Of a stretch of DNA of 64,000 nucleotides, positions 1-64,000 are shown one piece after another. The position numbers were made by a program, and so were the translations under genes. The first letter of the stretch is position 1; each line of letters starts with the position of its first letter. The stretch covers positions 248,001-312,000 of the forward strand of contig JAHBVL010000001.1 of the NCBI GenBank assembly GCA_019637585.1, in the 5' to 3' direction. The notes under the pieces were generated by a model that was not told the origin of the DNA, ran no database searches, and saw only the letters and a program-made list of their open reading frames with translations. This DNA comes from Thermomicrobiales bacterium (GTDB lineage Bacteria > Chloroflexota > Chloroflexia > Thermomicrobiales > UBA6265).

Positions 1-1
1 G

Positions 2-715
2 GTTCTGCCGGTTCTGGTGCTTTTCCTGGCGGTGATGAGTCCCGTGCTGGCATACATCACACCCGAATTGCTCCGGTCGGCGGCATCAAACGATCCGGGC
101 GTCGTCATTTCAGTCCCCGACCCCACTGCCATTGATGCGATTCGGCAGTGGGCCCAATCGCTGGGTCAGATCATCATGTTTGCGATCATCATCGTGGCGG
201 CAGGGTCTGTTTCCAACGATCTGCGGGACGGCACAGGTCAGCTCGCGCTCGTCAAACCGCTGGGGCGCGCGGCTTTCATTCTGGCCAAATTCGTGACGCA
301 GGTTCTCTTTCTCGCGCTCGTCGTGGCGGTTGGCGCCGGTGTGTGCGGCGTGGCGACGGCGCTCATCTTCGGCGAAACGCCGATCGCTAACCTGGTTGCC
401 GTGACGCTCGCCTGGTTCGTGTTCGCGGCGATGTTCGTGGCGCTGATGACGCTGCTTTCGACATTGCTCGGTTCGCAGGCCGCGGCGGTCGGAGCAGGGC
501 TGGCGATCTACGTTCTGTTCAGCATTGCCGGCATCTGGAAGCCAGCCCAGGAGTTCTCTCCGGCTGGTCTGCTCGCTGGTCTTGATGAGCTGGCGTCAGG
601 CACGCGCCCCGATCTCGCGATTCCGGTTCTTGCGTCGCTCGCCGTCGGCGCCATTGCACTCTACGTCGCCGTCATCAGATTCGAGCGAATGCCGATTCGC
701 CAATCCACGCTGTAG
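2..715 (+). CDS. ABC-2 type transporter permease, 5' end outside the window
   Basis: The reading frame is open to the left edge, so the N-terminus is missing; an internal GTG at 17 is probably not the true start. The visible 237 residues contain about six hydrophobic segments: an N-terminal one, one around a GQIIMFAIIIVAA stretch, then paired helices and a last one before the basic tail. A short motif SNDLRDGTGQLALVKP follows the second helix, as in ABC-2 family membrane subunits, where a similar segment precedes the helix pair. Such permeases work with a separate ATPase, which would be expected just upstream, outside the window. The substrate cannot be inferred. Confidence 0.75.
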   Translation, partial: VLPVLVLFLAVMSPVLAYITPELLRSAASNDPGVVISVPDPTAIDAIRQWAQSLGQIIMFAIIIVAAGSVSNDLRDGTGQLALVKPLGRAAFILAKFVTQVLFLALVVAVGAGVCGVATALIFGETPIANLVAVTLAWFVFAAMFVALMTLLSTLLGSQAAAVGAGLAIYVLFSIAGIWKPAQEFSPAGLLAGLDELASGTRPDLAIPVLASLAVGAIALYVAVIRFERMPIRQSTL

Positions 716-972
716 CGGCGACGCCTGCGTCGCGGGCAGCCAACCCCGTAGCGACGACGCCTGCGTCGCACGTCCACAAGCGACGAGCGAGGCAGGCCTC
801 GCCGCTACACCGGCCGCAGCAGCCGCGTCGTAAGTCGCATTCCCCCATTTCCCATTTCCTATGTCCCATTTCCCAGTTCAACCATTCTCCGCATCCTTTT
901 CTGTCCGTTGACCGTCTGAACTTGCAGGACGGGGACCGTGGTACGGTCCTGGCGGGCTGGCGAGGGTGATGT
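716..972. other. Intergenic region with palindromic GC repeats and an operator-like inverted repeat
   Basis: Two near-identical segments reading GCGACGACGCCTGCGTCGC or close to it lie at about 718-775, each able to fold. A C-rich stretch of CCCATTTCC units follows at about 842-878. At 934-948 lies the inverted repeat GACCGT-GGT-ACGGTC, 24 bp before the GTG start of the next gene, in a position suitable for an operator. No gene is seen. Confidence 0.5.
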
Positions 973-3216
973 GTGGTGGTTCCGACAACTGATGAGTGCG
1001 ATCGACTGAATGCAGTCCTGGACGATGCTGTTCTCGATGAGGAGACAGTGGCCGGCGATTCCGCGACCGACCCGGATGCGCGGACGCTACTGACCTTGGT
1101 CGAAGCCGACAATGCGATCGATGTTGGCGAGCGGGTTCCTTTTTCGTCGTTTCTCGAACGCCGGGGGTCGTGGTCGAAGCGGGCGCTGCTGGCGGCGCTG
1201 GTGTTCTCGCTGACGATCGTCTATTGCTGGATCCGGTTGCAGGATCTGGACAGGCTCGTCACTACGGATGAACCGCTCTGGCTTGGCCGGTCGGCGAATT
1301 TCTATCAGGCGCTGCGGTCGGGGGAGTTCGAGCACACCTACCAAATGGCGCATCCCGGGATCATGACGATGTGGGCGGGAGCCGCGGCGTTCCATTTCAC
1401 TGCCCCGGAATACGCCAGCCTCATACCGCGCCAGATCGGCAACGTCTATCACATCGATCGCGTGCTGCGCGAGATCGGCATCGACCCGCTGGAGATGATG
1501 GTGGCGGCCAAGCAGGCGAAGGTCGTCATGCAGGGCGTCTTCTTTCTGATCAGTCTCCTCTACCTTCTCCGGCTCTTCGGTTGGCGGATTACCACGGTTG
1601 CCGGCGCCCTGATCATCTTCGATCCCTTTCTCTCGGGGCTCGATTCCGCATTGCATGTCGACGGGTTGTTCGCCATCACGTCGTTCGCAGCAATTCTGGC
1701 GCTGGCCTATGCGGTCCGGGCCGGACATGCCGTTTCTCTTCCCTGGATCGTGGCGGGATTGCTGGCGGCGTGCGCCTGGTACACGCGGGCCACGGGCATC
1801 CTGCTGGTGGTGGTTCTGTTGATGATCCTGACTGTCAGCGCAATTGGCCGCATCCGGCAACGGGGAACATTCTCGGTGCGGGCGGTGGTGCAGGCACCGG
1901 CATTTTCCGGGTTGCTTTGGGGAGGGTCGGCACTCGTCGCGTCCATCGCACTGCTTCCGGCGTTGTGGGTCGATCCGTTCGGCACGCTCGATCAGATGTG
2001 GGTGTGGGCTCGCACGGCGAGTGCGGATGGGCACGAGCTTCCGACGTTTTTCCGGGGTGAGGTGCACGCGGGAAATCCCGGCGCGCTCTTCTATCCGGTT
2101 TCGCTGCTGTGGCGATTGACGCCGGTGTCCATGGTCGGGTTGGCGCTCTTCTGCATTCTGATCTGGCGAGTGATACGGCAACGGCGACTCCCCGCCGGCA
2201 GCGGCAAGGTCCTGGTAGTGACGATCGCGTTTGGCGTCCTCTACGTGCTGGGGATGACGGCCGGAGCGAAAAAGTTCGATCGCTACATCTTGCCGGTCTA
2301 TCCGATTCTCGATCTGCTGGCGGCGATCGGGATTGTGCTGGCGGCAGGGGTGCTGGCGCGGGCGCATCTGCGGTTCGGCAAGATGATTGCGATCGGTGGC
2401 GTGGCGATCCTCCTTCTCGGCCAGGGGATGGCGACGTGGTCTGTTCTGCCCTACCGGCTCGACTTCTACAACCCGTTGCTTGGGGGACCGGCGGCGGCGG
2501 TAGATGAGATGCAGATGGGCTGGGGACATGGCGCGGATCAGGTGGTGGGTTTCATCGAGGAAGATGCCGACGGCGCTCCGGTGATTCTGCAGTCGTCGAG
2601 TCTGGAGGGGATCTTCAGCTACCTCTTGCCGCCGAACATCCGATTCGAGCGTTTCGGTATGGATACGCCGGCGGGTTGGTACGAAACCGACTACTTCGCG
2701 CCCAGTCTGCAGCAGGTGCAACGCGATCTCTCTCCCGCGTTCCATCTCGTTTCAGGGTATGAGCCAGTTTTCACCGCTGACGTGGTTGGTCTCGACTTCT
2801 TCTGGGTCTACACACCGAAACGGTTGCCGCTTCCAGATGCGTTGCAGGGGCAGACGGGATGCACGACCGATGTGGGTGATGCAGTGCGGTTGATGCAGAT
2901 CATCGACCGGGCTGGTTCGGTCGATTTCTACTGGCTTTCGATTGGGGAGACGCAGCGGGAGCTGACGTTCGCCGTCACGCTTCATGGGCGAGGCACTGAA
3001 GCGCTGGGCCAGACGCCTGCCGCGACAGCAACCTGGCTGCCGGGTGCGGAGGGGCTGATGTCGAAGGTCAACGTGCCATTGCCTGCCGAAGCGGCGGGAT
3101 TCGCGCTGGCGGAGCTGGTCATCGCGGTCGTGGTGTCGGATGCCGCTTCGGGAGTGCAACTGGCAACGTTCAGAACGCAGTCGGAGTGCTATTACAGCGA
3201 GGCGCCGGGCGGGTGA
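973..3216 (+). CDS. GT-C fold glycosyltransferase (family 39/ArnT-like membrane protein)
   Basis: 747 residues. The N-terminal 70 residues are acidic and cytoplasmic. The first membrane helix (about 70-88) is followed by the loop DRLVTTDEPLW with the acidic pair D99-E100. That pair is the usual catalytic or metal-binding position of GT-C enzymes, which take a sugar from a polyprenyl phosphate donor. About ten further hydrophobic helices reach residue 480, and a roughly 260-residue soluble, probably extracytoplasmic, domain ends the protein. Family membership is inferred from this topology and motif; donor and acceptor are unknown. The start is a GTG directly followed by a second GTG, and the region has no strong Shine-Dalgarno sequence. 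The sigma factor gene lies 97 bp downstream. Confidence 0.75.
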   Translation: MVVPTTDECDRLNAVLDDAVLDEETVAGDSATDPDARTLLTLVEADNAIDVGERVPFSSFLERRGSWSKRALLAALVFSLTIVYCWIRLQDLDRLVTTDEPLWLGRSANFYQALRSGEFEHTYQMAHPGIMTMWAGAAAFHFTAPEYASLIPRQIGNVYHIDRVLREIGIDPLEMMVAAKQAKVVMQGVFFLISLLYLLRLFGWRITTVAGALIIFDPFLSGLDSALHVDGLFAITSFAAILALAYAVRAGHAVSLPWIVAGLLAACAWYTRATGILLVVVLLMILTVSAIGRIRQRGTFSVRAVVQAPAFSGLLWGGSALVASIALLPALWVDPFGTLDQMWVWARTASADGHELPTFFRGEVHAGNPGALFYPVSLLWRLTPVSMVGLALFCILIWRVIRQRRLPAGSGKVLVVTIAFGVLYVLGMTAGAKKFDRYILPVYPILDLLAAIGIVLAAGVLARAHLRFGKMIAIGGVAILLLGQGMATWSVLPYRLDFYNPLLGGPAAAVDEMQMGWGHGADQVVGFIEEDADGAPVILQSSSLEGIFSYLLPPNIRFERFGMDTPAGWYETDYFAPSLQQVQRDLSPAFHLVSGYEPVFTADVVGLDFFWVYTPKRLPLPDALQGQTGCTTDVGDAVRLMQIIDRAGSVDFYWLSIGETQRELTFAVTLHGRGTEALGQTPAATATWLPGAEGLMSKVNVPLPAEAAGFALAELVIAVVVSDAASGVQLATFRTQSECYYSEAPGG

Positions 3217-3313
3217 TCCAGCGTTTTGGGGTGCTGGAGGAGAATCGAGCAGCGACGACCGAATCCTTTTCGCTGTTGCTTCGTCTGAAGAAGAAGGAGG
3301 TGTTGCAGAGCCG

Positions 3314-3934
3314 ATGATTGGCGCCAGTCACGTTCGGCAGCTCGAACTGATGCAAGAGCGAAACGACGACGAGCGGAAAGACGAGGCCGCGCAGGTCGAG
3401 CTGGCCAGACGGAATCCGCAGGCGTTCGCACCGCTCTATACCAGGTATTACGGCCCGGTCTATCGCTTTTGCTATCGCCGGTTGCGGCACACAGAAGCGG
3501 CGCTCGATGCGACAAGCCAGGTTTTCCTGAAGGCGATCGGTGGTCTCTCCGGATTCCGGGGAGGGTCGTTCCCGGGTTGGCTGTTCACGATCGCCCGGAA
3601 TGTGGTGATCGACATCCAGCGACAACCCGGACCGCACAGCGACTTGCCGGACGACTGGGATTTGCCGGACCACCTGCCAACACCCGAGCTGCAGACGATC
3701 ATCGACGACGATCGCCGGCTTCTCTGGCGACTTCTCGACGAGCTGACGCCGGAACAACGCGATGTGGTCGAGCTGCGGATGGCAGGGTTCACCGGTCAGG
3801 AGATCGCAGACCAACTGGGCAGGAGTCTGCCGGCGATCAAGAGTCTGCAATGGCGGGCGTTCGCCCGTTTGCGCGTGCTCCTCGATGAGTTTTCGCCGCC
3901 GGACCCCTGCCATGACGATGAGGTACAGCCATGA
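3314..3934 (+). CDS. ECF-type RNA polymerase sigma-70 factor
   Basis: 206 residues from the ATG at 3314, chosen because AGAAGGAGGTG lies about 11 bp upstream; the frame is open further upstream but lacks signals. Region 2 covers YTRYYGPVYRFCYRRL to the conserved GWLFTIARNVVID. Region 4 covers LTPEQRDVVELR and the helix-turn-helix TGQEIADQLGRSLPAIKS. The layout is that of extracytoplasmic-function sigma factors. Its stop overlaps the next start by four bases (ATGA), so it is translationally coupled to a membrane-anchored propeller protein that could be its sensor or anti-sigma partner. That partnership is an inference from position. Confidence 0.9.
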   Translation: MIGASHVRQLELMQERNDDERKDEAAQVELARRNPQAFAPLYTRYYGPVYRFCYRRLRHTEAALDATSQVFLKAIGGLSGFRGGSFPGWLFTIARNVVIDIQRQPGPHSDLPDDWDLPDHLPTPELQTIIDDDRRLLWRLLDELTPEQRDVVELRMAGFTGQEIADQLGRSLPAIKSLQWRAFARLRVLLDEFSPPDPCHDDEVQP

Positions 3935-5484
3935 TTCGACGTACCCACCCCGATGCCTCTCAGCTCAATGCGTTGCTCGATGCCGAGGTCAGTGGACTGG
4001 CGGTTTCCGTCCCAACTGGGAACGTTGGCGATGCGGTGACCGCTTACCGGCAGGTGCTGGCTCTCGAAGCGCGCCCGCTGGTCGACTCGCGGCATATGTC
4101 GTCACTCTGGCAGGAGATGATGGCGGAGCTCACCAGCGCCGAGATGACAACTCGTCATGAGCGCAGTGAGTTCGCTACCGGCGGACGGGGTCGCATGCGT
4201 GCCGTGTTGGGGTTGAGTCTGGCCATTGCGCTCTTTCTCGGACTCGTCGCTGCAGGCGTCGGGGAGATTCCCTGGTTTGGAGATAGCGACAAGGGAGGCA
4301 ACCCGAGGACGATTCCCGCGGCGGTTGGTCAGCCCAATCCATCTCCCGGGGTGCCGACCGCGCTGCTTTGGGAGTACTCGATGCCGGAGGGGGAACAGTT
4401 CGACTACTTCGGTATGACCATGTATGGCTCGACCGTCTATCGGTTCCTGTCGAGCAACTCGTTCACGGGCATCGAAGCGCGGGATGCGAGAACGGGCGAT
4501 CTTCTCTGGCAGCATGAGACGAAAACGACTGGCTGGCCGCTCGTTGCGGACGAATACGGCGTCTACTTCCGTCATTCATCAGCGGAGGAACCGGCGGCAT
4601 TCACCGCGCTGGACGTTGAATCGGGCAGGGTGATGTGGCACTCAGAGCCGCTGGCGCAGGCTCGAGCGTCGGTGATCTCGGATGGCGTGCTCTATGTTTC
4701 CGATTTCAACGATGCGACCGTGGCCATCGATACCAGCGACGGCAGCGTGCTCTGGACGTTCGAAGCGGCGCCCGACGATTGGAAGGAGCCGTACGCGGTT
4801 TCCATGTTCGAGATTGCGGTTCTCGACAATGCGATCGCCACGGTGACGACGCAGGAGGACGTGGTCCTGCTGGACAAGGAAACGGGTCGGGAGCTTTGGC
4901 GGGTGGGAGGGTTCCACTCGGTCGCTACGAAGGTCACGGCCGTTGGGAACCAGTTGGTCGTGTCCACGGCGGTCTGGTGGGATGGCAAGACGGCGACGCC
5001 GGTCGCCTCTCCTGCGAGCGAGGTCGGTCGCGGCGCTGTGGTCAACCGGGTGGTGAGTCTCGATCTGTCGGACGGCAGCGTACGTTGGGAGCGCTATGTG
5101 GCGGGTCCGGTGGTTCAACCGGTGACGGCGGGTTCGACCTTTGCGTTGATCGGTGTGCCAACAACGATGGACGGCAAGGAACCGGCGGAGGAGCATGGTG
5201 AGAGCGAGGTTTACGGATACCTGACAGGCATCGACGCCCTGGGCGGCGACGTTCTATGGACGGAAGCGCTTGGGGACCTGAGCGCTTTGGCCACGGCAGG
5301 CAGTGACGAGGCGATCGTGCTGGGCGGTATCGACGGTATTTCTGTGGTCGACCAGGAGGGCATTTTGTTGCCGGAGGCGGCCGATGGCAGGAGATATGAG
5401 GTGATGGACCTGCGAGTCGCCGACGGTATCGCTGTGGCGAGTCTCTCCGGTGGTGGGATGGCGGGGTTCTCGGTCGGAACGTGA
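3931..5484 (+). CDS. Membrane-anchored PQQ-like beta-propeller protein, possible anti-sigma partner
   Basis: 517 residues. Residues 1-88 form a small cytoplasmic segment, reminiscent in position of anti-sigma domains but without the HxxxCxxC zinc motif. One transmembrane helix follows (MRAVLGLSLAIALFLGLVAA). The C-terminal 400 residues hold repeated blade motifs such as GDLLWQHE, GRVMWHSE, GSVLWTFE, GRELWRVG, GSVRWERY and GDVLWTEA, typical of PQQ-like (BamB-type) propellers. The gene overlaps the sigma factor by four bases. The arrangement suggests an outside propeller that senses something and a cytoplasmic part that binds the sigma factor. No enzymatic function is evident. Confidence 0.75.
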   Translation: MIRRTHPDASQLNALLDAEVSGLAVSVPTGNVGDAVTAYRQVLALEARPLVDSRHMSSLWQEMMAELTSAEMTTRHERSEFATGGRGRMRAVLGLSLAIALFLGLVAAGVGEIPWFGDSDKGGNPRTIPAAVGQPNPSPGVPTALLWEYSMPEGEQFDYFGMTMYGSTVYRFLSSNSFTGIEARDARTGDLLWQHETKTTGWPLVADEYGVYFRHSSAEEPAAFTALDVESGRVMWHSEPLAQARASVISDGVLYVSDFNDATVAIDTSDGSVLWTFEAAPDDWKEPYAVSMFEIAVLDNAIATVTTQEDVVLLDKETGRELWRVGGFHSVATKVTAVGNQLVVSTAVWWDGKTATPVASPASEVGRGAVVNRVVSLDLSDGSVRWERYVAGPVVQPVTAGSTFALIGVPTTMDGKEPAEEHGESEVYGYLTGIDALGGDVLWTEALGDLSALATAGSDEAIVLGGIDGISVVDQEGILLPEAADGRRYEVMDLRVADGIAVASLSGGGMAGFSVGT

Positions 5485-5515
5485 GAACGCGACCATGCCT
5501 TGCGTGCGTGAGTTT

Positions 5516-5534
5516 ATGGCCCCTTCGGGGCCAT
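5516..5534 (+). terminator. Hairpin after the propeller gene
   Basis: ATGGCCCC-TTC-GGGGCCAT gives a perfect 8-bp stem 31 bp after the stop. A second weaker hairpin (CGGTGA...TCACCG) follows. There is no T-run, so rho-independent termination is only a possibility. Confidence 0.4.
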
Positions 5535-5612
5535 CGGTGACCACAAGGGATCACCGCTACGGGTGTCAGATGCGCATCGCCCCACTCTATTTGGCGTCTC
5601 CTGCCGGAAAAT

Positions 5613-5689
5613 CCCTCACCCCCGGCCCCTCTCCCGACCGCGGGATATCCCTCACCCCCAGCCCCTCTCCCGACCGCGGGAGAGGGGGG
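5613..5689 (+). repeat. C-rich hairpin repeat (REP-like family A), one truncated and one full copy
   Basis: The unit is CCCTCACCCCC, then GGCCCCTCTCCCG, ACCG and CGGGAGAGGGG. The last parts form an 11-bp stem with an ACCG loop. The first copy stops within the right arm and the second is complete. The 5485-5817 gap holds this, the 5516 hairpin and a CCATTTCCC-like minisatellite; no gene is seen. Confidence 0.8.
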
Positions 5690-5817
5690 AATGCCATTGC
5701 CTTTTGCCCTTCTCTCTTCGCCCATTTCCCACTCCCCTATCTCCTCCTTCCCATCCCGCCCGTTCGGTGTGGAAACAGGGCTGCTGATTTCCCCAAACAG
5801 GGGGGCGCCGTGTTAGA

Positions 5818-7335
5818 GTGACAGACCTAAGGTTTGGGGCCCCGCAAGCCGCTTCTCCCTTCGAAGCGGTTACCAAAGGTCTGACTCCCGTGCAACTTCA
5901 GGCCAAGCAACTTTGGCAAGCCGTCCTCGGCGATATGCAGGTTCGGCTCAGCAAAAACGCATTCGAAAACTGGCTGCGCCCGACTTCGCTGGTCGCGTTT
6001 GCCAACGATGTCGCGACGATCGCGGCCCCCAATACATTCGGCGCGTCGACGCTGGAATCGCGCTATGCGGGCGAGATCCAGCGGGTGATTTCCGACATCG
6101 TCGGGCGTCCGGTCGCGGTTGAATTCACCGTGGGAACGGCCCCTCGCACCGAGAGCGGACCGCCGGCCGGTACAAACGAACAACCAGCACGGCGCAGCCC
6201 GAACGGCACGGTGAAACCAGCTCGCAAGCAGATCGACACCACGATCGGGCGTGTATCGATTCCGGCATCCGAGCCGTCGCAGCAGCTCGAGCTGGCGTCG
6301 ACACCGATGCCCGGGTTGAATCCGCGTTATGTCTATGAATCATATGTGGTTGGCAAGTCGAACATGTTCGCTCACGCGGCGTCACTGGCCGTCGCCGAGA
6401 ACCCGGGTGAGCAATACAACCCGCTCTACATCTACGGCGGGGTCGGTCTGGGCAAAACGCACCTGTTGCATGCCATCGGCCACCGGGCTCTGGAAATCCG
6501 CCCCGATCTCAAGATCTGTTATGTCTCGTCCGAAAAATTCACCAACGATCTGATCGAAGCGCTGCGCAATCAACGGATGAAGGACTTTCGGGCGCGTTAT
6601 CGAACGATCGACCTGCTGATGATCGACGATATCCAGTTCATCGGCGGCAAGGACAGCACCCAGGAAGAGTTCTTCCACACCTTCAATACGCTCCATCAGA
6701 GTGGCCGGCAGCTGGTGATTTCGAGCGACCGTCCACCGCACGCGATCGCTGGTTTGGAAGACCGGTTGCGGTCCCGCTTCGAGGGAGGGTTGACCGCCGA
6801 TGTCCAGCCCCCCGACTTCGAGATGCGGATGGCCATTCTGCGGACGAAAGCGGAAGAGCTGGGCGCACGGGTTCCGGATGACGCGGTGGAATACATCGCC
6901 CAACGGGACAAGACCAATACGCGTGAGCTCGAGGGCGCGCTGAACCGGGTGATCGCCTACTCCCGGGTGGGCAACCGGTCGATTTCGCTGCCGCTGGCCA
7001 TGGAAGCCCTTTCGATTGGCAAAACGGGAACGCGTCGCGACGATTTGACGCCAGACGAAATCATCAGAGCGGTGGCATCCTATTTTGGTGTCGATGCCGA
7101 GGCGATGGGTGGCCGCAGCCGCTCCCGGGAAATCGTGGTGCCGCGCCAGATCGCCATGTATATGATCCGGGAAGAAACCAGCGCATCGCTGGCCGATATC
7201 GGCCGGGCGCTGGGTGGCCGGGATCACACCACGGTGATGCATGGCATCGAGAAGATCGAGTCGCAGCTTCAGGAGGATTCCGGGTTGCGATCGCAGCTGC
7301 TGTCGATTCGCGAAGCGCTGCAAACCAGCCGGTAG
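5818..7335 (+). CDS. dnaA: Chromosomal replication initiator DnaA
   Basis: 505 residues with the four DnaA domains. Domain I contains [14 protein letters not shown]...FENWL. A variable linker spans about 105-165. The AAA+ domain has [12 protein letters not shown], the Walker [12 protein letters not shown] (about 208-218) and the Walker [10 protein letters not shown]. Domain IV has the DnaA-box-binding signature [16 protein letters not shown]. It opens the replication origin by binding DnaA boxes and loading DnaB. The GTG at 5818 follows AGGGGGG at 12 bp; an in-frame GTG at 5890 is a possible later start. dnaN and recF are not adjacent, and no clear cluster of TTATCCACA boxes is visible nearby. 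Confidence 0.97.
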
Positions 7336-7398
7336 CGCGTCCTTCCACTACCCTTTCCCCAACGACGCGTGTTCGACTGAAGCGATGAGTAACGTACC

Positions 7399-8106
7399 GT
7401 GACGCAAACCGATCGATCAGACAACCAGCAGGGCGGATCGCCGCGATGGATGACCATCCGGGACGCCTGCGCCTTTCTGGGGGTCGATCAGTCGACATTG
7501 CGGCGGTGGACCGATGAGGGACGGGTCCCGGCCTTTCTGACCCCGGGAGGGCACCGGCGCTATCTGGAAGAGGATCTGCGATCGCTGGTGGCTGGCGACG
7601 CGAAAAAACCCCAGCGGTCGCGGGTGAACCGGCAACGTCTCACCGACCGGTCGCTCTCCGCATATGAGGATGATTATCTGAACGAGGCCCGGGGGCGGCG
7701 CTGGTATCAGTCGTTCGGCGCCGAGATGCAGGAAGAACACCGGCGCCTGGGCAGGCGGCTGGTCGATCTGGCGATTCGCTATGCCGCCACAACCGGACAC
7801 CAGCGAGAACGAGCCCAGTTGCTGATCGAGGGTCGCGAAATCGGCGACTACTACGGACGTTCAGGCGTGCAGGCGGGGCTTGGTCCCGGTGAGGCGATCG
7901 AGGCATTTCTCTACTTCCGGTATCCCACCGTGCGGGCGATTCTGGGGGTCATCGAGGAAGAGAATCTACCGGCGAGGCGTGCAGCTCGCCTCTTCATCGG
8001 TATCGATGATTTCATCGATCAGGTGTTGCTCTCGATGATGCGTTCCTATGATGCCGACCGGCGAAAAGCGGGGACTGTGGACGAGGCGTCGCCCGGCGGA
8101 CGGTAG
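7399..8106 (+). CDS. MerR/BldC-type DNA-binding protein with a helical C-terminal sensor-like domain
   Basis: 235 residues from a GTG. Residues 17-60 form a winged-helix MerR-type domain with MTIRDACAFLGVDQSTLRRW, followed by EGRVPAFLTPGGHRRY as in BldC and excisionase-like proteins. The C-terminal part (about 115-220) is all helical, with RRLVDLAIRYA, GREIGDYYGR, AIEAFLYFRYPTV and FIGIDDFIDQVLLSMM. It looks like the RsbR/RsbRD N-terminal sensor fold, an assignment made from pattern only. The gene lies 63 bp after dnaA. It probably regulates transcription; the target is unknown. Confidence 0.75.
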   Translation: MTQTDRSDNQQGGSPRWMTIRDACAFLGVDQSTLRRWTDEGRVPAFLTPGGHRRYLEEDLRSLVAGDAKKPQRSRVNRQRLTDRSLSAYEDDYLNEARGRRWYQSFGAEMQEEHRRLGRRLVDLAIRYAATTGHQRERAQLLIEGREIGDYYGRSGVQAGLGPGEAIEAFLYFRYPTVRAILGVIEEENLPARRAARLFIGIDDFIDQVLLSMMRSYDADRRKAGTVDEASPGGR

Positions 8107-8235
8107 AACCGAGGGAACAGGTCCGAACGGACCCAATGCTCTATCCATTCAGCACACATTTTGACTCGTTGGCAATCGTACGATGGTAGCAACGCAACGG
8201 GCGACTTCCCCCTTCCCTCGTCGGTCGTTGCGAAA

Positions 8236-8335
8236 GACCCCCGCGGAGCCCCCTGCTGCAACAGGGGGCTCGGCATTTGTCGGGGGAGGCGTCGGGCCAC
8301 AGGTGCCCGAACTCTCGCCGCGTCAGCGGCGGGAT
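8236..8335 (+). ncRNA. Structured intergenic segment, candidate RNA or terminator cluster
   Basis: Four helices can be drawn. CCCCCG at 8238-8243 can pair with CGGGGG at 8281-8286. Inside it GAGCCCCCTG/CAGGGGGCTC (8246-8271) forms a perfect 10-bp stem with loop CTGCAA. Then GGGC...GCCC (8294-8308) and CGCCGC-GTCA-GCGGCG (8316-8331) follow. It lies between the convergent regulator gene and the small membrane protein gene. It could be a bidirectional terminator or an unassigned RNA. I do not recognise 4.5S, RNase P or tmRNA motifs. Confidence 0.35.
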
Positions 8336-8350
8336 CACTGAGTGCACGAC

Positions 8351-8638
8351 CTACGATTCTCTGCTGTCTCGGCGGCTGGCGGCTGAGGTGGCTTCGTCCT
8401 CGACGACCCATTCGGCGTGCAGCAAGGCGTTTCGGCGAGCGCGCGTTCGTCGCAGGCGCCAGGCGAGGGTGACCGGTCCAAATGCCAGCACGATCGCGGC
8501 GAGCACCCACGTCCAAAAGGCAATGCCGAGAAAGAGTCCGGCGAGCAGAGAGTGATCCCAGATCAGGATGACGACGATCAGCGCCACCGTGGCGATGAAC
8601 ATGGCCAGGAAGACCACGATGCTGCCTCTGGAGGGCAT
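8351..8638 (-). CDS. Small two-helix membrane protein of unknown function
   Basis: 95 residues if the ATG at 8638 is the start (MPSRGSIVVFLAMF); the frame is open further upstream to 8764, with another ATG at 8731. Two hydrophobic helices (IVVFLAMFIATVALIVVIL and a second of about 20 residues in LAGLFLGIAFWTWVLAAIVLA) are followed by a basic tail RLRRTRARRN and an acidic, serine-rich end. I do not recognise the family. The short intergenic stretch towards 8803 holds the palindrome AGCGTG-A-CACGCT (8735-8747). Confidence 0.6.
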   Translation of the reverse strand: MPSRGSIVVFLAMFIATVALIVVILIWDHSLLAGLFLGIAFWTWVLAAIVLAFGPVTLAWRLRRTRARRNALLHAEWVVEDEATSAASRRDSRES

Positions 8639-8734
8639 CAGTGTTTCTTCTTCTTCGATCAGGAGTGGTGGTGGGTTCGAAGACAATGGGGAACGTCCGG
8701 AATCACGAGTCGACGAAACCTCGTCACGCATGAT

Positions 8735-8747
8735 AGCGTGACACGCT
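8735..8747. promoter_or_regulatory. Operator-like palindrome
   Basis: AGCGTG-A-CACGCT, two perfect 6-bp arms around one base, between two divergent small membrane-protein genes. This is a plausible operator position; no regulator can be named. Confidence 0.35.
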
Positions 8748-8802
8748 GGATGGGTCCGCTGCAAACAGAACGCACATCGCGGACCAGGTAAAGGAACTCT
8801 TT

Positions 8803-8988
8803 ATGTCGCCTACAGAATGGTTTCTCCTGGCTATGGTGCTGGTGGTGCCGCTCATCGTCGCCACCGGCGTGACCCTCTGGACCCTCGAACAAGCGCTCAA
8901 GCGAAACAAGAAATACCGGCGGGAGCAGGAAGCGGCCAAAGCGGAAAAAGACGCCCGCCGGAAAGCTCGCCAGGAGCTTGGCTCCTGA
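8803..8988 (+). CDS. Small single-helix membrane protein with charged tail
   Basis: 61 residues. One hydrophobic helix (EWFLLAMVLVVPLIVATGVT) is followed by a highly charged tail rich in K, R and E (KRNKKYRREQEAAKAEKDAR) that is probably helical. AAAGGAAC about 7 bp upstream of the ATG supports the start. The function is unknown. It lies 68 bp upstream of ndk in the same direction. Confidence 0.6.
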   Translation: MSPTEWFLLAMVLVVPLIVATGVTLWTLEQALKRNKKYRREQEAAKAEKDARRKARQELGS

Positions 8989-9056
8989 ACGAATCGATGT
9001 GCTAGGCTGATTTGCCCGTTTCACGGTATGCGGGCATAGCAATGAAAGGAAGATCT

Positions 9057-9518
9057 GTGGCGGATACGCAGCGAACCCTCGTGATCATCAAACCGGATGG
9101 CGTACAGCGCGGACTGATCGGCGAGATCATCACCCGGCTCGAGCGTCGCGGCCTGCGCCTTGTCGGGCTGAACATCGGGGTGATCTCAGAAGCAACGGCG
9201 AGGAAGCACTATGCCGAACACGAAGGCAAGGGCTTCTACAACTCACTCGTCAGCTACATCACCTCTGGCCCATCGGTGACGATGGTACTGGAAGGTCCGG
9301 ATGCCATCGGCGTTGTGCGTTCGACCGTCGGGTCGACGCGTCCGGCTGAAGCCGCACCGGGAACGATCCGGGCCGATTACGGTCTCACCGTAGGTCGCAA
9401 TCTGATCCATGCCTCGGATGGCGAGGCTAGTGCCGAGCGGGAAGTCGCGCTCTTCTTCGGTGATGCTCCGCTGCCGACCTACACGCGCGATATCGATCGG
9501 TGGATTCTCGAGGACTAG
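9057..9518 (+). CDS. ndk: Nucleoside diphosphate kinase
   Basis: 153 residues. It transfers the gamma-phosphate of ATP to other nucleoside diphosphates through a phosphohistidine. The N-terminal RTLVIIKPDGVQRGLIGEII and the active-site GRNLIHASDG (His118) are diagnostic. The GTG at 9057 is preferred over upstream in-frame codons because AAAGGAAGAT lies just before it and the protein then starts at the usual position (MADTQRTLVIIKPDG). Length is close to the bacterial norm. Confidence 0.97.
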   Translation: MADTQRTLVIIKPDGVQRGLIGEIITRLERRGLRLVGLNIGVISEATARKHYAEHEGKGFYNSLVSYITSGPSVTMVLEGPDAIGVVRSTVGSTRPAEAAPGTIRADYGLTVGRNLIHASDGEASAEREVALFFGDAPLPTYTRDIDRWILED

Positions 9519-9548
9519 CGGCTGGCGTCCTGCATTCGACGCGAATAT

Positions 9549-9586
9549 CCCTCACCCCCAATCCTCTCCCGACCGCGGGAGAGGGG
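9549..9586 (+). repeat. REP-like family A repeat
   Basis: A full copy of the C-rich hairpin unit, 31 bp after ndk, with the left part shortened (CCCCCAATCCTCTCCCG). It could serve as a terminator for ndk. Confidence 0.75.
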
Positions 9587-9767
9587 AGCCACTGACCCGT
9601 ACGGGCACCCCACTGTGGGTGCCCTTGTCGTTTACAGCGATGGTGATCGGAAGCCGGCATGGCCGACAACATTCTGGGCTTCGGACGATAGACGCTGATG
9701 AATGCGGAGGGCTGGCACGGGGACCAGCCCCCACTAGTGACTGGCGCCCTGCACGCGACGCCAATAT

Positions 9768-10119
9768 CCCTCACCCCCGGCCCCTCTCCCGACCGCGGGA
9801 GAGGGGAGTACATGGCACAGGAATCATCCCGTAGGGGCGCACGGCGAGCGCCTTCTTCTTTAGGAACTCCGCAATGGCGCGGCTTTTCCCTCACCCCCGA
9901 CCCCTCTCCCGACCGCGGCAGAGGGGAGTATGTGGAACAGGAATCAGCCGGTAGGGGCGCACGGCGTGCGTCCTCTTCTTTAGGAATTCCGCAATGGTGC
10001 GGCTTTTCCCTCCCCCGGCCCCTCTCCCGGGCGCAAACGTCCCTCACCCCCGGGGCCCCTCTCCCGACCGCCAATATCCCTCACCCCCAACCCCTCTCCC
10101 GACCGCGGGAGAGGGGGGC
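9768..10119 (+). repeat. Cluster of REP-like repeats including a 120-bp tandem duplication
   Basis: Family A copies lie at 9768-9806, 9888-9926, about 10010-10035, 10041-10071 and 10078-10117. The segment starting about 9816 (AGGAATCATCCCGTAGG) recurs 120 bp later at 9936 (AGGAATCAGCCGGTAGG), together with GGGGCGCACGGCG and TAGGAA.TCCGCAATGG. A composite unit has therefore duplicated in tandem. The whole 9519-10276 gap holds only these repeats and a CGCCTCTTCGCC-like minisatellite (10146-10200); no gene is seen. Confidence 0.75.
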
Positions 10120-10276
10120 ATATGGCGCGGTCAGGCTACGATTGCCTATGCTCTACTTTCCGCCTCTTCGCCTGTTCGCCTCTCCGCCTCCGTCCCCGTT
10201 TCACGTGAAACATCGAGCGGGTGATGACCATGTCACCACCCGCTCGACGCCAGCCCAGTTCCCCCTGTGTCGTGAT

Positions 10277-10672
10277 CTAGGTATCGGTGATGTGGATGAT
10301 GCGTGGCAGCATATTCCACCGGGAGAGTAGTTCTCCCACGAGATTGCGCAGTTCCTGGTCGGAGACATCAACCGATAGGAGCCGGCGGTCGTTGAATGGC
10401 ATGCCGGCGTATTTTTCGCGCCCAGCGCTCGCCCGGGCATCGGTGCGGGATGAACGCGCGGTCATCTCAGCGTAGACATTCTCGCCATCTGAGACGAAGT
10501 GGAGTGCGTGGCTGGGATCGAGCAGGAGTCCGAATGTGCCGCGGTCGGTGTCGTCGACGACTTTCGGGTAGTTGGCCGGCACACGATCAGCGTATTCCGC
10601 CGCCACCAGTTCGAGCATGGGCAATGTTCGGTCCCGAAGTGGAAGCAAGGTTTCGACTGGCACTCTCTGCAC
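10277..10672 (-). CDS. Conserved-looking hypothetical protein
   Basis: 131 residues from a GTG (another in-frame GTG follows three codons later). The sequence has normal composition and mixed secondary structure (LPMLELVAAEYADRVP, GTFGLLLDPSHALHFVSDG, VSDQELRNLVGELLSRWNMLPRIIHITD). There is no signal peptide or membrane helix. I do not recognise the family. It stands 121 bp downstream of dcd on the same strand, which may place it in one transcript. Confidence 0.55.
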   Translation of the reverse strand: MQRVPVETLLPLRDRTLPMLELVAAEYADRVPANYPKVVDDTDRGTFGLLLDPSHALHFVSDGENVYAEMTARSSRTDARASAGREKYAGMPFNDRRLLSVDVSDQELRNLVGELLSRWNMLPRIIHITDT

Positions 10673-10793
10673 ACTTTCCCGGCGGTCTGTCCGCCAGCGT
10701 CCTCGATCGACGACGTACGTACCCGATTATCTCGCTCCGCGGAAAAGCTGTCCACCCATGCCAGCGCCAACCACGGAGTGTTTCACGTGAAAC

Positions 10794-11384
10794 CTACGAC
10801 TCTTTCACGGCCAGCCGGTTCTCTTCCGACAACTGACTTGGCCGTGGCGACATCTGGCCGGCATATTTGTTGTTGACCTTCTTGCGATAGGGCATTGATA
10901 CCGGCGAACTAACCGTCTCGAACGAAAACGCGCAAATGCGCATGCCGGGATAGAGCGCCACAGCCATCCGGCCGAGATTGCTCAGCTCCATGGTTGCCGT
11001 ACCGATCCAGCCGGGCTCGAAAACCGCAGCCGTCGAGTGCACCGTGATGCCGAGCCGGGCGATCGATGAGCGACCCTCCAGCCGGCCGAGCAGATCGTCG
11101 GGGAGCTCCAGACTCTCGATGGTCGACGCCAGCGCGAAGTCTCCTGGTTGCATAATGAAGGGTTCGTCTTCCACGACCTCGATCGTGCGCATGGCATCAC
11201 CGATCGACTGCGGGTGGCGTGGGTCGATATAGCTGAACCGGCTGTGCTCGAAGACCATGAAGGTGGTACCCAAACGGAAATCGACGGAAACCGAACCGAG
11301 CTGAACGGCGAGATCGGGAGCGGGATCGATACGTATCCGGCCGCTTTCCAACGCAGCGACGATGTCTCTATCGGACAGAACCAT
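10794..11384 (-). CDS. dcd: dCTP deaminase
   Basis: 196 residues. It deaminates dCTP to dUTP for thymidylate synthesis. The family signature is clear: VSVDFRLG near residue 32, then EGRSSIARLGITVHSTA with the catalytic glutamate later in WIGTATMELSN. Length is typical. The ATG at 11384 starts the canonical MVLSDRDIVAALESGRI. Some homologues also have dUTPase activity, and the sequence alone does not decide this. Confidence 0.95.
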   Translation of the reverse strand: MVLSDRDIVAALESGRIRIDPAPDLAVQLGSVSVDFRLGTTFMVFEHSRFSYIDPRHPQSIGDAMRTIEVVEDEPFIMQPGDFALASTIESLELPDDLLGRLEGRSSIARLGITVHSTAAVFEPGWIGTATMELSNLGRMAVALYPGMRICAFSFETVSSPVSMPYRKKVNNKYAGQMSPRPSQLSEENRLAVKES

Positions 11385-11499
11385 TGAATCCGCACATCCT
11401 TGTTGCCAGTGTTAGTCGCCTCGGGTGCCGGGCAGTGCCCGCAACCTTACGCTGACCGGAATCAGCAGTCAACACGGAGGCCCAACTACCCGCTTCACA

Positions 11500-12684
11500 T
11501 CACCCGTAGAGATACCAGGCGTCGCGCGCGTAGAGCGCCTGCAGCCAGGCTCCCTCGTTGCCAAAGAGATCGATCGAGCTGATCACCGCCGAGTTCTCGG
11601 GATCGGTCCAGACCTGCCACCCGGCAAAGACCTCGCTCCAGGCCAGACCCATGGTGATGCTGCCCTGCGTGTCCAGATAGAGAAGAGTCCGTTTTGCCGC
11701 GACATCGAGCTCGGCTTCAGTGAGGAAGTGCCTCACCGCGATCTGGCGCGAACCGGACGGTATCGGCTCTTCGGAAGACCCGGTTTCCGGCAGCTCGGGG
11801 CCAGAGGCGAACCCTACCAATCCGAGCAGCGGCAGTGGTCCCGGTTCCCAGGTCGTCGAAAACTCGATGCCGCTCTCCCCGGCGGTTATCGCGGGAGGAG
11901 CGACAAACGCACCCGGCCCCAGGACCACCGCGCCCGACAATGCGTCCGGCGTAGCGGCGACAACCCGATTGAAAGTCGACATAACGCCTAGCGATTCGAC
12001 GTCGCCCCGATGCGACTCGATCATCCCTTCGAGTCCGGCCAACGACGAAGCGTAGATCAGCGTGCGGTCGTCGACGGCCGCGACATTGTTGGCCTTGCCC
12101 AGCGTCAGGCGTCCCAGTTCTGTAGTCACATCGAACGACGGCTCCGCGGATATGGAAGCCGCCGGCACACCCAGCTGCTCGACCAGCGCATAGCCGTTCT
12201 CATCCCATGCGCGCTGAATGAGGTCGACGTCGAACCTGCCCCGCAATACTGTCAGCGTCATCGCATCTGACATAACATACGCTGATTGATCGATGTCGAA
12301 TGCATTCCATCCAAAGAGCGCAACCGGATCCTCGGCCTGGAAGGAGGCTCTGACCAGCTCTGCGAAGGGAACCGGTAGCGTGGCCAGACCCAGTTGACGA
12401 CGTTTCTCCTCCGGCTCCGCGATCGCGTTCAGGTCGACACCTACCTGCTCCAGGCGGAGTGCCAGATCGCCGAAGGTCATCAACTCGCCGCTCCCCGTGA
12501 AATTGTTCGACAGCGGCGCGAGCGAGAAAAAGGTGGCGAGGTCGCGGAGTGGGCCGTTCATTCCGGCAGCGGGGACTTCCGGCGTCTGGGCGACGGCATC
12601 CTGGAGTGCAAGCGTTGCGCCGAGACCACCCCCGACCAGCGTCGAGGCGGATGTCTGCAGCAGGCGTCGCCGGCTCAGGTTCAT
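11500..12684 (-). CDS. Tat-exported protein of unknown function
   Basis: 394 residues. The start is set at the ATG at 12684, which has AAAGGTGG at a good distance; a TTG two codons earlier is too close to it. The N-terminus SRRRLLQTSASTLVGGGLGA is a Tat signal (twin arginine, then a hydrophobic glycine/alanine-rich segment ending AVAQT). The mature part is acidic, with repeated short segments such as GVDLNAIAEPEEKRRQLGL and RTLIYASSLAGLEGMI, and no recognised catalytic motif. It is probably a periplasmic or cell-surface protein. It lies 30 bp downstream of prs on the same strand. Confidence 0.7.
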   Translation of the reverse strand: MNLSRRRLLQTSASTLVGGGLGATLALQDAVAQTPEVPAAGMNGPLRDLATFFSLAPLSNNFTGSGELMTFGDLALRLEQVGVDLNAIAEPEEKRRQLGLATLPVPFAELVRASFQAEDPVALFGWNAFDIDQSAYVMSDAMTLTVLRGRFDVDLIQRAWDENGYALVEQLGVPAASISAEPSFDVTTELGRLTLGKANNVAAVDDRTLIYASSLAGLEGMIESHRGDVESLGVMSTFNRVVAATPDALSGAVVLGPGAFVAPPAITAGESGIEFSTTWEPGPLPLLGLVGFASGPELPETGSSEEPIPSGSRQIAVRHFLTEAELDVAAKRTLLYLDTQGSITMGLAWSEVFAGWQVWTDPENSAVISSIDLFGNEGAWLQALYARDAWYLYG

Positions 12685-12714
12685 GAGCAACCACCTTTCT
12701 GAACAACCGGCAGG

Positions 12715-13770
12715 CTAGATTCCCGTGCGTTCCACGCGTTCCCGGGCGCGGCTCTCGAAACCGTTCGTCCTGGGGAAGAGGGGCAGGCGGGACTGAAAAC
12801 TGTCCGGCATCGCTTCGGGCGATCGAAACGCCGCCGAAACGCTGGCGCCGGCATGGATACGCTCGATCGTTTCGGCCAGCAATGGGGCCACGGAGATCTC
12901 CGTTACTTTGCCGATCCGCCGGGTGGGAGGGTGGGCGATTGTGTTCGACACCACGATTTCCCGCAACTTGCTCGCTTCCAGGCGCTCCAGCGCCGGTCCG
13001 GAGAAGACCGCGTGGGTGCAGGTGGCATAGACGTCGCTGGCGCCATTGTCCAGACAGACCTGCGCCGCCTGGGTGATCGAGCCGGCGGTGTCGATTTCAT
13101 CGTCGATGATCACGACCGACGCATTCTCCACCGACCCGATCAGGTTGAGCACCTCGGATTTGTCAGCGTTGCCCACCCGTCGCTTTTCGATGATGGCCAG
13201 CGGTGCATCCAGAAATTCGGCAAAGTTTCGCGCTCGCTTGGTGTTCCCCAGGTCTGGCGACACCACCACCGGATTCTCCAGCCGCATCTGCTGAAAATAG
13301 CGGCAGAGCAGGGGCATCGCGGTCATTTCATCGACCGGGATATCGAAAAACCCCTGAATCTGCCCGGCGTGCAGATCGATCGAGAGGACCCGGTCGGCTC
13401 CGGACGTGCCAATCAATTTGGCCACCAGCCGGGCGGTGATGGGCACCCGTGGTTGGTCTTTCTTGTCGGTGCGGCCATAGCCGAAGTAGGGGATGACGGC
13501 GGTGATCCGGCCGGCGGACGCTCGCTTCAAGGTGTCGATCATGATCAGGAGTTCCATGATCGAGTCGTTGATCGGTGCGGCAAAGGATTGCACGACGTAT
13601 ACGTCGTGATCGCGGACGCTTTCGCCAATGCGGACGAAGGTGTTGTCGTTGCTGAATTTGAAGACGTCGGCCCGGCCCTGCGGCAGACCAAGGTATTCAC
13701 AGATTTCGGCGGTCAGACCAGGATTGGAATTGCCCCCGAAGATGGTCAGCTGATCGAACAGTCTGGCCAC
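12715..13770 (-). CDS. prs: Ribose-phosphate pyrophosphokinase
   Basis: 351 residues. It makes PRPP from ribose 5-phosphate and ATP for nucleotide, histidine and tryptophan synthesis. It shows FGGNSNPGLTAEI at the start, the catalytic flexible-loop area IPYFGYGRTDKKDQPR, RVLSIDLHAGQIQGFF, and the PRPP-binding loop VVIIDDEIDTAGSI. The GTG at 13770 follows GGAGG at about 9 bp. It has a roughly 30-residue arginine-rich C-terminal extension beyond the usual length. In class I enzymes the PRPP loop reads DDMIDTGGT; here it is DDEIDTAGS, a conservative variation. Confidence 0.95.
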   Translation of the reverse strand: MARLFDQLTIFGGNSNPGLTAEICEYLGLPQGRADVFKFSNDNTFVRIGESVRDHDVYVVQSFAAPINDSIMELLIMIDTLKRASAGRITAVIPYFGYGRTDKKDQPRVPITARLVAKLIGTSGADRVLSIDLHAGQIQGFFDIPVDEMTAMPLLCRYFQQMRLENPVVVSPDLGNTKRARNFAEFLDAPLAIIEKRRVGNADKSEVLNLIGSVENASVVIIDDEIDTAGSITQAAQVCLDNGASDVYATCTHAVFSGPALERLEASKLREIVVSNTIAHPPTRRIGKVTEISVAPLLAETIERIHAGASVSAAFRSPEAMPDSFQSRLPLFPRTNGFESRARERVERTGI

Positions 13771-13983
13771 TTCCCCCTACCTCCATCAGCTGATCCGTCC
13801 CTCGCGGCACGAGGGGTTCCATTTTGCCACGATCCCGGCCGGAACGCTGACGCTATGGCGAAAAGATGAGGGCAACGGCGCCATACATGGCGAGGCTACG
13901 CGTCGGTCTGGGGTTGCGCTGGTGCTGGAGGCGCCATGAATGTCGAGGCCATGCATCGTTTGGGCACCGGGGGCATGACGCCA

Positions 13984-14781
13984 CTACGGACGCAGCAGAC
14001 CGGCGCCTTCGTCTTCAATGCGAGAGAGGGCTTCAGTGGCGGCGGCTTCTTCGGCAGCTCGCTTGCTGGCGCCCCCCCCCGTGGCCAGCACCACGCCATC
14101 GAAACGAACCTCGACGGTGAACTGGCGAGCGTGGGCCGGGCCTTCCGCGTGGATGGTGCGATAGGAGGGAGCGCGCTGGTGGAGGTTCTGGGTGATCTCC
14201 TGCAGGCGCCCTTTGGGATTGGCCGTGTCGACACTGGTCAGCACGGTGGCGATGTCCCGTTTCAACTGCCGATTGAAGAATGAACGGGCTACTGTGACGC
14301 CGCGATCGAGGAAGATGGCGCCGATCAGCGCTTCATAGGCGCCAGCCAGAATGCGGTCGCGCCCGCTGACCGATCCCCGCTCGCCGGGAGCCAGGTACAT
14401 GAAGGTGTCGAGCTCGATCTCCTGCGCCCAGGCCGCCAGTTGTTCGGTTCGGACTAGCGCCGACCGGCGCCGGGTCAACACCCCCTCTGGTTCCTCCGGA
14501 AAGCGCCGGAAGAGCTCTTCGGCGGCAAATGCACCGAGGAGAGCGTCGCCGAGAAACTCGAGCCGCTCGTTCGATTCGTCGGAGGTGCGATCGTCGCCGA
14601 ACGAGAGACCGACCGCCGAGCGGTGGGTCAGCGCGGCGCGATAGATCTCCAGATCGTGTCCCTTCAGATCGAGTGCCGCGAGCAGTCGGGCGGGATTGGA
14701 TGCCGGCGAAGCGGAGGACGCCTCGGCTGGTATCTCAGCGGCGGCAGCTGCGGCGGTCGATCGGGAGGAGCGGCGGGGCAT
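13984..14781 (-). CDS. rnc: Ribonuclease III
   Basis: 265 residues. An alanine-rich N-terminal extension of about 30 residues precedes the catalytic domain with ERLEFLGDA (72-80) and the second acidic cluster DRILAGAYEALIGAIFLD. The C-terminal double-stranded-RNA-binding domain has KGRLQEITQ...PSYRTIHAEGPAH and ASKRAAEEAAATEAL. It processes rRNA precursors and other duplex RNA. The gene contains a run of nine G (complement of 14072-14080) in the last domain, a frameshift-prone spot. The stop of the upstream hypothetical gene is seven bases away. Confidence 0.96.
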   Translation of the reverse strand: MPRRSSRSTAAAAAAEIPAEASSASPASNPARLLAALDLKGHDLEIYRAALTHRSAVGLSFGDDRTSDESNERLEFLGDALLGAFAAEELFRRFPEEPEGVLTRRRSALVRTEQLAAWAQEIELDTFMYLAPGERGSVSGRDRILAGAYEALIGAIFLDRGVTVARSFFNRQLKRDIATVLTSVDTANPKGRLQEITQNLHQRAPSYRTIHAEGPAHARQFTVEVRFDGVVLATGGGASKRAAEEAAATEALSRIEDEGAGLLRP

Positions 14782-14788
14782 AGGCGCG

Positions 14789-15229
14789 CTAACTGGCGGC
14801 GGCCAGCGTCGATTCGAGATCGACGCCGATCACTGTGCCGATTTCGGCAAGTTCCGGCCAATGTACGGAAATATAGTATCGGTAGGAAGCGGCGCCGGTT
14901 TGCTCCGTTCGCGAGCTGGCCAGACCGTAGCTGACCAGATAGCGGATCAGCGCATCGGCGATGCTGTTTTCCACGGGGTCCTGGTCGCAGAGGCGCAGCT
15001 CGGTGGGGCCATTTTTCTGGAGCTCCCAGGCGGTGGAGAGCCCGGCTCGAAAGGATTCCCGCATCTGCCGGGCGTGATCGGTTTCCCGGGCCACGATCTG
15101 GTGCTTTTCCGATTCGATGGCCCGTCCTTCTTCGGACGCAGATGCGGCCAGATCGACATCGATGAGCTCGTCTTTCATGACGAACTGCCGCACGATATGG
15201 TCGTAGAGCTTGTCCAATCCGTCCGCCAA
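14789..15229 (-). CDS. Hypothetical protein co-transcribed with rnc
   Basis: 146 residues, apparently starting at a TTG with GGAAGGAC upstream; the start is uncertain. It is soluble and acidic, with a long helical part (RAIESEKHQIVARETDHARQ) and a C-terminal VNSIADALIRYLVSYG-like segment (actual text VENSIADALIRYL). The short spacing to rnc implies one operon. The family is not recognised. Confidence 0.55.
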   Translation of the reverse strand: MADGLDKLYDHIVRQFVMKDELIDVDLAASASEEGRAIESEKHQIVARETDHARQMRESFRAGLSTAWELQKNGPTELRLCDQDPVENSIADALIRYLVSYGLASSRTEQTGAASYRYYISVHWPELAEIGTVIGVDLESTLAAAS

Positions 15230-15293
15230 ACCTGAGTCCTTCCGTTCCTGACCGATTTCCTGAAGCCGGAAGCGATTATACGGTCCGGGGATA

Positions 15294-15627
15294 ATCCCTC
15301 ACCCTGCCCTCTCCCGACTACCATCGCCCCGACCTCTCCCTTTGTCATTCCGACCGAAGCGGAGGAATCTCTCGCTCGGGCCTGGCCACGCTGCACTTGG
15401 GCGACCCGGCTCACGCGAACGAGAGGTCCCTCGACTGCGCTCGGGATGACGATGTGATGGTGAACGAGAAATCCCTCACCCTGCCTTCTCCCGACCGCGG
15501 GAGAGGGTTCTTATGGTGGTGGGTGTTGCTGCACAATCCTACGACCACGGGCTTCGGGCCTCGGGCTCCGGACCACTGACCACGGAGAATCCCTCACCCT
15601 GCCCTCTCCCGACCGCGGGAGAGGGTT
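15294..15627. repeat. Intergenic repeat cluster: family A copies, a GTCAT inverted-repeat element and CGGACTC minisatellites
   Basis: Family A variants (CCCTCACCCTGCC form) lie at about 15296-15320, 15474-15506 and 15592-15627. Between them, 15344-15450 is bounded by GTCATTCCGACCGAAGCGG and GCGCTCGGGATGAC, forming a long imperfect inverted repeat of the kind common as mobile hairpins. Blocks of CGGGCCTCGGGCTCCGGAC and CGGACTCCGGACCTCGGAC surround the last copies. The 15230-15697 gap contains no gene. Confidence 0.7.
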
Positions 15628-15697
15628 CTTTTGGCGGTGGGTGTTGCCGCTCAATCCAACGGCCACGGGCTACGGACTCCGGACCTCGGACTCCGGA

Positions 15698-16765
15698 CTA
15701 CATCCCTCCCACCGGTCGCAGCGCCTTTTTCCTGGTCGCGTCGTGGACTTCTCCCACGAGCTGCTCGATGATGTCCTCCAGGAAGAGAACGCCGGTGAGG
15801 GCGCCAGTGGAATCGACAACTTTGGCCAGGTGGTCGCCGGCGAGGCGGAGCTCGGCGAGGGCGTCCTCGATTTCGGCGTCGCGGTTGAGGGTATCAAGCG
15901 GCCGGATGCGATCGGCTGGAACGGGCACGTTGGCGGTGCGTGGTTTGACCAGGTCGAGCACGTCCTTGATGTGGATGTAACCAGTCGGATCGCCGCGGTC
16001 GTCGGCGAGGATATAGCGGGAATAGCCATACTCCGCGGCGGCGCGCTGGATATCGGCCGGGGTGGAGGTTGCCGGGAGTCGCACCAGCGTCTGCCAGGGC
16101 ACCTCGACATCGCCGACGATCTTCTCTGTGAATTCGAAGGACGCGGTGAGGGTCCCCGACGCATCCTCCAGCGTGCCGTGCTGGGTCGATTCCTCGACGA
16201 TGGTGGCGATCTGATCGAGGGTGTAGGTGCTGGTGGCTTCATCTTTTGGCTCGACGCCACAGAGCCGCAGCACGCCATTGGCGATGCCATTCAGCGTCCA
16301 GATGACCGGACGGACCAGCCGCGACACCATGACCAGGGGTGGCGCCAGCAGCAACACTGCGCGATCCGGCACCGAGAAGGCGAGGTTCTTGGGAACCATT
16401 TCCCCGAAGACCACGTGCAGAAAGGTCACGAGCGAAAGGGCGACGAAAAACGCCGAAATGGTGACCCACCGGACGGGGATGTTCAGCCATTCGAGCGGAA
16501 TCTCCAGCAGGTGATGGATGGCTGGTTCGGAGACGTTCAGGATGACGAGGGAGCAGACGGTGATGCCGAGCTGGCTGGTGGCCAGCATCAAGGTGGCATG
16601 CTCCATCGCCCAGAGTGCGGTGCGGGCACGTCTGTTTCCGGCTTCGGCCAGGGGTTCGACCTGCGAACGGCGGGCCGAGATAACCGCGAATTCGGCTCCG
16701 ACGAAAAAGGCGTTGCCGAAGAGCAGAACGAGCAGCGCAACCACGCCGATCAGATACTCATTCAC
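15698..16765 (-). CDS. CNNM/CorC (HlyC) family membrane protein with CBS domains
   Basis: 355 residues. An N-terminal DUF21/CNNM domain with about four hydrophobic segments (EYLIGVVALLVLLFGNAFFVGAEFA start) contains FGEMVPKNLAF and the GITVCSL region. It is followed by a CBS pair containing AEYGYSRYILADDRGDPTGYIHIKDVLD. The C-terminal CorC_HlyC domain seems absent, so this is a short version. The family is linked to magnesium or cobalt efflux. Its ATG overlaps the end of the upstream paralogue by eight bases, giving a tandem operon. Confidence 0.9.
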   Translation of the reverse strand: MNEYLIGVVALLVLLFGNAFFVGAEFAVISARRSQVEPLAEAGNRRARTALWAMEHATLMLATSQLGITVCSLVILNVSEPAIHHLLEIPLEWLNIPVRWVTISAFFVALSLVTFLHVVFGEMVPKNLAFSVPDRAVLLLAPPLVMVSRLVRPVIWTLNGIANGVLRLCGVEPKDEATSTYTLDQIATIVEESTQHGTLEDASGTLTASFEFTEKIVGDVEVPWQTLVRLPATSTPADIQRAAAEYGYSRYILADDRGDPTGYIHIKDVLDLVKPRTANVPVPADRIRPLDTLNRDAEIEDALAELRLAGDHLAKVVDSTGALTGVLFLEDIIEQLVGEVHDATRKKALRPVGGM

Positions 16766-18122
16766 GGGTGGCTTCCTTCATCAGTTGATCCCGCAGGCGA
16801 TCGGTATCCGATTCCTCGCTGAGGAGGTCGGGATCGTCCGGGATGAAGCGGAGCCGTTCCAGCCGGGCGCCGACCATGCGATCGACCCGCAGCACGCCTC
16901 CTTCGATTTCGACTTCGTCACCCACGATCGGGACGCGATCGAGCTGCTCGGCGATGAATCCAGCCGCCGTTTCATAGTCTCCATCGTCTGGGATGGTGAT
17001 GCCGGTTCGGTCGAAGAGCTCATCGGGCCGGAATGCGGCGGGAAAGCTGAGGGAGCGGCCAGAGCGGATGATTCTGGCCTGGGCGCGATCGTGTTCGTCC
17101 CGCAGCTCGCCCACCAGCTCTTCCACGACATCTTCCAGGGTGACGATTCCAGACGTGCCGCCATATTCGTCGACAACGACGACGATCTGAAATCCACGCA
17201 CCCGCAAGCGGGCCAGCAGGACATCGATATCCATCGTTTCAGGGACCCGCTCGATGGGGGTCATGATGTCAGCGGCGGTGAGCGTGTTCCATTCGGCGAG
17301 GGGTTTGGCGAATGCATGCTTGATATGCACCACGCCGACGATGTCGTCGATGCTCTCGCCGATCACGGGAAAACGAGAGTGGCCGGTTCGCTCGGCCAGC
17401 GCCACGATCTGTGCCAGCGTGGTTTCCCGTTCGATCGTGTTCATCATCACGCGGGGGGTCATCACCTCCGCGGCGATACGGTCGGAAAAGCGGAGTGTCC
17501 GGTGGATGAGGGCGGCGTCGCCTTCATCGAGCATACCGGCCAGCGCTGAGTGGCGAACCAGCGCGCTGAGCTCTTCCGCGCTGCGCGCGCCGGAAAGTTC
17601 CTCTTTCGGCTCGATGCCCAACGAGCGGACGATGGCATTGGCGGTGTTGTTGAACAGCAGAATCAGCGGTTTGAAGAATCGCGTGAATGCCGCCTGAAAT
17701 GGCATGACGACTTTGGCCGTAGCCAGGGGAAGTGCCAGCGCGAAGTTCTTGGGAATCAGTTCGCCGACGACCATGGAGAAGAAGGTGGCCAGGGTGATAC
17801 CGACGATGGCGCCGACGCCCCGCACGAGTCCTTCCGAGACGCCGATCCGAAGCAGAGGTTCGCGCAGCAGTGCGCTGATGGCCGGTTCCAGGGTGTACCC
17901 GGTGAGGAGTGTGGTGAGTGTGATGCCCAATTGGGCGGACGAGAGGTGGGTCGATGTGATTTTCAGACCGTCGATGGTGCGGTCGAGGCCTTTTTCACCA
18001 CGCTCGCGCCGCGCTTCGAGATCGCGACGGTCGAGATTGACGAGAGCGAACTCGGCTGCGACGAAGCAACCCGTTCCGATGGTGAGAATGAGGCCGATTG
18101 CGACGAGGAGCCAGTCGTTCAC
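16758..18122 (-). CDS. CNNM/CorC (HlyC) family membrane protein with CBS and CorC domains
   Basis: 454 residues. A DUF21/CNNM domain begins NDWLLVAIGLILTIGTGCFVAAEFALVNLD and contains GELIPKNFALALP. A CBS pair follows (RVMMNTIERETTLAQIVALAERTGHSRFPV...GVVHIKH and MDIDVLLARLRVRGFQIVVV...GIVTLEDVVEE). A C-terminal CorC_HlyC domain has FRPDELFDRTGITIPD, TAAGFIAEQL and EGGVLRVDRM. It is the full-length partner of the shorter downstream paralogue. It is probably a divalent-cation (Mg2+/Co2+) exporter regulated by nucleotide binding to the CBS pair; the substrate is inferred from the family. Confidence 0.93.
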   Translation of the reverse strand: MNDWLLVAIGLILTIGTGCFVAAEFALVNLDRRDLEARRERGEKGLDRTIDGLKITSTHLSSAQLGITLTTLLTGYTLEPAISALLREPLLRIGVSEGLVRGVGAIVGITLATFFSMVVGELIPKNFALALPLATAKVVMPFQAAFTRFFKPLILLFNNTANAIVRSLGIEPKEELSGARSAEELSALVRHSALAGMLDEGDAALIHRTLRFSDRIAAEVMTPRVMMNTIERETTLAQIVALAERTGHSRFPVIGESIDDIVGVVHIKHAFAKPLAEWNTLTAADIMTPIERVPETMDIDVLLARLRVRGFQIVVVVDEYGGTSGIVTLEDVVEELVGELRDEHDRAQARIIRSGRSLSFPAAFRPDELFDRTGITIPDDGDYETAAGFIAEQLDRVPIVGDEVEIEGGVLRVDRMVGARLERLRFIPDDPDLLSEESDTDRLRDQLMKEATRE

Positions 18123-18397
18123 TGCGCTCCCCCGGGGGTTGTCAGAGGAGACCGCCCGGCGTGTTCAGGGAATCGACGCGGCGATTCACCTTGCGGGGGC
18201 TCCCCGTCTGTACTGTCAGATTGATCGTCCACCCACGGTCCTGGCCGAGGCACAGTGCGGCAGTACTGGGCAAAAGCCGGCCGAACCATGGCTCGGGCGC
18301 TTCGCCTGATCCCCGACGCACCCCGCCAGAGACCAATTCCCACCGCCCCTCAACGCGCGCTGAGGGCGGATTCAGCCTAATGGACGGGCCGGTTGTT
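18123..18397. other. Spacer between corC-like gene and the old end of the CRISPR array
   Basis: 275 bp without a recognisable gene. The sequence GCTCCCCCGGGGGTTG lies just after the gene start. No repeat unit of the array is seen before 18398. Confidence 0.5.
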
Positions 18398-21292
18398 CTG
18401 CAACCCCCACGGGTGTGGGGACAACTCCGGTGAGGGGGTGCACGGTCATGCTGCCACCGGTTCACCCCCACGGGTGTGGGGACAACCCGGGAGGGCCGGG
18501 GCGTCCTCTAGCTGACCGCGGTTCACCCCCACGCGTGTGGGGACAACTTCTTCATGATGCCCTTGGTCACGGCCTGCGCCGGTTCACCCCCACGTGCGTG
18601 GGGACAACGAGACGTCTCCCGACCGGCGACGACAGAAGTGCGGTTCACCCCCACGTGCGTGGGGACAACGAGTTGCTGCGGCTGGCCGGTCTCGATGTAC
18701 AGGGTTCACCCCCACGTGCGTGGGGACAACGCCGGGTGTGAAATTGTGGGAGCGAGCTCTGTCTGGGTTCACCCCACGTGCGTGGGGACAACATCGGAGG
18801 TTTCTGTGATCGGCTCCACCAATCCGGTTCATCCCCACGTGCGTGGGGACAACCAAGACCTCATGCGCGGGGATGTGGCTGGATTCGGTTCACCCCCAGG
18901 TGCGTGGGGACAACGGTGGGGCGGTGGTGATTGCCGCGCCGTCCGGGCGGTTCACCCCGACGTGTGTGGGGACAACACTCGATACGTCTGTGACTGCCGG
19001 GCCGCTCTCGGTTCACCCCCACGTGCGGGGGACAACCTGACCGGATGTCCAGATGCCCATTCGATAGGCGGTTCCCCCCCACGTGTGTGGGGACAACGTG
19101 CATCTCGATTGGTTGTGTCTATTCGCGGCGGTTCACCCCCACGCGTGTGGGGACAACTGGTGCCCATTCAATGGTATTGAGCCGGGAACGGTTCACCCCC
19201 ACGTGTGTGAGGACAACCTCGTCTGCGAGCCCGACAACGATTTCCAGTTCGGTTCACCCCCACGTGCGTGGGGACAACTGGACGACCTGGATCCGCAACC
19301 GCACGCCTGAAGGTTCACCCCCACGTGCGTGGGGACAACCGGGTCCTGAGCCACGATTCGATGATCTCCGGCGGTTCACCCCCACGTGCGTGGGGACAAC
19401 TCGGTCAGAGCGATCGTTATCCGGGCAGGCGCAGGTTCACCCCCACGTGCGTGGGGACAACACCGAATGGGCAGTTGGAGGACCACGTAGAGCCGGTTCA
19501 CCCCCACGTGCGTGGGGACAACGGAGCGATGCTGGGGAGGCAAGTTGCCGTCCACGGTTCACCCCCACGTGCGTGGGGACAACAGCGTGCCGGCGTACGC
19601 GAGGATGTGCCGCCACGGTTCACCCCCACGTGCGTGGGGACAACGACCCTCTGGCGAAAACCAAGGACTCTCATGACGGTTCACCCCCACGTGCGTGGGG
19701 ACAACCGGTGTCCCCGCCGTCATCAGGCGGTGATGCCCGGTTCACCCCCACGCACGTGGGGACAACCCCCTGCACTGGACCTGGGAGTTGAACGAACGCG
19801 GTTCACCCCCACGCACGTGGGGACAACTCCAGATGCCCAGCCCTCGCCTCTCGGTGCAACGGTTCACCCCCACGCACGTGGGGACAACTGGAGCCGCGAG
19901 ACAGCAATTGAGTTGAGAGACGGTTCACCCCCACGCACGTGGGGACAACCTTTACTTTCGAAACGTTGAGGCGTCGACCTTCGGTTCACCCCCACGCACG
20001 TGGGGACAACTGGCGCTCTGGCCGAGCGAGTCAAGTAACTCTCGGTTCACCCCCACGCACGTGGGGACAACAGCGAGTCGCGCAGCTGCCAATGGAGACA
20101 GCCCGGTTCACCCCCACGCACGTGGGGACAACTTCAGCCGGTCAGCCGGGCGAGGCCAACCACGAGGTTCACCCCCACGCACGTGGGGACAACCGTTCCG
20201 TCCGGCAACGTCACGCGCCACCGTGCGGTTCACCCCCACGCACGTGGGGACAACATGTGCTGCGCCGGGTCGATGTAGCCCGCGTACGGTTCACCCCCAC
20301 GCACGTGGGGACAACAATGGCATCGCCTGCGAGCAACTCATTACCATCGGTTCACCCCCACGCACGTGGGGACAACTCAGTGGAGATGAGTGGGCGCCTG
20401 AGTCCCGTCGGTTCACCCCCACGCACGTGGGGACAACTGGAGTGGGTGCTTGTCCACTCTCGGCCTCGACGGTTCACCCCCACGCACGTGGGGACAACTG
20501 ATACATCGCGATCTACCAATCAGCAGCCAGCGGTTCACCCCCACGCACGTGGGGGACAACAAATTGAAATACGATTTCTCGGTCAAGCAGCTCGGTTCAC
20601 CCCCACGCACGTGGGGACAACTATGTGCTCCCAGCGGCGAAGGCCGGACTGCACGGTTCACCCCCACGCACGTGGGGACAACCCACTCGCTCAAAATGAG
20701 CTTGCGCCGCCGCTCGGTTCACCCCCACGCACGTGGGGACAACCCGGTCCGGATCGCCGCGCAACATCGAGCGCGCGGTTCACCCCCACGCACGTGGGGA
20801 CAACACGGGACCTCCACCTCCACCGGTTTGAGCCTCCGGTTCACCCCCACGCACGTGGGGACAACATGACTTGCGTCAAACCCAAAGACTCTCGCTGCGG
20901 TTCACCCCCACGCACGTGGGGACAACGGAGTGGCCTTTGCACCGTCGATGAGGTACTACGGTTCACCCCCACGCACGTGGGGACAACTGCCAGCACCACG
21001 CATAGGCGATATCCCCGCACGGTTCACCCCCACGCACGTGGGGACAACTCAATCGCTCCCTTCAACCCCTCGATGTCGCCCGGTTCACCCCCACGCACGT
21101 GGGGACAACCCAAAAATCGGGGCTATTTTCTAGACCGATTACGGTTCACCCCCACGCACGTGGGGACAACATCAGCAGGAATCACAGCAAACCCAGCTTT
21201 GTAGGTTCACCCCCACGCACGTGGGGACAACAAATCATCAAGCACGCGGCCGAGGAGTCGATTCGGTTCACCCCCACGCACGTGGGGACAAC
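18398..21292 (-). CRISPR. Type I-E CRISPR array, 48 repeats and 47 spacers
   Basis: Counted by hand. Repeats are 28 bp. In the transcribed (minus) sense they begin GTTGTCCCCACG, have a two-base loop, then CGTGGGG, and end GTGAACC, forming a 7-bp hairpin. Spacers are mostly 33 bp (period 61). The minus-sense orientation follows from the GTGAACC end, which corresponds to the 5' handle of I-E crRNAs, and from cas1-cas2 lying at the high-coordinate side. Repeats degenerate only at the low-coordinate end (18398-19157), as expected for the oldest end. The 26 leader-side repeats (19739 onward) have loop CA on the plus strand, while most of the older ones have TG. In 41 of 47 spacers the first base after GTGAACC is G, probably PAM-derived. 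Confidence 0.98.
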
Positions 21293-21311
21293 ACTTCCCT
21301 TTTCCGCGCCG
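21293..21311 (-). promoter_or_regulatory. 19-bp gap between cas2 stop and first CRISPR repeat
   Basis: This is the only non-coding sequence available as a leader. It is GC-rich with a GGAAAAGGGAAG stretch and shows no promoter. Any leader or Cas1-Cas2 recognition sequence must therefore extend into the 3' end of cas2, and the array may be transcribed by read-through from the cas operon. Confidence 0.5.
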
Positions 21312-21584
21312 CTACTGGGTTGTGATGAGCGAAAGGCCCTCGAAGTCTCGCACGATTCTGCTCCGGTCTCCGATCATTTGCATGGCGTATCCCTGTTCGG
21401 TGTTGGTGCTGTAGATGAGCACTGCGCTGCCGTCCCGCATGCCGTCGACGATCTTTTCCCACAACCGATCGCGGACCATCGCCGACACCCGGCCGACGAA
21501 CACACCCGCTTTGACTTCGATCAGCCATTTGGTCAGTTCGCCGCGGGCGCTTGGCGATACCCGTTCGAGAATCAGCACGATCAT
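21312..21584 (-). CDS. cas2: CRISPR-associated endonuclease Cas2, type I-E
   Basis: 90 residues from the ATG at 21584, which overlaps the cas1 stop (ATGA). The start MIVLILERVSPSARGELTKWLIEVKAGVF is typical of I-E Cas2 (CasT), with LWEKIVDGMRDGSAVLIYST in the middle. Cas2 dimers bridge two Cas1 dimers in the spacer-integration complex. A longer open frame to 21650 is a shadow inside cas1. Confidence 0.96.
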   Translation of the reverse strand: MIVLILERVSPSARGELTKWLIEVKAGVFVGRVSAMVRDRLWEKIVDGMRDGSAVLIYSTNTEQGYAMQMIGDRSRIVRDFEGLSLITTQ

Positions 21585-22522
21585 GCTTCTTCCTCCGAAT
21601 GGGCCGCGTAGTTCTCGCCGCCCGGTACGATACCAAGGGTGGGGTCCCACAGTCCTCCGGGAGCGGCCAGTTCGGAATCGATCCGCGCTTCTTCGTCCGC
21701 AATTGAGACGCTCAGCACCCGATCGATATCGTCGACGATCCGGGAGAGCAACCGCTGTTCGTGAAAGAGGTCGCGGCAGCGCAGGCGCACCCGCCGTTCG
21801 AGGTCGTCTGGATTGTCGGCCACTGCATCGAAAGCCGCCGGAATCGTGATCTCGACTTTGTAGAGATCGGCGATATCATAGACAAAGCTAAGCATCTTGC
21901 CGGTGTGCACGAACCCGAGCGCGGTCGAGTATCCCGCCGCCACGATCGCCGCCTGACAAATGCCGTACAGGGTGCTGTTCGCCGCCGAAAGCGCTCGATT
22001 GATCGGGTCGGCCTCTTTCCAACTCGTTCTCTTGTAGGAGCGCCCCGTCCACTCAACACCGGTTTCGCGGCTCTTCCTGGCATAGGTGTCCCGAATTCGC
22101 ACCCCTTCCATGCCGCGCACCTGTTGCAGCGAGAGTCCTTCGGGCAGTTGCTCGGCGAAACGGACGCGGTACATGTTGAACACCACGTCCAGGCGCTTCA
22201 CCGGATCAGCCCAGAGCATTGCCTGCTTCAACAATCGCCGCGACGACCGCGTTTCCCCCAATCCCTGGGCGTAAAACCGGACGCCCTGCTCGCCGGTCCA
22301 GAAGACGAGGCAGCCGGCTTCGGCCAGGGACCGCATGGCCGCGTGAGAAACGGTCGTGCCCGGACCGAGCATCAGGACCATCAGCGAGGTGCACGGCACC
22401 GGTGTCTTCCCCTGCGCATCGTAAATGGCGATCGCCTTGGCCTCCTGCTCGATCTTGGCGTGATCGACGTAGAGGTAGCTCCAGCTATCACGGATCTTGG
22501 GCAGGATATGGAGGTCCTCCAT
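21581..22522 (-). CDS. cas1: CRISPR-associated integrase Cas1, type I-E
   Basis: 313 residues. It shows the I-E form DSWSYLYVDHAKIEQEAKAIAIYD, MVLMLGPGTTVSHAAMRSLAEAGCLVFWTGEQG, the catalytic region RALSAANSTLYGICQAAIV (metal-binding glutamate/asparagine area) and LGFVHTGKMLSFVYDIADLYK with the conserved histidine and aspartate. It cuts and joins spacers at the leader-repeat junction. The start ATG is three bases after the cas6e stop. Confidence 0.97.
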   Translation of the reverse strand: MEDLHILPKIRDSWSYLYVDHAKIEQEAKAIAIYDAQGKTPVPCTSLMVLMLGPGTTVSHAAMRSLAEAGCLVFWTGEQGVRFYAQGLGETRSSRRLLKQAMLWADPVKRLDVVFNMYRVRFAEQLPEGLSLQQVRGMEGVRIRDTYARKSRETGVEWTGRSYKRTSWKEADPINRALSAANSTLYGICQAAIVAAGYSTALGFVHTGKMLSFVYDIADLYKVEITIPAAFDAVADNPDDLERRVRLRCRDLFHEQRLLSRIVDDIDRVLSVSIADEEARIDSELAAPGGLWDPTLGIVPGGENYAAHSEEEA

Positions 22523-22525
22523 GGG

Positions 22526-23227
22526 TCATGTCCTGACCGGGGCGATGGAGAGGAGGCCGAATCCGTAGGCTTTGCCCGGTCCGATGCCGGAGATGAGGGC
22601 GGCGCGGAATTGGTCGGGGTCGGTGACCGTCAGCAGTCCCTCGAAAACAGCTGCCTGAAATGTCAGCGGTCGGTCGGGGTACTCCTTCCTGCCGGTTTGC
22701 CTGGCGCCCAGGCGATCCCCCTTGTGAATCTCGAGCTGGTCGACGCGAAAACCATGCTGCTCACCCTTGCGCTCCAGCCAATGCTTCTGCTCGCCCTCGC
22801 CAAAGAGCTGAACACGCTTGCCGATCATGTCATCGGCGATGCCATTTCGTGGTTTGAGCACGCGCCGTGTTGGGTTGGCCCGCAACCGAAAGCGAAGTTG
22901 GTCGTCCACGGTCAGTCTCTTGTAGACAGCACCGATGTCCTTCACCGCTGGATTGATGCCCCCCAAGTCATCGACCAGATAGCCAGCCGGCAGGACGTTC
23001 CAATTCGGTTCCTGCTCCGACTGAACGAGCATCACCGGCTGTCGCTGCTGGTGGTCGGCGGCTTCGAGGCGATAGAGAATGCCGAATTCAGCGCGAGGCG
23101 CGTCGCCCATCGCCGTCGGGAACGCTTTCATGATCCTCTGGTGCAGCGCGTGGCAATTGGCCAGATCGCGCTGGACGTCGTAATCCATTGGGTCGAGCAC
23201 GAGGCGCGAGAGAAATGTGTCAGACAT
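22526..23227 (-). CDS. cas6e: crRNA-processing endoribonuclease Cas6e
   Basis: 233 residues from the ATG at 23227, preceded by AGGAGAGG; it overlaps the end of cas5 by eight bases. The start MSDTFLSRLVLDP and the N-terminal histidine (CHALHQRIMKAFP) fit Cas6e/CasE, as does the glycine-rich C-terminal loop LISGIGPGKAYGFGLLSI. It binds the repeat hairpin, cuts just 3' of the stem and stays bound as part of Cascade. Confidence 0.95.
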   Translation of the reverse strand: MSDTFLSRLVLDPMDYDVQRDLANCHALHQRIMKAFPTAMGDAPRAEFGILYRLEAADHQQRQPVMLVQSEQEPNWNVLPAGYLVDDLGGINPAVKDIGAVYKRLTVDDQLRFRLRANPTRRVLKPRNGIADDMIGKRVQLFGEGEQKHWLERKGEQHGFRVDQLEIHKGDRLGARQTGRKEYPDRPLTFQAAVFEGLLTVTDPDQFRAALISGIGPGKAYGFGLLSIAPVRT

Positions 23228-23948
23228 CTTCAACCTCTCCTATGGGCACCTTGTCTGTTCCATCACCGATGTCGCAAAAGTCGGTCTTGACGTAGCGAGG
23301 AAGGTACTGACGGGTGAGAAACGCCGCGCCACTTGCCGGTTGATCGATCCTGCGCTCAGCTCCTTGCTGTGGCGACACCTCGATCACGAACCGCAGTCGT
23401 TCTGACCACTCGGCTGGAGCTTTCTTGAACTGGTCGGCCTGCTTCTGCGTCGGATTCCATGGATGTTCCCGAAGCGCGGTGCACAGATCACAGTCTGTGC
23501 GAATCCCCTCGTGTTTCGGCAAAGCAATGGGCCGGCCGGGAACAAATGACTTGCGTCCAAGAAAGAGCTGCCATTGCGGATCATCAAGCGCCTGCTCGAT
23601 CTGGATAAGCAGCGAGTCACCCGGCGCCTCCAATCCGACCAGAAAATCGGCATCGGCCAGGTAGTAGCGATTGGAAAGCACTGTCCCGGTTCTGCGTCCG
23701 TCGACGCGCACGGTGGTTCCCAGCGTGTGATAGTCACGGCGAACCGCTCCTTCCCGGTTCACACGCACACCCATCCGGAGTGCGCTCAAGTCATCGACCG
23801 AAGCGTCACGTGGTCTCCCCATGGCGGCACAGATGAGACCAATCACGCCGCTTTTCGACGGCTCAAGACCAGTGTCTCGCTCGCCGAAACGGCTTTGTGT
23901 CCCCCACGATTGCATCGGCCCTGCCAAACGCAGCAGCAGAGTCGCCAT
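23220..23948 (-). CDS. cas5: Cascade subunit Cas5e
   Basis: 242 residues from the ATG at 23948 (CGGAG upstream); an upstream in-frame codon at 23975 lies inside cas7. It has LLRLAGPMQSWGTQSRFGERDTGLEPSKSGVIGLI, the standard CasD start, and the thumb region DYHTLGTTVRVDGR. It caps the 5' handle of the crRNA in Cascade and contacts Cse1. The ATG follows the cas7 stop by one base. Confidence 0.95.
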   Translation of the reverse strand: MATLLLRLAGPMQSWGTQSRFGERDTGLEPSKSGVIGLICAAMGRPRDASVDDLSALRMGVRVNREGAVRRDYHTLGTTVRVDGRRTGTVLSNRYYLADADFLVGLEAPGDSLLIQIEQALDDPQWQLFLGRKSFVPGRPIALPKHEGIRTDCDLCTALREHPWNPTQKQADQFKKAPAEWSERLRFVIEVSPQQGAERRIDQPASGAAFLTRQYLPRYVKTDFCDIGDGTDKVPIGEVEDV

Positions 23949-23949
23949 C

Positions 23950-25107
23950 TCAGGCTCCGGCGCCTGATGCGGCAAACGACGACGACACCGTTGCGCCCAT
24001 CAGATCGTCCACTGAATCCAGTTTCGAACTCTTGAGAGCAACGATTCCATCGCCATACATCGAATCGGTGACCACGCGCGCGCCGACGATCTGTTTCGTG
24101 CCGTACATTGATGTCAGACGGCCCCAATAGCTATCAAGCTCGCGAACGGAAGATGCCACCAGATCACCATCGGCGGATGGCCTGACTGGTTTGACAAACG
24201 CGTTGGCAAGAGACCATTGTCCACGTTTCCGGACGACAGCCAACACGAGCGAAGGCGGATTCTGTGCCGCAAAGCTATTCTGCTTTCCAGTTGGCACTGC
24301 GGCTATGAAGGCGGACAGAAATGCGGAGAGCGAGCGACTTGCGAGATCGTCATCGCCATCGAGGTTTTTCGTCAGTTGGCCGATGTCGATGTTCGCATAT
24401 CGATAGAAGCAGGAAGAGTTGAACTCAACGGTGCCGAGCATGCCTGCACCGGTGTCATCTTCGTCTGATGGGCGATCGTCGACCGCAGTGAAGAAGTCGA
24501 ACTCGGCGGTGAGCTGATTCGTAGAGATCGCGTGGGCTACCTGGCAGGCCGCGTCACGATTGAGTCCTGGTGCGTCGGCGATCATTCGTCCAAAGAGCGC
24601 CAGGTCCGCCGCTTTTCGGCCATTCAGCGCCTCTTTCAGTTGATCCGAAATCTCTTTCGGCAGCGCTTCTTTGGCTTTCTTCTTGCTCGCCGCTGCGTCG
24701 GTTTGCATGCCAATGAGCGTGTCCCAGTTCTTCTCGCACACGTCGACGATCCGATCGATCTCATCATTGCCCAGGAAGAGCAAGTACTGGGTTTCTCCTT
24801 TGTCCAGCTTGAGACCAGCACCGGGAACGACGGCCTCGGCGACGCGCAATGCCTCATCGAAATCGCGCTCTCGCAATTTGAGTCGCTCCGCAACGGCCCG
24901 CGTCAGCCGTTTGGTCCGCTCGGCGCGATGTTCGGCCGGCAACAACTCATCGTCCTTGAATGCCATTCGCACTGCGCGTTTCTGACACTGGCTGGAGATT
25001 CGGGCACGACGGTATCCCCCAAACTCGCAGTCTTTGGGCGATCCAGTGTCGTCACGATTCAAATTCGAGGGAGCGAAATTCTGGAGGAGATGGAGCTCGA
25101 CGATCAT
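23950..25107 (-). CDS. cas7: Cascade backbone subunit Cas7e
   Basis: 385 residues. MIVELHLLQNFAPSNLNRDDTGSPKDCEFGGYRRARISSQCQKR... is the CasC/Cse4 N-terminus. Six copies form the Cascade backbone and force every sixth guide base out of pairing. GAAAGGACCATC just upstream provides a ribosome-binding site. It is separated from cse2 by 92 bp, the only noticeable gap in the operon. Confidence 0.96.
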   Translation of the reverse strand: MIVELHLLQNFAPSNLNRDDTGSPKDCEFGGYRRARISSQCQKRAVRMAFKDDELLPAEHRAERTKRLTRAVAERLKLRERDFDEALRVAEAVVPGAGLKLDKGETQYLLFLGNDEIDRIVDVCEKNWDTLIGMQTDAAASKKKAKEALPKEISDQLKEALNGRKAADLALFGRMIADAPGLNRDAACQVAHAISTNQLTAEFDFFTAVDDRPSDEDDTGAGMLGTVEFNSSCFYRYANIDIGQLTKNLDGDDDLASRSLSAFLSAFIAAVPTGKQNSFAAQNPPSLVLAVVRKRGQWSLANAFVKPVRPSADGDLVASSVRELDSYWGRLTSMYGTKQIVGARVVTDSMYGDGIVALKSSKLDSVDDLMGATVSSSFAASGAGA

Positions 25108-25199
25108 GATGGTCCTTTCCTGGTTGTGGTCGGGTTATGCCCTTACGGGATCGAATGAAACAAAGACACGCCACGGGTCCGGGATCGAATCAGGCAGGA

Positions 25200-25901
25200 T
25201 CACTCATCGGCCATTTCTTCATCCTCACCTTCTTCCGTGGCGGGAGCAGCGCCACCCGAGCCTGTCTCTTCTCGCCAAAAATCCCTTGCCCATCTGAGCT
25301 GGACATGCCGATCCGGGTGATCCCATTGACGCAAGTCTTCCGCGAGCTGTTTCCAGTCCACCGGGATGCTGTTCCCCTCCAGCATCTGGACGACTCCCCG
25401 GAGCTGGGGCGGGAGATCCTCGAACGAGCTGTCCAACAGAGCCATCAGCCGCCGTTCGACACCGGACCGTCCCTGGCGCTGCGGTGCCGCATCGGGAGCA
25501 ACCTCGTCGTCATCCTGATCAGATGCGTCTTCGGAAGCGGTTCGCTCACTCCCTCGTTCCAGGCGCCGCAGCGATTCTCCGAAACTCTGATGGCCCTTTG
25601 GCAAATCGCCGGGTGTAAATGGATGGGGGTAGCTGCCGAACAGGGTGGCGACCAGATGCGCTACCGCTTCATCTCGCTTCGATAGCCGCTCGCTGCCCAA
25701 CATGGGAACGAGCACCGGCAACACTTCGATCGCTTCACCCGGTTTCTTGCCGAGCCCGCGTCGCAGCGCCGCGAGTCTGGCTCGGCTGACTGATCGCATG
25801 AAGTTGCTCTGCTCGGACTCCTCGCGGGGCGCCAGCGCCGCAAGATGCCGAATCAATAAAGGAACGTCCAGTTCTGCATACTCTTTCGCGGTGGCGGTCA
25901 T
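25200..25901 (-). CDS. cse2: Cascade small subunit Cse2
   Basis: 233 residues from the ATG at 25901, which overlaps the cse1 stop by four bases. Features of CasB are the all-helical fold, LAALRRGLGKKPGEA and VAHLVATLFGSYPHPF. A long acidic insertion (about residues 125-150, with DASDQDDDEV) and an acidic C-terminus (EEGEDEEMADE) are larger than in E. coli, whose protein is about 160 residues. Two copies stabilise the R-loop. Confidence 0.92.
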   Translation of the reverse strand: MTATAKEYAELDVPLLIRHLAALAPREESEQSNFMRSVSRARLAALRRGLGKKPGEAIEVLPVLVPMLGSERLSKRDEAVAHLVATLFGSYPHPFTPGDLPKGHQSFGESLRRLERGSERTASEDASDQDDDEVAPDAAPQRQGRSGVERRLMALLDSSFEDLPPQLRGVVQMLEGNSIPVDWKQLAEDLRQWDHPDRHVQLRWARDFWREETGSGGAAPATEEGEDEEMADE

Positions 25902-27586
25902 GCTGCTTCCTCCTCCTTCTTCTCCTCGATGCCCAGGCTCTTGATGTAACGGCGAGTTACCCAATTCAGCTGGCTGTTGAAACGATCCTGCGCCGGCGCG
26001 ACTGCACGCAGGGTTTCGCTCTCCCGGCCCAATGCAGCGACCGATTCATCAAATACCCGTTGAGCGGTTTTCCTGACGTGCTCGGCCCATTGGCCCAAGC
26101 GACGCACACGGGCGTCGTCCAGATCAGGGTTGTCGGGATTCCCGTACTTCTCAGGCGGATGCACGAGTTCTACGATCAGTTCGCGAAATGGTCCTTCCAG
26201 TCGCGGCCAGAAGCGGCGCTCCATCCCCAGCGACTCGATGAGATTGGCTACCGTCGCTTTGTCGACTGTTTCACCCGGGCTGGGCAGCAACCGTTCCGCC
26301 AGGAGCTGCAAAGGGCGTTGATAGGTCGTGCCGTCCCTGCCGGTTCGGCTCCCGGCGGTAAAGAGGAATCCGACACGGATGTTGGCGAATTCGAGCGCAT
26401 CGGCCAGATCGGCGGTCAGCTCGGGATCCGTCAGGTAGTCGATGGGAAGATCGAATCGCTCGGCTCGCCAGAGGATCTTCAGCGCCCGGTCGCTCAACAT
26501 GCCCAGAACATCCGCCTGCAGCACACCCGGCACCATGTCTTCATGAGACTCCGCGATCTCAGCGATCCAGCTCGCGGTTTGCGGACGGGCGACGCCACGT
26601 GCTGAGCTCATTTGGCAGAGCGACGTGAAGTCACGCCAGAGCGCCCGATTTGTGTCGAACCTGACCGGCAGATGCGCAGGCTCGCCCTGCTTTGCACCCT
26701 TGTTCGGGCGAAATGCGACCATTTGCTCATAGCCGATCCGCGTCGAAGGGTCTTTCAGCTGCTCTCCCTTCATCAGGACAACCGACTTCACAACCCAGCG
26801 GCCATCGATCATTTCCGGTTCCGAGAGAAGCAGCCGCCGGCTCTGCCACGTCAGCCAATCGGCGCAACCCGCGGGGCGCAAACGGTCCCTGGCAGTTGTT
26901 GGCTCATCCCGCTCCCAGGCCGGCTGATCGTCGTCGTACGAATCGAACGGAAAGCCGTTGGCGTGGTCGTAGCGCGCGAGGTTGAGCATCAATGTCTCGA
27001 AGAGCGACGTACCGCGAAGCAGGACCAGGGCGCTGTTGGCCAGCGGCGCACCGTCCGCCGATCGATCGTTGGGATTGTCGAAACTCACCAGACCGCCGAG
27101 CGCGAACGCCTGCATTGCGACTAATGCGCGTGCCGCCGCCGCTTCGGAAATGCCGTGGTTTTCACCGCGCAAGGTGTTGTCGAACGCACTGGCGTCGAGC
27201 TCGGGAAGGAGCTTGGCGGACCGCCACGGATCCTTTGTGGTGATGCCGGGTGTTTGATAGAAGGGGTGGGTCGGATGGAAAAGATCGAATCGCTCTTTCC
27301 ATTCATCGAGATAGGCTTCGATCTTCGGCCATTTCGAGAACGAACCGCTCTGCCAGAGATCAACCCACGCCTCCTGATCTGCCGGTCCGTTGAGTGACCG
27401 ATGCAGAATCGCCAGCAGCAGGCGATGCAGGGAGCCTGTCACCAATGGCGACGGATCGTAGATTTCCTGCAGTTCCTCCGAGTGCGCCAGCACATCGCGA
27501 AGGCCAAGCAACTCGATTTCGCTATTGGTGCCTTTCTTTCGTACGCACGGTATCCATGGCGCGTCGACGAGATTGAATGACGCCAC
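25898..27586 (-). CDS. cse1: Cascade large subunit Cse1 (Cas8e)
   Basis: 562 residues starting with GTG and overlapping the cas3 stop by one base. MASFNLVDAPWIPC and the segment HPFYQTPGI, together with GENHGISEAAAARALVAMQAF, identify CasA. It recognises the PAM in double-stranded DNA and recruits Cas3. The C-terminal four-helix bundle region ends EEKKEEEAA. Confidence 0.95.
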   Translation of the reverse strand: MASFNLVDAPWIPCVRKKGTNSEIELLGLRDVLAHSEELQEIYDPSPLVTGSLHRLLLAILHRSLNGPADQEAWVDLWQSGSFSKWPKIEAYLDEWKERFDLFHPTHPFYQTPGITTKDPWRSAKLLPELDASAFDNTLRGENHGISEAAAARALVAMQAFALGGLVSFDNPNDRSADGAPLANSALVLLRGTSLFETLMLNLARYDHANGFPFDSYDDDQPAWERDEPTTARDRLRPAGCADWLTWQSRRLLLSEPEMIDGRWVVKSVVLMKGEQLKDPSTRIGYEQMVAFRPNKGAKQGEPAHLPVRFDTNRALWRDFTSLCQMSSARGVARPQTASWIAEIAESHEDMVPGVLQADVLGMLSDRALKILWRAERFDLPIDYLTDPELTADLADALEFANIRVGFLFTAGSRTGRDGTTYQRPLQLLAERLLPSPGETVDKATVANLIESLGMERRFWPRLEGPFRELIVELVHPPEKYGNPDNPDLDDARVRRLGQWAEHVRKTAQRVFDESVAALGRESETLRAVAPAQDRFNSQLNWVTRRYIKSLGIEEKKEEEAA

Positions 27587-30339
27587 TAGTCCTCGCCTCC
27601 TTTCATCCCTGCCTGCAAATCTTCAAAGAGCACGCCAAGTTCCTCATCCAACTTGAGATAGATCGATGACTCGGCAACACCGTTCTCCGGCCGGTAGCCC
27701 ACCGGATAGGCATGTGCCAGAAGGGGCGACGACTTCCACCCTGCTGGCACTTTCAGTTCTTTGAGCAACGGCGCAACTCGCCGTTTGCCACTGACCTTGA
27801 CGCTTGCCTTGAGCAGGGCGCGCGCCTGCTCCAATCCCGGCGTATCTCCCCTTCGGAACACCGACCGATCATCCGGATTCAGTGCCCGGCCGTCGTTGTC
27901 GAGTGGAAGGAACACGAGCTGAATGGATGGTTCGGCGAGACGGGTCAGCGCCTGGAATCTGGTGTGTCGCTCAGGATCGTCTTCCACCAGTTCGCCATTA
28001 CAGAGATCCGCCGGATGGGCGCGAATCCACGGCGACCGAATCCACCTCAAGGTGGCCTCGCTTTGCTCCTCATCTCTTGCCGCGACCTGCGCCCGATGCG
28101 TCTCCTCGAGCCGCGGGGCAAGTGCGGCCGGCCAATCGTCGAGTGGACCGGGATCGTTGCCGTATACGGCCTCGACCATGTCCGCGATATCTCCTGGCAT
28201 GGCGATGCGGGAGCGGTTCCGGAGCTGCATCCACGAGCGGAGCAGAATGTGGTGGTCGTAGACCCACCCGAAGGAACCCGTCAGATCGGGCAGTCCGTCC
28301 TTCTCCGGAGGACCGACGATCCAGAGTTGTGGCGACCACAGACCTGCCGGTCGTCTCGTGCGCTGATGCCGGTGCAACCGACCCATCCGCTGCAAGACAA
28401 GATCGGCCGGCGCCATTTGTGTCACCATCAGGTCAAAGTCGAGGTCCAGCGACTGTTCGACGACTTGCGTGGCAACCACGACTCGCCGGTTTGCAAACGG
28501 GCGTTCATCGTCGGGAGTACTCGGCTTGCCGAAGGTGTCGATGACTTGCTTTTCTCTGTCGCCGCGAGCTTTGGAGGTGAACCGAGCGTGGTACAGGATG
28601 AGCTCTTCACGCGAAAAGTGATTGCGCAACGCGAGATAGGTTGCTTGCGCTTGCGTGACGGTGTTACAGATCACTGCCGCGCAGCTTCCCGGACTGAGCG
28701 CGGCAGCGAGCTCAGCGCCAAGCTTCGCCTGCCACTCGTCCGAAGCGACAATCCAGCGCAGGTCGACGGTCTTGTTTGCCAGCGACGACGGCGTGATCGA
28801 GACCGAGTCAATTGTGTCTCCTGACACCCAGGAGACTGATGGGTAACTCGCCAGCTTGGGAAGCTCTGTGTTCTCTTGCTTCAAACGAAAGGCATTGAGG
28901 AGGGTCTCGCGTCGCGCCGAGGGGAGCGTGGCTGAGAGGAGCACAACCGAGCAGCCGAGAGCGGCCAGCCATTCGATCAACCGCTCGAGAAGGGTCGACA
29001 TGTAGGTGTCGTAGGCATGCACTTCGTCGATGATGACCGTCTTGCCAGCCAGACCAAAGAGCCGGACGAAGACGTGCCGCGTCTGCAACACGGCCAGTAG
29101 TGCTTGATCGATAGTGCCTACGCCCTCTTCCGCGAGCAATTGCCGTTTTCCACCCGCGAACCAGCTTGCGGCCAGTACGGTCGGGGATACATCGTGCCGG
29201 CTCCAATACTCCGGTTCAGCATCATGAATGTGGAGATGAGAGAGGAACGAGGCATACGCATCAGTCAGATCGATGAATTCGTCTGACAGCGCGGATTGCC
29301 CATGCAGCAGCTGCAGATTCGTCGAACGCCCATCCCCTCGCTGCTCCAGGAGCTTGGTCCGGCGAGTGAGCATCTGATTGCTCGTGGCCTGCGTCGGCAA
29401 GGCGACATACGTCCCGGCGAGTCCCAGGCGCGCCTCTCCGTCGTCGGCAATGAAGAACGCGGCTTCGGTCTTGCCCTCGCCCATCGGCGCTTCGATGATG
29501 GCCATCCAGGGTTGCGATTGCTCACCGGCAACCCGCTCGACCGTCATCTGCAGGTCGTTTGGCGTCTCGATGTTCGGGAAGAGCTCACGAAATGAGCGAG
29601 GCATCCGGCGTCGTGTGCGAGTCAGCCAGCCGAGTTCTTCCAGTGCGGTTCGAGCACGGCTTCGCGCGCGATCTCGATGTTCTTCTATGGCGAAATCGCC
29701 AGGAACGTTGTCCTTCTCGCCGACAAACAAGAAGTAATCGGCATTGGAACCAATCCAGTCCGCAACCGAAATGAAGCCAGCCAGCCACAGCACCGCTGGT
29801 GCAGGGACCCTCGCTGGTTTGTCGCCCGGCATACCACTGATGGCGAGGATGATCTCCTGAAAGCGTCGCTGACCCTCGCACGTTTTGCCCCGGCATTGCG
29901 AGCGGCGATTGTCTCTTGCCTGGTTGACGCTGCCCGGTTCTGGAAAGCGTCCATGATGACCACCGGCAATGACCGCGAGGTTGGTGGCAATCGAGAGGTC
30001 AAGTCCGAACGGCTCCTCCCGAAGCGTTCTTCTGAGTATTGCCGCCGATACGGTGCCGTGCGGATCGGCATTGAGCAGACGATCCTGGAATCCCGGGCAG
30101 TACTTGCCGATGTCGTGCCATCCCGCCAGCAACACGACCCACGATCGCGCTGCGTGCACACTCACCCCAAGCTGCGATGCAAACCACTCCTGCCCCCGCT
30201 CGGTGATCACCTCGTCCCACATCACCGCCGCCACCTGGGCAACGTCGATGAGATGACAGATCAGCGGATGAAAGGTCTTGTCATCCTTCTCGCGGGACTT
30301 CTTGGCCCAGACACGCAACTCGTCTCCGGTGAGCGTCAC
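27586..30339 (-). CDS. cas3: CRISPR-associated helicase-nuclease Cas3
   Basis: 917 residues. The N-terminal HD nuclease has HPLICHLIDVA, GWHDIGKY (His75-Asp76) and GGHHGRF. The superfamily-2 helicase part has Walker A APMGEGKTEAAFF, the DEAH-type IIDEVHAYD, motif III LSATLPS and motif VI TQMAPADLVLQRMGRLHRH. It is recruited by Cascade to nick and degrade target DNA. The start is a GTG preceded by AGAGGTGATC. It is the first large gene of the operon. Confidence 0.97.
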   Translation of the reverse strand: MTLTGDELRVWAKKSREKDDKTFHPLICHLIDVAQVAAVMWDEVITERGQEWFASQLGVSVHAARSWVVLLAGWHDIGKYCPGFQDRLLNADPHGTVSAAILRRTLREEPFGLDLSIATNLAVIAGGHHGRFPEPGSVNQARDNRRSQCRGKTCEGQRRFQEIILAISGMPGDKPARVPAPAVLWLAGFISVADWIGSNADYFLFVGEKDNVPGDFAIEEHRDRARSRARTALEELGWLTRTRRRMPRSFRELFPNIETPNDLQMTVERVAGEQSQPWMAIIEAPMGEGKTEAAFFIADDGEARLGLAGTYVALPTQATSNQMLTRRTKLLEQRGDGRSTNLQLLHGQSALSDEFIDLTDAYASFLSHLHIHDAEPEYWSRHDVSPTVLAASWFAGGKRQLLAEEGVGTIDQALLAVLQTRHVFVRLFGLAGKTVIIDEVHAYDTYMSTLLERLIEWLAALGCSVVLLSATLPSARRETLLNAFRLKQENTELPKLASYPSVSWVSGDTIDSVSITPSSLANKTVDLRWIVASDEWQAKLGAELAAALSPGSCAAVICNTVTQAQATYLALRNHFSREELILYHARFTSKARGDREKQVIDTFGKPSTPDDERPFANRRVVVATQVVEQSLDLDFDLMVTQMAPADLVLQRMGRLHRHQRTRRPAGLWSPQLWIVGPPEKDGLPDLTGSFGWVYDHHILLRSWMQLRNRSRIAMPGDIADMVEAVYGNDPGPLDDWPAALAPRLEETHRAQVAARDEEQSEATLRWIRSPWIRAHPADLCNGELVEDDPERHTRFQALTRLAEPSIQLVFLPLDNDGRALNPDDRSVFRRGDTPGLEQARALLKASVKVSGKRRVAPLLKELKVPAGWKSSPLLAHAYPVGYRPENGVAESSIYLKLDEELGVLFEDLQAGMKGGED

Positions 30340-30394
30340 TGATCACCTCTTTCACAACGATTTGTGGCGTAAACACACATAGTCAACTTCTGTT

Positions 30395-30640
30395 CTATTG
30401 CGTGTATCCGATCTTGCGTCTCTCGTCCCCGCTTGAATCGTCGTTCTCCTCATCCATCGCCTTTCCAAGAAGCGGGATCAACAGGGCGACGAACTCCTCC
30501 ATCCCCTCCTGCATCTCCGATGCAACCTCTTCTACCGTCAAATTGACGGCGGAGATCGAGCGGGAGCCATCCGGTGAGACCTCTACCAACAGACCGGCAC
30601 TGCTTAGCCCGTGGATTGTGATTTTGGGTGTTGGTTTCAT
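30395..30640 (-). CDS. Small acidic protein at the head of the cas operon
   Basis: 81 residues. It begins MKPTPKITIHGLSSAGLLVEV, has a hydrophobic helix (EEFVALLIPLLGKAM) and ends with the charged tail DEENDDSSGDERRK. There are no cysteines, no helix-turn-helix and no signal peptide. I do not recognise the family. It lies 55 bp upstream of cas3 and downstream of the cas promoters, so it would be the first gene of the transcript. A weak ribosome-binding site and an inverted repeat directly before the ATG suggest its translation is low or regulated. It could be a Cas accessory or regulatory protein. Confidence 0.6.
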   Translation of the reverse strand: MKPTPKITIHGLSSAGLLVEVSPDGSRSISAVNLTVEEVASEMQEGMEEFVALLIPLLGKAMDEENDDSSGDERRKIGYTQ

Positions 30641-30671
30641 AGACGTTTCTCGACGTCTCTTTAAGAAGAGA
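30641..30671 (-). promoter_or_regulatory. Two overlapping inverted repeats in the cas leader
   Basis: AGACGT-TTCTCG-ACGTCT (30641-30658) touches the start codon of the small acidic gene, and TCTCTT-TAAG-AAGAGA (30656-30671) overlaps the end of the proximal -10 element. They could form RNA hairpins or bind a repressor. Confidence 0.4.
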
Positions 30672-30721
30672 TTATAGCTTTACTGATACTGTATGATACA
30701 AGCACCGCTTCGCACTGTCAA
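30671..30721 (-). promoter_or_regulatory. cas operon promoter region with two -10 elements
   Basis: On the minus strand TTGACA (30721-30716), 17 bp, then TATCAT (30698-30693) form a near-consensus sigma-70 promoter. A perfect TATAAT lies at 30676-30671, with weak -35 candidates (GTATCA at 17 bp). Immediately upstream of the latter is AAG (30680-30678), and the bases 30677-30664 match the guide of the mini-array. There is nothing comparable elsewhere in the operon. Confidence 0.75.
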
Positions 30722-30860
30722 CATCTTCGGGTGATACGTTTTGACGAAAGGCAAGACCAATGGATCTATCGAGCTATTAGTACGCAGGATATATTATCAC
30801 CGTAGATATGTAATCCGCGATGAGTCATCCAAGAGTCCGTCGAAAGCGAAGTCGACTAGT

Positions 30861-30869
30861 TGCTAGAAT
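30861..30869 (+). promoter_or_regulatory. Extended -10 promoter for the mini-array
   Basis: TGCTAGAAT is a TGn-TAGAAT extended -10 element without a good -35. The predicted start, about seven bases downstream, falls at the very beginning of the first degenerate repeat (30876). Confidence 0.5.
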
Positions 30870-30875
30870 GTTGAC

Positions 30876-30964
30876 GGTCCTCAGCGCCTTCTGGGGGTGA
30901 ACCACTATAGTCTCTGCTGTTTTGCAAGAGAGAGGCTTTGTCCCCACATGCGTGGGGGTGAACT
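30876..30964 (+). ncRNA. CreR-like crRNA: degenerate two-repeat mini-array divergent from the cas operon
   Basis: A first degenerate repeat (30876-30903) keeps only the 3' half of the array repeat (TGGGGGTGAACC). It regains a stem by different bases, CCTCAG with CTGGGG around loop CGCCTT, so the hairpin and handle needed by Cas6e remain. The spacer is 30904-30936, exactly 33 nt. The second repeat (30937-30964) matches the array repeat at 25 of 28 positions. After its first base the guide reads CTATAGTCTCTGCT; the cas promoter strand reads AAG then CTATAATCTCTTCT (30677-30664). Mismatches are at guide positions 6 and 12 only, then pairing stops. The repeat and guide structure is read directly. 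Repression of the cas operon is inferred from known crRNA-like regulators. Confidence 0.85.
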
Positions 30965-31190
30965 GACGCAGAGCCGGATCGTGCACGAGTGCGATCCGGC
31001 ATCTCCATGTTCGGGTTGCACCTCGACAAGTCGAGCCAAACCACATGCTCCTTCCATCCACAGAATAGAACGGCCGTGCTACTCTGTCAATGCTCGTTTC
31101 CGCGCGCCGTCGAACGGCCAGGTCCCGACCTATCAATGGTGCTGGCCCGTTCAAATGCTTTTGGTAGATTCGGCTCGGAGGGACCAAGCC

Positions 31191-31613
31191 ATGCACACCA
31201 CCAACTACTTCGACGCTTTCATCGCCGTCGCGGCGGACTCGACGGCCACCGCGCCCACGGAACCTCCATACAAGGAAGAGAGCCCGTCGATTGCCTGGCG
31301 GACGTGGCGGATGATCGCGGCGGCGCCATATGCGCACACGTCGGACGATGTCATCTTTGGGGTTTGGGCCGATCGGCGGGATATCCCCGCCGCCGATCGT
31401 GAAGCGGCCCGGGCCGAGTTCTTCAGCAAGGGTCAAGCCTGCCTGAGGGCGAGTGATCTCGGCAAACGCTACGGCTGGGGTGTCCACTCCGACGCCGAGG
31501 GCCGCGTCGCGCTGGTGGGCGTTGGCACGCCGGAGTATGACGCCTTTGCCGCCGGCTTAACCCCCGATGGTCAGTCGGTGATGGTCACGCGGGCGATGAA
31601 GTCGAAGCGGTAG
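31191..31613 (+). CDS. DUF6157 family protein
   Basis: 140 residues from the ATG at 31191; the frame is open further upstream, where it crosses the mini-array and cannot be coding. MHTTNYFDAFIAVAADS, WRMIAAAPYAHTSDDVIFGVWA and GKRYGWGVHSDAEGRVAL are the conserved blocks of this small family of unknown function. It is probably cytoplasmic. It lies 227 bp downstream of the mini-array in the same direction, so read-through is possible. Confidence 0.75.
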   Translation: MHTTNYFDAFIAVAADSTATAPTEPPYKEESPSIAWRTWRMIAAAPYAHTSDDVIFGVWADRRDIPAADREAARAEFFSKGQACLRASDLGKRYGWGVHSDAEGRVALVGVGTPEYDAFAAGLTPDGQSVMVTRAMKSKR

Positions 31614-31727
31614 ACGCCGAACGAGGCGGAAAGGCGAATAGGCGGGAAGGCGGAAAGGACCTCTTGCCTACTCGACGGAGGTGCCCCTCGTGCTTCTGCC
31701 CTTTGCCCATTGCCTCTTGCCAGCGCG

Positions 31728-32720
31728 CTAAGCACACGCCGGACTGTTCGGATCCCAGCGGTTGAATTTCGGGGTTTCGCCTTTGGCGAGGGCGCGGCGG
31801 GCTTCCTGCCAGAGGGCGGACCAGATTTCGACGTCGTGCAGCTCGGTGTCGGGGCGCTCGTTGCTGCGGGCGACGAACCCCGGGAAGTCGGGACGTCCCG
31901 TCGGCTGGCCGATTGGGTTATAGCGCAGATCGAAGCTGATCCGGACGTGGTCGCTCAGGTTCCGCAGTGACGAGTGGATCGTTTCCTTGGTCATGAACAG
32001 GGCTGATCCAGCTTTGACCGGCACTGGCAGCACCGTCCGCCCTTCGATCACCCGTTCCTTGATGTGCACCCCGAAGCCCGTGGCGTTCTCGCTCGAGGCC
32101 GGACAGTGGGGCACCAGCCCTTCCTGATGACTCTTGGGGACCACCGCCAGGCAGCCGTTTTCCTCGGTCGCGTCGCGGAGCGGAAACCAGACGGTGACGA
32201 TTTCCGACTCGTCCGCTTCCTCCTTGATCACTCCCTGATCCTGATGCCAGGGAGTCTGCTTGATCGAGGAGAGGGTGACGGCGTCGAGGTTCGCCGGCAG
32301 GCGGCTTTCCGGCGGTTTGATTCGAATGTGCTGGACCGGGTTGGAGTAGATCTCCGGACCGATGATCGATTCGATCGCGTCGAGAAGCTTCGGATGCCGA
32401 ATCATGTTGAACACGGCTGGTCCGGTCCACATCGGCGTGTCTTCGCGGATGTTGTTCTGGGGGAGTGAAAAGTCGAAATACTGCGGGTGAACGGTGCCGC
32501 TTTCCTCATAGATGCGAATCAGGCGGTCGGAGAAAGGGAGCTCCGCGTAGGTGCTGGCCAGGAGTCCCTTGGCGTGGAGGTCGCGGGCCAGACGGTCGAG
32601 CACCTGTTCGTACTCGGCGAGGACGGGACCAATATCGGTTTCGGGATCGAAGAGATCCTCGACCACCAGAAATCCCTCTTCGTGGAACTGCAGAACCTGT
32701 TGTGGTGTGAGTGCGGCCAT
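31728..32720 (-). CDS. Phytanoyl-CoA dioxygenase (PhyH) family protein
   Basis: 330 residues from the ATG at 32720 (MAALTPQQVLQFHEEGFLVVEDLF). The frame upstream encodes the LCPLPFALCP pattern of a minisatellite and is not coding. Non-haem Fe(II)/2-oxoglutarate enzyme features are WHQDQGV (metal-binding His and Asp), GCLAVVPKSHQEG, and the distal histidine in FMTKETIHSSLRNLSDHVRISFDLRY with its arginine. The substrate is unknown. It stands alone on the minus strand. Confidence 0.85.
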   Translation of the reverse strand: MAALTPQQVLQFHEEGFLVVEDLFDPETDIGPVLAEYEQVLDRLARDLHAKGLLASTYAELPFSDRLIRIYEESGTVHPQYFDFSLPQNNIREDTPMWTGPAVFNMIRHPKLLDAIESIIGPEIYSNPVQHIRIKPPESRLPANLDAVTLSSIKQTPWHQDQGVIKEEADESEIVTVWFPLRDATEENGCLAVVPKSHQEGLVPHCPASSENATGFGVHIKERVIEGRTVLPVPVKAGSALFMTKETIHSSLRNLSDHVRISFDLRYNPIGQPTGRPDFPGFVARSNERPDTELHDVEIWSALWQEARRALAKGETPKFNRWDPNSPACA

Positions 32721-32775
32721 GGATCGTATCGCTCCCGATGGATCGTGGGACGTTGGGCGGGATTGTAGCAATGAC

Positions 32776-32825
32776 GGGCAAAGGGCAAACGGCAAAGGGC
32801 AAAGGGCAAAGGGCAAAGGGCAAAG
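32776..32825. repeat. GGGCAAA heptamer minisatellite
   Basis: About seven to eight units of GGGCAAA with minor changes (one has AAACGGCAAAG). Similar stretches occur near 31690-31725, 33828-33850, 40036-40090 and 48790-48830. Confidence 0.85.
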
Positions 32826-32901
32826 GAACGATAGCCCGCCAACCACCCTCTGTGTGCTCCTGTCGACCGCTGACCGCTTCGAACCGAACCACGATAGGTC
32901 G

Positions 32902-32952
32902 TTGACAGATCGCATCTACACGACTACTCTATAGCTCATCTGTTATATAACA
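32902..32952 (+). promoter_or_regulatory. Promoter and palindromic operator of the ArsR gene
   Basis: TTGACA (32902-32907), 17 bp, TACTCT (32925-32930). The predicted start is followed at once by the perfect 12-bp palindrome TGTTATATAACA (32941-32952), an AT-rich island in GC-rich DNA. It is well placed for autorepression by the ArsR-type protein 53 bp downstream. Confidence 0.6.
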
Positions 32953-32962
32953 TAGTCATTAC

Positions 32963-32997
32963 GGACTACGGACTACGGACTACGGACTACGGACTAC
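32963..32997. repeat. GGACTAC heptamer tandem repeat
   Basis: Five exact copies of GGACTAC directly between the operator and the GTG start of the ArsR gene, so they form part of its 5' untranslated region. Confidence 0.9.
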
Positions 32998-33004
32998 GAC
33001 AACA

Positions 33005-33343
33005 GTGACCGACACCGACCTCGACGCCATATTCGCCGCGCTTGCCGATCCCACCCGCCGGGCGATCCTCGTCCGCCTCACGGAGGGGGAGGCGACGGTC
33101 AACGAGCTGGCCGAGCCGTTCGATATCAGTCAGCCGGCGATCTCCCGACACCTGAAGGTGCTCGAACGGGCCGGACTGATCACCCAGGGAAAGGAGGCCC
33201 AGTACCGGCCCCGCACACTCGAAACAGCGCAGCTCAAGGTCGCGTACGACTGGTTGGCACACTATCGGCGCCACTGGGAAGAGAGCTTCGACCGGCTCGA
33301 CGAACTCATTCAGCAAACCGCAGGAAAGGACACCGCATCATGA
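33005..33343 (+). CDS. ArsR family winged-helix repressor
   Basis: 112 residues from a GTG. IFAALADPTRRAILVRLTEGEATVNELAEPF and the recognition helix SQPAISRHLKVLERAGLI are the standard ArsR domain, and no metal-binding cysteines are present. It is the type that commonly pairs with SRPBCC proteins; here its stop overlaps the next start by four bases. It probably represses this pair through the upstream TGTTATATAACA. There is no clear Shine-Dalgarno sequence because of the heptamer repeats. Confidence 0.92.
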   Translation: MTDTDLDAIFAALADPTRRAILVRLTEGEATVNELAEPFDISQPAISRHLKVLERAGLITQGKEAQYRPRTLETAQLKVAYDWLAHYRRHWEESFDRLDELIQQTAGKDTAS

Positions 33344-33810
33344 CTCAGTCCACGATCAATTCCGACACCACGCTCGTGATCGAGCGCACATTCGACGCTT
33401 CGCCAGCGTTCCTGTTCAACGCCTTCACCGATCCAGCCATCCTCGAACAATGGTGGGGTCCGCATGGTTTCGCCACTCGCGGCTGGGAGATCGATCTCCA
33501 GGTCGGCGGGGCGTTTCGGTACGAGATGTATGAAATCGCCTCGGACAAGGGGCATTGGGTGAGCGGCATCTACACGGCGATCGAGCCGAATCGCCGGCTG
33601 ACGACGACCGCGAGTATCGAATGGGGCGCCGATTCGGAGCTGGAAGACGTCACCGGCATGACCATCGATGTCCAGTTCATCCCCGAAGGCGACAAAACCC
33701 GCATCGTCGGCACCCAAACCGGTCTGCCCGCTGCCAGCTGGGTCGACGGCGCGACGGAAGGATGGTCGCAGCAGTTCGAGAAGCTGGGAGTGCTGCTTGC
33801 GCGGCACTAG
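33340..33810 (+). CDS. SRPBCC/AHSA1 domain protein
   Basis: 156 residues. The START-like fold is indicated by LVIERTFDASPAFLFNAFTDPAILEQWWGP, the mid-strand VGGAFRYEMYE, and the C-terminal helix VDGATEGWSQQFEKLGVLLA. Such proteins bind hydrophobic ligands or act as small chaperone-like factors. It is translationally coupled to the ArsR gene. A fragment of its 3' end is repeated at 34993-35115. Confidence 0.9.
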   Translation: MTQSTINSDTTLVIERTFDASPAFLFNAFTDPAILEQWWGPHGFATRGWEIDLQVGGAFRYEMYEIASDKGHWVSGIYTAIEPNRRLTTTASIEWGADSELEDVTGMTIDVQFIPEGDKTRIVGTQTGLPAASWVDGATEGWSQQFEKLGVLLARH

Positions 33811-34067
33811 GCACTGGGCACTGGGAGATGGGCAAAGGGCAAAAGGCAAAGGGGCCCACGAACCGCGGATTTTCTGGAAGACCTCCTGTTGAATCGCCCG
33901 TGCTCACCGCACAACGGTCCTGCGAACCTGGGTGATGAGCACGATCACCGCCGCGGAGCCTCGCTGTTTGTGGTGCCCGACTCGTTGGGTTGTTCACACA
34001 TTGTCAGCAAACACACCAGTCGTTCCGAACGCGCCGTGACCGCGCGGACGATGATGATGCTCGGTTG
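33811..34067. other. Intergenic region after the SRPBCC gene
   Basis: It begins with GGCACTGGGCACTGGGA and GGGCAAAGGGCAAAAGGC minisatellites (33811-33850). The rest shows no gene or clear signal. Confidence 0.5.
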
Positions 34068-34898
34068 CTAGTCGGCTGCATCGAGCTCGACGTCGCGATC
34101 GTTGACCTCCTGGAGCGGACGGGCGTTGTTCGGATGAATTGCCTGGAAGATCGCCAGTTGTTCGGTGCTGATCTCGACGGGTTCCGCAAAAACGATCCAG
34201 CTCACCCCTTCGGTGCACGGCGGAGTTGTCAGCGAGCCGCCGTACCGAAAGGTTGTCGGGTTTGATGGAAGCACCGCCGCGAGATCCAGCTCGACGTCGA
34301 CTGATTGCTCGTCGCCGGCCTCGGCGGGCATATTGGCGAAAACCGGTTCGAGGGCTGCGTTTGCCTGGCCTTCCCGGAGCAGCAGACCGAGAACCGCCGT
34401 CGCAGTCTCGTCGGTTTTGTGCACAAAATGCAATTCCATCGCCTGCCGCTCACCGTCGATGGCGTGTTCGCTTGGCGCATGGAAATGGAACTGCAGCAGG
34501 TTGTAGTGGACGCTGTCGATCTCGGCGCTGCTGCCTGGATCGATGTTGACCTGCACCGTATGGCCGTTGTTGATGATCCTCATCGGCGCAATCGTGGCGA
34601 AGTCGACGGCGACATCGACGGCCTCCGTTTCGCCAGCGCCGGCTATGTCGATGGGCGACTGCGCGCTCCCGGCGTCACATGCCGCATACGATTCGTCGAG
34701 CGATCCCCACTCCTCTGGACCGTTATCTCCCTCGTAGTTCCAGTGTGGTGGTTCTTCTTCGGCCTCCGGGGTGGATTGGGCGATCGCGGTCGAGGCGCTT
34801 GCGCCAAGGAGCGCGGCTCCAGCGATCAGTGCCGATCGATGCGCGAAACGCCGCCTGTTCATGAGCATCGCGATGTTGGGGTCCGCGTCCGTCATCAT
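34068..34898 (-). CDS. Tat-exported alpha-carbonic anhydrase
   Basis: 276 residues. It hydrates carbon dioxide at a zinc site outside the cytoplasm. The Tat signal is NRRRFAHRSALIAGAALLGA. The zinc ligands are in QFHFHAPSEH (His138, His140) and ELHFVH (His157). SAQSPIDIAG, RIINNGHTVQVN and TTPPCTEGVSWIVF are standard for the family. GGAAAGGACC stands just before the ATG at 34898 (a second ATG follows at 34895). The acidic, low-complexity linker AQSTPEAEEEPP follows the signal. Confidence 0.95.
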   Translation of the reverse strand: MMTDADPNIAMLMNRRRFAHRSALIAGAALLGASASTAIAQSTPEAEEEPPHWNYEGDNGPEEWGSLDESYAACDAGSAQSPIDIAGAGETEAVDVAVDFATIAPMRIINNGHTVQVNIDPGSSAEIDSVHYNLLQFHFHAPSEHAIDGERQAMELHFVHKTDETATAVLGLLLREGQANAALEPVFANMPAEAGDEQSVDVELDLAAVLPSNPTTFRYGGSLTTPPCTEGVSWIVFAEPVEISTEQLAIFQAIHPNNARPLQEVNDRDVELDAAD

Positions 34899-34992
34899 CG
34901 GTCCTTTCCGTCCATATGCTGCGTTGCCGATCCTGATGATAGGCTCTGAGGACCATGCCGCGGGGGACGGGACGGAAGGTCAATGGTTGTAC

Positions 34993-35115
34993 GTGGTGGT
35001 CCGAACCCGTATCGCCGGCACGCAAACCGGTCTCCCCTCCGCAAGGTGGGTGGATGGCGCGACGGAGGGATGGTCGCAGCAGTTCGAGAAGTTGGAGAGG
35101 TTGCTTGCGGGGCAA
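34993..35115 (+). pseudogene. Detached 3' fragment of the SRPBCC gene
   Basis: The plus strand encodes RTRIAGTQTGLPSARWVD and GATEGWSQQFEKLERLLAG, nearly the C-terminus of the complete gene at 33340 (TRIVGTQTGLPAASWVDG, then the same helix). No start or N-terminal domain is present. It is a duplicated, truncated remnant or the end of a lost paralogue. It is followed by a GGCAAAGGGCAAGAGGC minisatellite, as the complete gene is. The rest of 34899-35281 shows no gene. Confidence 0.8.
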
Positions 35116-35281
35116 AGGGCAAGAGGCATAGGTATGTGGCAAGAGTGGCGTCCATTCAGGGACGTCGCTCTACTTTTGAACGAATGGGGCCTATGTAGAC
35201 GCACGTCTGTAGACCTAGCTCGTTGAATTCTCTACGCTCATTGACAGCGGATTGGCAAAGCAATACAGGGGAGCGGCGACA

Positions 35282-35776
35282 GTGGAAGAAAATTGGCAGA
35301 TCGGCATCTACGGCGACCCCTATAGCGGCGACGACGAGCTCGTGCGGTTTGGCGAAATGGCTTTCGAGTCGAAAGAGGAGGCGCAGTTGCTAGCGGATCA
35401 CCTGTCGATGTTGCCCCGATACTCGGACTACGACTTCGAAGTGCAGGATTGGCGGAAACACGCTCCGTTGAGTTCGTTTGAAACGGTTTGGTGGCGGTCC
35501 GTCGATGCGTCGATACTCGACGAGTTCGATCCGGATCCTGAACACCGAGGAGTCGATATCGAGGCATCGGTCCGGAGGTACAACATGACATTCGAATCGA
35601 TGCTGATTTGCCGCAACCCGGGAAGATCCACCTACTGCCGGTCAACGCAAGCGAATTGGATCGAGACCGATGGCGACGAGGCAGACGATGCGCGCTTTCT
35701 CGAAGAGGCTGTTCGCATCGCCGACGTTATGGCGAAAATCAGCGATTCGTGGATCGTGAGGCACACCAGCAACTGA
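35282..35776 (+). CDS. Hypothetical acidic protein
   Basis: 164 residues from the GTG at 35282, with AGGGGAG about 8 bp upstream. It is acidic and soluble, with ENWQIGIYGDPYSGDDELVRFGEMAF at the start, KEEAQLLADHLSMLP and a C-terminal FLEEAVRIADVMAKI helix. There are no known motifs. It has lower GC than the core genes, like the restriction cassette that follows. A possible 43-codon frame after it (from 35780) is too weak to call. Confidence 0.5.
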   Translation: MEENWQIGIYGDPYSGDDELVRFGEMAFESKEEAQLLADHLSMLPRYSDYDFEVQDWRKHAPLSSFETVWWRSVDASILDEFDPDPEHRGVDIEASVRRYNMTFESMLICRNPGRSTYCRSTQANWIETDGDEADDARFLEEAVRIADVMAKISDSWIVRHTSN

Positions 35777-36029
35777 ACGTGAGTCACACAATCCAAGCAT
35801 CTTCGCTTGAGTCTTATCTCGCAAAAGTGAGTGAGAGAATCGCACCCGACAGGCGAATCAAGGTCGGCAACGATAGTTGGATGGAATGGATTGCACAGTT
35901 AGCAAAGTAATAGAGAGTTGACGAACTTACGTTCGCAGGACACAATACTGGCGAGGTCGGGTGTGGGGCCTCTTACCACATGTTCTCCTCAATTTCAATA
36001 ATACGGTTCGCTAGGTTGGGAGATTCCAG
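35777..36029. other. Intergenic region before the methyltransferase
   Basis: No confident gene. The GC content is lower than in the core regions. GGGAG stands 8 bp before the ATG of the methyltransferase and is its likely ribosome-binding site. Confidence 0.4.
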
Positions 36030-37259
36030 ATGCATCCAGATCGGATCGTCGAGGGATTTCAGGTCAGCGAGCTAACGAATGAAAACTACCAAGAGTACTT
36101 TCAGCTGCTGCGATCGAAAGATCAGTTTGAAGTACTGCCACATTCGATCGAGAATGGTTCCGTGGTCGGACCAACGCCTACTCAATTTACGTTCATCGAC
36201 CTCTTCGCGGGAATAGGTGGAATCCGACTTGCGTTTGAAAAGGCTGGTGGCCAGTGTGTGTTCACCAGCGAATGGAATCCTTGGGCCCGAAAGACGTACG
36301 AAGCTAACTTTGGGATCGAGGATACGTTCTTCGGCGACATCGTGGCGATTTCGGACGCCGACATACCAGACCACGACGTACTCTTGGCAGGGTTTCCCTG
36401 TCAGCCATTCAGCATTGCCGGTGTTTCGAAGAAGAATGCACTCGGCGTGCCTCATGGGTTCGAGTGTACGACACAAGGGACATTATTCTTTGAGATTCAG
36501 AGAATTATTGCGGCGAAACAACCGAAGGCATTCCTCTTGGAGAATGTCAAGAATCTTCTGAGCCACGACGGCGGGAACACATTTCGCGTAATTCGCCACG
36601 TACTGAAAGAGGAGTTGGGATATAACCTCTTCGTCGATGTACTTGACGCAAAGCCATTCGTTCCTCAGCATCGCGAAAGAATCATTATCATCGGCTTCAA
36701 GGACCATGAAGTTAACTTTGACTTCGGCGCGATGAATTTGCCTTCGCAGAGTCCGACACTCACAACCGTTTTGCACAGTGAAGACGGTTCAGAGGCCGAA
36801 GAGCGGCCCTATACTCTCGGAGCCCAAGCAAAGGTCAATCCAAAATACGTTCTGAGTGACAGGCTTTGGAGTTACCTGCAGGCGTATGCCGAAAAGCACA
36901 AAGCCGCGGGCAACGGGTTCGGATACGGACTAGTGACTAAAGACGATACAACCCGAACGCTTTCTGCACGATACTATAAGGATGGTTCGGAGATACTTGT
37001 ATCACGGGGCTCTCGGAGAAATCCCCGAAGATTGACCCCACGAGAGTGCGCTCGTTTGATGGGTTTTCCGAAAGACTTTGTGATTCCCGTTTCTGACACA
37101 CAGGCCTACAAGCAGTTTGGCAACTCAGTTGTAGTCCCATTGATGGATGAAGTCGCACGAGTGATGGTCTCGCAGATGCTCGGTCTTGAATCGGTCAGCA
37201 ATCGAGCGGCCAACGATGTCGTGTCTTTCGTCCGAGTTCAGGAATGCCTGACGTTGTAG
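36030..37259 (+). CDS. DNA (cytosine-5) methyltransferase of an EcoRII/Dcm-like system
   Basis: 409 residues. It methylates C5 of cytosine, protecting the cell's own DNA. Motif [17 protein letters not shown], the catalytic [11 protein letters not shown] (Cys124), [18 protein letters not shown] and the C-terminal [11 protein letters not shown] are all present in order. Its neighbours, a Vsr nuclease and an EcoRII-like endonuclease, suggest a CCWGG target. An N-terminal extension of about 52 residues precedes motif I. The next gene overlaps it by 16 bases. Confidence 0.96.
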
Positions 37260-37708
37260 ACGCTCAGACCCGCAGCCGAATGATGGCAGGGATCAGAGCG
37301 CGCGATACGAAACCTGAATTGCAGATCCGTCGATTGCTGCATAGAGAGGGGTTTCGATATCGCTTGCACGTTAGGACTCTTCCGGGCCACCCGGATTTGG
37401 TCCTGCCAAAGTACAACGCCGTGGTTTTCGTGAATGGCTGCTTCTGGCACGGTCACGATTGCCACTTGTTCAAATGGCCGAAATCGCGCGCTGATTGGTG
37501 GCGATCCAAGATCGAGCGCAATCGAGCCAACGACCAACGATGCCTTGACGCACTGGTCACAAAGGACTGGCGTGTAGCGACCGTCTGGGAGTGCTCGCTA
37601 AAAGGCAGACAGAAGCTCGCAATTGATGACGTGGTTGGCATGTTAATCGAGTGGTTGGTGAATTCGGCTGACCAGACACTAGAAGTGAAAGGCAAGGCAA
37701 ATGAATAA
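37244..37708 (+). CDS. vsr: Very short patch repair endonuclease
   Basis: 154 residues. It nicks beside T:G mismatches that arise when 5-methylcytosine deaminates. [24 protein letters not shown], the active-site region [26 protein letters not shown] and [13 protein letters not shown] are diagnostic. It sits between the methyltransferase and the endonuclease with overlapping frames on both sides. Confidence 0.97.
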
Positions 37709-38921
37709 AGGATCGCTTGCTGATTACTTCACGGGGGTGGCGGCGAAACGCCTAAGCGCAGTTGAAGCCGATCCCGGCACTTCCAACCAACACGAGTTCA
37801 ACGGTGTTGCCGATTTAAGGAGGATACTAGGAACTCCGGATCAGGTTCGTAGATTCCCAGCAAAGCTAGTTTACTTGTCAGACAACGACCCGGATCCAGT
37901 TGTCGAAGACGCCGACCTTACCTGGTACGACTCACGGAGAAATCAGCCCAAGAGAAGCCCGGAGTGGCGCCTTTACTTTCCCGGTACGAGCGTCACGAGC
38001 TGCGCTTCTCCGGGTGATCTACTGGTTCTCGGAAGACGCCCGGATGACACGATTCTGCTAGTCATTGCCGGCGCTGAATCGACGGTTGCCAACCAACTCC
38101 TATGGTTATTTAACCTTGAGGAAATTGATGGGCATCCGGGATTCTCAGTTAGAGAGGAACTCGAATCTGAGCATGATCGACTCAATCTGACTTCACGCGT
38201 GCTATTGGAATCGCTGGGAATCGTAGTTGAAGTCTCGGAAGAGTCTTACCTTGACAGAATCCTCGAGAGCTTTCCAGATGGACTTCCGACAACTGAGGAG
38301 TTTTCTGCTTTTGCCCGAGAGGCCGCAGGCGAGATGGACGTCAGTAACGAACCCGACGTAACTCTCGTGGCTTGGATGGACAAGGAAGAGATTCTCTTCA
38401 GGACCTTCGAGCACCATCTGATCCTTGACCGGCTGAACGCAGGATTTGACGAGGACGTAGATGGGTTCATGCAGTTTTCGTTGTCGGTTCAGAACCGACG
38501 AAAGAGTCGTGTTGGCAATGCTTTCGAGCATCACGTGGCTGCTGTATTCGAGAATCTCGGGGTTCTGTTCTCACGTCGCCAAGTTACCGAAAACAGATCC
38601 CGTCCTGACTTTCTGTTTCCTGGGGTCGACATGTACAGAGATCCAGCTTTTCCGCAGCATCGACTCACAATGTTGGGGGCCAAATCAACGTGCAAGGATC
38701 GGTGGAGACAAGTCCTTTCCGAAGCGAATAGGATACCGCGGAAGCACCTGCTGACATTGGAGCCGGCCATTAGCCAGAACCAAACCGACCAAATGATTGC
38801 CAATGGTTTGCAGCTTGTTGTACCCAACTCGTTGAAAGCAACATACACTCAGGGTCAGCAGGATTGGCTCATGGATCTTCAGAGCTTCATTAGTTTGGTC
38901 AAGGAACGCCAACAATGCTGA
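37701..38921 (+). CDS. EcoRII-type restriction endonuclease
   Basis: 406 residues, the same size as EcoRII. The N-terminal part (about 1-170) corresponds to the effector-binding domain. The C-terminal catalytic domain has RKSRVGNAFEHHVAAVFE, SRPDFLFPG and LGAKSTCKDRWRQVLSEA, which carries the PD-(D/E)XK lysine and the EcoRII-specific TCKDRWRQV. Enzymes of this type need two CCWGG sites for cutting. It overlaps vsr by eight bases, giving a compact methyltransferase-repair-nuclease operon. Confidence 0.95.
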   Translation: MNKGSLADYFTGVAAKRLSAVEADPGTSNQHEFNGVADLRRILGTPDQVRRFPAKLVYLSDNDPDPVVEDADLTWYDSRRNQPKRSPEWRLYFPGTSVTSCASPGDLLVLGRRPDDTILLVIAGAESTVANQLLWLFNLEEIDGHPGFSVREELESEHDRLNLTSRVLLESLGIVVEVSEESYLDRILESFPDGLPTTEEFSAFAREAAGEMDVSNEPDVTLVAWMDKEEILFRTFEHHLILDRLNAGFDEDVDGFMQFSLSVQNRRKSRVGNAFEHHVAAVFENLGVLFSRRQVTENRSRPDFLFPGVDMYRDPAFPQHRLTMLGAKSTCKDRWRQVLSEANRIPRKHLLTLEPAISQNQTDQMIANGLQLVVPNSLKATYTQGQQDWLMDLQSFISLVKERQQC

Positions 38922-38973
38922 ATGAACTGTGAGTTGGCTACTCTCTGCCAAAGCCAACGGGGGCCTACCGCCG

Positions 38974-40026
38974 CTACCCCACTCCCCCCACCCGACCACC
39001 CCCCGCATAGACATTGAACCGCTCGCCCCGCAAGAACCCCACAAGGGTCATGCCGAAGCGCTGAGCGAGGTCGACGGCGAGGCTGCTGGGGGCGGAGACG
39101 GCGCAGAGAATGGGGATGCCGGCGGCCAGGGCTTTTTGGGCGATTTCGAAACTGCTCCGGCCGCTCACCATCAGGACGGCGTCGGAGAGCGGCAGGCGGT
39201 TTTCGAGCAGCGACCAGCCGATCACCTTGTCGACGGCGTTGTGCCGGCCGACATCTTCGCGGACGGCGATCATTTCGCCCGCCGGGGTGAAGAGCGCGGC
39301 GGCGTGCAATCCGCCGGTCGTGGAAAAGAGTCCCTGCGCTTCTCTCAGGGCGCCGGGCAAGCTGGTGATCGTGCGCCAGTCGACGGTTGGGCCGGGGGCA
39401 AGTGGCGGAATGCCTCGTCGCTCGATCTGGTCGAGCTGTTCCTTGCCGCAAATTCCGCAGGCGGAGGTCATGGTGAAGTTGCGGATTGGTGAGTCGGCAA
39501 GTCGGCCAGACGGTGAGTCGGCGAGTCGGCGAGACGGCAAGTCGGCAAGTCGTCCCTCACCCCCCGCCCCTCTCCCGACCGCGGGAGAGGGGGGATGGTC
39601 GTCTTCTTTCTTGCCGTCTGGCCGTCTTCCCGTCTCGCCGACTTCGTCCTGGCCGTCTGGCCGTCTGGCCGTCTCGCCGACTTCGTTCTTGCCGTCTTCC
39701 CGTCTTCCCGTCTTCCCGTCTTCGTCCTGGCCTCTCATCACGACGGTCACAATGTTGTGCCGCTGCTCGGCGTCGTCGCAATCGAGGCAATACTCGATCC
39801 GGGCGATCTGCCGGCGTGATTCGATGAGTCCCTCGGCAAAGAGGAATCCGGCGGCCAGCTCGAAATCGGCTCCGGGGGTGCGCATGGTGACGGCGATGGG
39901 CCGGGTCTGCCCACCCACTCGCATGCGGATTTCCATCGGTTCTTCCGTGGCCAGGAGATCGATGCGGGACGTGCTCCGGCCCGCGTCGATCGACCGCATG
40001 CGGACGCGGGTTTGGCCGGTTTTCAT
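38974..40026 (-). CDS. fdhD: Formate dehydrogenase accessory sulfurtransferase FdhD with a repeat-derived insertion
   Basis: 350 residues from the ATG at 40026. FdhD carries sulfur to the molybdenum cofactor of formate dehydrogenases. Normal parts are ATEEPMEIRMRVGGQ, TPGADFELAAGFLFAEGLI, the cysteine pair TSACGICGKE (Cys190, Cys193), REDVGRHNAVDKVIGW and SGRSSFEIAQKA. Between about residues 101 and 182 lies an insert absent from the family. It encodes repeated GRREDGK/GRRPDG units, then PPSPAVGRGAGGEG (the antisense reading of repeat family A), then RLADSPSGRLADSP repeats. Removing it leaves about 268 residues, the usual size. The frame is kept and both catalytic halves are intact. Confidence 0.93.
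   Translation of the reverse strand: MKTGQTRVRMRSIDAGRSTSRIDLLATEEPMEIRMRVGGQTRPIAVTMRTPGADFELAAGFLFAEGLIESRRQIARIEYCLDCDDAEQRHNIVTVVMRGQDEDGKTGRREDGKNEVGETARRPDGQDEVGETGRRPDGKKEDDHPPSPAVGRGAGGEGRLADLPSRRLADSPSGRLADSPIRNFTMTSACGICGKEQLDQIERRGIPPLAPGPTVDWRTITSLPGALREAQGLFSTTGGLHAAALFTPAGEMIAVREDVGRHNAVDKVIGWSLLENRLPLSDAVLMVSGRSSFEIAQKALAAGIPILCAVSAPSSLAVDLAQRFGMTLVGFLRGERFNVYAGGGRVGGVG
39481..39726. repeat. Repeat block inserted in frame within fdhD
   Basis: It contains a complete family A hairpin unit (39554-39594), flanked by short direct repeats: GTCGGCAAGTCGGCCAGACG-like on one side and TCTGGCCGTCTTCCCGTC-like on the other. The block is a multiple of three in effect, because the fdhD frame is open through it. 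Confidence 0.85.
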
Positions 40027-40161
40027 GAGAGGAGGGCAATGGGCGATGGGCAAAAGGCAAAGGGCAAAGGGCAAAAGGCAAAAGGCGATGGCCCGAGGGC
40101 GCCCGGAGGCATTCGCCTGCTATTTCCCATTTCCCATTTCCTATCTCCCACACCCACCATC

Positions 40162-42486
40162 TCAGTCCGCCGCCCGCGATTCCTGACTGCCGACTGCTGA
40201 CTGCTGACTGCTCGTTTCCGCCTGCTGCCTGCTCGCTTCCGCCCGCTCAACCCGTACCAGCGCGTTGTAATCCGGCACGCCCGATTGCGGCGAACGTTTG
40301 CGACGATCGAGCAGCACGTTGCCTTCCGGCCAGTGAATCTGCAGATTGCGCCGCGCGATGGGGGCGAATGCCACCCGGCCTTCGTAGCGGCCGGCGTCGT
40401 TGATCAGCACGGCCAGGTCGCCATTCCGCAAACCGAGCGACGCGGCGTCATCCTCGTTCATCAGAATCGCTTCCCGGCGGGCGCCGGTGATCGCATCCTT
40501 GGCTTCGTGCACCATGCTGTTGAACTGTTTGCCGCGCCGGGTCGAGACGGCGAACAATCCCTCCGGAATCGCCTCGATCACGGGGCGCACCGGCGCGAAG
40601 TGAGCTTTGCCGTCCGGCGTCGGGAAGTTCCAGTCCTGGCAGAGATGCGGTCCTCCGGCCTGGAATTGATCTCCCGTCTTCCGCAGGTGCTGAATCCCGT
40701 CGTACAACGGCACGACCCGGGCGATCTCCTCGCGCAACTGGTGGGTACCGCCATAGGTCAGCTGCGGCGCCAGATCCGGTCGGACCCGTCGCGCCAGATC
40801 GAGATAGACCTCCCATTCCGGTCGCGCGTCGCCGATCCGGCGCCCCTCGATTTCCGGACTGAACATCACCCGCCGCTCGGTCGACCGCTGCGTCACCCCT
40901 CCCGGTGTTTCATACCGGGTAGCCGCGGGAAGGAGAATGACCGTTTCGGCCGGATCGACGAACATCTGCGGACTGAGCACGATGTCCTGATGCACCCGCA
41001 GCGGAATGCGAGCCAGCGCGCTGTCGACATACGCCGGGTCGGGCAGGACTTCCAGGAAATTGCCGCCGGTGGAAAAGAGGATATCCAGGTTGCCGTCTGC
41101 GGCAGCATCGATCATCTCAGAGGTGATCATGCCTGGTTCGTGCGGCACGGGAAAACCCCATTGCTCGCTCAATGCGGCAGCGCTTTCCTTTGTAATGGCA
41201 GCGCCTCCCGGAAATGCCGTGGCATAGGCGCCCATTTCCGCGCCACCCTGGATACCGGAATGGCCACGGATCGGCATGAGCCCGCACATCTCCCGGCCGA
41301 CGAAACCGCGCGTCAGCGCCAGGTTGATGATGGCCAGCACATTCTCTTCACCGGTGGCGTGCTGGGTGGCGCCCATACTCCAGACGAAGACCGCCGTTTT
41401 CGCGCTGCCCACCAGCTGTCCGAACTCGCGCATCGACGCTTCCGTCGCGCCCGACCGTTCCGCCAGCGACGTCCACGACTCGCCATCGACCAGAGCGCGA
41501 AGCTCGTCGAACCCGGCGGTGTGCTCCCGGATGAATGCCTCGTCGACCAGATTGTGCTCGACGATATGCTTCATGGCCCCGGTGAGAAAAGCGACATCGC
41601 CGCCGGTCTGGATCAGAAAGGTCTCTTCGGCCAGTTTGGTGCCAAAAAGGGCGCTTTCCGCAATCGATGGAATCCAGTACCGCTCCATACCCGGTTCGCG
41701 ATAGGTGTTGACCATCACGATTTTCGTGCCGGCTTTGCGGGCGTAGTACATGTATTTCGTGGTGACGGGTTGATTGTTGGCCGGGTTGGACCCAATGAAA
41801 ACGAGGAGATCTGTGCCGATCCAATCGCCATAGGAACAGGTGGTGGCCGCGACGCCGAGCGCCTGTTTGAGAGCGACACTGCTCGGGGCGTGACAGATGC
41901 GGGCCGCATTGTCGATTCCGTTGGTGCCCATCGCCCGGACCGCTTTCTGGGCGGCGTAGTAGGTTTCGTTCGTGGTGCCACGGCCGGTGATGTAGAAGCC
42001 CATCCGGTGCAGGTCGGTTGTCCGGATACGCCCGGCGATCTGGTCGAGCGCGTCGTCCCACCCGATCCGGGTGAATCCTGGGTCGCCTGCCCGGCGAATC
42101 ATAGGGTAGGGCAGCCGTCCCAACTCCCGCAGCTCAGCACTCGAACGCTCCTTGAGCGGCGCTACGTCCGCCAGCAACGCCATATCGAGCGCCGGCGCCG
42201 TGTTCAACCGCAAGAGGCGCAAGCGGATGTTGCAGATGTGGGGGCCGTCCGTCGTCCAGTCCTTCAACCCGGCCACTCCGAGCGCGCAACCGTCGCACAC
42301 CCCTTGGGAGAGGATCCGCCAGGCGAAGCCAGCTTCGTCCCGGTTCTCCTTCAGCGCCCGAAAAACCTCGCCGAAGTTGTTCGGATGCTGCTCGCCAATG
42401 CCAAACGGCACTTTCGAGACCCAGAGCGCGGGATCGAGGCCTTTCTTGGCCCGTTTGAGATGGGGTTTGGGGACATTCGGTGCCAT
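40162..42486 (-). CDS. YdeP-type FdhF-like molybdopterin oxidoreductase
   Basis: 774 residues. A formate-dehydrogenase-alpha-like family (YdeP/FdhF) is recognised from WRILSQGVCDGCALGVAGLKDW, GRGTTNETYYAAQKAVRAMGTNGIDNAARICHAPS, DLLVFIGSNPANNQPVTTKYM and MPIRGHSGIQGGAEMG. It probably binds a molybdopterin guanine dinucleotide cofactor; the substrate is unknown. It lies directly upstream of fdhD on the same strand, which supports a need for sulfurated cofactor. The last 25 residues (AETSSQQSAVGSQESRAAD) come from the GACTGCTGACTGCTGACTG minisatellite at 40188-40215 and are not part of the family. Start ATG at 42486. Confidence 0.9.
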   Translation of the reverse strand: MAPNVPKPHLKRAKKGLDPALWVSKVPFGIGEQHPNNFGEVFRALKENRDEAGFAWRILSQGVCDGCALGVAGLKDWTTDGPHICNIRLRLLRLNTAPALDMALLADVAPLKERSSAELRELGRLPYPMIRRAGDPGFTRIGWDDALDQIAGRIRTTDLHRMGFYITGRGTTNETYYAAQKAVRAMGTNGIDNAARICHAPSSVALKQALGVAATTCSYGDWIGTDLLVFIGSNPANNQPVTTKYMYYARKAGTKIVMVNTYREPGMERYWIPSIAESALFGTKLAEETFLIQTGGDVAFLTGAMKHIVEHNLVDEAFIREHTAGFDELRALVDGESWTSLAERSGATEASMREFGQLVGSAKTAVFVWSMGATQHATGEENVLAIINLALTRGFVGREMCGLMPIRGHSGIQGGAEMGAYATAFPGGAAITKESAAALSEQWGFPVPHEPGMITSEMIDAAADGNLDILFSTGGNFLEVLPDPAYVDSALARIPLRVHQDIVLSPQMFVDPAETVILLPAATRYETPGGVTQRSTERRVMFSPEIEGRRIGDARPEWEVYLDLARRVRPDLAPQLTYGGTHQLREEIARVVPLYDGIQHLRKTGDQFQAGGPHLCQDWNFPTPDGKAHFAPVRPVIEAIPEGLFAVSTRRGKQFNSMVHEAKDAITGARREAILMNEDDAASLGLRNGDLAVLINDAGRYEGRVAFAPIARRNLQIHWPEGNVLLDRRKRSPQSGVPDYNALVRVERAEASRQQAETSSQQSAVGSQESRAAD

Positions 42487-42580
42487 GGAGGGATTATAGG
42501 AGGCCCAGACAGGCGACGCGTCATCGATCGGAGACCGACTGAGTCAGGTCCCTCGGACAACCAGATAAAACTGCGTTCGT

Positions 42581-42799
42581 TTATCGATCCAGACCGAGGG
42601 AGTTCTGCCGTTCGTCTGCGTGATCCAGTAGTGCTTCTTCGATCTCTGAATCGAAATCTTCAGAAGAGTTGAGGATGGGCTTAACAGAACCAAAGAGGTG
42701 CGCAAGTGTTGAAGCCGGCGGCGGAGTAGGCACGCTGGCTTTCCCAGATAGCGGGAGCTCTTGAACGTCGTCGAAGGCTGCTTGAATAGTTCTGGGCAT
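42581..42799 (-). CDS. Possible small antitoxin-like protein
   Basis: 72 residues. The MPRTIQAAFDDVQELPL start resembles antitoxins that begin MxxTIEAxFD, and the end DSEIEEALLDHADERQN is an acidic helix. No toxin gene is adjacent on the same strand. It lies between the oxidoreductase gene and a truncated copy of its 5' end. The ribosome-binding site is weak. It may be an orphan or not expressed. Confidence 0.35.
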   Translation of the reverse strand: MPRTIQAAFDDVQELPLSGKASVPTPPPASTLAHLFGSVKPILNSSEDFDSEIEEALLDHADERQNSLGLDR

Positions 42800-42858
42800 A
42801 GTTCAATCCGAGCCGGAACCGAGGAGTCGATCGTTCAAGTGTACTGCGCAGTACAACG

Positions 42859-43104
42859 TCAGTCGGCAGTCATCCAGTCCTTCAGCCCGGCCACCCCGAG
42901 GACGCAACCGTCGCACACCCCCTGGGAAAGGATCCGCCAGGCAAAGCCCGCCTCGTCCCGATTCTCCCGAAACGCCCGAAACACCTCGCCAAAGTTGTTC
43001 GGATGCTGCTCCCCAATGCCAAACGGCACTTTCGAGACCCAGAGCGCGGGGTCGAGGCCCTTCCTGGCGCGTTTGAGGTGGGGTTTGGGGACGTTCGGTG
43101 CCAT
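42859..43104 (-). pseudogene. Truncated copy of the YdeP-type oxidoreductase 5' end
   Basis: 81 codons from an ATG reproduce the first 80 residues of the complete gene (MAPNVPKPHLKRARKGLDPA..., ending QGVCDGCVLGVAGLKDW), with few amino-acid changes, then stop. DNA differences are more numerous and mostly silent. This suggests that the fragment was once part of a second working gene rather than a fresh tandem copy. It contains no active-site region beyond the VCDGC motif, so it cannot be a functional enzyme. Confidence 0.85.
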
Positions 43105-43581
43105 GAAGGGGAATACTCCTTCTCCAGATTATGCCACTGCGAGGAGTTGCGCCCGATCCACCATGTTCATCAACTGCGGTGGAGTCGAGAGCTGCGCGTG
43201 AAGCCCCGAAAGGAACCAGGACGAATCGAACCGTTGTGGCGGCCAACCCACATCCGTTGAAATCCTTCCCGAAGGTCGGCGGCAAGGCTAGACAGCGATC
43301 GATCTGGGGCAGTGTATGGAGCCGGAACGCAGATGCTGGTTGAGGTCGTTCATCCCGTTCCGGAGCGATTCCCGGGGCGACTTCATATCCAGCTGACGAA
43401 GTACAGATTCGGCAACTTCAGATCACAGGCTGTGGTCTCAAGTGCCTGTCAAACCACTTGATGCCCAATATTATTGGGATTGCCTAGTTCACTAGACGTG
43501 GAAAATCCCGTTGGCAAGCGAACTAGCTTCCCGAGTGAGTATGCTTCATTGATCTGGCGTCGATAGGTAGTGGAGATTGAT
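43105..43581. other. Intergenic region between the truncated oxidoreductase and the ABC-3C operon
   Basis: No gene recognised. An imperfect CTAG-TTCA-CTAG palindrome lies near 43485-43496. GC content falls towards the right, consistent with a junction to acquired DNA. Confidence 0.4.
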
Positions 43582-44487
43582 ATGGACGAATTCGCGAGAA
43601 GTTACTTCGCGTTGGCGTTTGAGAATGAGTTCCGCAAACTGAAGGCGATGGCGTTCCAGGACTTCTTCTCGGATATCATGGAACGGCGGCATCCTGATGA
43701 TTTCATTCGGGTCAGGCCCTGGGGCAATCAAGGTGACCGGAAGAACGACGGATATCTCCGATCGTCCAGACAGCTATTCCAAGTCTACGCACCGAACGAG
43801 ATCGAAGAGTCAAAGACACTGAAGAAGATATCCACGGACTTCAACGAAGCGTTGCCTCATTGGGAACCGTACTTCGATTTCTGGGTCTTCGTTCACAATT
43901 GCTCCGATGGTTTGTCCCCTGGCATTCTGAAACTACTCCTTGATCTGGAAGAGGCTCAAGGGAATGTGCGCTGCACTAATTGGGGCCTTCCCGAACTCAG
44001 AGGCAAAGTATTGGAGTTGGCTCTGTCGGACTTAGTCGCGCTTTTCGGTGCAGCCCCAAGTGCGGAGAAAAACCTCAGATTCGAGGATATTCGCAATGTT
44101 CTGATCGGATTGTCCAACTCGGTCCCTGATCTGGATGAGGACCTGCGGCCAGTGCCGCCACAGAAGATGCAGTTCAATGACCTATCCAATGACGTGAGAA
44201 TCTTGTTACAGACTGGCTCGCGCGCGGCCCATCGCGTGGAGCAGTTCTTCGCGGAATGGCCAGATCCCGAGCTGGGAGATCGTGTCGCTGCCCTCTTTCG
44301 CACTCAGTACACTGAAAAGCGACATGCTGGGGCGGCGCCGGACGCAATCTTCAACGAGTTGTGGGAGTTTGCACGAGGAGGACAAGCGCGCAACTCTAAA
44401 GAAGAATTCGCTGTACTTGCCCTGTTGGCTCACTTATTCGAACTGTGCGACATATTTGAACGACCTTCGGAGAACTTAGCATCATGA
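43582..44487 (+). CDS. ABC-3C system effector-like protein
   Basis: 301 residues from the ATG at 43582 (GGAG about 6 bp upstream; a GTG four codons earlier is possible). The start FARSYFALAFENEFRKLKAMAFQDFFSDIM and the segment GDRKNDGYLRSSRQLFQVYAP look like a restriction-endonuclease-type fold (acidic residue, K, then Q-V/Y). The second half is helical. It is the first gene of three overlapping genes with a small middle component and an SMC-like ATPase, the layout of ABC-three-component systems predicted to act in conflict with phages or plasmids. The effector role is inferred from this context. Confidence 0.75.
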   Translation: MDEFARSYFALAFENEFRKLKAMAFQDFFSDIMERRHPDDFIRVRPWGNQGDRKNDGYLRSSRQLFQVYAPNEIEESKTLKKISTDFNEALPHWEPYFDFWVFVHNCSDGLSPGILKLLLDLEEAQGNVRCTNWGLPELRGKVLELALSDLVALFGAAPSAEKNLRFEDIRNVLIGLSNSVPDLDEDLRPVPPQKMQFNDLSNDVRILLQTGSRAAHRVEQFFAEWPDPELGDRVAALFRTQYTEKRHAGAAPDAIFNELWEFARGGQARNSKEEFAVLALLAHLFELCDIFERPSENLAS

Positions 44488-44732
44488 TACTTCCAACGAA
44501 GCGGTTAAGGCACGATCGAGCGTTGCTCACCATTGGTGGAGAGGTGCTTCATCTGCTTTCCACTCCCAAGACGGTTTCCAGGGTTTGGGAGGAATTGAAC
44601 ACGATCGTCGAAGGAGAGAGTGTGAGAGCGACTGTTACATTCGACTGGTTCGTTCTCTCGCTCGATCTGCTGTTCACGCTGGATGCTATTGATCTGAAGG
44701 ACGGACTACTGGTGCGAGCACAGTTGCGATGA
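44484..44732 (+). CDS. ABC-3C system middle component
   Basis: 82 residues. The pattern PTKRLRHDRALLTIGGEVLHLL, then SRVWEELNT, then FDWFVLSLDLLFTLDAIDLKDGLLVR fits the small middle components (MC6-like) of ABC-3C systems. It overlaps its neighbours by four bases on each side (ATGA), so the three genes are translationally coupled. It probably links the ATPase with the effector. Confidence 0.8.
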   Translation: MILPTKRLRHDRALLTIGGEVLHLLSTPKTVSRVWEELNTIVEGESVRATVTFDWFVLSLDLLFTLDAIDLKDGLLVRAQLR

Positions 44733-46498
44733 TTTACGAGATATCCAGCTCCCTACCTTCGTTCAAGAAACTCATACTGAAAGCCGGTATGAACATCTTG
44801 GTTGCGGACAAGACGGCTGACTCATCTGATCGTCATTCACGCAACGGAGCAGGTAAGTCGAGCCTAGTCGACATTGTTCGCTTCCTGCTAGGTGGCAGCG
44901 CGGAGAAAGATTCAATTTTCCGGGGTCAAGCGCTGGCCTCGCATTCGTTTAGGATGGAGTTCGACCTTTCTGGCGGGCGTGCAGAAGTCCGGCGAAGTGG
45001 GCAGTCCGCCAACAAAGTGTTCGTTTCAGCGACGCCAGACCGGTGCTGGCCCGACTCAGTCGTCAGCCAGATCACGACCGTCGATTCAGAGATATCTGTC
45101 GCAGATTGGAAACGCGTTCTCACACACTGCATGTTTGACATGGATGATCTCGATAGCGACTCATCCGAACACGAAGATGCTTATCGACCGAGCAGTGGTT
45201 CGCTCGTACCGTACTACGTACGACGGCAGCGTGATGGAGGATTCGATTCGCCAGTCAAGCATACGAATATGCAACAACCTCACGATTCTCAGGCGGCTCT
45301 AATGTTACTTTTGGGACTCGACTGGACTATTGCGTCCCAGTGGAAGGCAGTAAGGGACAAGGAGAAGAACCTCAAATCCCTAAAACGGGCAGTCACGGCC
45401 GGCGCGTTCTCTGACTTAGTAGGGACAACAGCTGAACTTCGCACGGAACTAGCCGTTTCCGAACAGGCAGCTGAGAGCCTCCGGCGGTCGATCAACGACT
45501 TCAACTTGCTTCCCCAGTACCGAGAACTCGAAGCAGAGGCCGACCACGTAACCTCTCTAATTAGTTTGCTTACGGATCACAATCTTATAGATCGGCAGAT
45601 TCTGATTGAACTTCAGAACTCACTTGATCAAGAGTTCTTGCCTTCAGTGCCAGATCTACGTCGGCTCTATAGCGAAGCTGGTGTGGTCTTGGCAAATCAT
45701 GTACTTCGAAGGTTTGAAGATGTTCGCGCATTCCATGAATCTGTTGTAGCAAACAGGCGAGAGCATTTTTCCCTAGAAATTGCAAAGGTGAGCAGGAGGC
45801 TAGATGAGCGGGACGCCGAGATTGCTAGTTTGTCGGCGCGGCAATCCCAAATCATGTCAATCTTGCGGGCAAGTGGCGCGTTGGATCAGCTCCAGAGGCT
45901 CCAATCCGAACTCGCATCAATAGTAGCTAAGATCGATCAGCTTAGATTCCGTTTCGAGGCGGCGGAGCGGCTAGAGAGCGGCAAGACCGAACTCGAAGTT
46001 GAGCGAGGCAATCTTCTTCTGAGACTCCAACAGGAGTTTCGAGATCGGCAGTCGGCTGTAGGGCATGCGATCGTAGTGTTTCAAGAGGTTTCGAATTCGC
46101 TGTATGAACAAGCCGGCTCCTTGAAACTAAGCGAATCTCTAAACGGTCCTCAGTTCGAGCTTTCGATTCCAAATGCGAAAAGCAAGGGTATATCGAACAT
46201 GCAAGTGTTTTGCTTCGACATGATGATTATGCGTCTCAGCAGTGAGAGAGGGTTAGGACCTGGATTCCTGATCCACGACAGCCATCTCTTCGACGGTGTC
46301 GATGAGAGGCAGATAGCTCGAGCCTTAGTGTTGGGCAGCAGGTACGCAGCTGAACTCGGCTTTCAGTACATTGTCACAATGAACACTGACGACATTCCAA
46401 CAGAGTTTCCAGAAGAATTTGATGTAGATCGGTACCTCGTGCCTGTTACCTTGACTGATGCAACGGTCGACGGAGGGTTGTTTGGCATTCGGTTCTAG
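44729..46498 (+). CDS. ABC-3C system SMC/RecN-like ATPase (DUF2326/YydD type)
   Basis: 589 residues. Walker A is SRNGAGKSSLVDIVRFLLG at about 38-56. Long coiled-coil regions cover about 210-460 (for example FSLEIAKVSRRLDERDAEIA). The C-terminal head has FDMMIMRLSSERG and GFLIHDSHLFDGVDERQIARAL, the DUF2326 signature with a Walker B-like IHDS, and ends FGIRF. The split-head architecture is that of SMC-type ATPases that scan DNA. It is the third gene of the operon. Confidence 0.85.
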   Translation: MIYEISSSLPSFKKLILKAGMNILVADKTADSSDRHSRNGAGKSSLVDIVRFLLGGSAEKDSIFRGQALASHSFRMEFDLSGGRAEVRRSGQSANKVFVSATPDRCWPDSVVSQITTVDSEISVADWKRVLTHCMFDMDDLDSDSSEHEDAYRPSSGSLVPYYVRRQRDGGFDSPVKHTNMQQPHDSQAALMLLLGLDWTIASQWKAVRDKEKNLKSLKRAVTAGAFSDLVGTTAELRTELAVSEQAAESLRRSINDFNLLPQYRELEAEADHVTSLISLLTDHNLIDRQILIELQNSLDQEFLPSVPDLRRLYSEAGVVLANHVLRRFEDVRAFHESVVANRREHFSLEIAKVSRRLDERDAEIASLSARQSQIMSILRASGALDQLQRLQSELASIVAKIDQLRFRFEAAERLESGKTELEVERGNLLLRLQQEFRDRQSAVGHAIVVFQEVSNSLYEQAGSLKLSESLNGPQFELSIPNAKSKGISNMQVFCFDMMIMRLSSERGLGPGFLIHDSHLFDGVDERQIARALVLGSRYAAELGFQYIVTMNTDDIPTEFPEEFDVDRYLVPVTLTDATVDGGLFGIRF

Positions 46499-46677
46499 CG
46501 CTGGGGGAATTCTACCCCCTTTGATCCTGAATTGCGCTCCAGAATCGGCTGTCACCTCAGAGATTCTCCTAACACACCGCCGATTTAAGCATCCGATTCT
46601 TGCCCAGGAGACAAATGGCAGAAGATGCACTTTAGACGCCCGTCTTTAGAGCTACCGTCTACACACCTCCTGAAGCT

Positions 46678-46731
46678 GGGTTATCACAGGAGGAACTCGC
46701 CGCTAAGGCAGGAATCCATAGACCCAAGACC
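46678..46731 (+). pseudogene. XRE-type helix-turn-helix remnant
   Basis: The plus strand reads GLSQEELAAKAGIHRPKT in frame, the classic first two helices of an XRE/Cro domain (GLSQEELAAKAGI). It has no start codon, no recognition helix and no continuation. It is probably the relic of a regulator lost from this accessory region. Confidence 0.6.
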
Positions 46732-46791
46732 CGGCCCCCGAACCGCCTCCCAAGCAGAGATCGCGGGCCAACGCCCCGGCTCTGGAGGGAA

Positions 46792-46857
46792 AGTGCATAG
46801 TTGATAGTGAATAGTGAATAGAAGATGCGAGTTACTATTCACGATTCACCATGCACT
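46792..46857. repeat. AT-richer imperfect inverted repeat
   Basis: The left arm AGTGCATAGTTGATAGTGAA and the right arm (complement AGTGCATGGTGAATCGTGAA) agree in most positions over 23 bp. It is composed of TAGTGAATAG units. It is a possible hairpin element. Confidence 0.6.
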
Positions 46858-47121
46858 ACTCCCTCCCACAGGAGGACACCCCCGATTCGGCACGATCGAC
46901 CCCGCCGCAAGCAACGCACTCGTCGTTTTCCCCTGATCCCTGAAGCATAGTCAGCGAACGCGCAACGAGACCACGCGTTCACGATGGAATGCAGGCACTA
47001 CGGTGGTCCGGCGCTTCCCTGATGGCTGACAGCCGACTGCCCGCATCGGACCACAGGAGTCCGAACTACACGCGCTACCGACTGCCTGCTCACCAGTCCC
47101 GGAGGGACTTCGTCCTCTTAG

Positions 47122-47141
47122 CACCGGGTTAAAACCCGGTG
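47122..47141 (-). terminator. Hairpin downstream of the enolase-superfamily gene
   Basis: CACCGGGTT-AA-AACCCGGTG, a perfect 9-bp stem, 48 bp after the stop on the minus strand. No clear T-run follows. Confidence 0.4.
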
Positions 47142-47189
47142 GCCATGGCCCACTGGCCGTCTTGCCGTCTTGCCGTCTCAATCCGTCGG

Positions 47190-48350
47190 CTACTCCCCAA
47201 CCTCCCACTTCCCAATGGCGTACTTCTCCACCGCAGCATGATCGAGATCGACGCCCAGGCCTGGGCGGTTGGGGACAACAGCACCACCATCCCGGTACTC
47301 CATCCGCTGCTGCACGAGCGTATGCTCGCGGACCCATTCGCTGCAGAGGTCGCTGGCCAGCACGCAGTTGCGGGCGGTTGACGACGCATGCAGGCGGAGG
47401 GCTTGCAAGACGCCCATTTCGATCGAGCTGCCGTGCCAGCAATCCTTACCGGAAAACTCCGCCACGGTCGATGTCCGCTGGAATTCGGTGACCGATCCGC
47501 CACCGAGGTTGTAGGCGTCGCCGAGTCCCTCGCGCAGGGCATGGCGAAATCCTTCCATGCCGCGTGGATGGACCACGATGGTCAACGGACCAATCTGCCG
47601 GGCGCGCCGCCAGTCATCCTCAACTGTTTTCGGGAAGGGATCCTCGATCTGCACCGGTTGTTCGAGCCGGGCCAGCTTTTCGAAGAAGTGACCACCTTCG
47701 CGGAACGAGCGCCAGGCGTGCATCGGGTCGATGGTAAACCGGAATCCGGGGTCGACGTCGCCGGCGATCTCCAGCACGGCGTTGACCATGTCGCCGTGGG
47801 CGTCGCACTTCATCTTGATGCCCTTCAATCCGAGCGACTGCGCTTCCTCGACCAGCTTGGCCAAGGTTTTCGCTGGCGGGCGATTGGCCCAGAAGTCGGC
47901 GGGCACAACGTCACGCACGGCGCCGCCCATCAACCGGTGCGCCGGCAAACCAACCGCTTTGCCGATCGCATCGAACCAGAGCGATTCCATCAGGAAGTAG
48001 TGCCAGTCGCCCGGCACTTCCCACGACCAGGCGGGGTGATTCAATGGCAGACCGCTGGGCGCCCGGGTCTGCATCCAGGCGGTGGAGGGGGACATTTCGA
48101 GGAGATTGCGGCCAAGGAGGTCGCGCAATGTGGCATCGACCGTTTCCCGGGTGACGCCGCGATCCGCCTCGCCAACGGCGGTGAACCCTTCCGACGTCAC
48201 CCCTTCGACGAGGCAAATCGGCACTTCGGGCCAGGTCAGGCCATCGCGATAGATCGAACCCTTGGGCGGCGACGCGCCAATGATGTCTTGCCGCGCCGGA
48301 ACGACGACCTGCCAGACGCGGAACTTGGTGAATGTGAGCGCGGCAGTCAT
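47190..48350 (-). CDS. Enolase-superfamily (mandelate racemase-like) enzyme
   Basis: 386 residues. The capping domain has PICLVEGVTSEGFTAVGEAD, and the barrel has WFDAIGKAVGLPAHRLMGG. The KxK lysines are in LKGIKMKCDAHGD. Metal ligands are in FTIDPMHAW (Asp) and QIEDPFP (Glu), and a late HGSSIEMG histidine may serve as base. Such enzymes remove a proton next to a carboxylate. The substrate is unknown, perhaps a sugar acid. The C-terminal AIGKWEVGE is read from a CCCACTTCCCAATGG minisatellite and may be an accidental tail. Start ATG at 48350. Confidence 0.85.
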   Translation of the reverse strand: MTAALTFTKFRVWQVVVPARQDIIGASPPKGSIYRDGLTWPEVPICLVEGVTSEGFTAVGEADRGVTRETVDATLRDLLGRNLLEMSPSTAWMQTRAPSGLPLNHPAWSWEVPGDWHYFLMESLWFDAIGKAVGLPAHRLMGGAVRDVVPADFWANRPPAKTLAKLVEEAQSLGLKGIKMKCDAHGDMVNAVLEIAGDVDPGFRFTIDPMHAWRSFREGGHFFEKLARLEQPVQIEDPFPKTVEDDWRRARQIGPLTIVVHPRGMEGFRHALREGLGDAYNLGGGSVTEFQRTSTVAEFSGKDCWHGSSIEMGVLQALRLHASSTARNCVLASDLCSEWVREHTLVQQRMEYRDGGAVVPNRPGLGVDLDHAAVEKYAIGKWEVGE

Positions 48351-48871
48351 TGAGTCTCCTTTGGGTCCGAAGTCCGGGGTCCGGGGCGACGTGTGCGGTC
48401 GGTGGAACGCACCTGCGACCGCATTCGCGTGATCATATCGTGCATCAGAACGTCGCTGCGGCCAGTCCCCAGAAAGCCGTCCCCGTAGCGGCGGCGGCTT
48501 GTCCCCGCCGGTGGCGGAGTGGAGCGCCCGCAGGCGCGGAACGGAGCCACAATCGCCGCCACGACGCCTCCCTCGATCGAACTATGGATTCTTGGCGGGG
48601 CGTGTTGTGGCCTGCGGAAAATCCCTCTCCCCCGGCCCCTCTCCCGACCGCGGAAAATCCCTCACCCCCCCCGGCCCCTCTCCCGACCGCGGAAAATCCC
48701 TCACCCCCCGGCCCCTCTCCCGACCGCGGAAGGTCCCTCACCCCCCGACCCCTCTCCCGACCGCGGGAGAGGGGGGAACTCCAATGCCAGCACATTTGCC
48801 TTTTGCCCTTCGCCTTTTGCCCTTTAGCAATCGCCCGTTTATCCTGATTCCCATATCGAAGGAGCGCCGCC
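48351..48871. other. Intergenic region with repeat cluster
   Basis: It contains GTCCGGGGTCCGGGG near 48367-48384, a GC hairpin series (48475-48540, including CGCCCGCAGGCGCGG), the family A cluster at 48623-48776 and a CCTTTTGCCC minisatellite. No gene is seen. Confidence 0.6.
48623..48776 (+). repeat. Four tandem units of REP-like family A
   Basis: Three units are truncated at GACCGCGGAAAATC or GACCGCGGAAGGTC and the fourth has the full hairpin CCCGACCGCGGGAGAGGGG. The regular spacing indicates growth by duplication of the left half, leaving only the last copy able to fold. Confidence 0.85.
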
Positions 48872-49459
48872 GTGGAACGCTTTGCTTCACCGACCTGCTA
48901 CATGGGCATGCTGGAGAACGAATTGATGGATCAGCCGCTGGACTTGCGTGAGCGACAGGCTCCGATCAAGGAACGATTCAAGACCGATCCCGCGTCGGCG
49001 AAAACCACGATTTCCGTGCGCAGCGCCACACAGGGTCACCACCCGATGCGCTCGACGATCGCCGCCGACGCTGACCCGTCCTGGATCTGGAACAGCACGG
49101 CTCATCCGCAAGCTGGCGGGTTCGGCGATGCGCCATGCTCGGGCGATCTCCTCCTCGCGTCGCTGGCGGCCTGCCAGGAAGTGACGTTGCGGATGGTTGC
49201 CGCGGCGATGGGTATTCAGCTCGATGAAGTCGAGATCATCGTCGAAGGGGATATGGATTTCCAGGGGACGATGGGGACCGATCCGGAGACGCCGGTCGGC
49301 TTCACTGAAATCCGCACGCGGGTCAATGTCACCGCCGACGCACCGGCAGACCGCCTGGAGCGGCTCGCGCAGCGGGCCGAGAAGTACTGCGTGGTCAATG
49401 CCACACTGCGCAACTCCCCGGCCATGGTGACGGAGATCACCGCCAGCACGCTGACCTGA
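48872..49459 (+). CDS. OsmC family protein
   Basis: 195 residues from a GTG with AAGGAGCG upstream (an ATG at 48902 is possible). OsmC/Ohr-like proteins reduce hydroperoxides. GDAPCSGDLLLASLAACQEVTLRMVA holds the first cysteine and the central helix, and AEKYCVVNATLRNS the second. An N-terminal extension of about 55 residues (MDQPLDLRERQAPIKERF) precedes the core. No ohrR-like regulator is adjacent. Confidence 0.9.
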   Translation: MERFASPTCYMGMLENELMDQPLDLRERQAPIKERFKTDPASAKTTISVRSATQGHHPMRSTIAADADPSWIWNSTAHPQAGGFGDAPCSGDLLLASLAACQEVTLRMVAAAMGIQLDEVEIIVEGDMDFQGTMGTDPETPVGFTEIRTRVNVTADAPADRLERLAQRAEKYCVVNATLRNSPAMVTEITASTLT

Positions 49460-49497
49460 ACCAGAACGGGACACAGGGCCGCCGCTACGCCATGAAC

Positions 49498-49601
49498 GCA
49501 GCGCCGTAAACGGCGCTGCTTACGGTGCGATGCCCCTGCCGGGGCTGGATCGTTGGTCCGAAGGACCATGGCGCCGTGAGCCCGGCCCGTTCACGGCCGG
49601 G
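49498..49601. terminator. Series of four hairpins between convergent genes
   Basis: GCAGCGCCGT-AA-ACGGCGCTGC (49498-49519), GCCCC-TGCC-GGGGC (49532-49545), GGTCC-GAA-GGACC (49555-49567) and CCCGGCC...GGCCGGG (49581-49601). Their place between osmC-like and aminotransferase genes facing each other suggests a bidirectional terminator. Confidence 0.45.
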
Positions 49602-49666
49602 CGGCCTCGCGGAACCGCCGATGACCCGGGCACTCATCGTGTGCACACGCAAACGAGTCACCTGGA

Positions 49667-51046
49667 TCACGCCTCGTTGAAGAGACCCTCGGTTTTCATG
49701 CGGCGCAGTGTGGTGTCGAACGCCTCGATGGTTCGATAGACATCCTCGATGGTATGGGCCGCGCTGGGCATGCCGCCTTCCTGGAAGAGCGCAACACCCT
49801 CGAGCGACATGCCGAGGTGCAATGCATACCCCAACCGACCCGACACGCCCACACGCAACACTTCTGGCGCCACGCCCTCGGGAAGATGCAAATCGTCACC
49901 ACGCTGATTGGTGCACGATTGCCCGAGCATGATGTGAAAGGTCGAGCTTTCACCCCAGACGAAACCCGGGATATCCTGCCGCACGATAACCTCGTTGAAT
50001 CCCGTGCGAATGCGCTTGGCCATCTCGGCCGCGTGGGCTTGCACAGCCGGCGCCTCCGCAAGGGTGAGACATGCGACTCCTGCGGCCGCCGACAGCGGGC
50101 TGGCGTTGAATGTGCCGGGGTGGATGATCTTTTTCTCGCGATTCCACGCAGCGTCGCGAAATTCCAGAACACCCATGATGTCGGCGCGACCGCCGATCGC
50201 CCCGCCGGGAAGACCGCCAGCCACAATCTTGGCCAGGGCCGTCATGTCGGGAATCACCCCGCATGCTTCCTGTTTGCCTCCGGGCGCCCAGCGAAACCCG
50301 CTGATCACCTCATCGAAGATCAGCACCGTACCGGTTTGCTCGGTGAGACGCCGAATCTGTCGCAGGAAATCGTCTGACAAAGGCATCGCCGACCAGGACG
50401 CGCCGCTCGGTTCGACGATCACCGCGGCGATGTCGCCTTGCTCCAGCTGGTGGGTGATGAAGTCGATGTCGTCGGGCCACGCCACGACCACCGTATCGAG
50501 CGCTTGTTGTGGAACACCCGGATAGTGGGACGTATCGAAGGGTGGCCGGCCACCCGCCACCGCATAGTCGTGCCAGCCGTGAAAGTGTCCGGCGAACTTC
50601 ATCACGCGCGGTCGCCCGGTATGAGCGCGAGCGATGCGCATGCCCAGCATCGTCGCTTCGGTACCTGACGCTGTGAACTCGACCCGCTCGATCGATGGTA
50701 CAAGTGCGCGGATTCGCTCACTCCAGGCGATCTCCAGCTCATGGCCGGCGCCATAGTGCGTGCCCCGCCTGGCTTGCTCGGCGACGGCTTCGACGATCTC
50801 GGATCGACCATGCCCGAACAACAATGCGCCATGACCCATGGCGTAGTCGATGAGCTCCTGCCCATCGACGGTTGTTTTCCGGGAGCCGGAAGCTTCTTCC
50901 ATATATAAGGGAAACGGCTCAAGATACCGGACATCATGTGTGACGCCGCGAGGAATCCCCTCCAGCGCTCGCTGATAGAGCGCGTGGGATTTCGGATTTC
51001 TGGCGAAGTACGCTGCTTCGATGGTTTGATTGCTTTGTGGTGGCAT
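49667..51046 (-). CDS. Class III aminotransferase, glutamate-1-semialdehyde aminomutase-like
   Basis: 459 residues from the ATG at 51046, which has GGAGGGAGAGG upstream; longer frames are not coding. The PLP-binding lysine is Lys273 in DMTALAKIVAGGLPGGAIGG, the same number as in glutamate-1-semialdehyde aminomutase. EFTASGTEATMLGMRIARAHTGR, GHFHGWHDYA and LIFDEVISGFR are conserved. Its placement at the end of a peptide-transport and catabolic cluster suggests a role in degradation rather than haem synthesis; this is an inference. A true hemL is usually near other hem genes, which are absent here. Confidence 0.85.
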   Translation of the reverse strand: MPPQSNQTIEAAYFARNPKSHALYQRALEGIPRGVTHDVRYLEPFPLYMEEASGSRKTTVDGQELIDYAMGHGALLFGHGRSEIVEAVAEQARRGTHYGAGHELEIAWSERIRALVPSIERVEFTASGTEATMLGMRIARAHTGRPRVMKFAGHFHGWHDYAVAGGRPPFDTSHYPGVPQQALDTVVVAWPDDIDFITHQLEQGDIAAVIVEPSGASWSAMPLSDDFLRQIRRLTEQTGTVLIFDEVISGFRWAPGGKQEACGVIPDMTALAKIVAGGLPGGAIGGRADIMGVLEFRDAAWNREKKIIHPGTFNASPLSAAAGVACLTLAEAPAVQAHAAEMAKRIRTGFNEVIVRQDIPGFVWGESSTFHIMLGQSCTNQRGDDLHLPEGVAPEVLRVGVSGRLGYALHLGMSLEGVALFQEGGMPSAAHTIEDVYRTIEAFDTTLRRMKTEGLFNEA

Positions 51047-51182
51047 TGCGCCTCTCCCTCCGGGCGCCACGGCGATGCGCGGCGCGCGAGCGGGAGTCAC
51101 ACCGAAGACAGAGGTTGGGTATGGCTCCCAGCCTGCGCCGGGACCGCCAAACATCCGACCTTCGGCATGACTCCTGAGTTCG

Positions 51183-52085
51183 TTAGACCGTCGCCAGCTC
51201 CAGGGCCGCCAGCGAACCGCTGATCCGCGTCACCACGCTGTCCTGCGGATCGAGGAGTGGTTTGGCAACGGGGCCAACCGCGAATCCGAGCTCACGCATC
51301 GACGCTTTGAGCGGACCGGGATTGCACTCCGAGAAGATGGCGTTGAGGAATGGCGTGAGCGCCAGATTGATCCGGCGCGCTTCCGCGATATCGCCCGCCT
51401 CGACAGCGTTGAAGAGTCGCGCCCAGTGCTCCGGCACCGTGTTTGCCGATGCCAGAATCGCTCCCTTCGCTCCAGCCAGAAACTCGGGGAGGGCGTAGTG
51501 ATCTTCTCCGGAGAGAACAACCAGTCGTTCACCGGCAAGCTGGATCAGCTCGCTGAACTGCAGCAGACTGGTGTTGCACTCCTTGATCCCCACGATCTGG
51601 TCGATATCGCCGGCTAGTTGGACGACCGTTTCCGGCAGGAGATTGACTTTCGTGCGGGACGGAATGTTGTAGAGAATCACCGGCAACGTCGTCGCGGCGG
51701 CGAACTCGTGATACCAGGCCGCGATGCCCTCCTGCGTTGGGCTGACATAGTAGGGCGTGACTGGCATCACATAGTCGGCGCCACTTCGCTCGGCGAAGCG
51801 GGCCATTTCCCTGGCATCTTCCAGTCCGGGCGCCACGATGCCAACCACCACGGGAACGCGTCCCTGATTGTGCTCGAGCGCCAGCGTCACTGCCCGCTCT
51901 CGTTCATATGCCGCCAGCGCCGTGTACTCACCGGTTCCGCCAAGCACCACCAGGCCGGTGCACCCGCCCGAGACGACATAATCGATGACTTGTCGCACGA
52001 CATCTGCGTTGACGGTTCGCCCGTCGGATTCCAATGGTGTTACGAGGGCGCAATAGATTCCGTGCAATCTCGGGTCCAAGGCCAT
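51183..52085 (-). CDS. DHDPS/N-acetylneuraminate lyase family aldolase
   Basis: 300 residues. The (beta/alpha)8 family is shown by GIYCALVTPL, GLVVLGGTGEYTAL, YNIPSRT (Tyr139) and the Schiff-base lysine in GIKECN (Lys168). Members include dihydrodipicolinate synthase, sialic acid lyase and keto-deoxysugar aldolases. The neighbourhood of a transporter and peptidase argues for a catabolic aldolase rather than DapA, but sequence does not decide. It is 58 bp downstream of the M24 peptidase gene. Confidence 0.88.
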   Translation of the reverse strand: MALDPRLHGIYCALVTPLESDGRTVNADVVRQVIDYVVSGGCTGLVVLGGTGEYTALAAYERERAVTLALEHNQGRVPVVVGIVAPGLEDAREMARFAERSGADYVMPVTPYYVSPTQEGIAAWYHEFAAATTLPVILYNIPSRTKVNLLPETVVQLAGDIDQIVGIKECNTSLLQFSELIQLAGERLVVLSGEDHYALPEFLAGAKGAILASANTVPEHWARLFNAVEAGDIAEARRINLALTPFLNAIFSECNPGPLKASMRELGFAVGPVAKPLLDPQDSVVTRISGSLAALELATV

Positions 52086-52143
52086 GGCCTCAATTCTCCA
52101 TTCCTCTCGTCAGCTGGTAATCGGGTGCGAAAACGACGCAATC

Positions 52144-53370
52144 TCAGAAGCAAACCACCAGACTCTCCAGATCACGCGGGTAGTAGGTCAGCATCTCGGG
52201 ACCATGCTCTCGGATGACCACTGTTTCCGAGTGCCGGAATCCCGCCAAGCCGGGCACATAGAAACCGGGCTCGATCGCGAGAACCATTCCCTCCTGAATC
52301 ACCCGCTCGTCACCCAGATCGACGAACGGCGCTTCTTTGCCTTCCAGACCGATGCCGTGACCGGTGTGATGCGTCTGGAGGTGGGAGATGCCAAGCTCTT
52401 CCGCGGCCCGGGTGATGTCTGCTTCCGCCGCGGCAAGGGTGCGGCCAGGCTTCAACGAATCGAACGCCACTTCCTGGAGATCGAGCATCGTCTGGAAGTT
52501 CTTGATGAACTCAGCCGACGGTTCGCCGACAACCATGGTCCGCTCGAGCTCGGAGTGATAGCCGCCGATATCGACATTGACATAGGTCGTGATGCCATCC
52601 CCCCGGTTGATGCCCCGGGTGGCAACGATCGCGTGCGGAATCGTCGTTTTGGCGCCGACATTGAAGTCGACCACCACCGGCCCAAGGCGGCCACTGGTCA
52701 ATGGCTTGTAGGAAGATCCGAGCGCCTTGATCAGCGTCGTCGTGGTTTCGTTGGCCACATTCAGGCGAATCGGCAGTTCAATTCCGCCGATGACGATGCT
52801 CTCCTGCAGCCGCCGGTGGGCCAGGTTGCCCCACATGCAGCTCTGCTGCATGAGCCGCACTTCGTTTTCACTCTTGACCAACCGGAGATCGTCGACAACT
52901 TCGAGCACACGCTCGGTCGGGTTCTCCAGAATGGAGGAGAGGTTCGGGCCGCGATAGCCAAGGACGTCATGGTGGCCGTCGTTGTCGTAACCGATGCGCT
53001 TGCCAGAAAGCCCCATGTCCTTCAGGAGATCACCCACTTCATAGAGCGGATGCCGCGTGCCCGGATATTCCGGATAGATCCTCACGTGTGTGATGGTGGG
53101 AGTACGGGAGATATGCACGCGCTCCAACATCGGGGCGATTGCGCCAACTTCTCCCTCGACCGGGATGACGATGGCGATCGGGCGCTCCGACTGGAGGTGA
53201 AAGAACCCTGTCGCATAGGCGATGCGCACCGGATGGAAGAGCACGATGGCGTCGAGCTTGCGCGATTCCAGCGATGCTCGAATCCGGCCGAGACGTTCCT
53301 GATATTCAGACTGCGGGATTTCCCACCAGGTCGCCGCTTTGAGGGGTGTCTTGCTGACTGCAGATGTCAC
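52144..53370 (-). CDS. M24 family peptidase-like protein (Xaa-Pro/creatinase fold)
   Basis: 408 residues from the GTG at 53370, chosen because AGGAG lies about 8 bp upstream; an ATG at 53400 lacks such a site. The creatinase N-terminal domain is followed by the pita-bread catalytic domain with YVNVDIGGYHSELERTM, THHTGHGIGLEGKE, LAIEPGFYVPG and RHSETVVI. In metal-dependent M24 enzymes the second site reads SDxTRT; here it is SELERT, so one aspartate ligand is a glutamate. Metal use is therefore uncertain. The gene is in the minus-strand transport cluster. Confidence 0.85.
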   Translation of the reverse strand: MTSAVSKTPLKAATWWEIPQSEYQERLGRIRASLESRKLDAIVLFHPVRIAYATGFFHLQSERPIAIVIPVEGEVGAIAPMLERVHISRTPTITHVRIYPEYPGTRHPLYEVGDLLKDMGLSGKRIGYDNDGHHDVLGYRGPNLSSILENPTERVLEVVDDLRLVKSENEVRLMQQSCMWGNLAHRRLQESIVIGGIELPIRLNVANETTTTLIKALGSSYKPLTSGRLGPVVVDFNVGAKTTIPHAIVATRGINRGDGITTYVNVDIGGYHSELERTMVVGEPSAEFIKNFQTMLDLQEVAFDSLKPGRTLAAAEADITRAAEELGISHLQTHHTGHGIGLEGKEAPFVDLGDERVIQEGMVLAIEPGFYVPGLAGFRHSETVVIREHGPEMLTYYPRDLESLVVCF

Positions 53371-53409
53371 GATGGCTTCTCCTGAACTGACCAATGTCAT
53401 TGAAGGTAT

Positions 53410-53422
53410 GAGGACGGTCCTC
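53410..53422. promoter_or_regulatory. Operator-like palindrome upstream of the M24 gene
   Basis: GAGGAC-G-GTCCTC, two 6-bp arms around one base, in the 148-bp gap before the M24 gene. The related ACGGTCCT occurs before the glycosyltransferase gene at 943-950. Confidence 0.3.
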
Positions 53423-53518
53423 ACCTGAGGGTGGCCGGGGGCACTGGCTCCTTTCTTCGTGGTTGTTGCATCGAGCTGTCTTGCCCGGTCGATCCATGAC
53501 GGCGCCTCACCATGGAAC

Positions 53519-54397
53519 TCACCGGACAATCCGTTTGGGGTCGAGAACATCGCGCAGCCAGTCGCCAATCATGTTGACCGACAGGGCGAGGAGCACCAGC
53601 GCGACACCGGGGAAGGTGATGAGCCACCAGGCGGTGAAGATGTAGTCACGGCCTTCACTGATCATGCTTCCCCACGCCGGCGTGGGAGGTTGAACGCCAA
53701 AACCCAGAAAGCTGACGCTCGCTTCGGCGACGATGAAGCGGGAAACCTGGAGCGTCGCGACGACGATCAATGGGGTGAGGATGTTGGGCAGCACGTGCCG
53801 GAAAATGATGCGCGCCTCCCGGCAGCCCATGAGACGGGCAGCATGGACGAATTCGCGCTCCCGCACGACGATCGTCTCGCCGCGGGCGATACGGGCATGC
53901 TCGACCCATCCGACGATGATCAGCGTCAGGATGATGTTTCGCAGTCCCAATCCGATGATGGCATTGATGACCAGCGCCAGCAGGATGAAGGGAAAGGAGA
54001 GCTGGACATCGGCAAGCCGCATCAGCACCGCATCGACCGTTCCCCCGAAGTGACCCGCCACCAGTCCGATGATGGTGCCGACGATTCCAGCCGCGATGGC
54101 GGAGACAAATCCGACCAGGAGCGACACGCGCGCTCCATAGATGAGCCGGCTGAGAACGTCGCGGCCGAGCTGGTCGGTTCCCGCCAGATGACCCGGGGTC
54201 AGCGGCGCGGCCAACCTGGCTGCGTAGTCGGGCTGGTTGGGATTGCCATCGACGAGCACAGGAGCCAGAGCCGCCACAAGTGTGACCACCAGCAGCAACG
54301 CCATGAACGAGGTGATCCAGAGGTCGGACGCCAGCGCCCGCTTCGCGCTGACAACCCACGGCCGCGATGATTTCTGGGCAAGCGTGGCAGCAGTCAC
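53519..54397 (-). CDS. Peptide ABC transporter permease, DppC/OppC type
   Basis: 292 residues from the GTG at 54397, which overlaps the stop of the upstream permease gene (GTGA) and has AGGTG upstream. About six hydrophobic helices are seen. HLAGTDQLGRDVLSRLIYGARVSL and the permease EAA loop EFVHAARLMGCREARIIFRHVLPNI are typical. It forms the membrane channel with the DppB-like subunit. No ATPase gene is present in the cluster; it must be supplied from elsewhere. Confidence 0.93.
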   Translation of the reverse strand: MTAATLAQKSSRPWVVSAKRALASDLWITSFMALLLVVTLVAALAPVLVDGNPNQPDYAARLAAPLTPGHLAGTDQLGRDVLSRLIYGARVSLLVGFVSAIAAGIVGTIIGLVAGHFGGTVDAVLMRLADVQLSFPFILLALVINAIIGLGLRNIILTLIIVGWVEHARIARGETIVVREREFVHAARLMGCREARIIFRHVLPNILTPLIVVATLQVSRFIVAEASVSFLGFGVQPPTPAWGSMISEGRDYIFTAWWLITFPGVALVLLALSVNMIGDWLRDVLDPKRIVR

Positions 54398-55311
54398 CGG
54401 TATCGCACCTGTGGGTTGAACCAACCATATGCCAGATCAGCCAGCAGGTTCGCCATGGTGAAAAGCACCGCGAACAACACCACGGCAAAGGTGACGATGG
54501 CGAAATCCCTGTTCTCCAGCGCCTGGACTGTGACACGTCCCAGACCGGGCCAGGCAAAGACGTTCTCGACGACGACGGCGCCACCCAGAAGACGGCCGAC
54601 CTCCAACCCGGTAATCGTCACAATCGAGATACTCGCGTTCTTGAAGGCATGAATCGTGATGATCCGCGTTGGGTTCAGCCCCTTGGCATGGGCGGTCCGG
54701 ATGTAGTCCTGATGCAGGACATCGAGCATGATCGAGCGGGACAACCGGGCATAGCGCGCCATGCTTGCGGCCGAAAGCGCGATTGCCGGCATGATCAGCT
54801 GTTGCAGGCCGCCGCGGCCGCCCGTGGGCAACCAGTTCAACGACACCGAGAAAGCCAGGATCAACAGCAAGCCCAGCCAGAAGTTGGGCAACGCCTGGCC
54901 GAGCACCGCGATCAGCGAAGCGATCCTGTCCCAGAACGATCCATGGTGCAGTGCGGCGAAGACACCGAGCGGGATGCCGACGACCATGGCAATGAGGAGC
55001 GCGGCGACGCCGAGTTCCAGCGTCGCCGGGAGTCGCTCCAACACCACCTCAGTCGCCGGCCGCTGCTGCCGGGTCGAGTCGCCAAAATCCCCCTTCGCAG
55101 CGTCGGTGATGAACTGAGCGTACTGGACCACGAGCGGATCGTTGAGTCCCATCCGCTCGCGGACTGCTTCGATTTCTTCCGGTGACGTGTCGATCGGAAC
55201 GTAGAGCAGAGCCGGGTCGCCACTGAGCCGCAACATGAAGAAGACCGCAGTGACCGCCAGGAAGACGACGACAACGCCATGAAAGAGCCGAACAGCGACG
55301 AAACGTCCCAA
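54394..55311 (-). CDS. Peptide ABC transporter permease, DppB/OppB type
   Basis: 305 residues from a TTG immediately after the stop of the binding protein. MGRFVAVRLFHGVVVVFLAVTAVFFMLRLSGDP and the loop DYIRTAHAKGLNPTRIITIHAFKNA (EAA motif) identify the family. It is the first permease of the uptake system. Confidence 0.93.
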   Translation of the reverse strand: MGRFVAVRLFHGVVVVFLAVTAVFFMLRLSGDPALLYVPIDTSPEEIEAVRERMGLNDPLVVQYAQFITDAAKGDFGDSTRQQRPATEVVLERLPATLELGVAALLIAMVVGIPLGVFAALHHGSFWDRIASLIAVLGQALPNFWLGLLLILAFSVSLNWLPTGGRGGLQQLIMPAIALSAASMARYARLSRSIMLDVLHQDYIRTAHAKGLNPTRIITIHAFKNASISIVTITGLEVGRLLGGAVVVENVFAWPGLGRVTVQALENRDFAIVTFAVVLFAVLFTMANLLADLAYGWFNPQVRYR

Positions 55312-56925
55312 CTATGATTGACCCTCGACGTCACCCATCCACAGCAAGTCGTCGACCCGAGCCTCCCACTTGATGGCGTTGGAAACGCCGTAGACGGCAG
55401 GTCGCTGCCAGAGTCCAAGAATCGCGGCGTCCTCGAACGCCAGACGCTGTGCTTCGTTCCACAGATTCTGGCGAGCTTCCGCATCCATGGTGACCATCGC
55501 TTCGTTGATCGCGTCTTCAACCTCCGGGTTGGAATACCCGCTGTAGGTCGCGTCAGCCTTGTAGACGAATGGCAGCGTGTTGATGCAGTCCATCGATGGT
55601 CCCCAGCCGAAGAGGAACATGTCGCCCGTCTGACGGTTGGAGACTTTTTCGAGATGGTTGCCCCACTCGTTGAACTGCACTTCGACGTTCAGACCGATGT
55701 TCTGCAGATCGGCGGCAATGCCGACCGCCGCATCGGCGTCCATTGGATAGCGTCCGTTCGGCGAGTCGAGAACGATCGTCTGATTCGAAAAGTCGATACC
55801 CGTTTCCGCCAGCAGTTCTCTGGCCAGGTCGGGATCGTAGGGATAGGGCGTGAGCTCGGTGTTGAATTCCGGACTGTTGCTCGGCATGATGCCGGCCAGC
55901 CGCGGCGCCAGATCACCGAAGAAGCTCTCGGTGATGACCTGAATATTCACGCCGTAGTTGACCGCCTGGCGAACGCGCGGATCGGCCATCAGGCTGCCTT
56001 CCCGGTTATTGACCAGGGCGACATAGTTGGTGCGCGCAGACGGGATCGCTTCGATTCGCGAGTGTCCACTGGAGGTGACCGGATCGATCATCTCCATCGG
56101 CACGTCCCTGACGAGGTGGATCTCCTCGTTGAGCAGCGCCGCAATACGAGAGGCCCCTTCCGGAATGGTGCGGAACTCGACTTCGTTCACATGGACGGTG
56201 TTGTGCCAGTAGTCGGGATTGCGCTCGAGCACCACGCGCTCGTCCCGCGACCACTCCTTGAATTTGAAGGGACCGCAGCCAACCGGATTCGAGGCCAGGT
56301 ACTCCGGACCCTGCTCGGCGAGGAGCTTTGGCGGCAGCGGATAGAGCTGGGCCAGCCGTCCCGGCAGATCGGGGAAGGGTCCATTGGTGACCACCCTGAG
56401 CGTGAGTGGACTCTCGATGGACATCTCGACAATCGGCTCGTAACGAGCCAGGTAGTGGCTCTCGTGGGCGGGATCGAGGGCATAGTCGATACCGGCTTTG
56501 ATGCTCTCGGCGTCGACCGGTTCGCCATTGTGGAAGGTGATTCCCTCCTGCACAACGGTGATATCCCACGTCACGTCATCCACGCTGACCACATCGGCAA
56601 GCCACGGGCCGATCAGGTAGTTGCTGGCGGGATCGAGACGAGTGATGGGATCGAAAAGATGATCGATGATCGAGGTCGTCGTGGCATCGTTGATCGCGTT
56701 GGGAAGCAGCGTCCGGGTGTCGACCGGATAGCCGATGACGATTTTGTCGATCGTCTGCTGGGCCGACCGGACAACGGCAGGACCTGCGGACTTTGGCGCG
56801 GCATCGGCTGAGGCGAGCCCGCCCAGGGCGGAAGTACCGAGACCAGCTGCTCCGGCAAGCTTCATGAACTGTCTGCGGTTGGTTTCAGTTGACCGTATGG
56901 TATGAATGCCGTTCTTTTTCACCAC
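55312..56925 (-). CDS. Tat-exported peptide ABC transporter substrate-binding protein (family 5)
   Basis: 537 residues from a GTG with AAGGAG upstream. The N-terminus NRRQFMKLAGAAGLGTSALGG is a Tat signal. The family-5 features are ITVVQEGITFHNGEPVDAESIKAGIDYALDP, GCGPFKFKEWSRDERVVLERNPDYW, RVRQAVNYGVN and the C-terminal ANAIKWEARVDDLLWMGDV-like end (actual AIKWEARVDDLLW). It binds peptides or related compounds outside the membrane. It is the first gene of the cluster and is transcribed away from the LysR gene. Confidence 0.94.
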   Translation of the reverse strand: MVKKNGIHTIRSTETNRRQFMKLAGAAGLGTSALGGLASADAAPKSAGPAVVRSAQQTIDKIVIGYPVDTRTLLPNAINDATTTSIIDHLFDPITRLDPASNYLIGPWLADVVSVDDVTWDITVVQEGITFHNGEPVDAESIKAGIDYALDPAHESHYLARYEPIVEMSIESPLTLRVVTNGPFPDLPGRLAQLYPLPPKLLAEQGPEYLASNPVGCGPFKFKEWSRDERVVLERNPDYWHNTVHVNEVEFRTIPEGASRIAALLNEEIHLVRDVPMEMIDPVTSSGHSRIEAIPSARTNYVALVNNREGSLMADPRVRQAVNYGVNIQVITESFFGDLAPRLAGIMPSNSPEFNTELTPYPYDPDLARELLAETGIDFSNQTIVLDSPNGRYPMDADAAVGIAADLQNIGLNVEVQFNEWGNHLEKVSNRQTGDMFLFGWGPSMDCINTLPFVYKADATYSGYSNPEVEDAINEAMVTMDAEARQNLWNEAQRLAFEDAAILGLWQRPAVYGVSNAIKWEARVDDLLWMGDVEGQS

Positions 56926-57078
56926 TCAGCTCCTTCCAGGTCGTACCTACCGCCCATCTTGAGATTCCCAGGCGCTTTCCGGGGCCAGATTTGCCGGATG
57001 CTTGCGCATTTCTCACAAAGACCGTAGCATGCAGTCTATTGCCAGTCCAATACAAATTTCTGAGGGATTGATACCCCA
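56926..57078. promoter_or_regulatory. Divergent promoter region of transporter cluster and LysR gene
   Basis: 153 bp. ATTG-CCAGTC-CAAT (57038-57051) is an inverted repeat, and T-N11-A (57037-57049) fits a LysR-type binding site. The position near the LysR start suits autoregulation and control of the divergent cluster. Confidence 0.4.
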
Positions 57079-57993
57079 ATGGAAACAATGCACTCGGAGG
57101 TCACCCTTCATCAAATGCGCCTCTTCGTCGCTGTCGCGGAGGAGCTCCACTTCGGCCGGGCGGCCGAGCGGCTGTACATGAGCCAGCCGCCGCTGAGCCG
57201 TCAGATTCGAACGCTGGAGGAGAATGTCGGTGTCCAGCTGCTCGATAGAACGACGCGAAGTGTCCGGTTGACGCGAGCCGGCGAAGCATTTCTGCAGGAG
57301 GTCCGCCAGGTGCTGGCCGGGGCCGCACGGGCCCAGCGGGTCGCCACCGGGGTCGCCGCGGGGACGATGGGTGTGCTCCGCATCGGCTACATCGAGGCGG
57401 TGGCGCTCGACATCCTGCCGCGTGTGCTGCCTCGCTACCGCCGCATCTTTCCTGGCGTTGAACTGGAGCTGCGGGAGATGCACTCCACACACATTTCGAG
57501 CGCCATGCGCGACGGCGAGGTCGATATCGGTATCGTTCGCCTTCCCGTCGATCAGGAGGGCCTGGAGATGGAGTGGATCGCCGAGAATCCGTTCGTGGCG
57601 GCAGTCTGGGACGATCACCCGCTTGAAGCAGGCGTTCCGGACACCAGCGTCCTGGCCAAGGAAATGTTTCTCACCTATTCACAACGCATCTGCGTGGGCG
57701 TCTATACGGCCACGCTTCAAATCTGCACCGAAGCAGGTTTCGTACCAAACATTCGTGGCTACGCAAGCAGCACGCCGGAGCTGATGAGTCTGATTGCCGC
57801 CCGGGAAGGGATTTCGCTTGTACCGGTGCAGTTCTCGATGATTCCGTGGATCGGCGTCAAATTCGCCCGTCTACCGGGTTCCGCTCCCACCAGCCCGATC
57901 GCCGTCGTTTGGCGGGAAGGAACGATCAACGAGACCTACAGACGGTTCGTCGATGAAGTGAAGCTCGCGGTTCAGGCGCCGGTGGCCGTCTGA
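57079..57993 (+). CDS. LysR family transcriptional regulator
   Basis: 304 residues. Residues 8-65 have TLHQMRLFVAVAEELHFGRAAERLYMSQPPLSRQI, the LysR helix-turn-helix, followed by LEENVGVQLLDRTTRSVRLT. The effector domain has MGVLRIGYIEA and SLIAAREGISLVPVQF. The binding-protein gene diverges from it, so it probably controls the peptide uptake and catabolic genes in response to a transported compound. Start ATG at 57079 with GAGGGATTG upstream; a second ATG follows three codons later. Confidence 0.92.
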   Translation: METMHSEVTLHQMRLFVAVAEELHFGRAAERLYMSQPPLSRQIRTLEENVGVQLLDRTTRSVRLTRAGEAFLQEVRQVLAGAARAQRVATGVAAGTMGVLRIGYIEAVALDILPRVLPRYRRIFPGVELELREMHSTHISSAMRDGEVDIGIVRLPVDQEGLEMEWIAENPFVAAVWDDHPLEAGVPDTSVLAKEMFLTYSQRICVGVYTATLQICTEAGFVPNIRGYASSTPELMSLIAAREGISLVPVQFSMIPWIGVKFARLPGSAPTSPIAVVWREGTINETYRRFVDEVKLAVQAPVAV

Positions 57994-58049
57994 GGCACGC
58001 TTGGTCCGGAGTCCGGAGTCCGGAGGTCGAGAGGCAGCCGGCAATTTGT

Positions 58050-58090
58050 CCCTCACCCCCGGCCCCTCTCCCGACCGCGGGAGAGGGGGG
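58050..58090 (+). repeat. REP-like family A repeat
   Basis: A full hairpin copy between the LysR gene and the convergent exporter gene. It is followed by CTATCCGC minisatellite units (58130-58160), into which the end of the exporter gene runs. Confidence 0.8.
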
Positions 58091-58139
58091 AGGTACCTTT
58101 CCCTTCGCCCACCGCCTCTCCACCTTCTCTCCTATCCGC

Positions 58140-60194
58140 CTATCCGCCTATCCGCCTCTTCGCCTCTTCGCCTCCGTCCACAGCAACCGGCGCGGTGAAC
58201 TGACTGGCGTAGAGATCGGCATAGAATCCCTGCTGCTCCATCAGCTCGTCGTGCGTACCCTGCTCGATGATGTTGCCGTCTTTCATGACGAGGATCAGAT
58301 CGGCGTTGCGGATGGTCGAAAGGCGGTGGGCGATGACGAAGCTGGTGCGGCCCTGCATCAGACGGCCCATCGCTTCCTGGATCAGCGCTTCGGTTCTCGT
58401 ATCGACTGAGCTGGTGGCTTCGTCGAAGATGAGCATGGGCGCGTCGGCGAGCATGGCGCGGGCGATGGTCAGGAGTTGCTTTTCCCCGGCCGAGATGTTG
58501 TCCGCTTCCTCGTTCAGCACCATGCTGTATCCGCCCGGCAGCGACCGGATGAAGTGGTCGGCATGAGCGGCGGTTGCCGCGGCTCGCACCTCCTCGGATG
58601 TCGCGCCCTCCTTGCCGTAGGCGATGTTCTCTTCGATCGTCCCATTGAACAGCCAGCTGTCCTGCAGGACCATGGCGAACTGGCTGCGCACATCCGACCG
58701 CGACATCTGATCGGTCGGGTTGCCGTCGATGCGGATCGTGCCGGAATCGGGATCGTAGAAGCGCATCAGCAGATTGACCACCGTGGTTTTACCGGCGCCG
58801 GTCGGACCGACGATCGCCACCCGCTGTCCGGGCAGAATGCTCGACGAGAAATCCTTGATCACGGTTTGCCCCGGCAGATAGCCGAAAATGACGTGTTCGA
58901 ACTCGACGGCTCCCTCGACCTCGACGGCGACAGGCGCGCCGGCTGGATCGGGTGACTCCTCCGCTTCATCGAGGAACTCGAAGACGCGCTCGGCGGCGGC
59001 CGCGGTCGATTGCAGCACATTGGCGATACTGGCGGTCTGGGCAATCGGCTGGTTGAACTGGCTGAGATACTGCATGAACGCTTGGATATCGCCGATGCGC
59101 AATCGCCCGTCGATCGCCAGCCATCCTCCCAGCACGGCAACACCGACATACCCCAGGTTTCCGACGAAGATCATGATCGGGAACATCAGACCGGAGAGAA
59201 ACTGGGCGCGCCAGGCACTGCCGTAGAGTCTGGCATTGACCGCCTTGAAGGTCTCGATCGATTTGTGCTCCGCGCCGAACGCCTTGATCACCGCATGCCC
59301 GGAGAGCATCTCCTCGACATGACCATTCAGCTGGCCGAGCAATGCCTGCTGCTGGACGAAATAGGGCTGCGAGCGCTTGGTGATCAACCGGATGAGCACC
59401 ATGCTGACCGGCAGCACCAGAAGCGCCACCAGCGTCATCTCCCAGCTGATGGTCAGCATCATGACCAGAATGCCGATGAGCATGGTGACCGAGGTGACGA
59501 TCTGGGCCAGCGACTGATTGAGCGTCTGGCTGATGGTTTCGACATCGTTGGTCACCCGGCTGAGCACTTCGCCGTGGGTCCGCGAGTCGAAATAGCGGAG
59601 GGGGAGCTTGTCGATCTTTTCCGAGATGCCGTCGCGCAGATCGTAGGTCACCCGCTGGGAAACGCCGGCCATCATCCAGGCCTGGATGTAGCTGAGGAGA
59701 GCGCTGACGACATAGAGCGCCACCAGCAACCAGATTTTGCGGAGAATGGCGTCGAAATCGATACCGTGGCGGGCGGAGAGGTCCATTCCGGCCACGGCTT
59801 CCCGTTGCGCTTCCGGGATACCCTCCAGGACACCGGGAGATGCTTCGGCGAGGAGCTGTGCGCCGGTGGTGCCGGGTGGAATTTCGGCGCCGGCGGGGAG
59901 GTCGTCGATGATCTGGTCGTAGAGCCGGCCCTGGGAGTAGCCGCTGACCACCGTATTGGTCACATCGCCCAGGATGCGGGGCGTGACGATCGAAAACGCG
60001 GTGCTGCCGATAGCGAAGACCAGCACCAGTCCGATCTGGAGCCAGAAGGGTCGCAGATAGCCGATCAGGCGGAGGATCGTCCCTTTGAAATCCTGCGCTT
60101 TCTCGCCCGGCGCGCCAGGCGGACCACCCCGCGGACCCGGGAAGAAGCCTGGTCGTATCGACTGGGTGGAGGTCGTGGGTCGTTGGGCGCTCAC
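58140..60194 (-). CDS. ABC exporter half-transporter with canonical ATPase site
   Basis: 684 residues from the GTG at 60194, which overlaps the stop of the partner gene (GTGA); an upstream frame to 60287 lies inside the partner. It has six transmembrane helices, then a nucleotide-binding domain with Walker A GPTGAGKTTVV, signature ISAGEKQLLTIARAM and Walker B LIFDEATSSVD with the catalytic glutamate. An extra loop of about 75 residues between helices 1 and 2 (YSQGRLYDQI to LDLSARHG-like) is unusual. The C-terminal GGEEAKRRIGG is read from the CTATCCGCCTATCCGCC minisatellite. It pairs with the degenerate partner at 60191. Confidence 0.93.
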   Translation of the reverse strand: MSAQRPTTSTQSIRPGFFPGPRGGPPGAPGEKAQDFKGTILRLIGYLRPFWLQIGLVLVFAIGSTAFSIVTPRILGDVTNTVVSGYSQGRLYDQIIDDLPAGAEIPPGTTGAQLLAEASPGVLEGIPEAQREAVAGMDLSARHGIDFDAILRKIWLLVALYVVSALLSYIQAWMMAGVSQRVTYDLRDGISEKIDKLPLRYFDSRTHGEVLSRVTNDVETISQTLNQSLAQIVTSVTMLIGILVMMLTISWEMTLVALLVLPVSMVLIRLITKRSQPYFVQQQALLGQLNGHVEEMLSGHAVIKAFGAEHKSIETFKAVNARLYGSAWRAQFLSGLMFPIMIFVGNLGYVGVAVLGGWLAIDGRLRIGDIQAFMQYLSQFNQPIAQTASIANVLQSTAAAAERVFEFLDEAEESPDPAGAPVAVEVEGAVEFEHVIFGYLPGQTVIKDFSSSILPGQRVAIVGPTGAGKTTVVNLLMRFYDPDSGTIRIDGNPTDQMSRSDVRSQFAMVLQDSWLFNGTIEENIAYGKEGATSEEVRAAATAAHADHFIRSLPGGYSMVLNEEADNISAGEKQLLTIARAMLADAPMLIFDEATSSVDTRTEALIQEAMGRLMQGRTSFVIAHRLSTIRNADLILVMKDGNIIEQGTHDELMEQQGFYADLYASQFTAPVAVDGGEEAKRRIGG

Positions 60195-61957
60195 GCTGGT
60201 TCGCTCCCGTTCGACGGATGCTGCAGCTCGCGCGCCAGTTCGGATTCCGAGAGCTGGGAAGCGGCGATTTCGCGGTAGACCTGGCAATTCCTCAACAGCT
60301 CGGCGTGGGTTCCCTCCCCGACGATCCGCCCGGCATCGAGCACCACGATCTTTTCGGCGTGCATGATCGTGTTCACCCGCTGGGCAACGATGAGCACCGT
60401 TTTGTCTGCGGTTTCCCGGGCCAGCGCCGCCCGCAGGTTGGCGTCTGTACGAAAGTCGAGTGCGGAAAAACTGTCGTCGAAGATGACGATCTCGGGTTCC
60501 CGGATCAGGGCGCGGGCGATCGAAAGCCGCTGGCGCTGGCCACCGGAAACATTCGACCCACCCTGGGCAATCGGGTGCTGGAACCGGTCCTCGAACTGCT
60601 CGATGAACTCCATCGCTTGCGCGGTGATCGCGGCCGCGACCAGCTCGCTTGCCGTGGCGTCATCTTTGCCGTAGCGGAGATTCGATTCGATCGTGCCGGA
60701 GAAGAGATTGGCTCGCTGCGGAACATAACCAATGCGGCTACGCAGGTCGTCGAGACCCAGATGCCGGACATCGACGCCATCGAGCAGCACGGCGCCGCGG
60801 GTGGCGTCGTAAAAGCGCTCGATCAGACCGATCAGGGTGGACTTGCCGCTGCCGGTCGGACCGACGATCGCGGTCGTCTCTCCCGGCCGGATCGAGAATG
60901 TGATGTCCTGGAGAACCGGTTCTTCAGCGTCGGGATAGACGAACGAGACATCGCGGAACTCGATCAGCCCATCCGCCGCCCGCGCCGGAACGGGGTGGGG
61001 AGGATCCTGAATGCATGGTTCAGTGTCGAGAATCTCCACGACCCGGCGCGCGGAAACAGCGGCCCGGGATGCCATGACGAAGATCATCGAGATCATCAGG
61101 AAGGAGAAGATCACCTGCATGGCGTACTGCATGAACGCCATCATGTCGCCGATCAGGAGCTCGTTGCGCTCGATCTTGTGGGCGCCGATCCAGACAATGG
61201 CGATCGAGGTGAAGTTGAGGATCAGCATCATGGCCGGCTGCATCAGCGCCATCAGCCGGTTGATCGACAGATTGGTCTGATTGAGATCGATGTTGGCTTC
61301 GTCGAAGCGCTGCCGTTCGGTCGGTTGACGGTTGTATGCCCTGATCACGCGCATACCAGTGAGCCGCTCGCGGGTGACCAGGTTCAGCCGGTCGACAAAC
61401 TGCTGCAGGCGGGAGTAGCGGGGCAGGGACATGGCAACAAGGGTGGAGATGATCACCAGGAGAACCGCCACCGCCACACCCATGATCCAGGACATGGAGG
61501 GAGCCAGGTGATAGGCCTTGATCACCGACCCGATACCCATCAGCGGCGCCATCAGCGCCAGCCGCAGGATCATGAACAGACCCATCTGAATCTGCTGCAT
61601 GTCGTTGGTGCAGCGGGTGATCAACGACGCCGTGGAAAACCGGCTGAACTCGAGCGGGGAAAAGGCCTCGACCCGACTGAAGGTGTCGTTCCGGAGTTCG
61701 CGGGTGAACCCGGCGGCAATGCGGGAAGCCAGGAAAGCCGCGCTGATCGTACAGAGGCCGCCGGCCAGCGCCACCAGCAGCATCCGGAGTCCGGTGGAGA
61801 GGATGACATCACTGTCGTTCCCCACGATCCCCTCGTTGACGATATGGGCCATGTAGTCGGGTAAGGAGAGATTGGCGACAACCTGCCCGATCAGCAGCAG
61901 GACCATCGCCACGAGAGGGATGATGTACGGTCTCAGATAGTGAGCCAGACGAAGCAA
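60191..61957 (-). CDS. ABC exporter half-transporter with degenerate ATPase site
   Basis: 588 residues, starting with a TTG. It has six transmembrane helices and a nucleotide-binding domain with GPTGSGKSTLIGL and VSGGQRQRLSIARAL. After Walker B the glutamate is replaced by aspartate (VIFDDSFSALD), as in the non-catalytic half of heterodimeric exporters such as BmrCD- and TM287/288-like systems. The partner gene overlaps by four bases. It probably exports lipids or drugs. The substrate cannot be read. Confidence 0.93.
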   Translation of the reverse strand: MLRLAHYLRPYIIPLVAMVLLLIGQVVANLSLPDYMAHIVNEGIVGNDSDVILSTGLRMLLVALAGGLCTISAAFLASRIAAGFTRELRNDTFSRVEAFSPLEFSRFSTASLITRCTNDMQQIQMGLFMILRLALMAPLMGIGSVIKAYHLAPSMSWIMGVAVAVLLVIISTLVAMSLPRYSRLQQFVDRLNLVTRERLTGMRVIRAYNRQPTERQRFDEANIDLNQTNLSINRLMALMQPAMMLILNFTSIAIVWIGAHKIERNELLIGDMMAFMQYAMQVIFSFLMISMIFVMASRAAVSARRVVEILDTEPCIQDPPHPVPARAADGLIEFRDVSFVYPDAEEPVLQDITFSIRPGETTAIVGPTGSGKSTLIGLIERFYDATRGAVLLDGVDVRHLGLDDLRSRIGYVPQRANLFSGTIESNLRYGKDDATASELVAAAITAQAMEFIEQFEDRFQHPIAQGGSNVSGGQRQRLSIARALIREPEIVIFDDSFSALDFRTDANLRAALARETADKTVLIVAQRVNTIMHAEKIVVLDAGRIVGEGTHAELLRNCQVYREIAASQLSESELARELQHPSNGSEPA

Positions 61958-62378
61958 CCGGCTGGATCCTCAGTAGCGGCGCGCGGAGCTCCTCCAACCA
62001 GGGGCTGACGGTGAACGTCGCGTGCGTACTGTAGCGGGTGTGTCAACCATGATGGCACGAGCGGATCGCTGAATGGACATGTGAAACGAACTATGCTTCC
62101 CGGCATCTCATGCCGGGGAGGAGTTCCTCCGCTACGCTGCGGTGAAAGCGTCTGTACGGGAGCCTCAGCAAAGTGCCAGTCATCCTGAACGAAGTGAAGG
62201 AACTCTCCGTCGTCTCCTGCCACGACCGTCGTCTCCCTGGAGACTGCTGCGGCAGGAGATCCTTCGCGTGGCTCAGGATGACGATGCTTCTTCATGCCGC
62301 GCTGGTGCCGGCCCCCGGCATGGTGGTTCAGGATGACCGTGCTCTTCCGCCGGTTCGAAGTGCCTCAAGGAGGATCGC
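61958..62378. other. Intergenic region with a GTCAT inverted-repeat element
   Basis: 62179-62282 is bounded by GTCATCCTGAACGAAGTGAA and its partner CTTCGCGTGGCTCAGGATGAC, a mobile-hairpin type element related to 15344-15450. CAAGGAGGATCGC before 62379 is the ribosome-binding site of the acetyltransferase. No gene is seen. Confidence 0.55.
62179..62282. repeat. GTCATCCTGA inverted-repeat element
   Basis: The outer arms GTCATCCTGAACGAAGTGAA and the complement of TTCGCGTGGCTCAGGATGAC pair with a few mismatches. Inside there is further pairing (GGAGACTGCTGCGGCAGGAGA). Confidence 0.65.
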
Positions 62379-62930
62379 ATGCTGCGTGGTGAAACAATCC
62401 GTTTGCGCCAGGTGCGGGAGCGCGATCTGGATGCGCTTTACGACATCGATACCGACATCGCCAACCGGGGGGCGTATTACCCCACCGGTACGATGAGCGA
62501 ACCCGAATTCAAGAGGGCTTTCCAGGAAACCGGGTTCTGGTCGAAAGACGAAGGCATGTTGCTCATCGTCGACGGTCAGGATATGCTTCTCGGACAGGTC
62601 GAGTTCTTTCGCACGCTCAACTATCTGGACGAGCTCGAACTTGGCTACCGTCTTTTTTCGCCAGCGTACGCCGGTCGGGGCATTGCCACGGAAGCGGTCA
62701 CGTTGATGACCGCGTATCTCTTCGACCGGACGAAGTTCAATCGCATCCGGCTGATCATTCATCCGGAGAATGCTGCGTCGCTGCGGATTGCCGAGAAGTG
62801 CGGGTACCGGCATGAGGGAACTGCCCGCGGAGCGATTTTCCATCACGGCCGGTATCACGACGTCGAGGTCTATGCGATGGTGCGCGAGGATTTCGATTCC
62901 AGGAACAGGGCACCACCAGACACGCCCTAA
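62379..62930 (+). CDS. GNAT acetyltransferase, RimJ/RimL-like
   Basis: 183 residues with AAGGAGG before the ATG. The start MLRGETIRLRQVRERDLDALYD is the RimL-like pattern. The acetyl-CoA loop is GYRLFSPAYAGRGIATEAV, and HPENAASLRIAEKCGYRHEG follows. It may acetylate an N-terminus or small molecule. It ends four bases into the convergent nhaA. Confidence 0.88.
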   Translation: MLRGETIRLRQVRERDLDALYDIDTDIANRGAYYPTGTMSEPEFKRAFQETGFWSKDEGMLLIVDGQDMLLGQVEFFRTLNYLDELELGYRLFSPAYAGRGIATEAVTLMTAYLFDRTKFNRIRLIIHPENAASLRIAEKCGYRHEGTARGAIFHHGRYHDVEVYAMVREDFDSRNRAPPDTP

Positions 62931-64000
62931 ATCGGTTCGATATCGACGTCCACGATATCATCGCGATTCATATCCTGGCTGCGGGCTTTGCGGGCATCCC
63001 AGCGGAGGGTGACCGCCGCCAGCAGGGCAGCCAGCAAGGTTCCCGTGAGCACGGCGACCTTCGCTTCTTCCGCATGCAGCGTTCCTTCGAACGACAACTC
63101 CGCGATGAGCAGCGATACGGTGAAGCCGATGCCGGTCAGGAACCCGACCGGCAGCAGATCGCGCATGCCGATGGCATCCGGCAGGCGAAGTGAGGTGACG
63201 CTGGTCACAACAAACGTGGTTCCGAGCACACCACAGAGTTTGCCCAGCACCAGCGCGGCAACGATAGCCGGCACCACTGGCTGGCCGGCAAGCTCACGAA
63301 GCGATTCTCCATCGACAACGTTGACGCCGGCCGAGAAGAGGGCAAAGATGGGCAACGCCACCGCGGTGGAGAAGGGACGGACGGCATGCTCCCAGGCAAG
63401 CACGCGAGTCTCCGATTCCTCGCCGATCAGTGTGGCCGGTGCGGAGAGACCAAGCAATGCTCCCGCAATCGTGGCGTGCACCCCCGATTCGTGCATCAGC
63501 GCCCAGGTGACAAACGCAACCAGCGCGAGCAGGAGGAGGTTCACCTGCCTCCTGCGGGCCAGCCAGGCAAAGACCCCGGCCCCTGCCAACGCGGCTGCCA
63601 GGGCCATCTGGTCGATCGAATCGGTATAGAAAACGGCGATGACCACGATGGCCAGCAGGTCATCGACAACAGCCAGCGTCAACAGGAAGAGTCGCAGGAC
63701 CGATGGCAACCCGCGACCGAAGATGGCCAGCACGGCCAGCGCGAATGCGATATCTGTGGCGGTGGGGACCGCCCACCCCTTGAGAATGTCACGGTCATCG
63801 AGCAGGAGCGCGATAACCACGAACGTCAACGCCGGCGCCACCATGCCGCCGACTGCCGCCAGCACTGGCACTGCCGCTTCACGTGCATCGCGGAGACTTC
63901 CCGCCACGAGCTCGTGCTTGATCTCCAGCCCGACGACGAAGAAGAAGATCGCCAGCAACCCATCCGCTGCCCAGGTCGCCAGGGAGAGGTCGAGATGAAG
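62927..64000 (-). CDS. nhaA: Na+/H+ antiporter NhaA, 5' end outside the window
   Basis: 357 residues visible. The frame runs through the right edge, where LHLDLSLATWAADGLLAIFF precedes the listed part, so the true start is upstream. FFVVGLEIKHEL, GWAVPTATDIAFALAVLA (with the Asp pair region VDDLLAIVVIAVFYT) and VNLLLLALVAFVTWALMHESGVHATIAG are typical NhaA segments. It exchanges sodium for protons across the membrane. About eleven hydrophobic helices are seen, and the C-terminus is a charged DARKARSQDMNRDDIVDVDI tail. Confidence 0.93.
   Translation of the reverse strand, partial: LHLDLSLATWAADGLLAIFFFVVGLEIKHELVAGSLRDAREAAVPVLAAVGGMVAPALTFVVIALLLDDRDILKGWAVPTATDIAFALAVLAIFGRGLPSVLRLFLLTLAVVDDLLAIVVIAVFYTDSIDQMALAAALAGAGVFAWLARRRQVNLLLLALVAFVTWALMHESGVHATIAGALLGLSAPATLIGEESETRVLAWEHAVRPFSTAVALPIFALFSAGVNVVDGESLRELAGQPVVPAIVAALVLGKLCGVLGTTFVVTSVTSLRLPDAIGMRDLLPVGFLTGIGFTVSLLIAELSFEGTLHAEEAKVAVLTGTLLAALLAAVTLRWDARKARSQDMNRDDIVDVDIEPI

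Follow-up and report, generated by a model that had tools for sequence, protein, structure and literature searches.

A divergent mini-array beside a Chloroflexota type I-E cas operon as a candidate CreR-type autorepressor

The window, i.e., the whole 64,000-nt stretch of Chloroflexota DNA analyzed here, carries a type I-E effector operon that is complete by Pfam assignment and lies on the minus strand. A mini-array of two repeats and a single spacer lies on the plus strand and reads away from this operon (Table 1), separately from the main CRISPR array. What does a complete cas operon use such a mini-array for? A sequence-only reading of the same DNA had proposed that its RNA leads Cascade back to the cas promoter. 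Here, we examine the mini-array, its match at the cas promoter, its counterparts in other type I-E loci and the competing explanations.

The mini-array and its surroundings

The mini-array consists of a degenerate repeat (psiR1), a spacer of exactly 33 nt (30904-30936) and a better preserved second repeat (psiR2). These elements, the degree of identity of psiR2 and the orientation divergent from the operon were all as the sequence-only reading had described them. The psiR1 sequence (GGTCCTCAGCGCCTTCTGGGGGTGAACC) is identical to the main repeat at only 16 of 28 positions; nevertheless, its final 11 nt are those of the main repeat, and its stem is restored through compensating bases around a 6-nt loop. 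Folded alone, psiR1 was predicted to prefer an alternative structure (-11.3 versus -7.7 kcal/mol), and its processing may therefore be weak. The stem of psiR2 is intact and one of its handle bases, the last, is altered. From start to start, the two repeats are 61 nt apart, which is also the period of the main array. The same division, with the first repeat giving rise to the 5' handle and the second to the 3' hairpin, has been described for creA genes (PMC8501985).

Table 1. Coordinates of the features discussed, given as positions within the 64,000-nt window
Feature	Position	Strand	Remarks
Main CRISPR array	18459-21292	-	47 repeats of 28 nt, spacers mostly 33 nt; downstream of the operon
cas2	21312-21650	-	PF09707
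cas1	21581-22522	-	PF01867
cas6e	22526-23233	-	PF08798
cas5	23220-23975	-	PF09704
cas7	23950-25107	-	PF09344
cse2 (cas11)	25200-25964	-	PF09485
cse1 (cas8e)	25898-27586	-	PF09481
cas3	27586-30339	-	Cas3_HD, Cas3-like_C_2, Cas3_C
ORF, 81 aa	30395-30640	-	First ORF in the cas transcript; no family assigned
Seed target CTATAATCTCTTCT, protospacer positions 1-14	30664-30677	-	At the expected cas transcription start; contains a secondary TATAAT
PAM AAG of the CreR-like target	30678-30680	-	
-10 TATCAT, probable cas promoter	30693-30698	-	Consensus match
-35 TTGACA, probable cas promoter	30716-30721	-	Consensus match
Probable mini-array promoter, TCGAAA-18-TAGAAT, TG preceding the -10	30840-30869	+	Consensus match 9/12
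psiR1, degenerate repeat	30876-30903	+	5' handle GTGAACC(A); stem CCTCAG/CTGGGG
Guide CTATAGTCTCTGCTGTTTTGCAAGAGAGAGGC	30905-30936	+	
psiR2, repeat	30937-30964	+	25/28 to the leader-proximal repeat type; supplies the crRNA 3' hairpin
Strong hairpin GCCGGATCG...CGATCCGGC after psiR2	30973-31000	+	z -3.25; possible transcript 3' end

In the main array, 41 of the 47 spacers begin with G, as expected if the final base of the PAM is retained in the repeat. The first spacer base of the mini-array was likewise taken as a handle base in the sequence-only reading, and this assignment stands, leaving A 30904 as the handle base and a 32-nt guide; that the base is A, whereas G is usual, counts against the proposal. 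The hairpin that follows psiR2 is devoid of a T run, and a search of the region against Rfam returned no match. Immediately 3' of the mini-array, a gene encoding a DUF6157 protein (31158-31613) lies on the plus strand.

The main array itself contains two versions of the repeat, with the loop GTGC in the leader-proximal part and GCAC in the distal part, and switches between them near position 19705; its repeats at the trailer end are variably degenerate, and some of its spacers measure 32 or 34 nt. The CRISPR locus adjoins a restriction-modification cluster (36030-38921) that encodes a C5 cytosine methylase, a Vsr endonuclease and a protein bearing an EcoRII C-terminal domain. Tandem repeats with short units of 7 or 8 bases (GGCAAAG, GGCGAGTC and similar) were observed at 32749-32840, 33803-33866 and 39472-39732, partly inside predicted ORFs.

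The guide and its match at the cas promoter

Re-alignment showed that guide positions 1-5, 7-11 and 13-14 correspond to the minus strand from 30677 to 30664, directly after AAG, which amounts to a match at 12 of 12 paired positions. Within positions 1-14 the mismatches fall at 6 and 12 only, and beyond position 14 just 2 of 18 positions match, which does not exceed chance. Both the match at 12 of 14 positions after AAG (30680-30678) and the loss of pairing from position 15 had been pointed out in the sequence-only reading, which judged by eye that such a pattern was improbable by chance. Shuffling bore out this judgment: in the 316-bp promoter region, with no PAM required, a run of 12 was not attained by any of 20,000 shuffled guides, and three reached a run of 11. 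The best of the 47 real spacers of the main array attained a run of 7 there, so that none of them matched equally well.

A scan of the whole genome had been suggested as a check; across its 3.94 Mb, the seed pattern CTATANTCTCTNCT, in which positions 6 and 12 are N, was present solely at the guide and the target. The guide itself had no match elsewhere in its own genome. A perfect match to a phage or plasmid would have spoken for an immune spacer; no match was found among 2.9 million viral contigs, searched exactly with the full length and the first 21 nt of the guide, and none above chance among phages and plasmids. A search for relatives by DNA similarity returned array repeats only and no orthologous guide.

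The top sigma-70 match toward the cas genes is TTGACA-17-TATCAT (30721-30693), which agrees with the consensus at 11 of 12 positions. The AAG PAM begins 12 nt past TATCAT, and the guide site thus falls at the expected transcription start and not on the -10 element. The sequence-only reading had placed the target over a perfect TATAAT. This hexamer is indeed present within the target (30676-30671), but as a -10 element it ranked second to TATCAT, since its -35 element is poor (GTATCA or TTGTAT). Judged by these consensus matches, the -10 of the cas promoter is likely the upstream TATCAT rather than TATAAT.

Recurrence and pairing profile in other Chloroflexota loci

Other type I-E loci were sampled from 24 genomes of the class and from further genomes of the phylum in which a Cse1 relative is encoded. 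We screened 39 regions upstream of cas3 for repeat-like hairpins that precede a handle, and then sought a PAM-flanked match to the guide nearby. The 39 loci contained 45 repeat-like elements, many of which belong to a true array in locus L056, and 5 of the 45 yielded guide-PAM-target runs of at least 11 paired positions, namely, 12 in the window, 16 in L043, 14 in L047, 11 in L081 and 13 in L086. In 200 shuffled sets, the expectation for a run of 10 was 0.01 and none was longer. Allowing one or two mismatches added L056, with a run of 8 and one mismatch next to it (11/12), L041, with 11 of 12 paired seed positions, and L088, which at 10/12 is the weakest of the eight loci and was kept as a weak case.

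All eight loci, the window included, have psiR1 and psiR2 upstream of cas3, separated by a spacer of equal length (32-nt guide), and their guides are mutually unrelated in sequence. At AAG sites, these guides matched 10 to 12 of 12 positions in their own cas upstream region versus 9 or fewer in any of the remaining 38 regions. An AAG target site is present in all seven other loci, one of which also has a stronger TAG site. As a rule, the target is situated between the mini-array and cas3; the exceptions are L081 and L088, in which it is located just upstream of the mini-array and the mini-array reads in the direction of cas. In L041 and L056, the target stands directly before cas3 with little room between. 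The promoters of these two loci resemble that of the window: TTGACA-17-TATACT is followed after 5 nt by AAG in L056, and TTGACA-17-TAGATT after 7 nt in L041, so that the order TTGACA-17-TAnnnT, 5-12 nt, AAG and protospacer is the same in all three.

Conservation of the seed-promoter match in related genomes had been named as a check, and loss of the match from a conserved mini-array as an observation that would count against the proposal. The same module, each time with its own fitting guide, was present in seven further I-E loci, and no case of such loss was seen, as even the weakest locus retains 10/12. The eight loci share a rule and not alignable sequence, and close relatives with the same guide were absent from the sample. 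Since the module recurs with different guides, each of which fits its own target, the seed match is conserved though the sequence is not. A search for relatives with a single Cse1 found nothing, and a search with an 18-member Cse1 alignment gave 80 loci and no CreR beyond the Chloroflexota cases already known; some contigs recurred in this set (L113 is L081, L120 is L043, L150 is L088 and L159 is L086).

Pooled over the eight guide-target pairs, 91 of 96 bases match at positions 1-14 without 6 and 12, a figure that is partly selected because positions 1-14 served as the search criterion, while the figures for the remaining positions are unselected. At positions 6 and 12, 4 of 16 bases match, where chance predicts 4; at positions 15-24 without 18 and 24, 31 of 64; and at positions 25-32, 8 of 64, which is below chance. 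As far as sequence can tell, this profile is the pairing footprint of Cascade, in which every sixth base is flipped out, with a full R-loop avoided. In Escherichia coli, the I-E Cascade needs no more than AAG and 5 seed bp to bind, and mismatches at the PAM-distal end keep binding and abolish interference (PMC5904413). For CreA, positions 1-5 and 7-11 are each required, and positions 6 and 12 are dispensable (PMC8501985).

Two further features of these loci were recorded. WYL-domain regulators with a WCX domain are encoded beside the modules of L043 (6727-7713) and L086 (9382-10554), and in L043 the regulator is the first gene after the target, between the target and cas3. In L056 (approximately 12100-14000), the CreR-like element has a long true CRISPR array as its neighbor; the two lie upstream of cas3, on the strand opposite to that of the cas genes.

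Proposed autorepression of the cas operon and competing explanations

In our view it is highly likely that the mini-array encodes a CreR-type RNA with which Cascade represses its own cas operon; transcription, processing and repression are predicted from the elements described above. What the proposal led one to expect turned out in its favor, namely, a match beyond chance, no viral or plasmid protospacer and recurrence in seven loci. According to the accounts of CreR in papers that cite it, it is a cas-regulating crRNA that directs the effector to the effector's own promoter and has been reported in systems of types I-B, I-E and V-A (PMC13131331, PMC12737573). Likened to those descriptions, the locus has a mini-CRISPR that adjoins the cas operon, lies outside the main array and is flanked by degenerate cognate repeats, a predicted crRNA-like RNA, a PAM and, at the promoter of the cognate cas operon, a limited seed complementarity, which is too short for cutting (2/18 after position 14; effect on Cas3 from PMC5904413), the complete set of cognate I-E effector genes and predicted autorepression by the effector. 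It differs in its host phylum, Chloroflexota, and in that its action is predicted. The assignment of the locus to CreR is thus very well supported at the sequence level, and as the kind has already been reported, the locus would be a new member of it, with a known principle, and not a new kind.

The divergent promoter would transcribe the mini-array, and Cas6e would cut after each stem to release a crRNA-like RNA of approximately 61 nt starting with GUGAACCACUAUAGUC. Cascade loaded with this RNA would bind AAG and the seed at the cas transcription start and block RNA polymerase. With the PAM-distal half left unpaired, Cas3 would not be activated and the chromosome would remain uncut. Repression would be lifted, and more Cas protein made, whenever Cascade is occupied by crRNAs of the main array or disabled by an anti-CRISPR. 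The mini-array is thus very probably a cas thermostat of the immune system, and the level of CRISPR-Cas in these bacteria is probably set by Cascade itself, so that cas expression would rise in the presence of anti-CRISPRs or large arrays. Autorepression relieved by inhibitors has a parallel in SpyCas9, an effector that, as described in a citing paper (PMC13131331), represses its own gene; SpyCas9, however, is a class 2 effector, whereas the I-E Cascade of our locus would act with a crRNA-like RNA encoded by a mini-array.

The first reading frame past the repressed promoter, which encodes 81 aa and belongs to no known family, invites a different explanation, i.e., that the RNA represses a protein toxin in the manner of CrePA (CreA with a protein toxin) and that loss of Cascade releases the toxin and not more Cas protein. 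CrePA modules share the RNA logic (PMC12737573), and repression by an RNA-guided effector is common to them and, as predicted, to our locus. However, no KilA-N-type toxin was recognized behind the target promoter: the 81-aa ORF has neither KilA-N nor another toxin domain nor a match to known toxin or regulator families, had no relatives in the 158 genomes searched from the class, and resembles the cas genes in codon-position GC, and the repressed transcript carries cas genes. Since only 55 nt separate the ORF from cas3 and a scan from 30350 revealed no promoter-like site between them, cas3 would be co-repressed, and in L041 and L056 there is little room for a toxin before cas3. With neither family nor relatives for the ORF, and cas3 close behind, we consider this explanation, which would call for a toxin of a new type, quite improbable. 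An RNA toxin between target and mini-array, held down by the mini-array RNA as in CreTA addiction, would suit the AT-rich, unannotated stretch 30700-30865, and CreTA loci adjoin cas operons (PMC8501985). CreA of this system (type I-B, haloarchaea) also resembles our element in its two divergent degenerate repeats, in the pairing of the PAM and positions 1-5 and 7-11 but not 6 and 12, and in repression without cutting, which is predicted here (PMC8501985). Yet the toxin RNA that CreA represses lies upstream of creA and in the same direction, and the promoter concerned reads creT and then creA, whereas the target promoter here is divergent, reads into cas and thus away from the mini-array, which has a promoter-like site of its own, and no toxin was seen. 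Addiction of this type is therefore extremely improbable.

Decay could also account for the mini-array, with the match being either an accident or the remnant of a dead self-targeting spacer captured by mistake. The low identity of psiR1 would fit, as would the similarity between guide and target in L043 and L047, which extends to position 24 as expected of spacers from the own locus. Against this, the seed is kept, the decay is found exactly at the unpaired positions and at the PAM-distal end, the stems are compensated, the pattern holds across eight loci and the chance level was 0 in 200 shuffled sets; we regard mere decay as highly improbable. The least probable explanation, with next to no chance of being right, is that of an ordinary immune mini-array against a phage or plasmid, which has the array architecture on its side and the searches of viral contigs, phages, plasmids and the own genome against it.

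These well-supported loci add to CreR in a phylum of mostly uncultured bacteria, and the part beyond routine is the presence of eight private guide-promoter pairs in one phylum, whose unrelated guides independently establish the pairing code from sequence alone. Moreover, such circuits can be detected by a simple scan of the region upstream of cas3 for an ectopic repeat combined with a PAM and a matching seed. The similarity up to position 24 in L043 and L047 suggests that their spacers were captured from the own locus and then decayed at the PAM-distal end. We tentatively extend this view, at somewhat less than an even chance, to the Chloroflexota I-E guides in general, which may arise repeatedly from a self-captured spacer of the cas upstream region by selected decay to a fixed positional code. 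In the code proposed, positions 1-5, 7-11 and approximately 13-17 are kept, 6 and 12 are free and 25-32 are unpaired. If true, each locus would hold a private guide-promoter pair, and the eight loci would form a series from immune spacer to regulator. In L047, two opposed target sites lie 13 bp apart (9790-9833), one at TAG with 12/12 and the other at AAG with 11/12, as if two Cascades could occupy a single cas upstream region.
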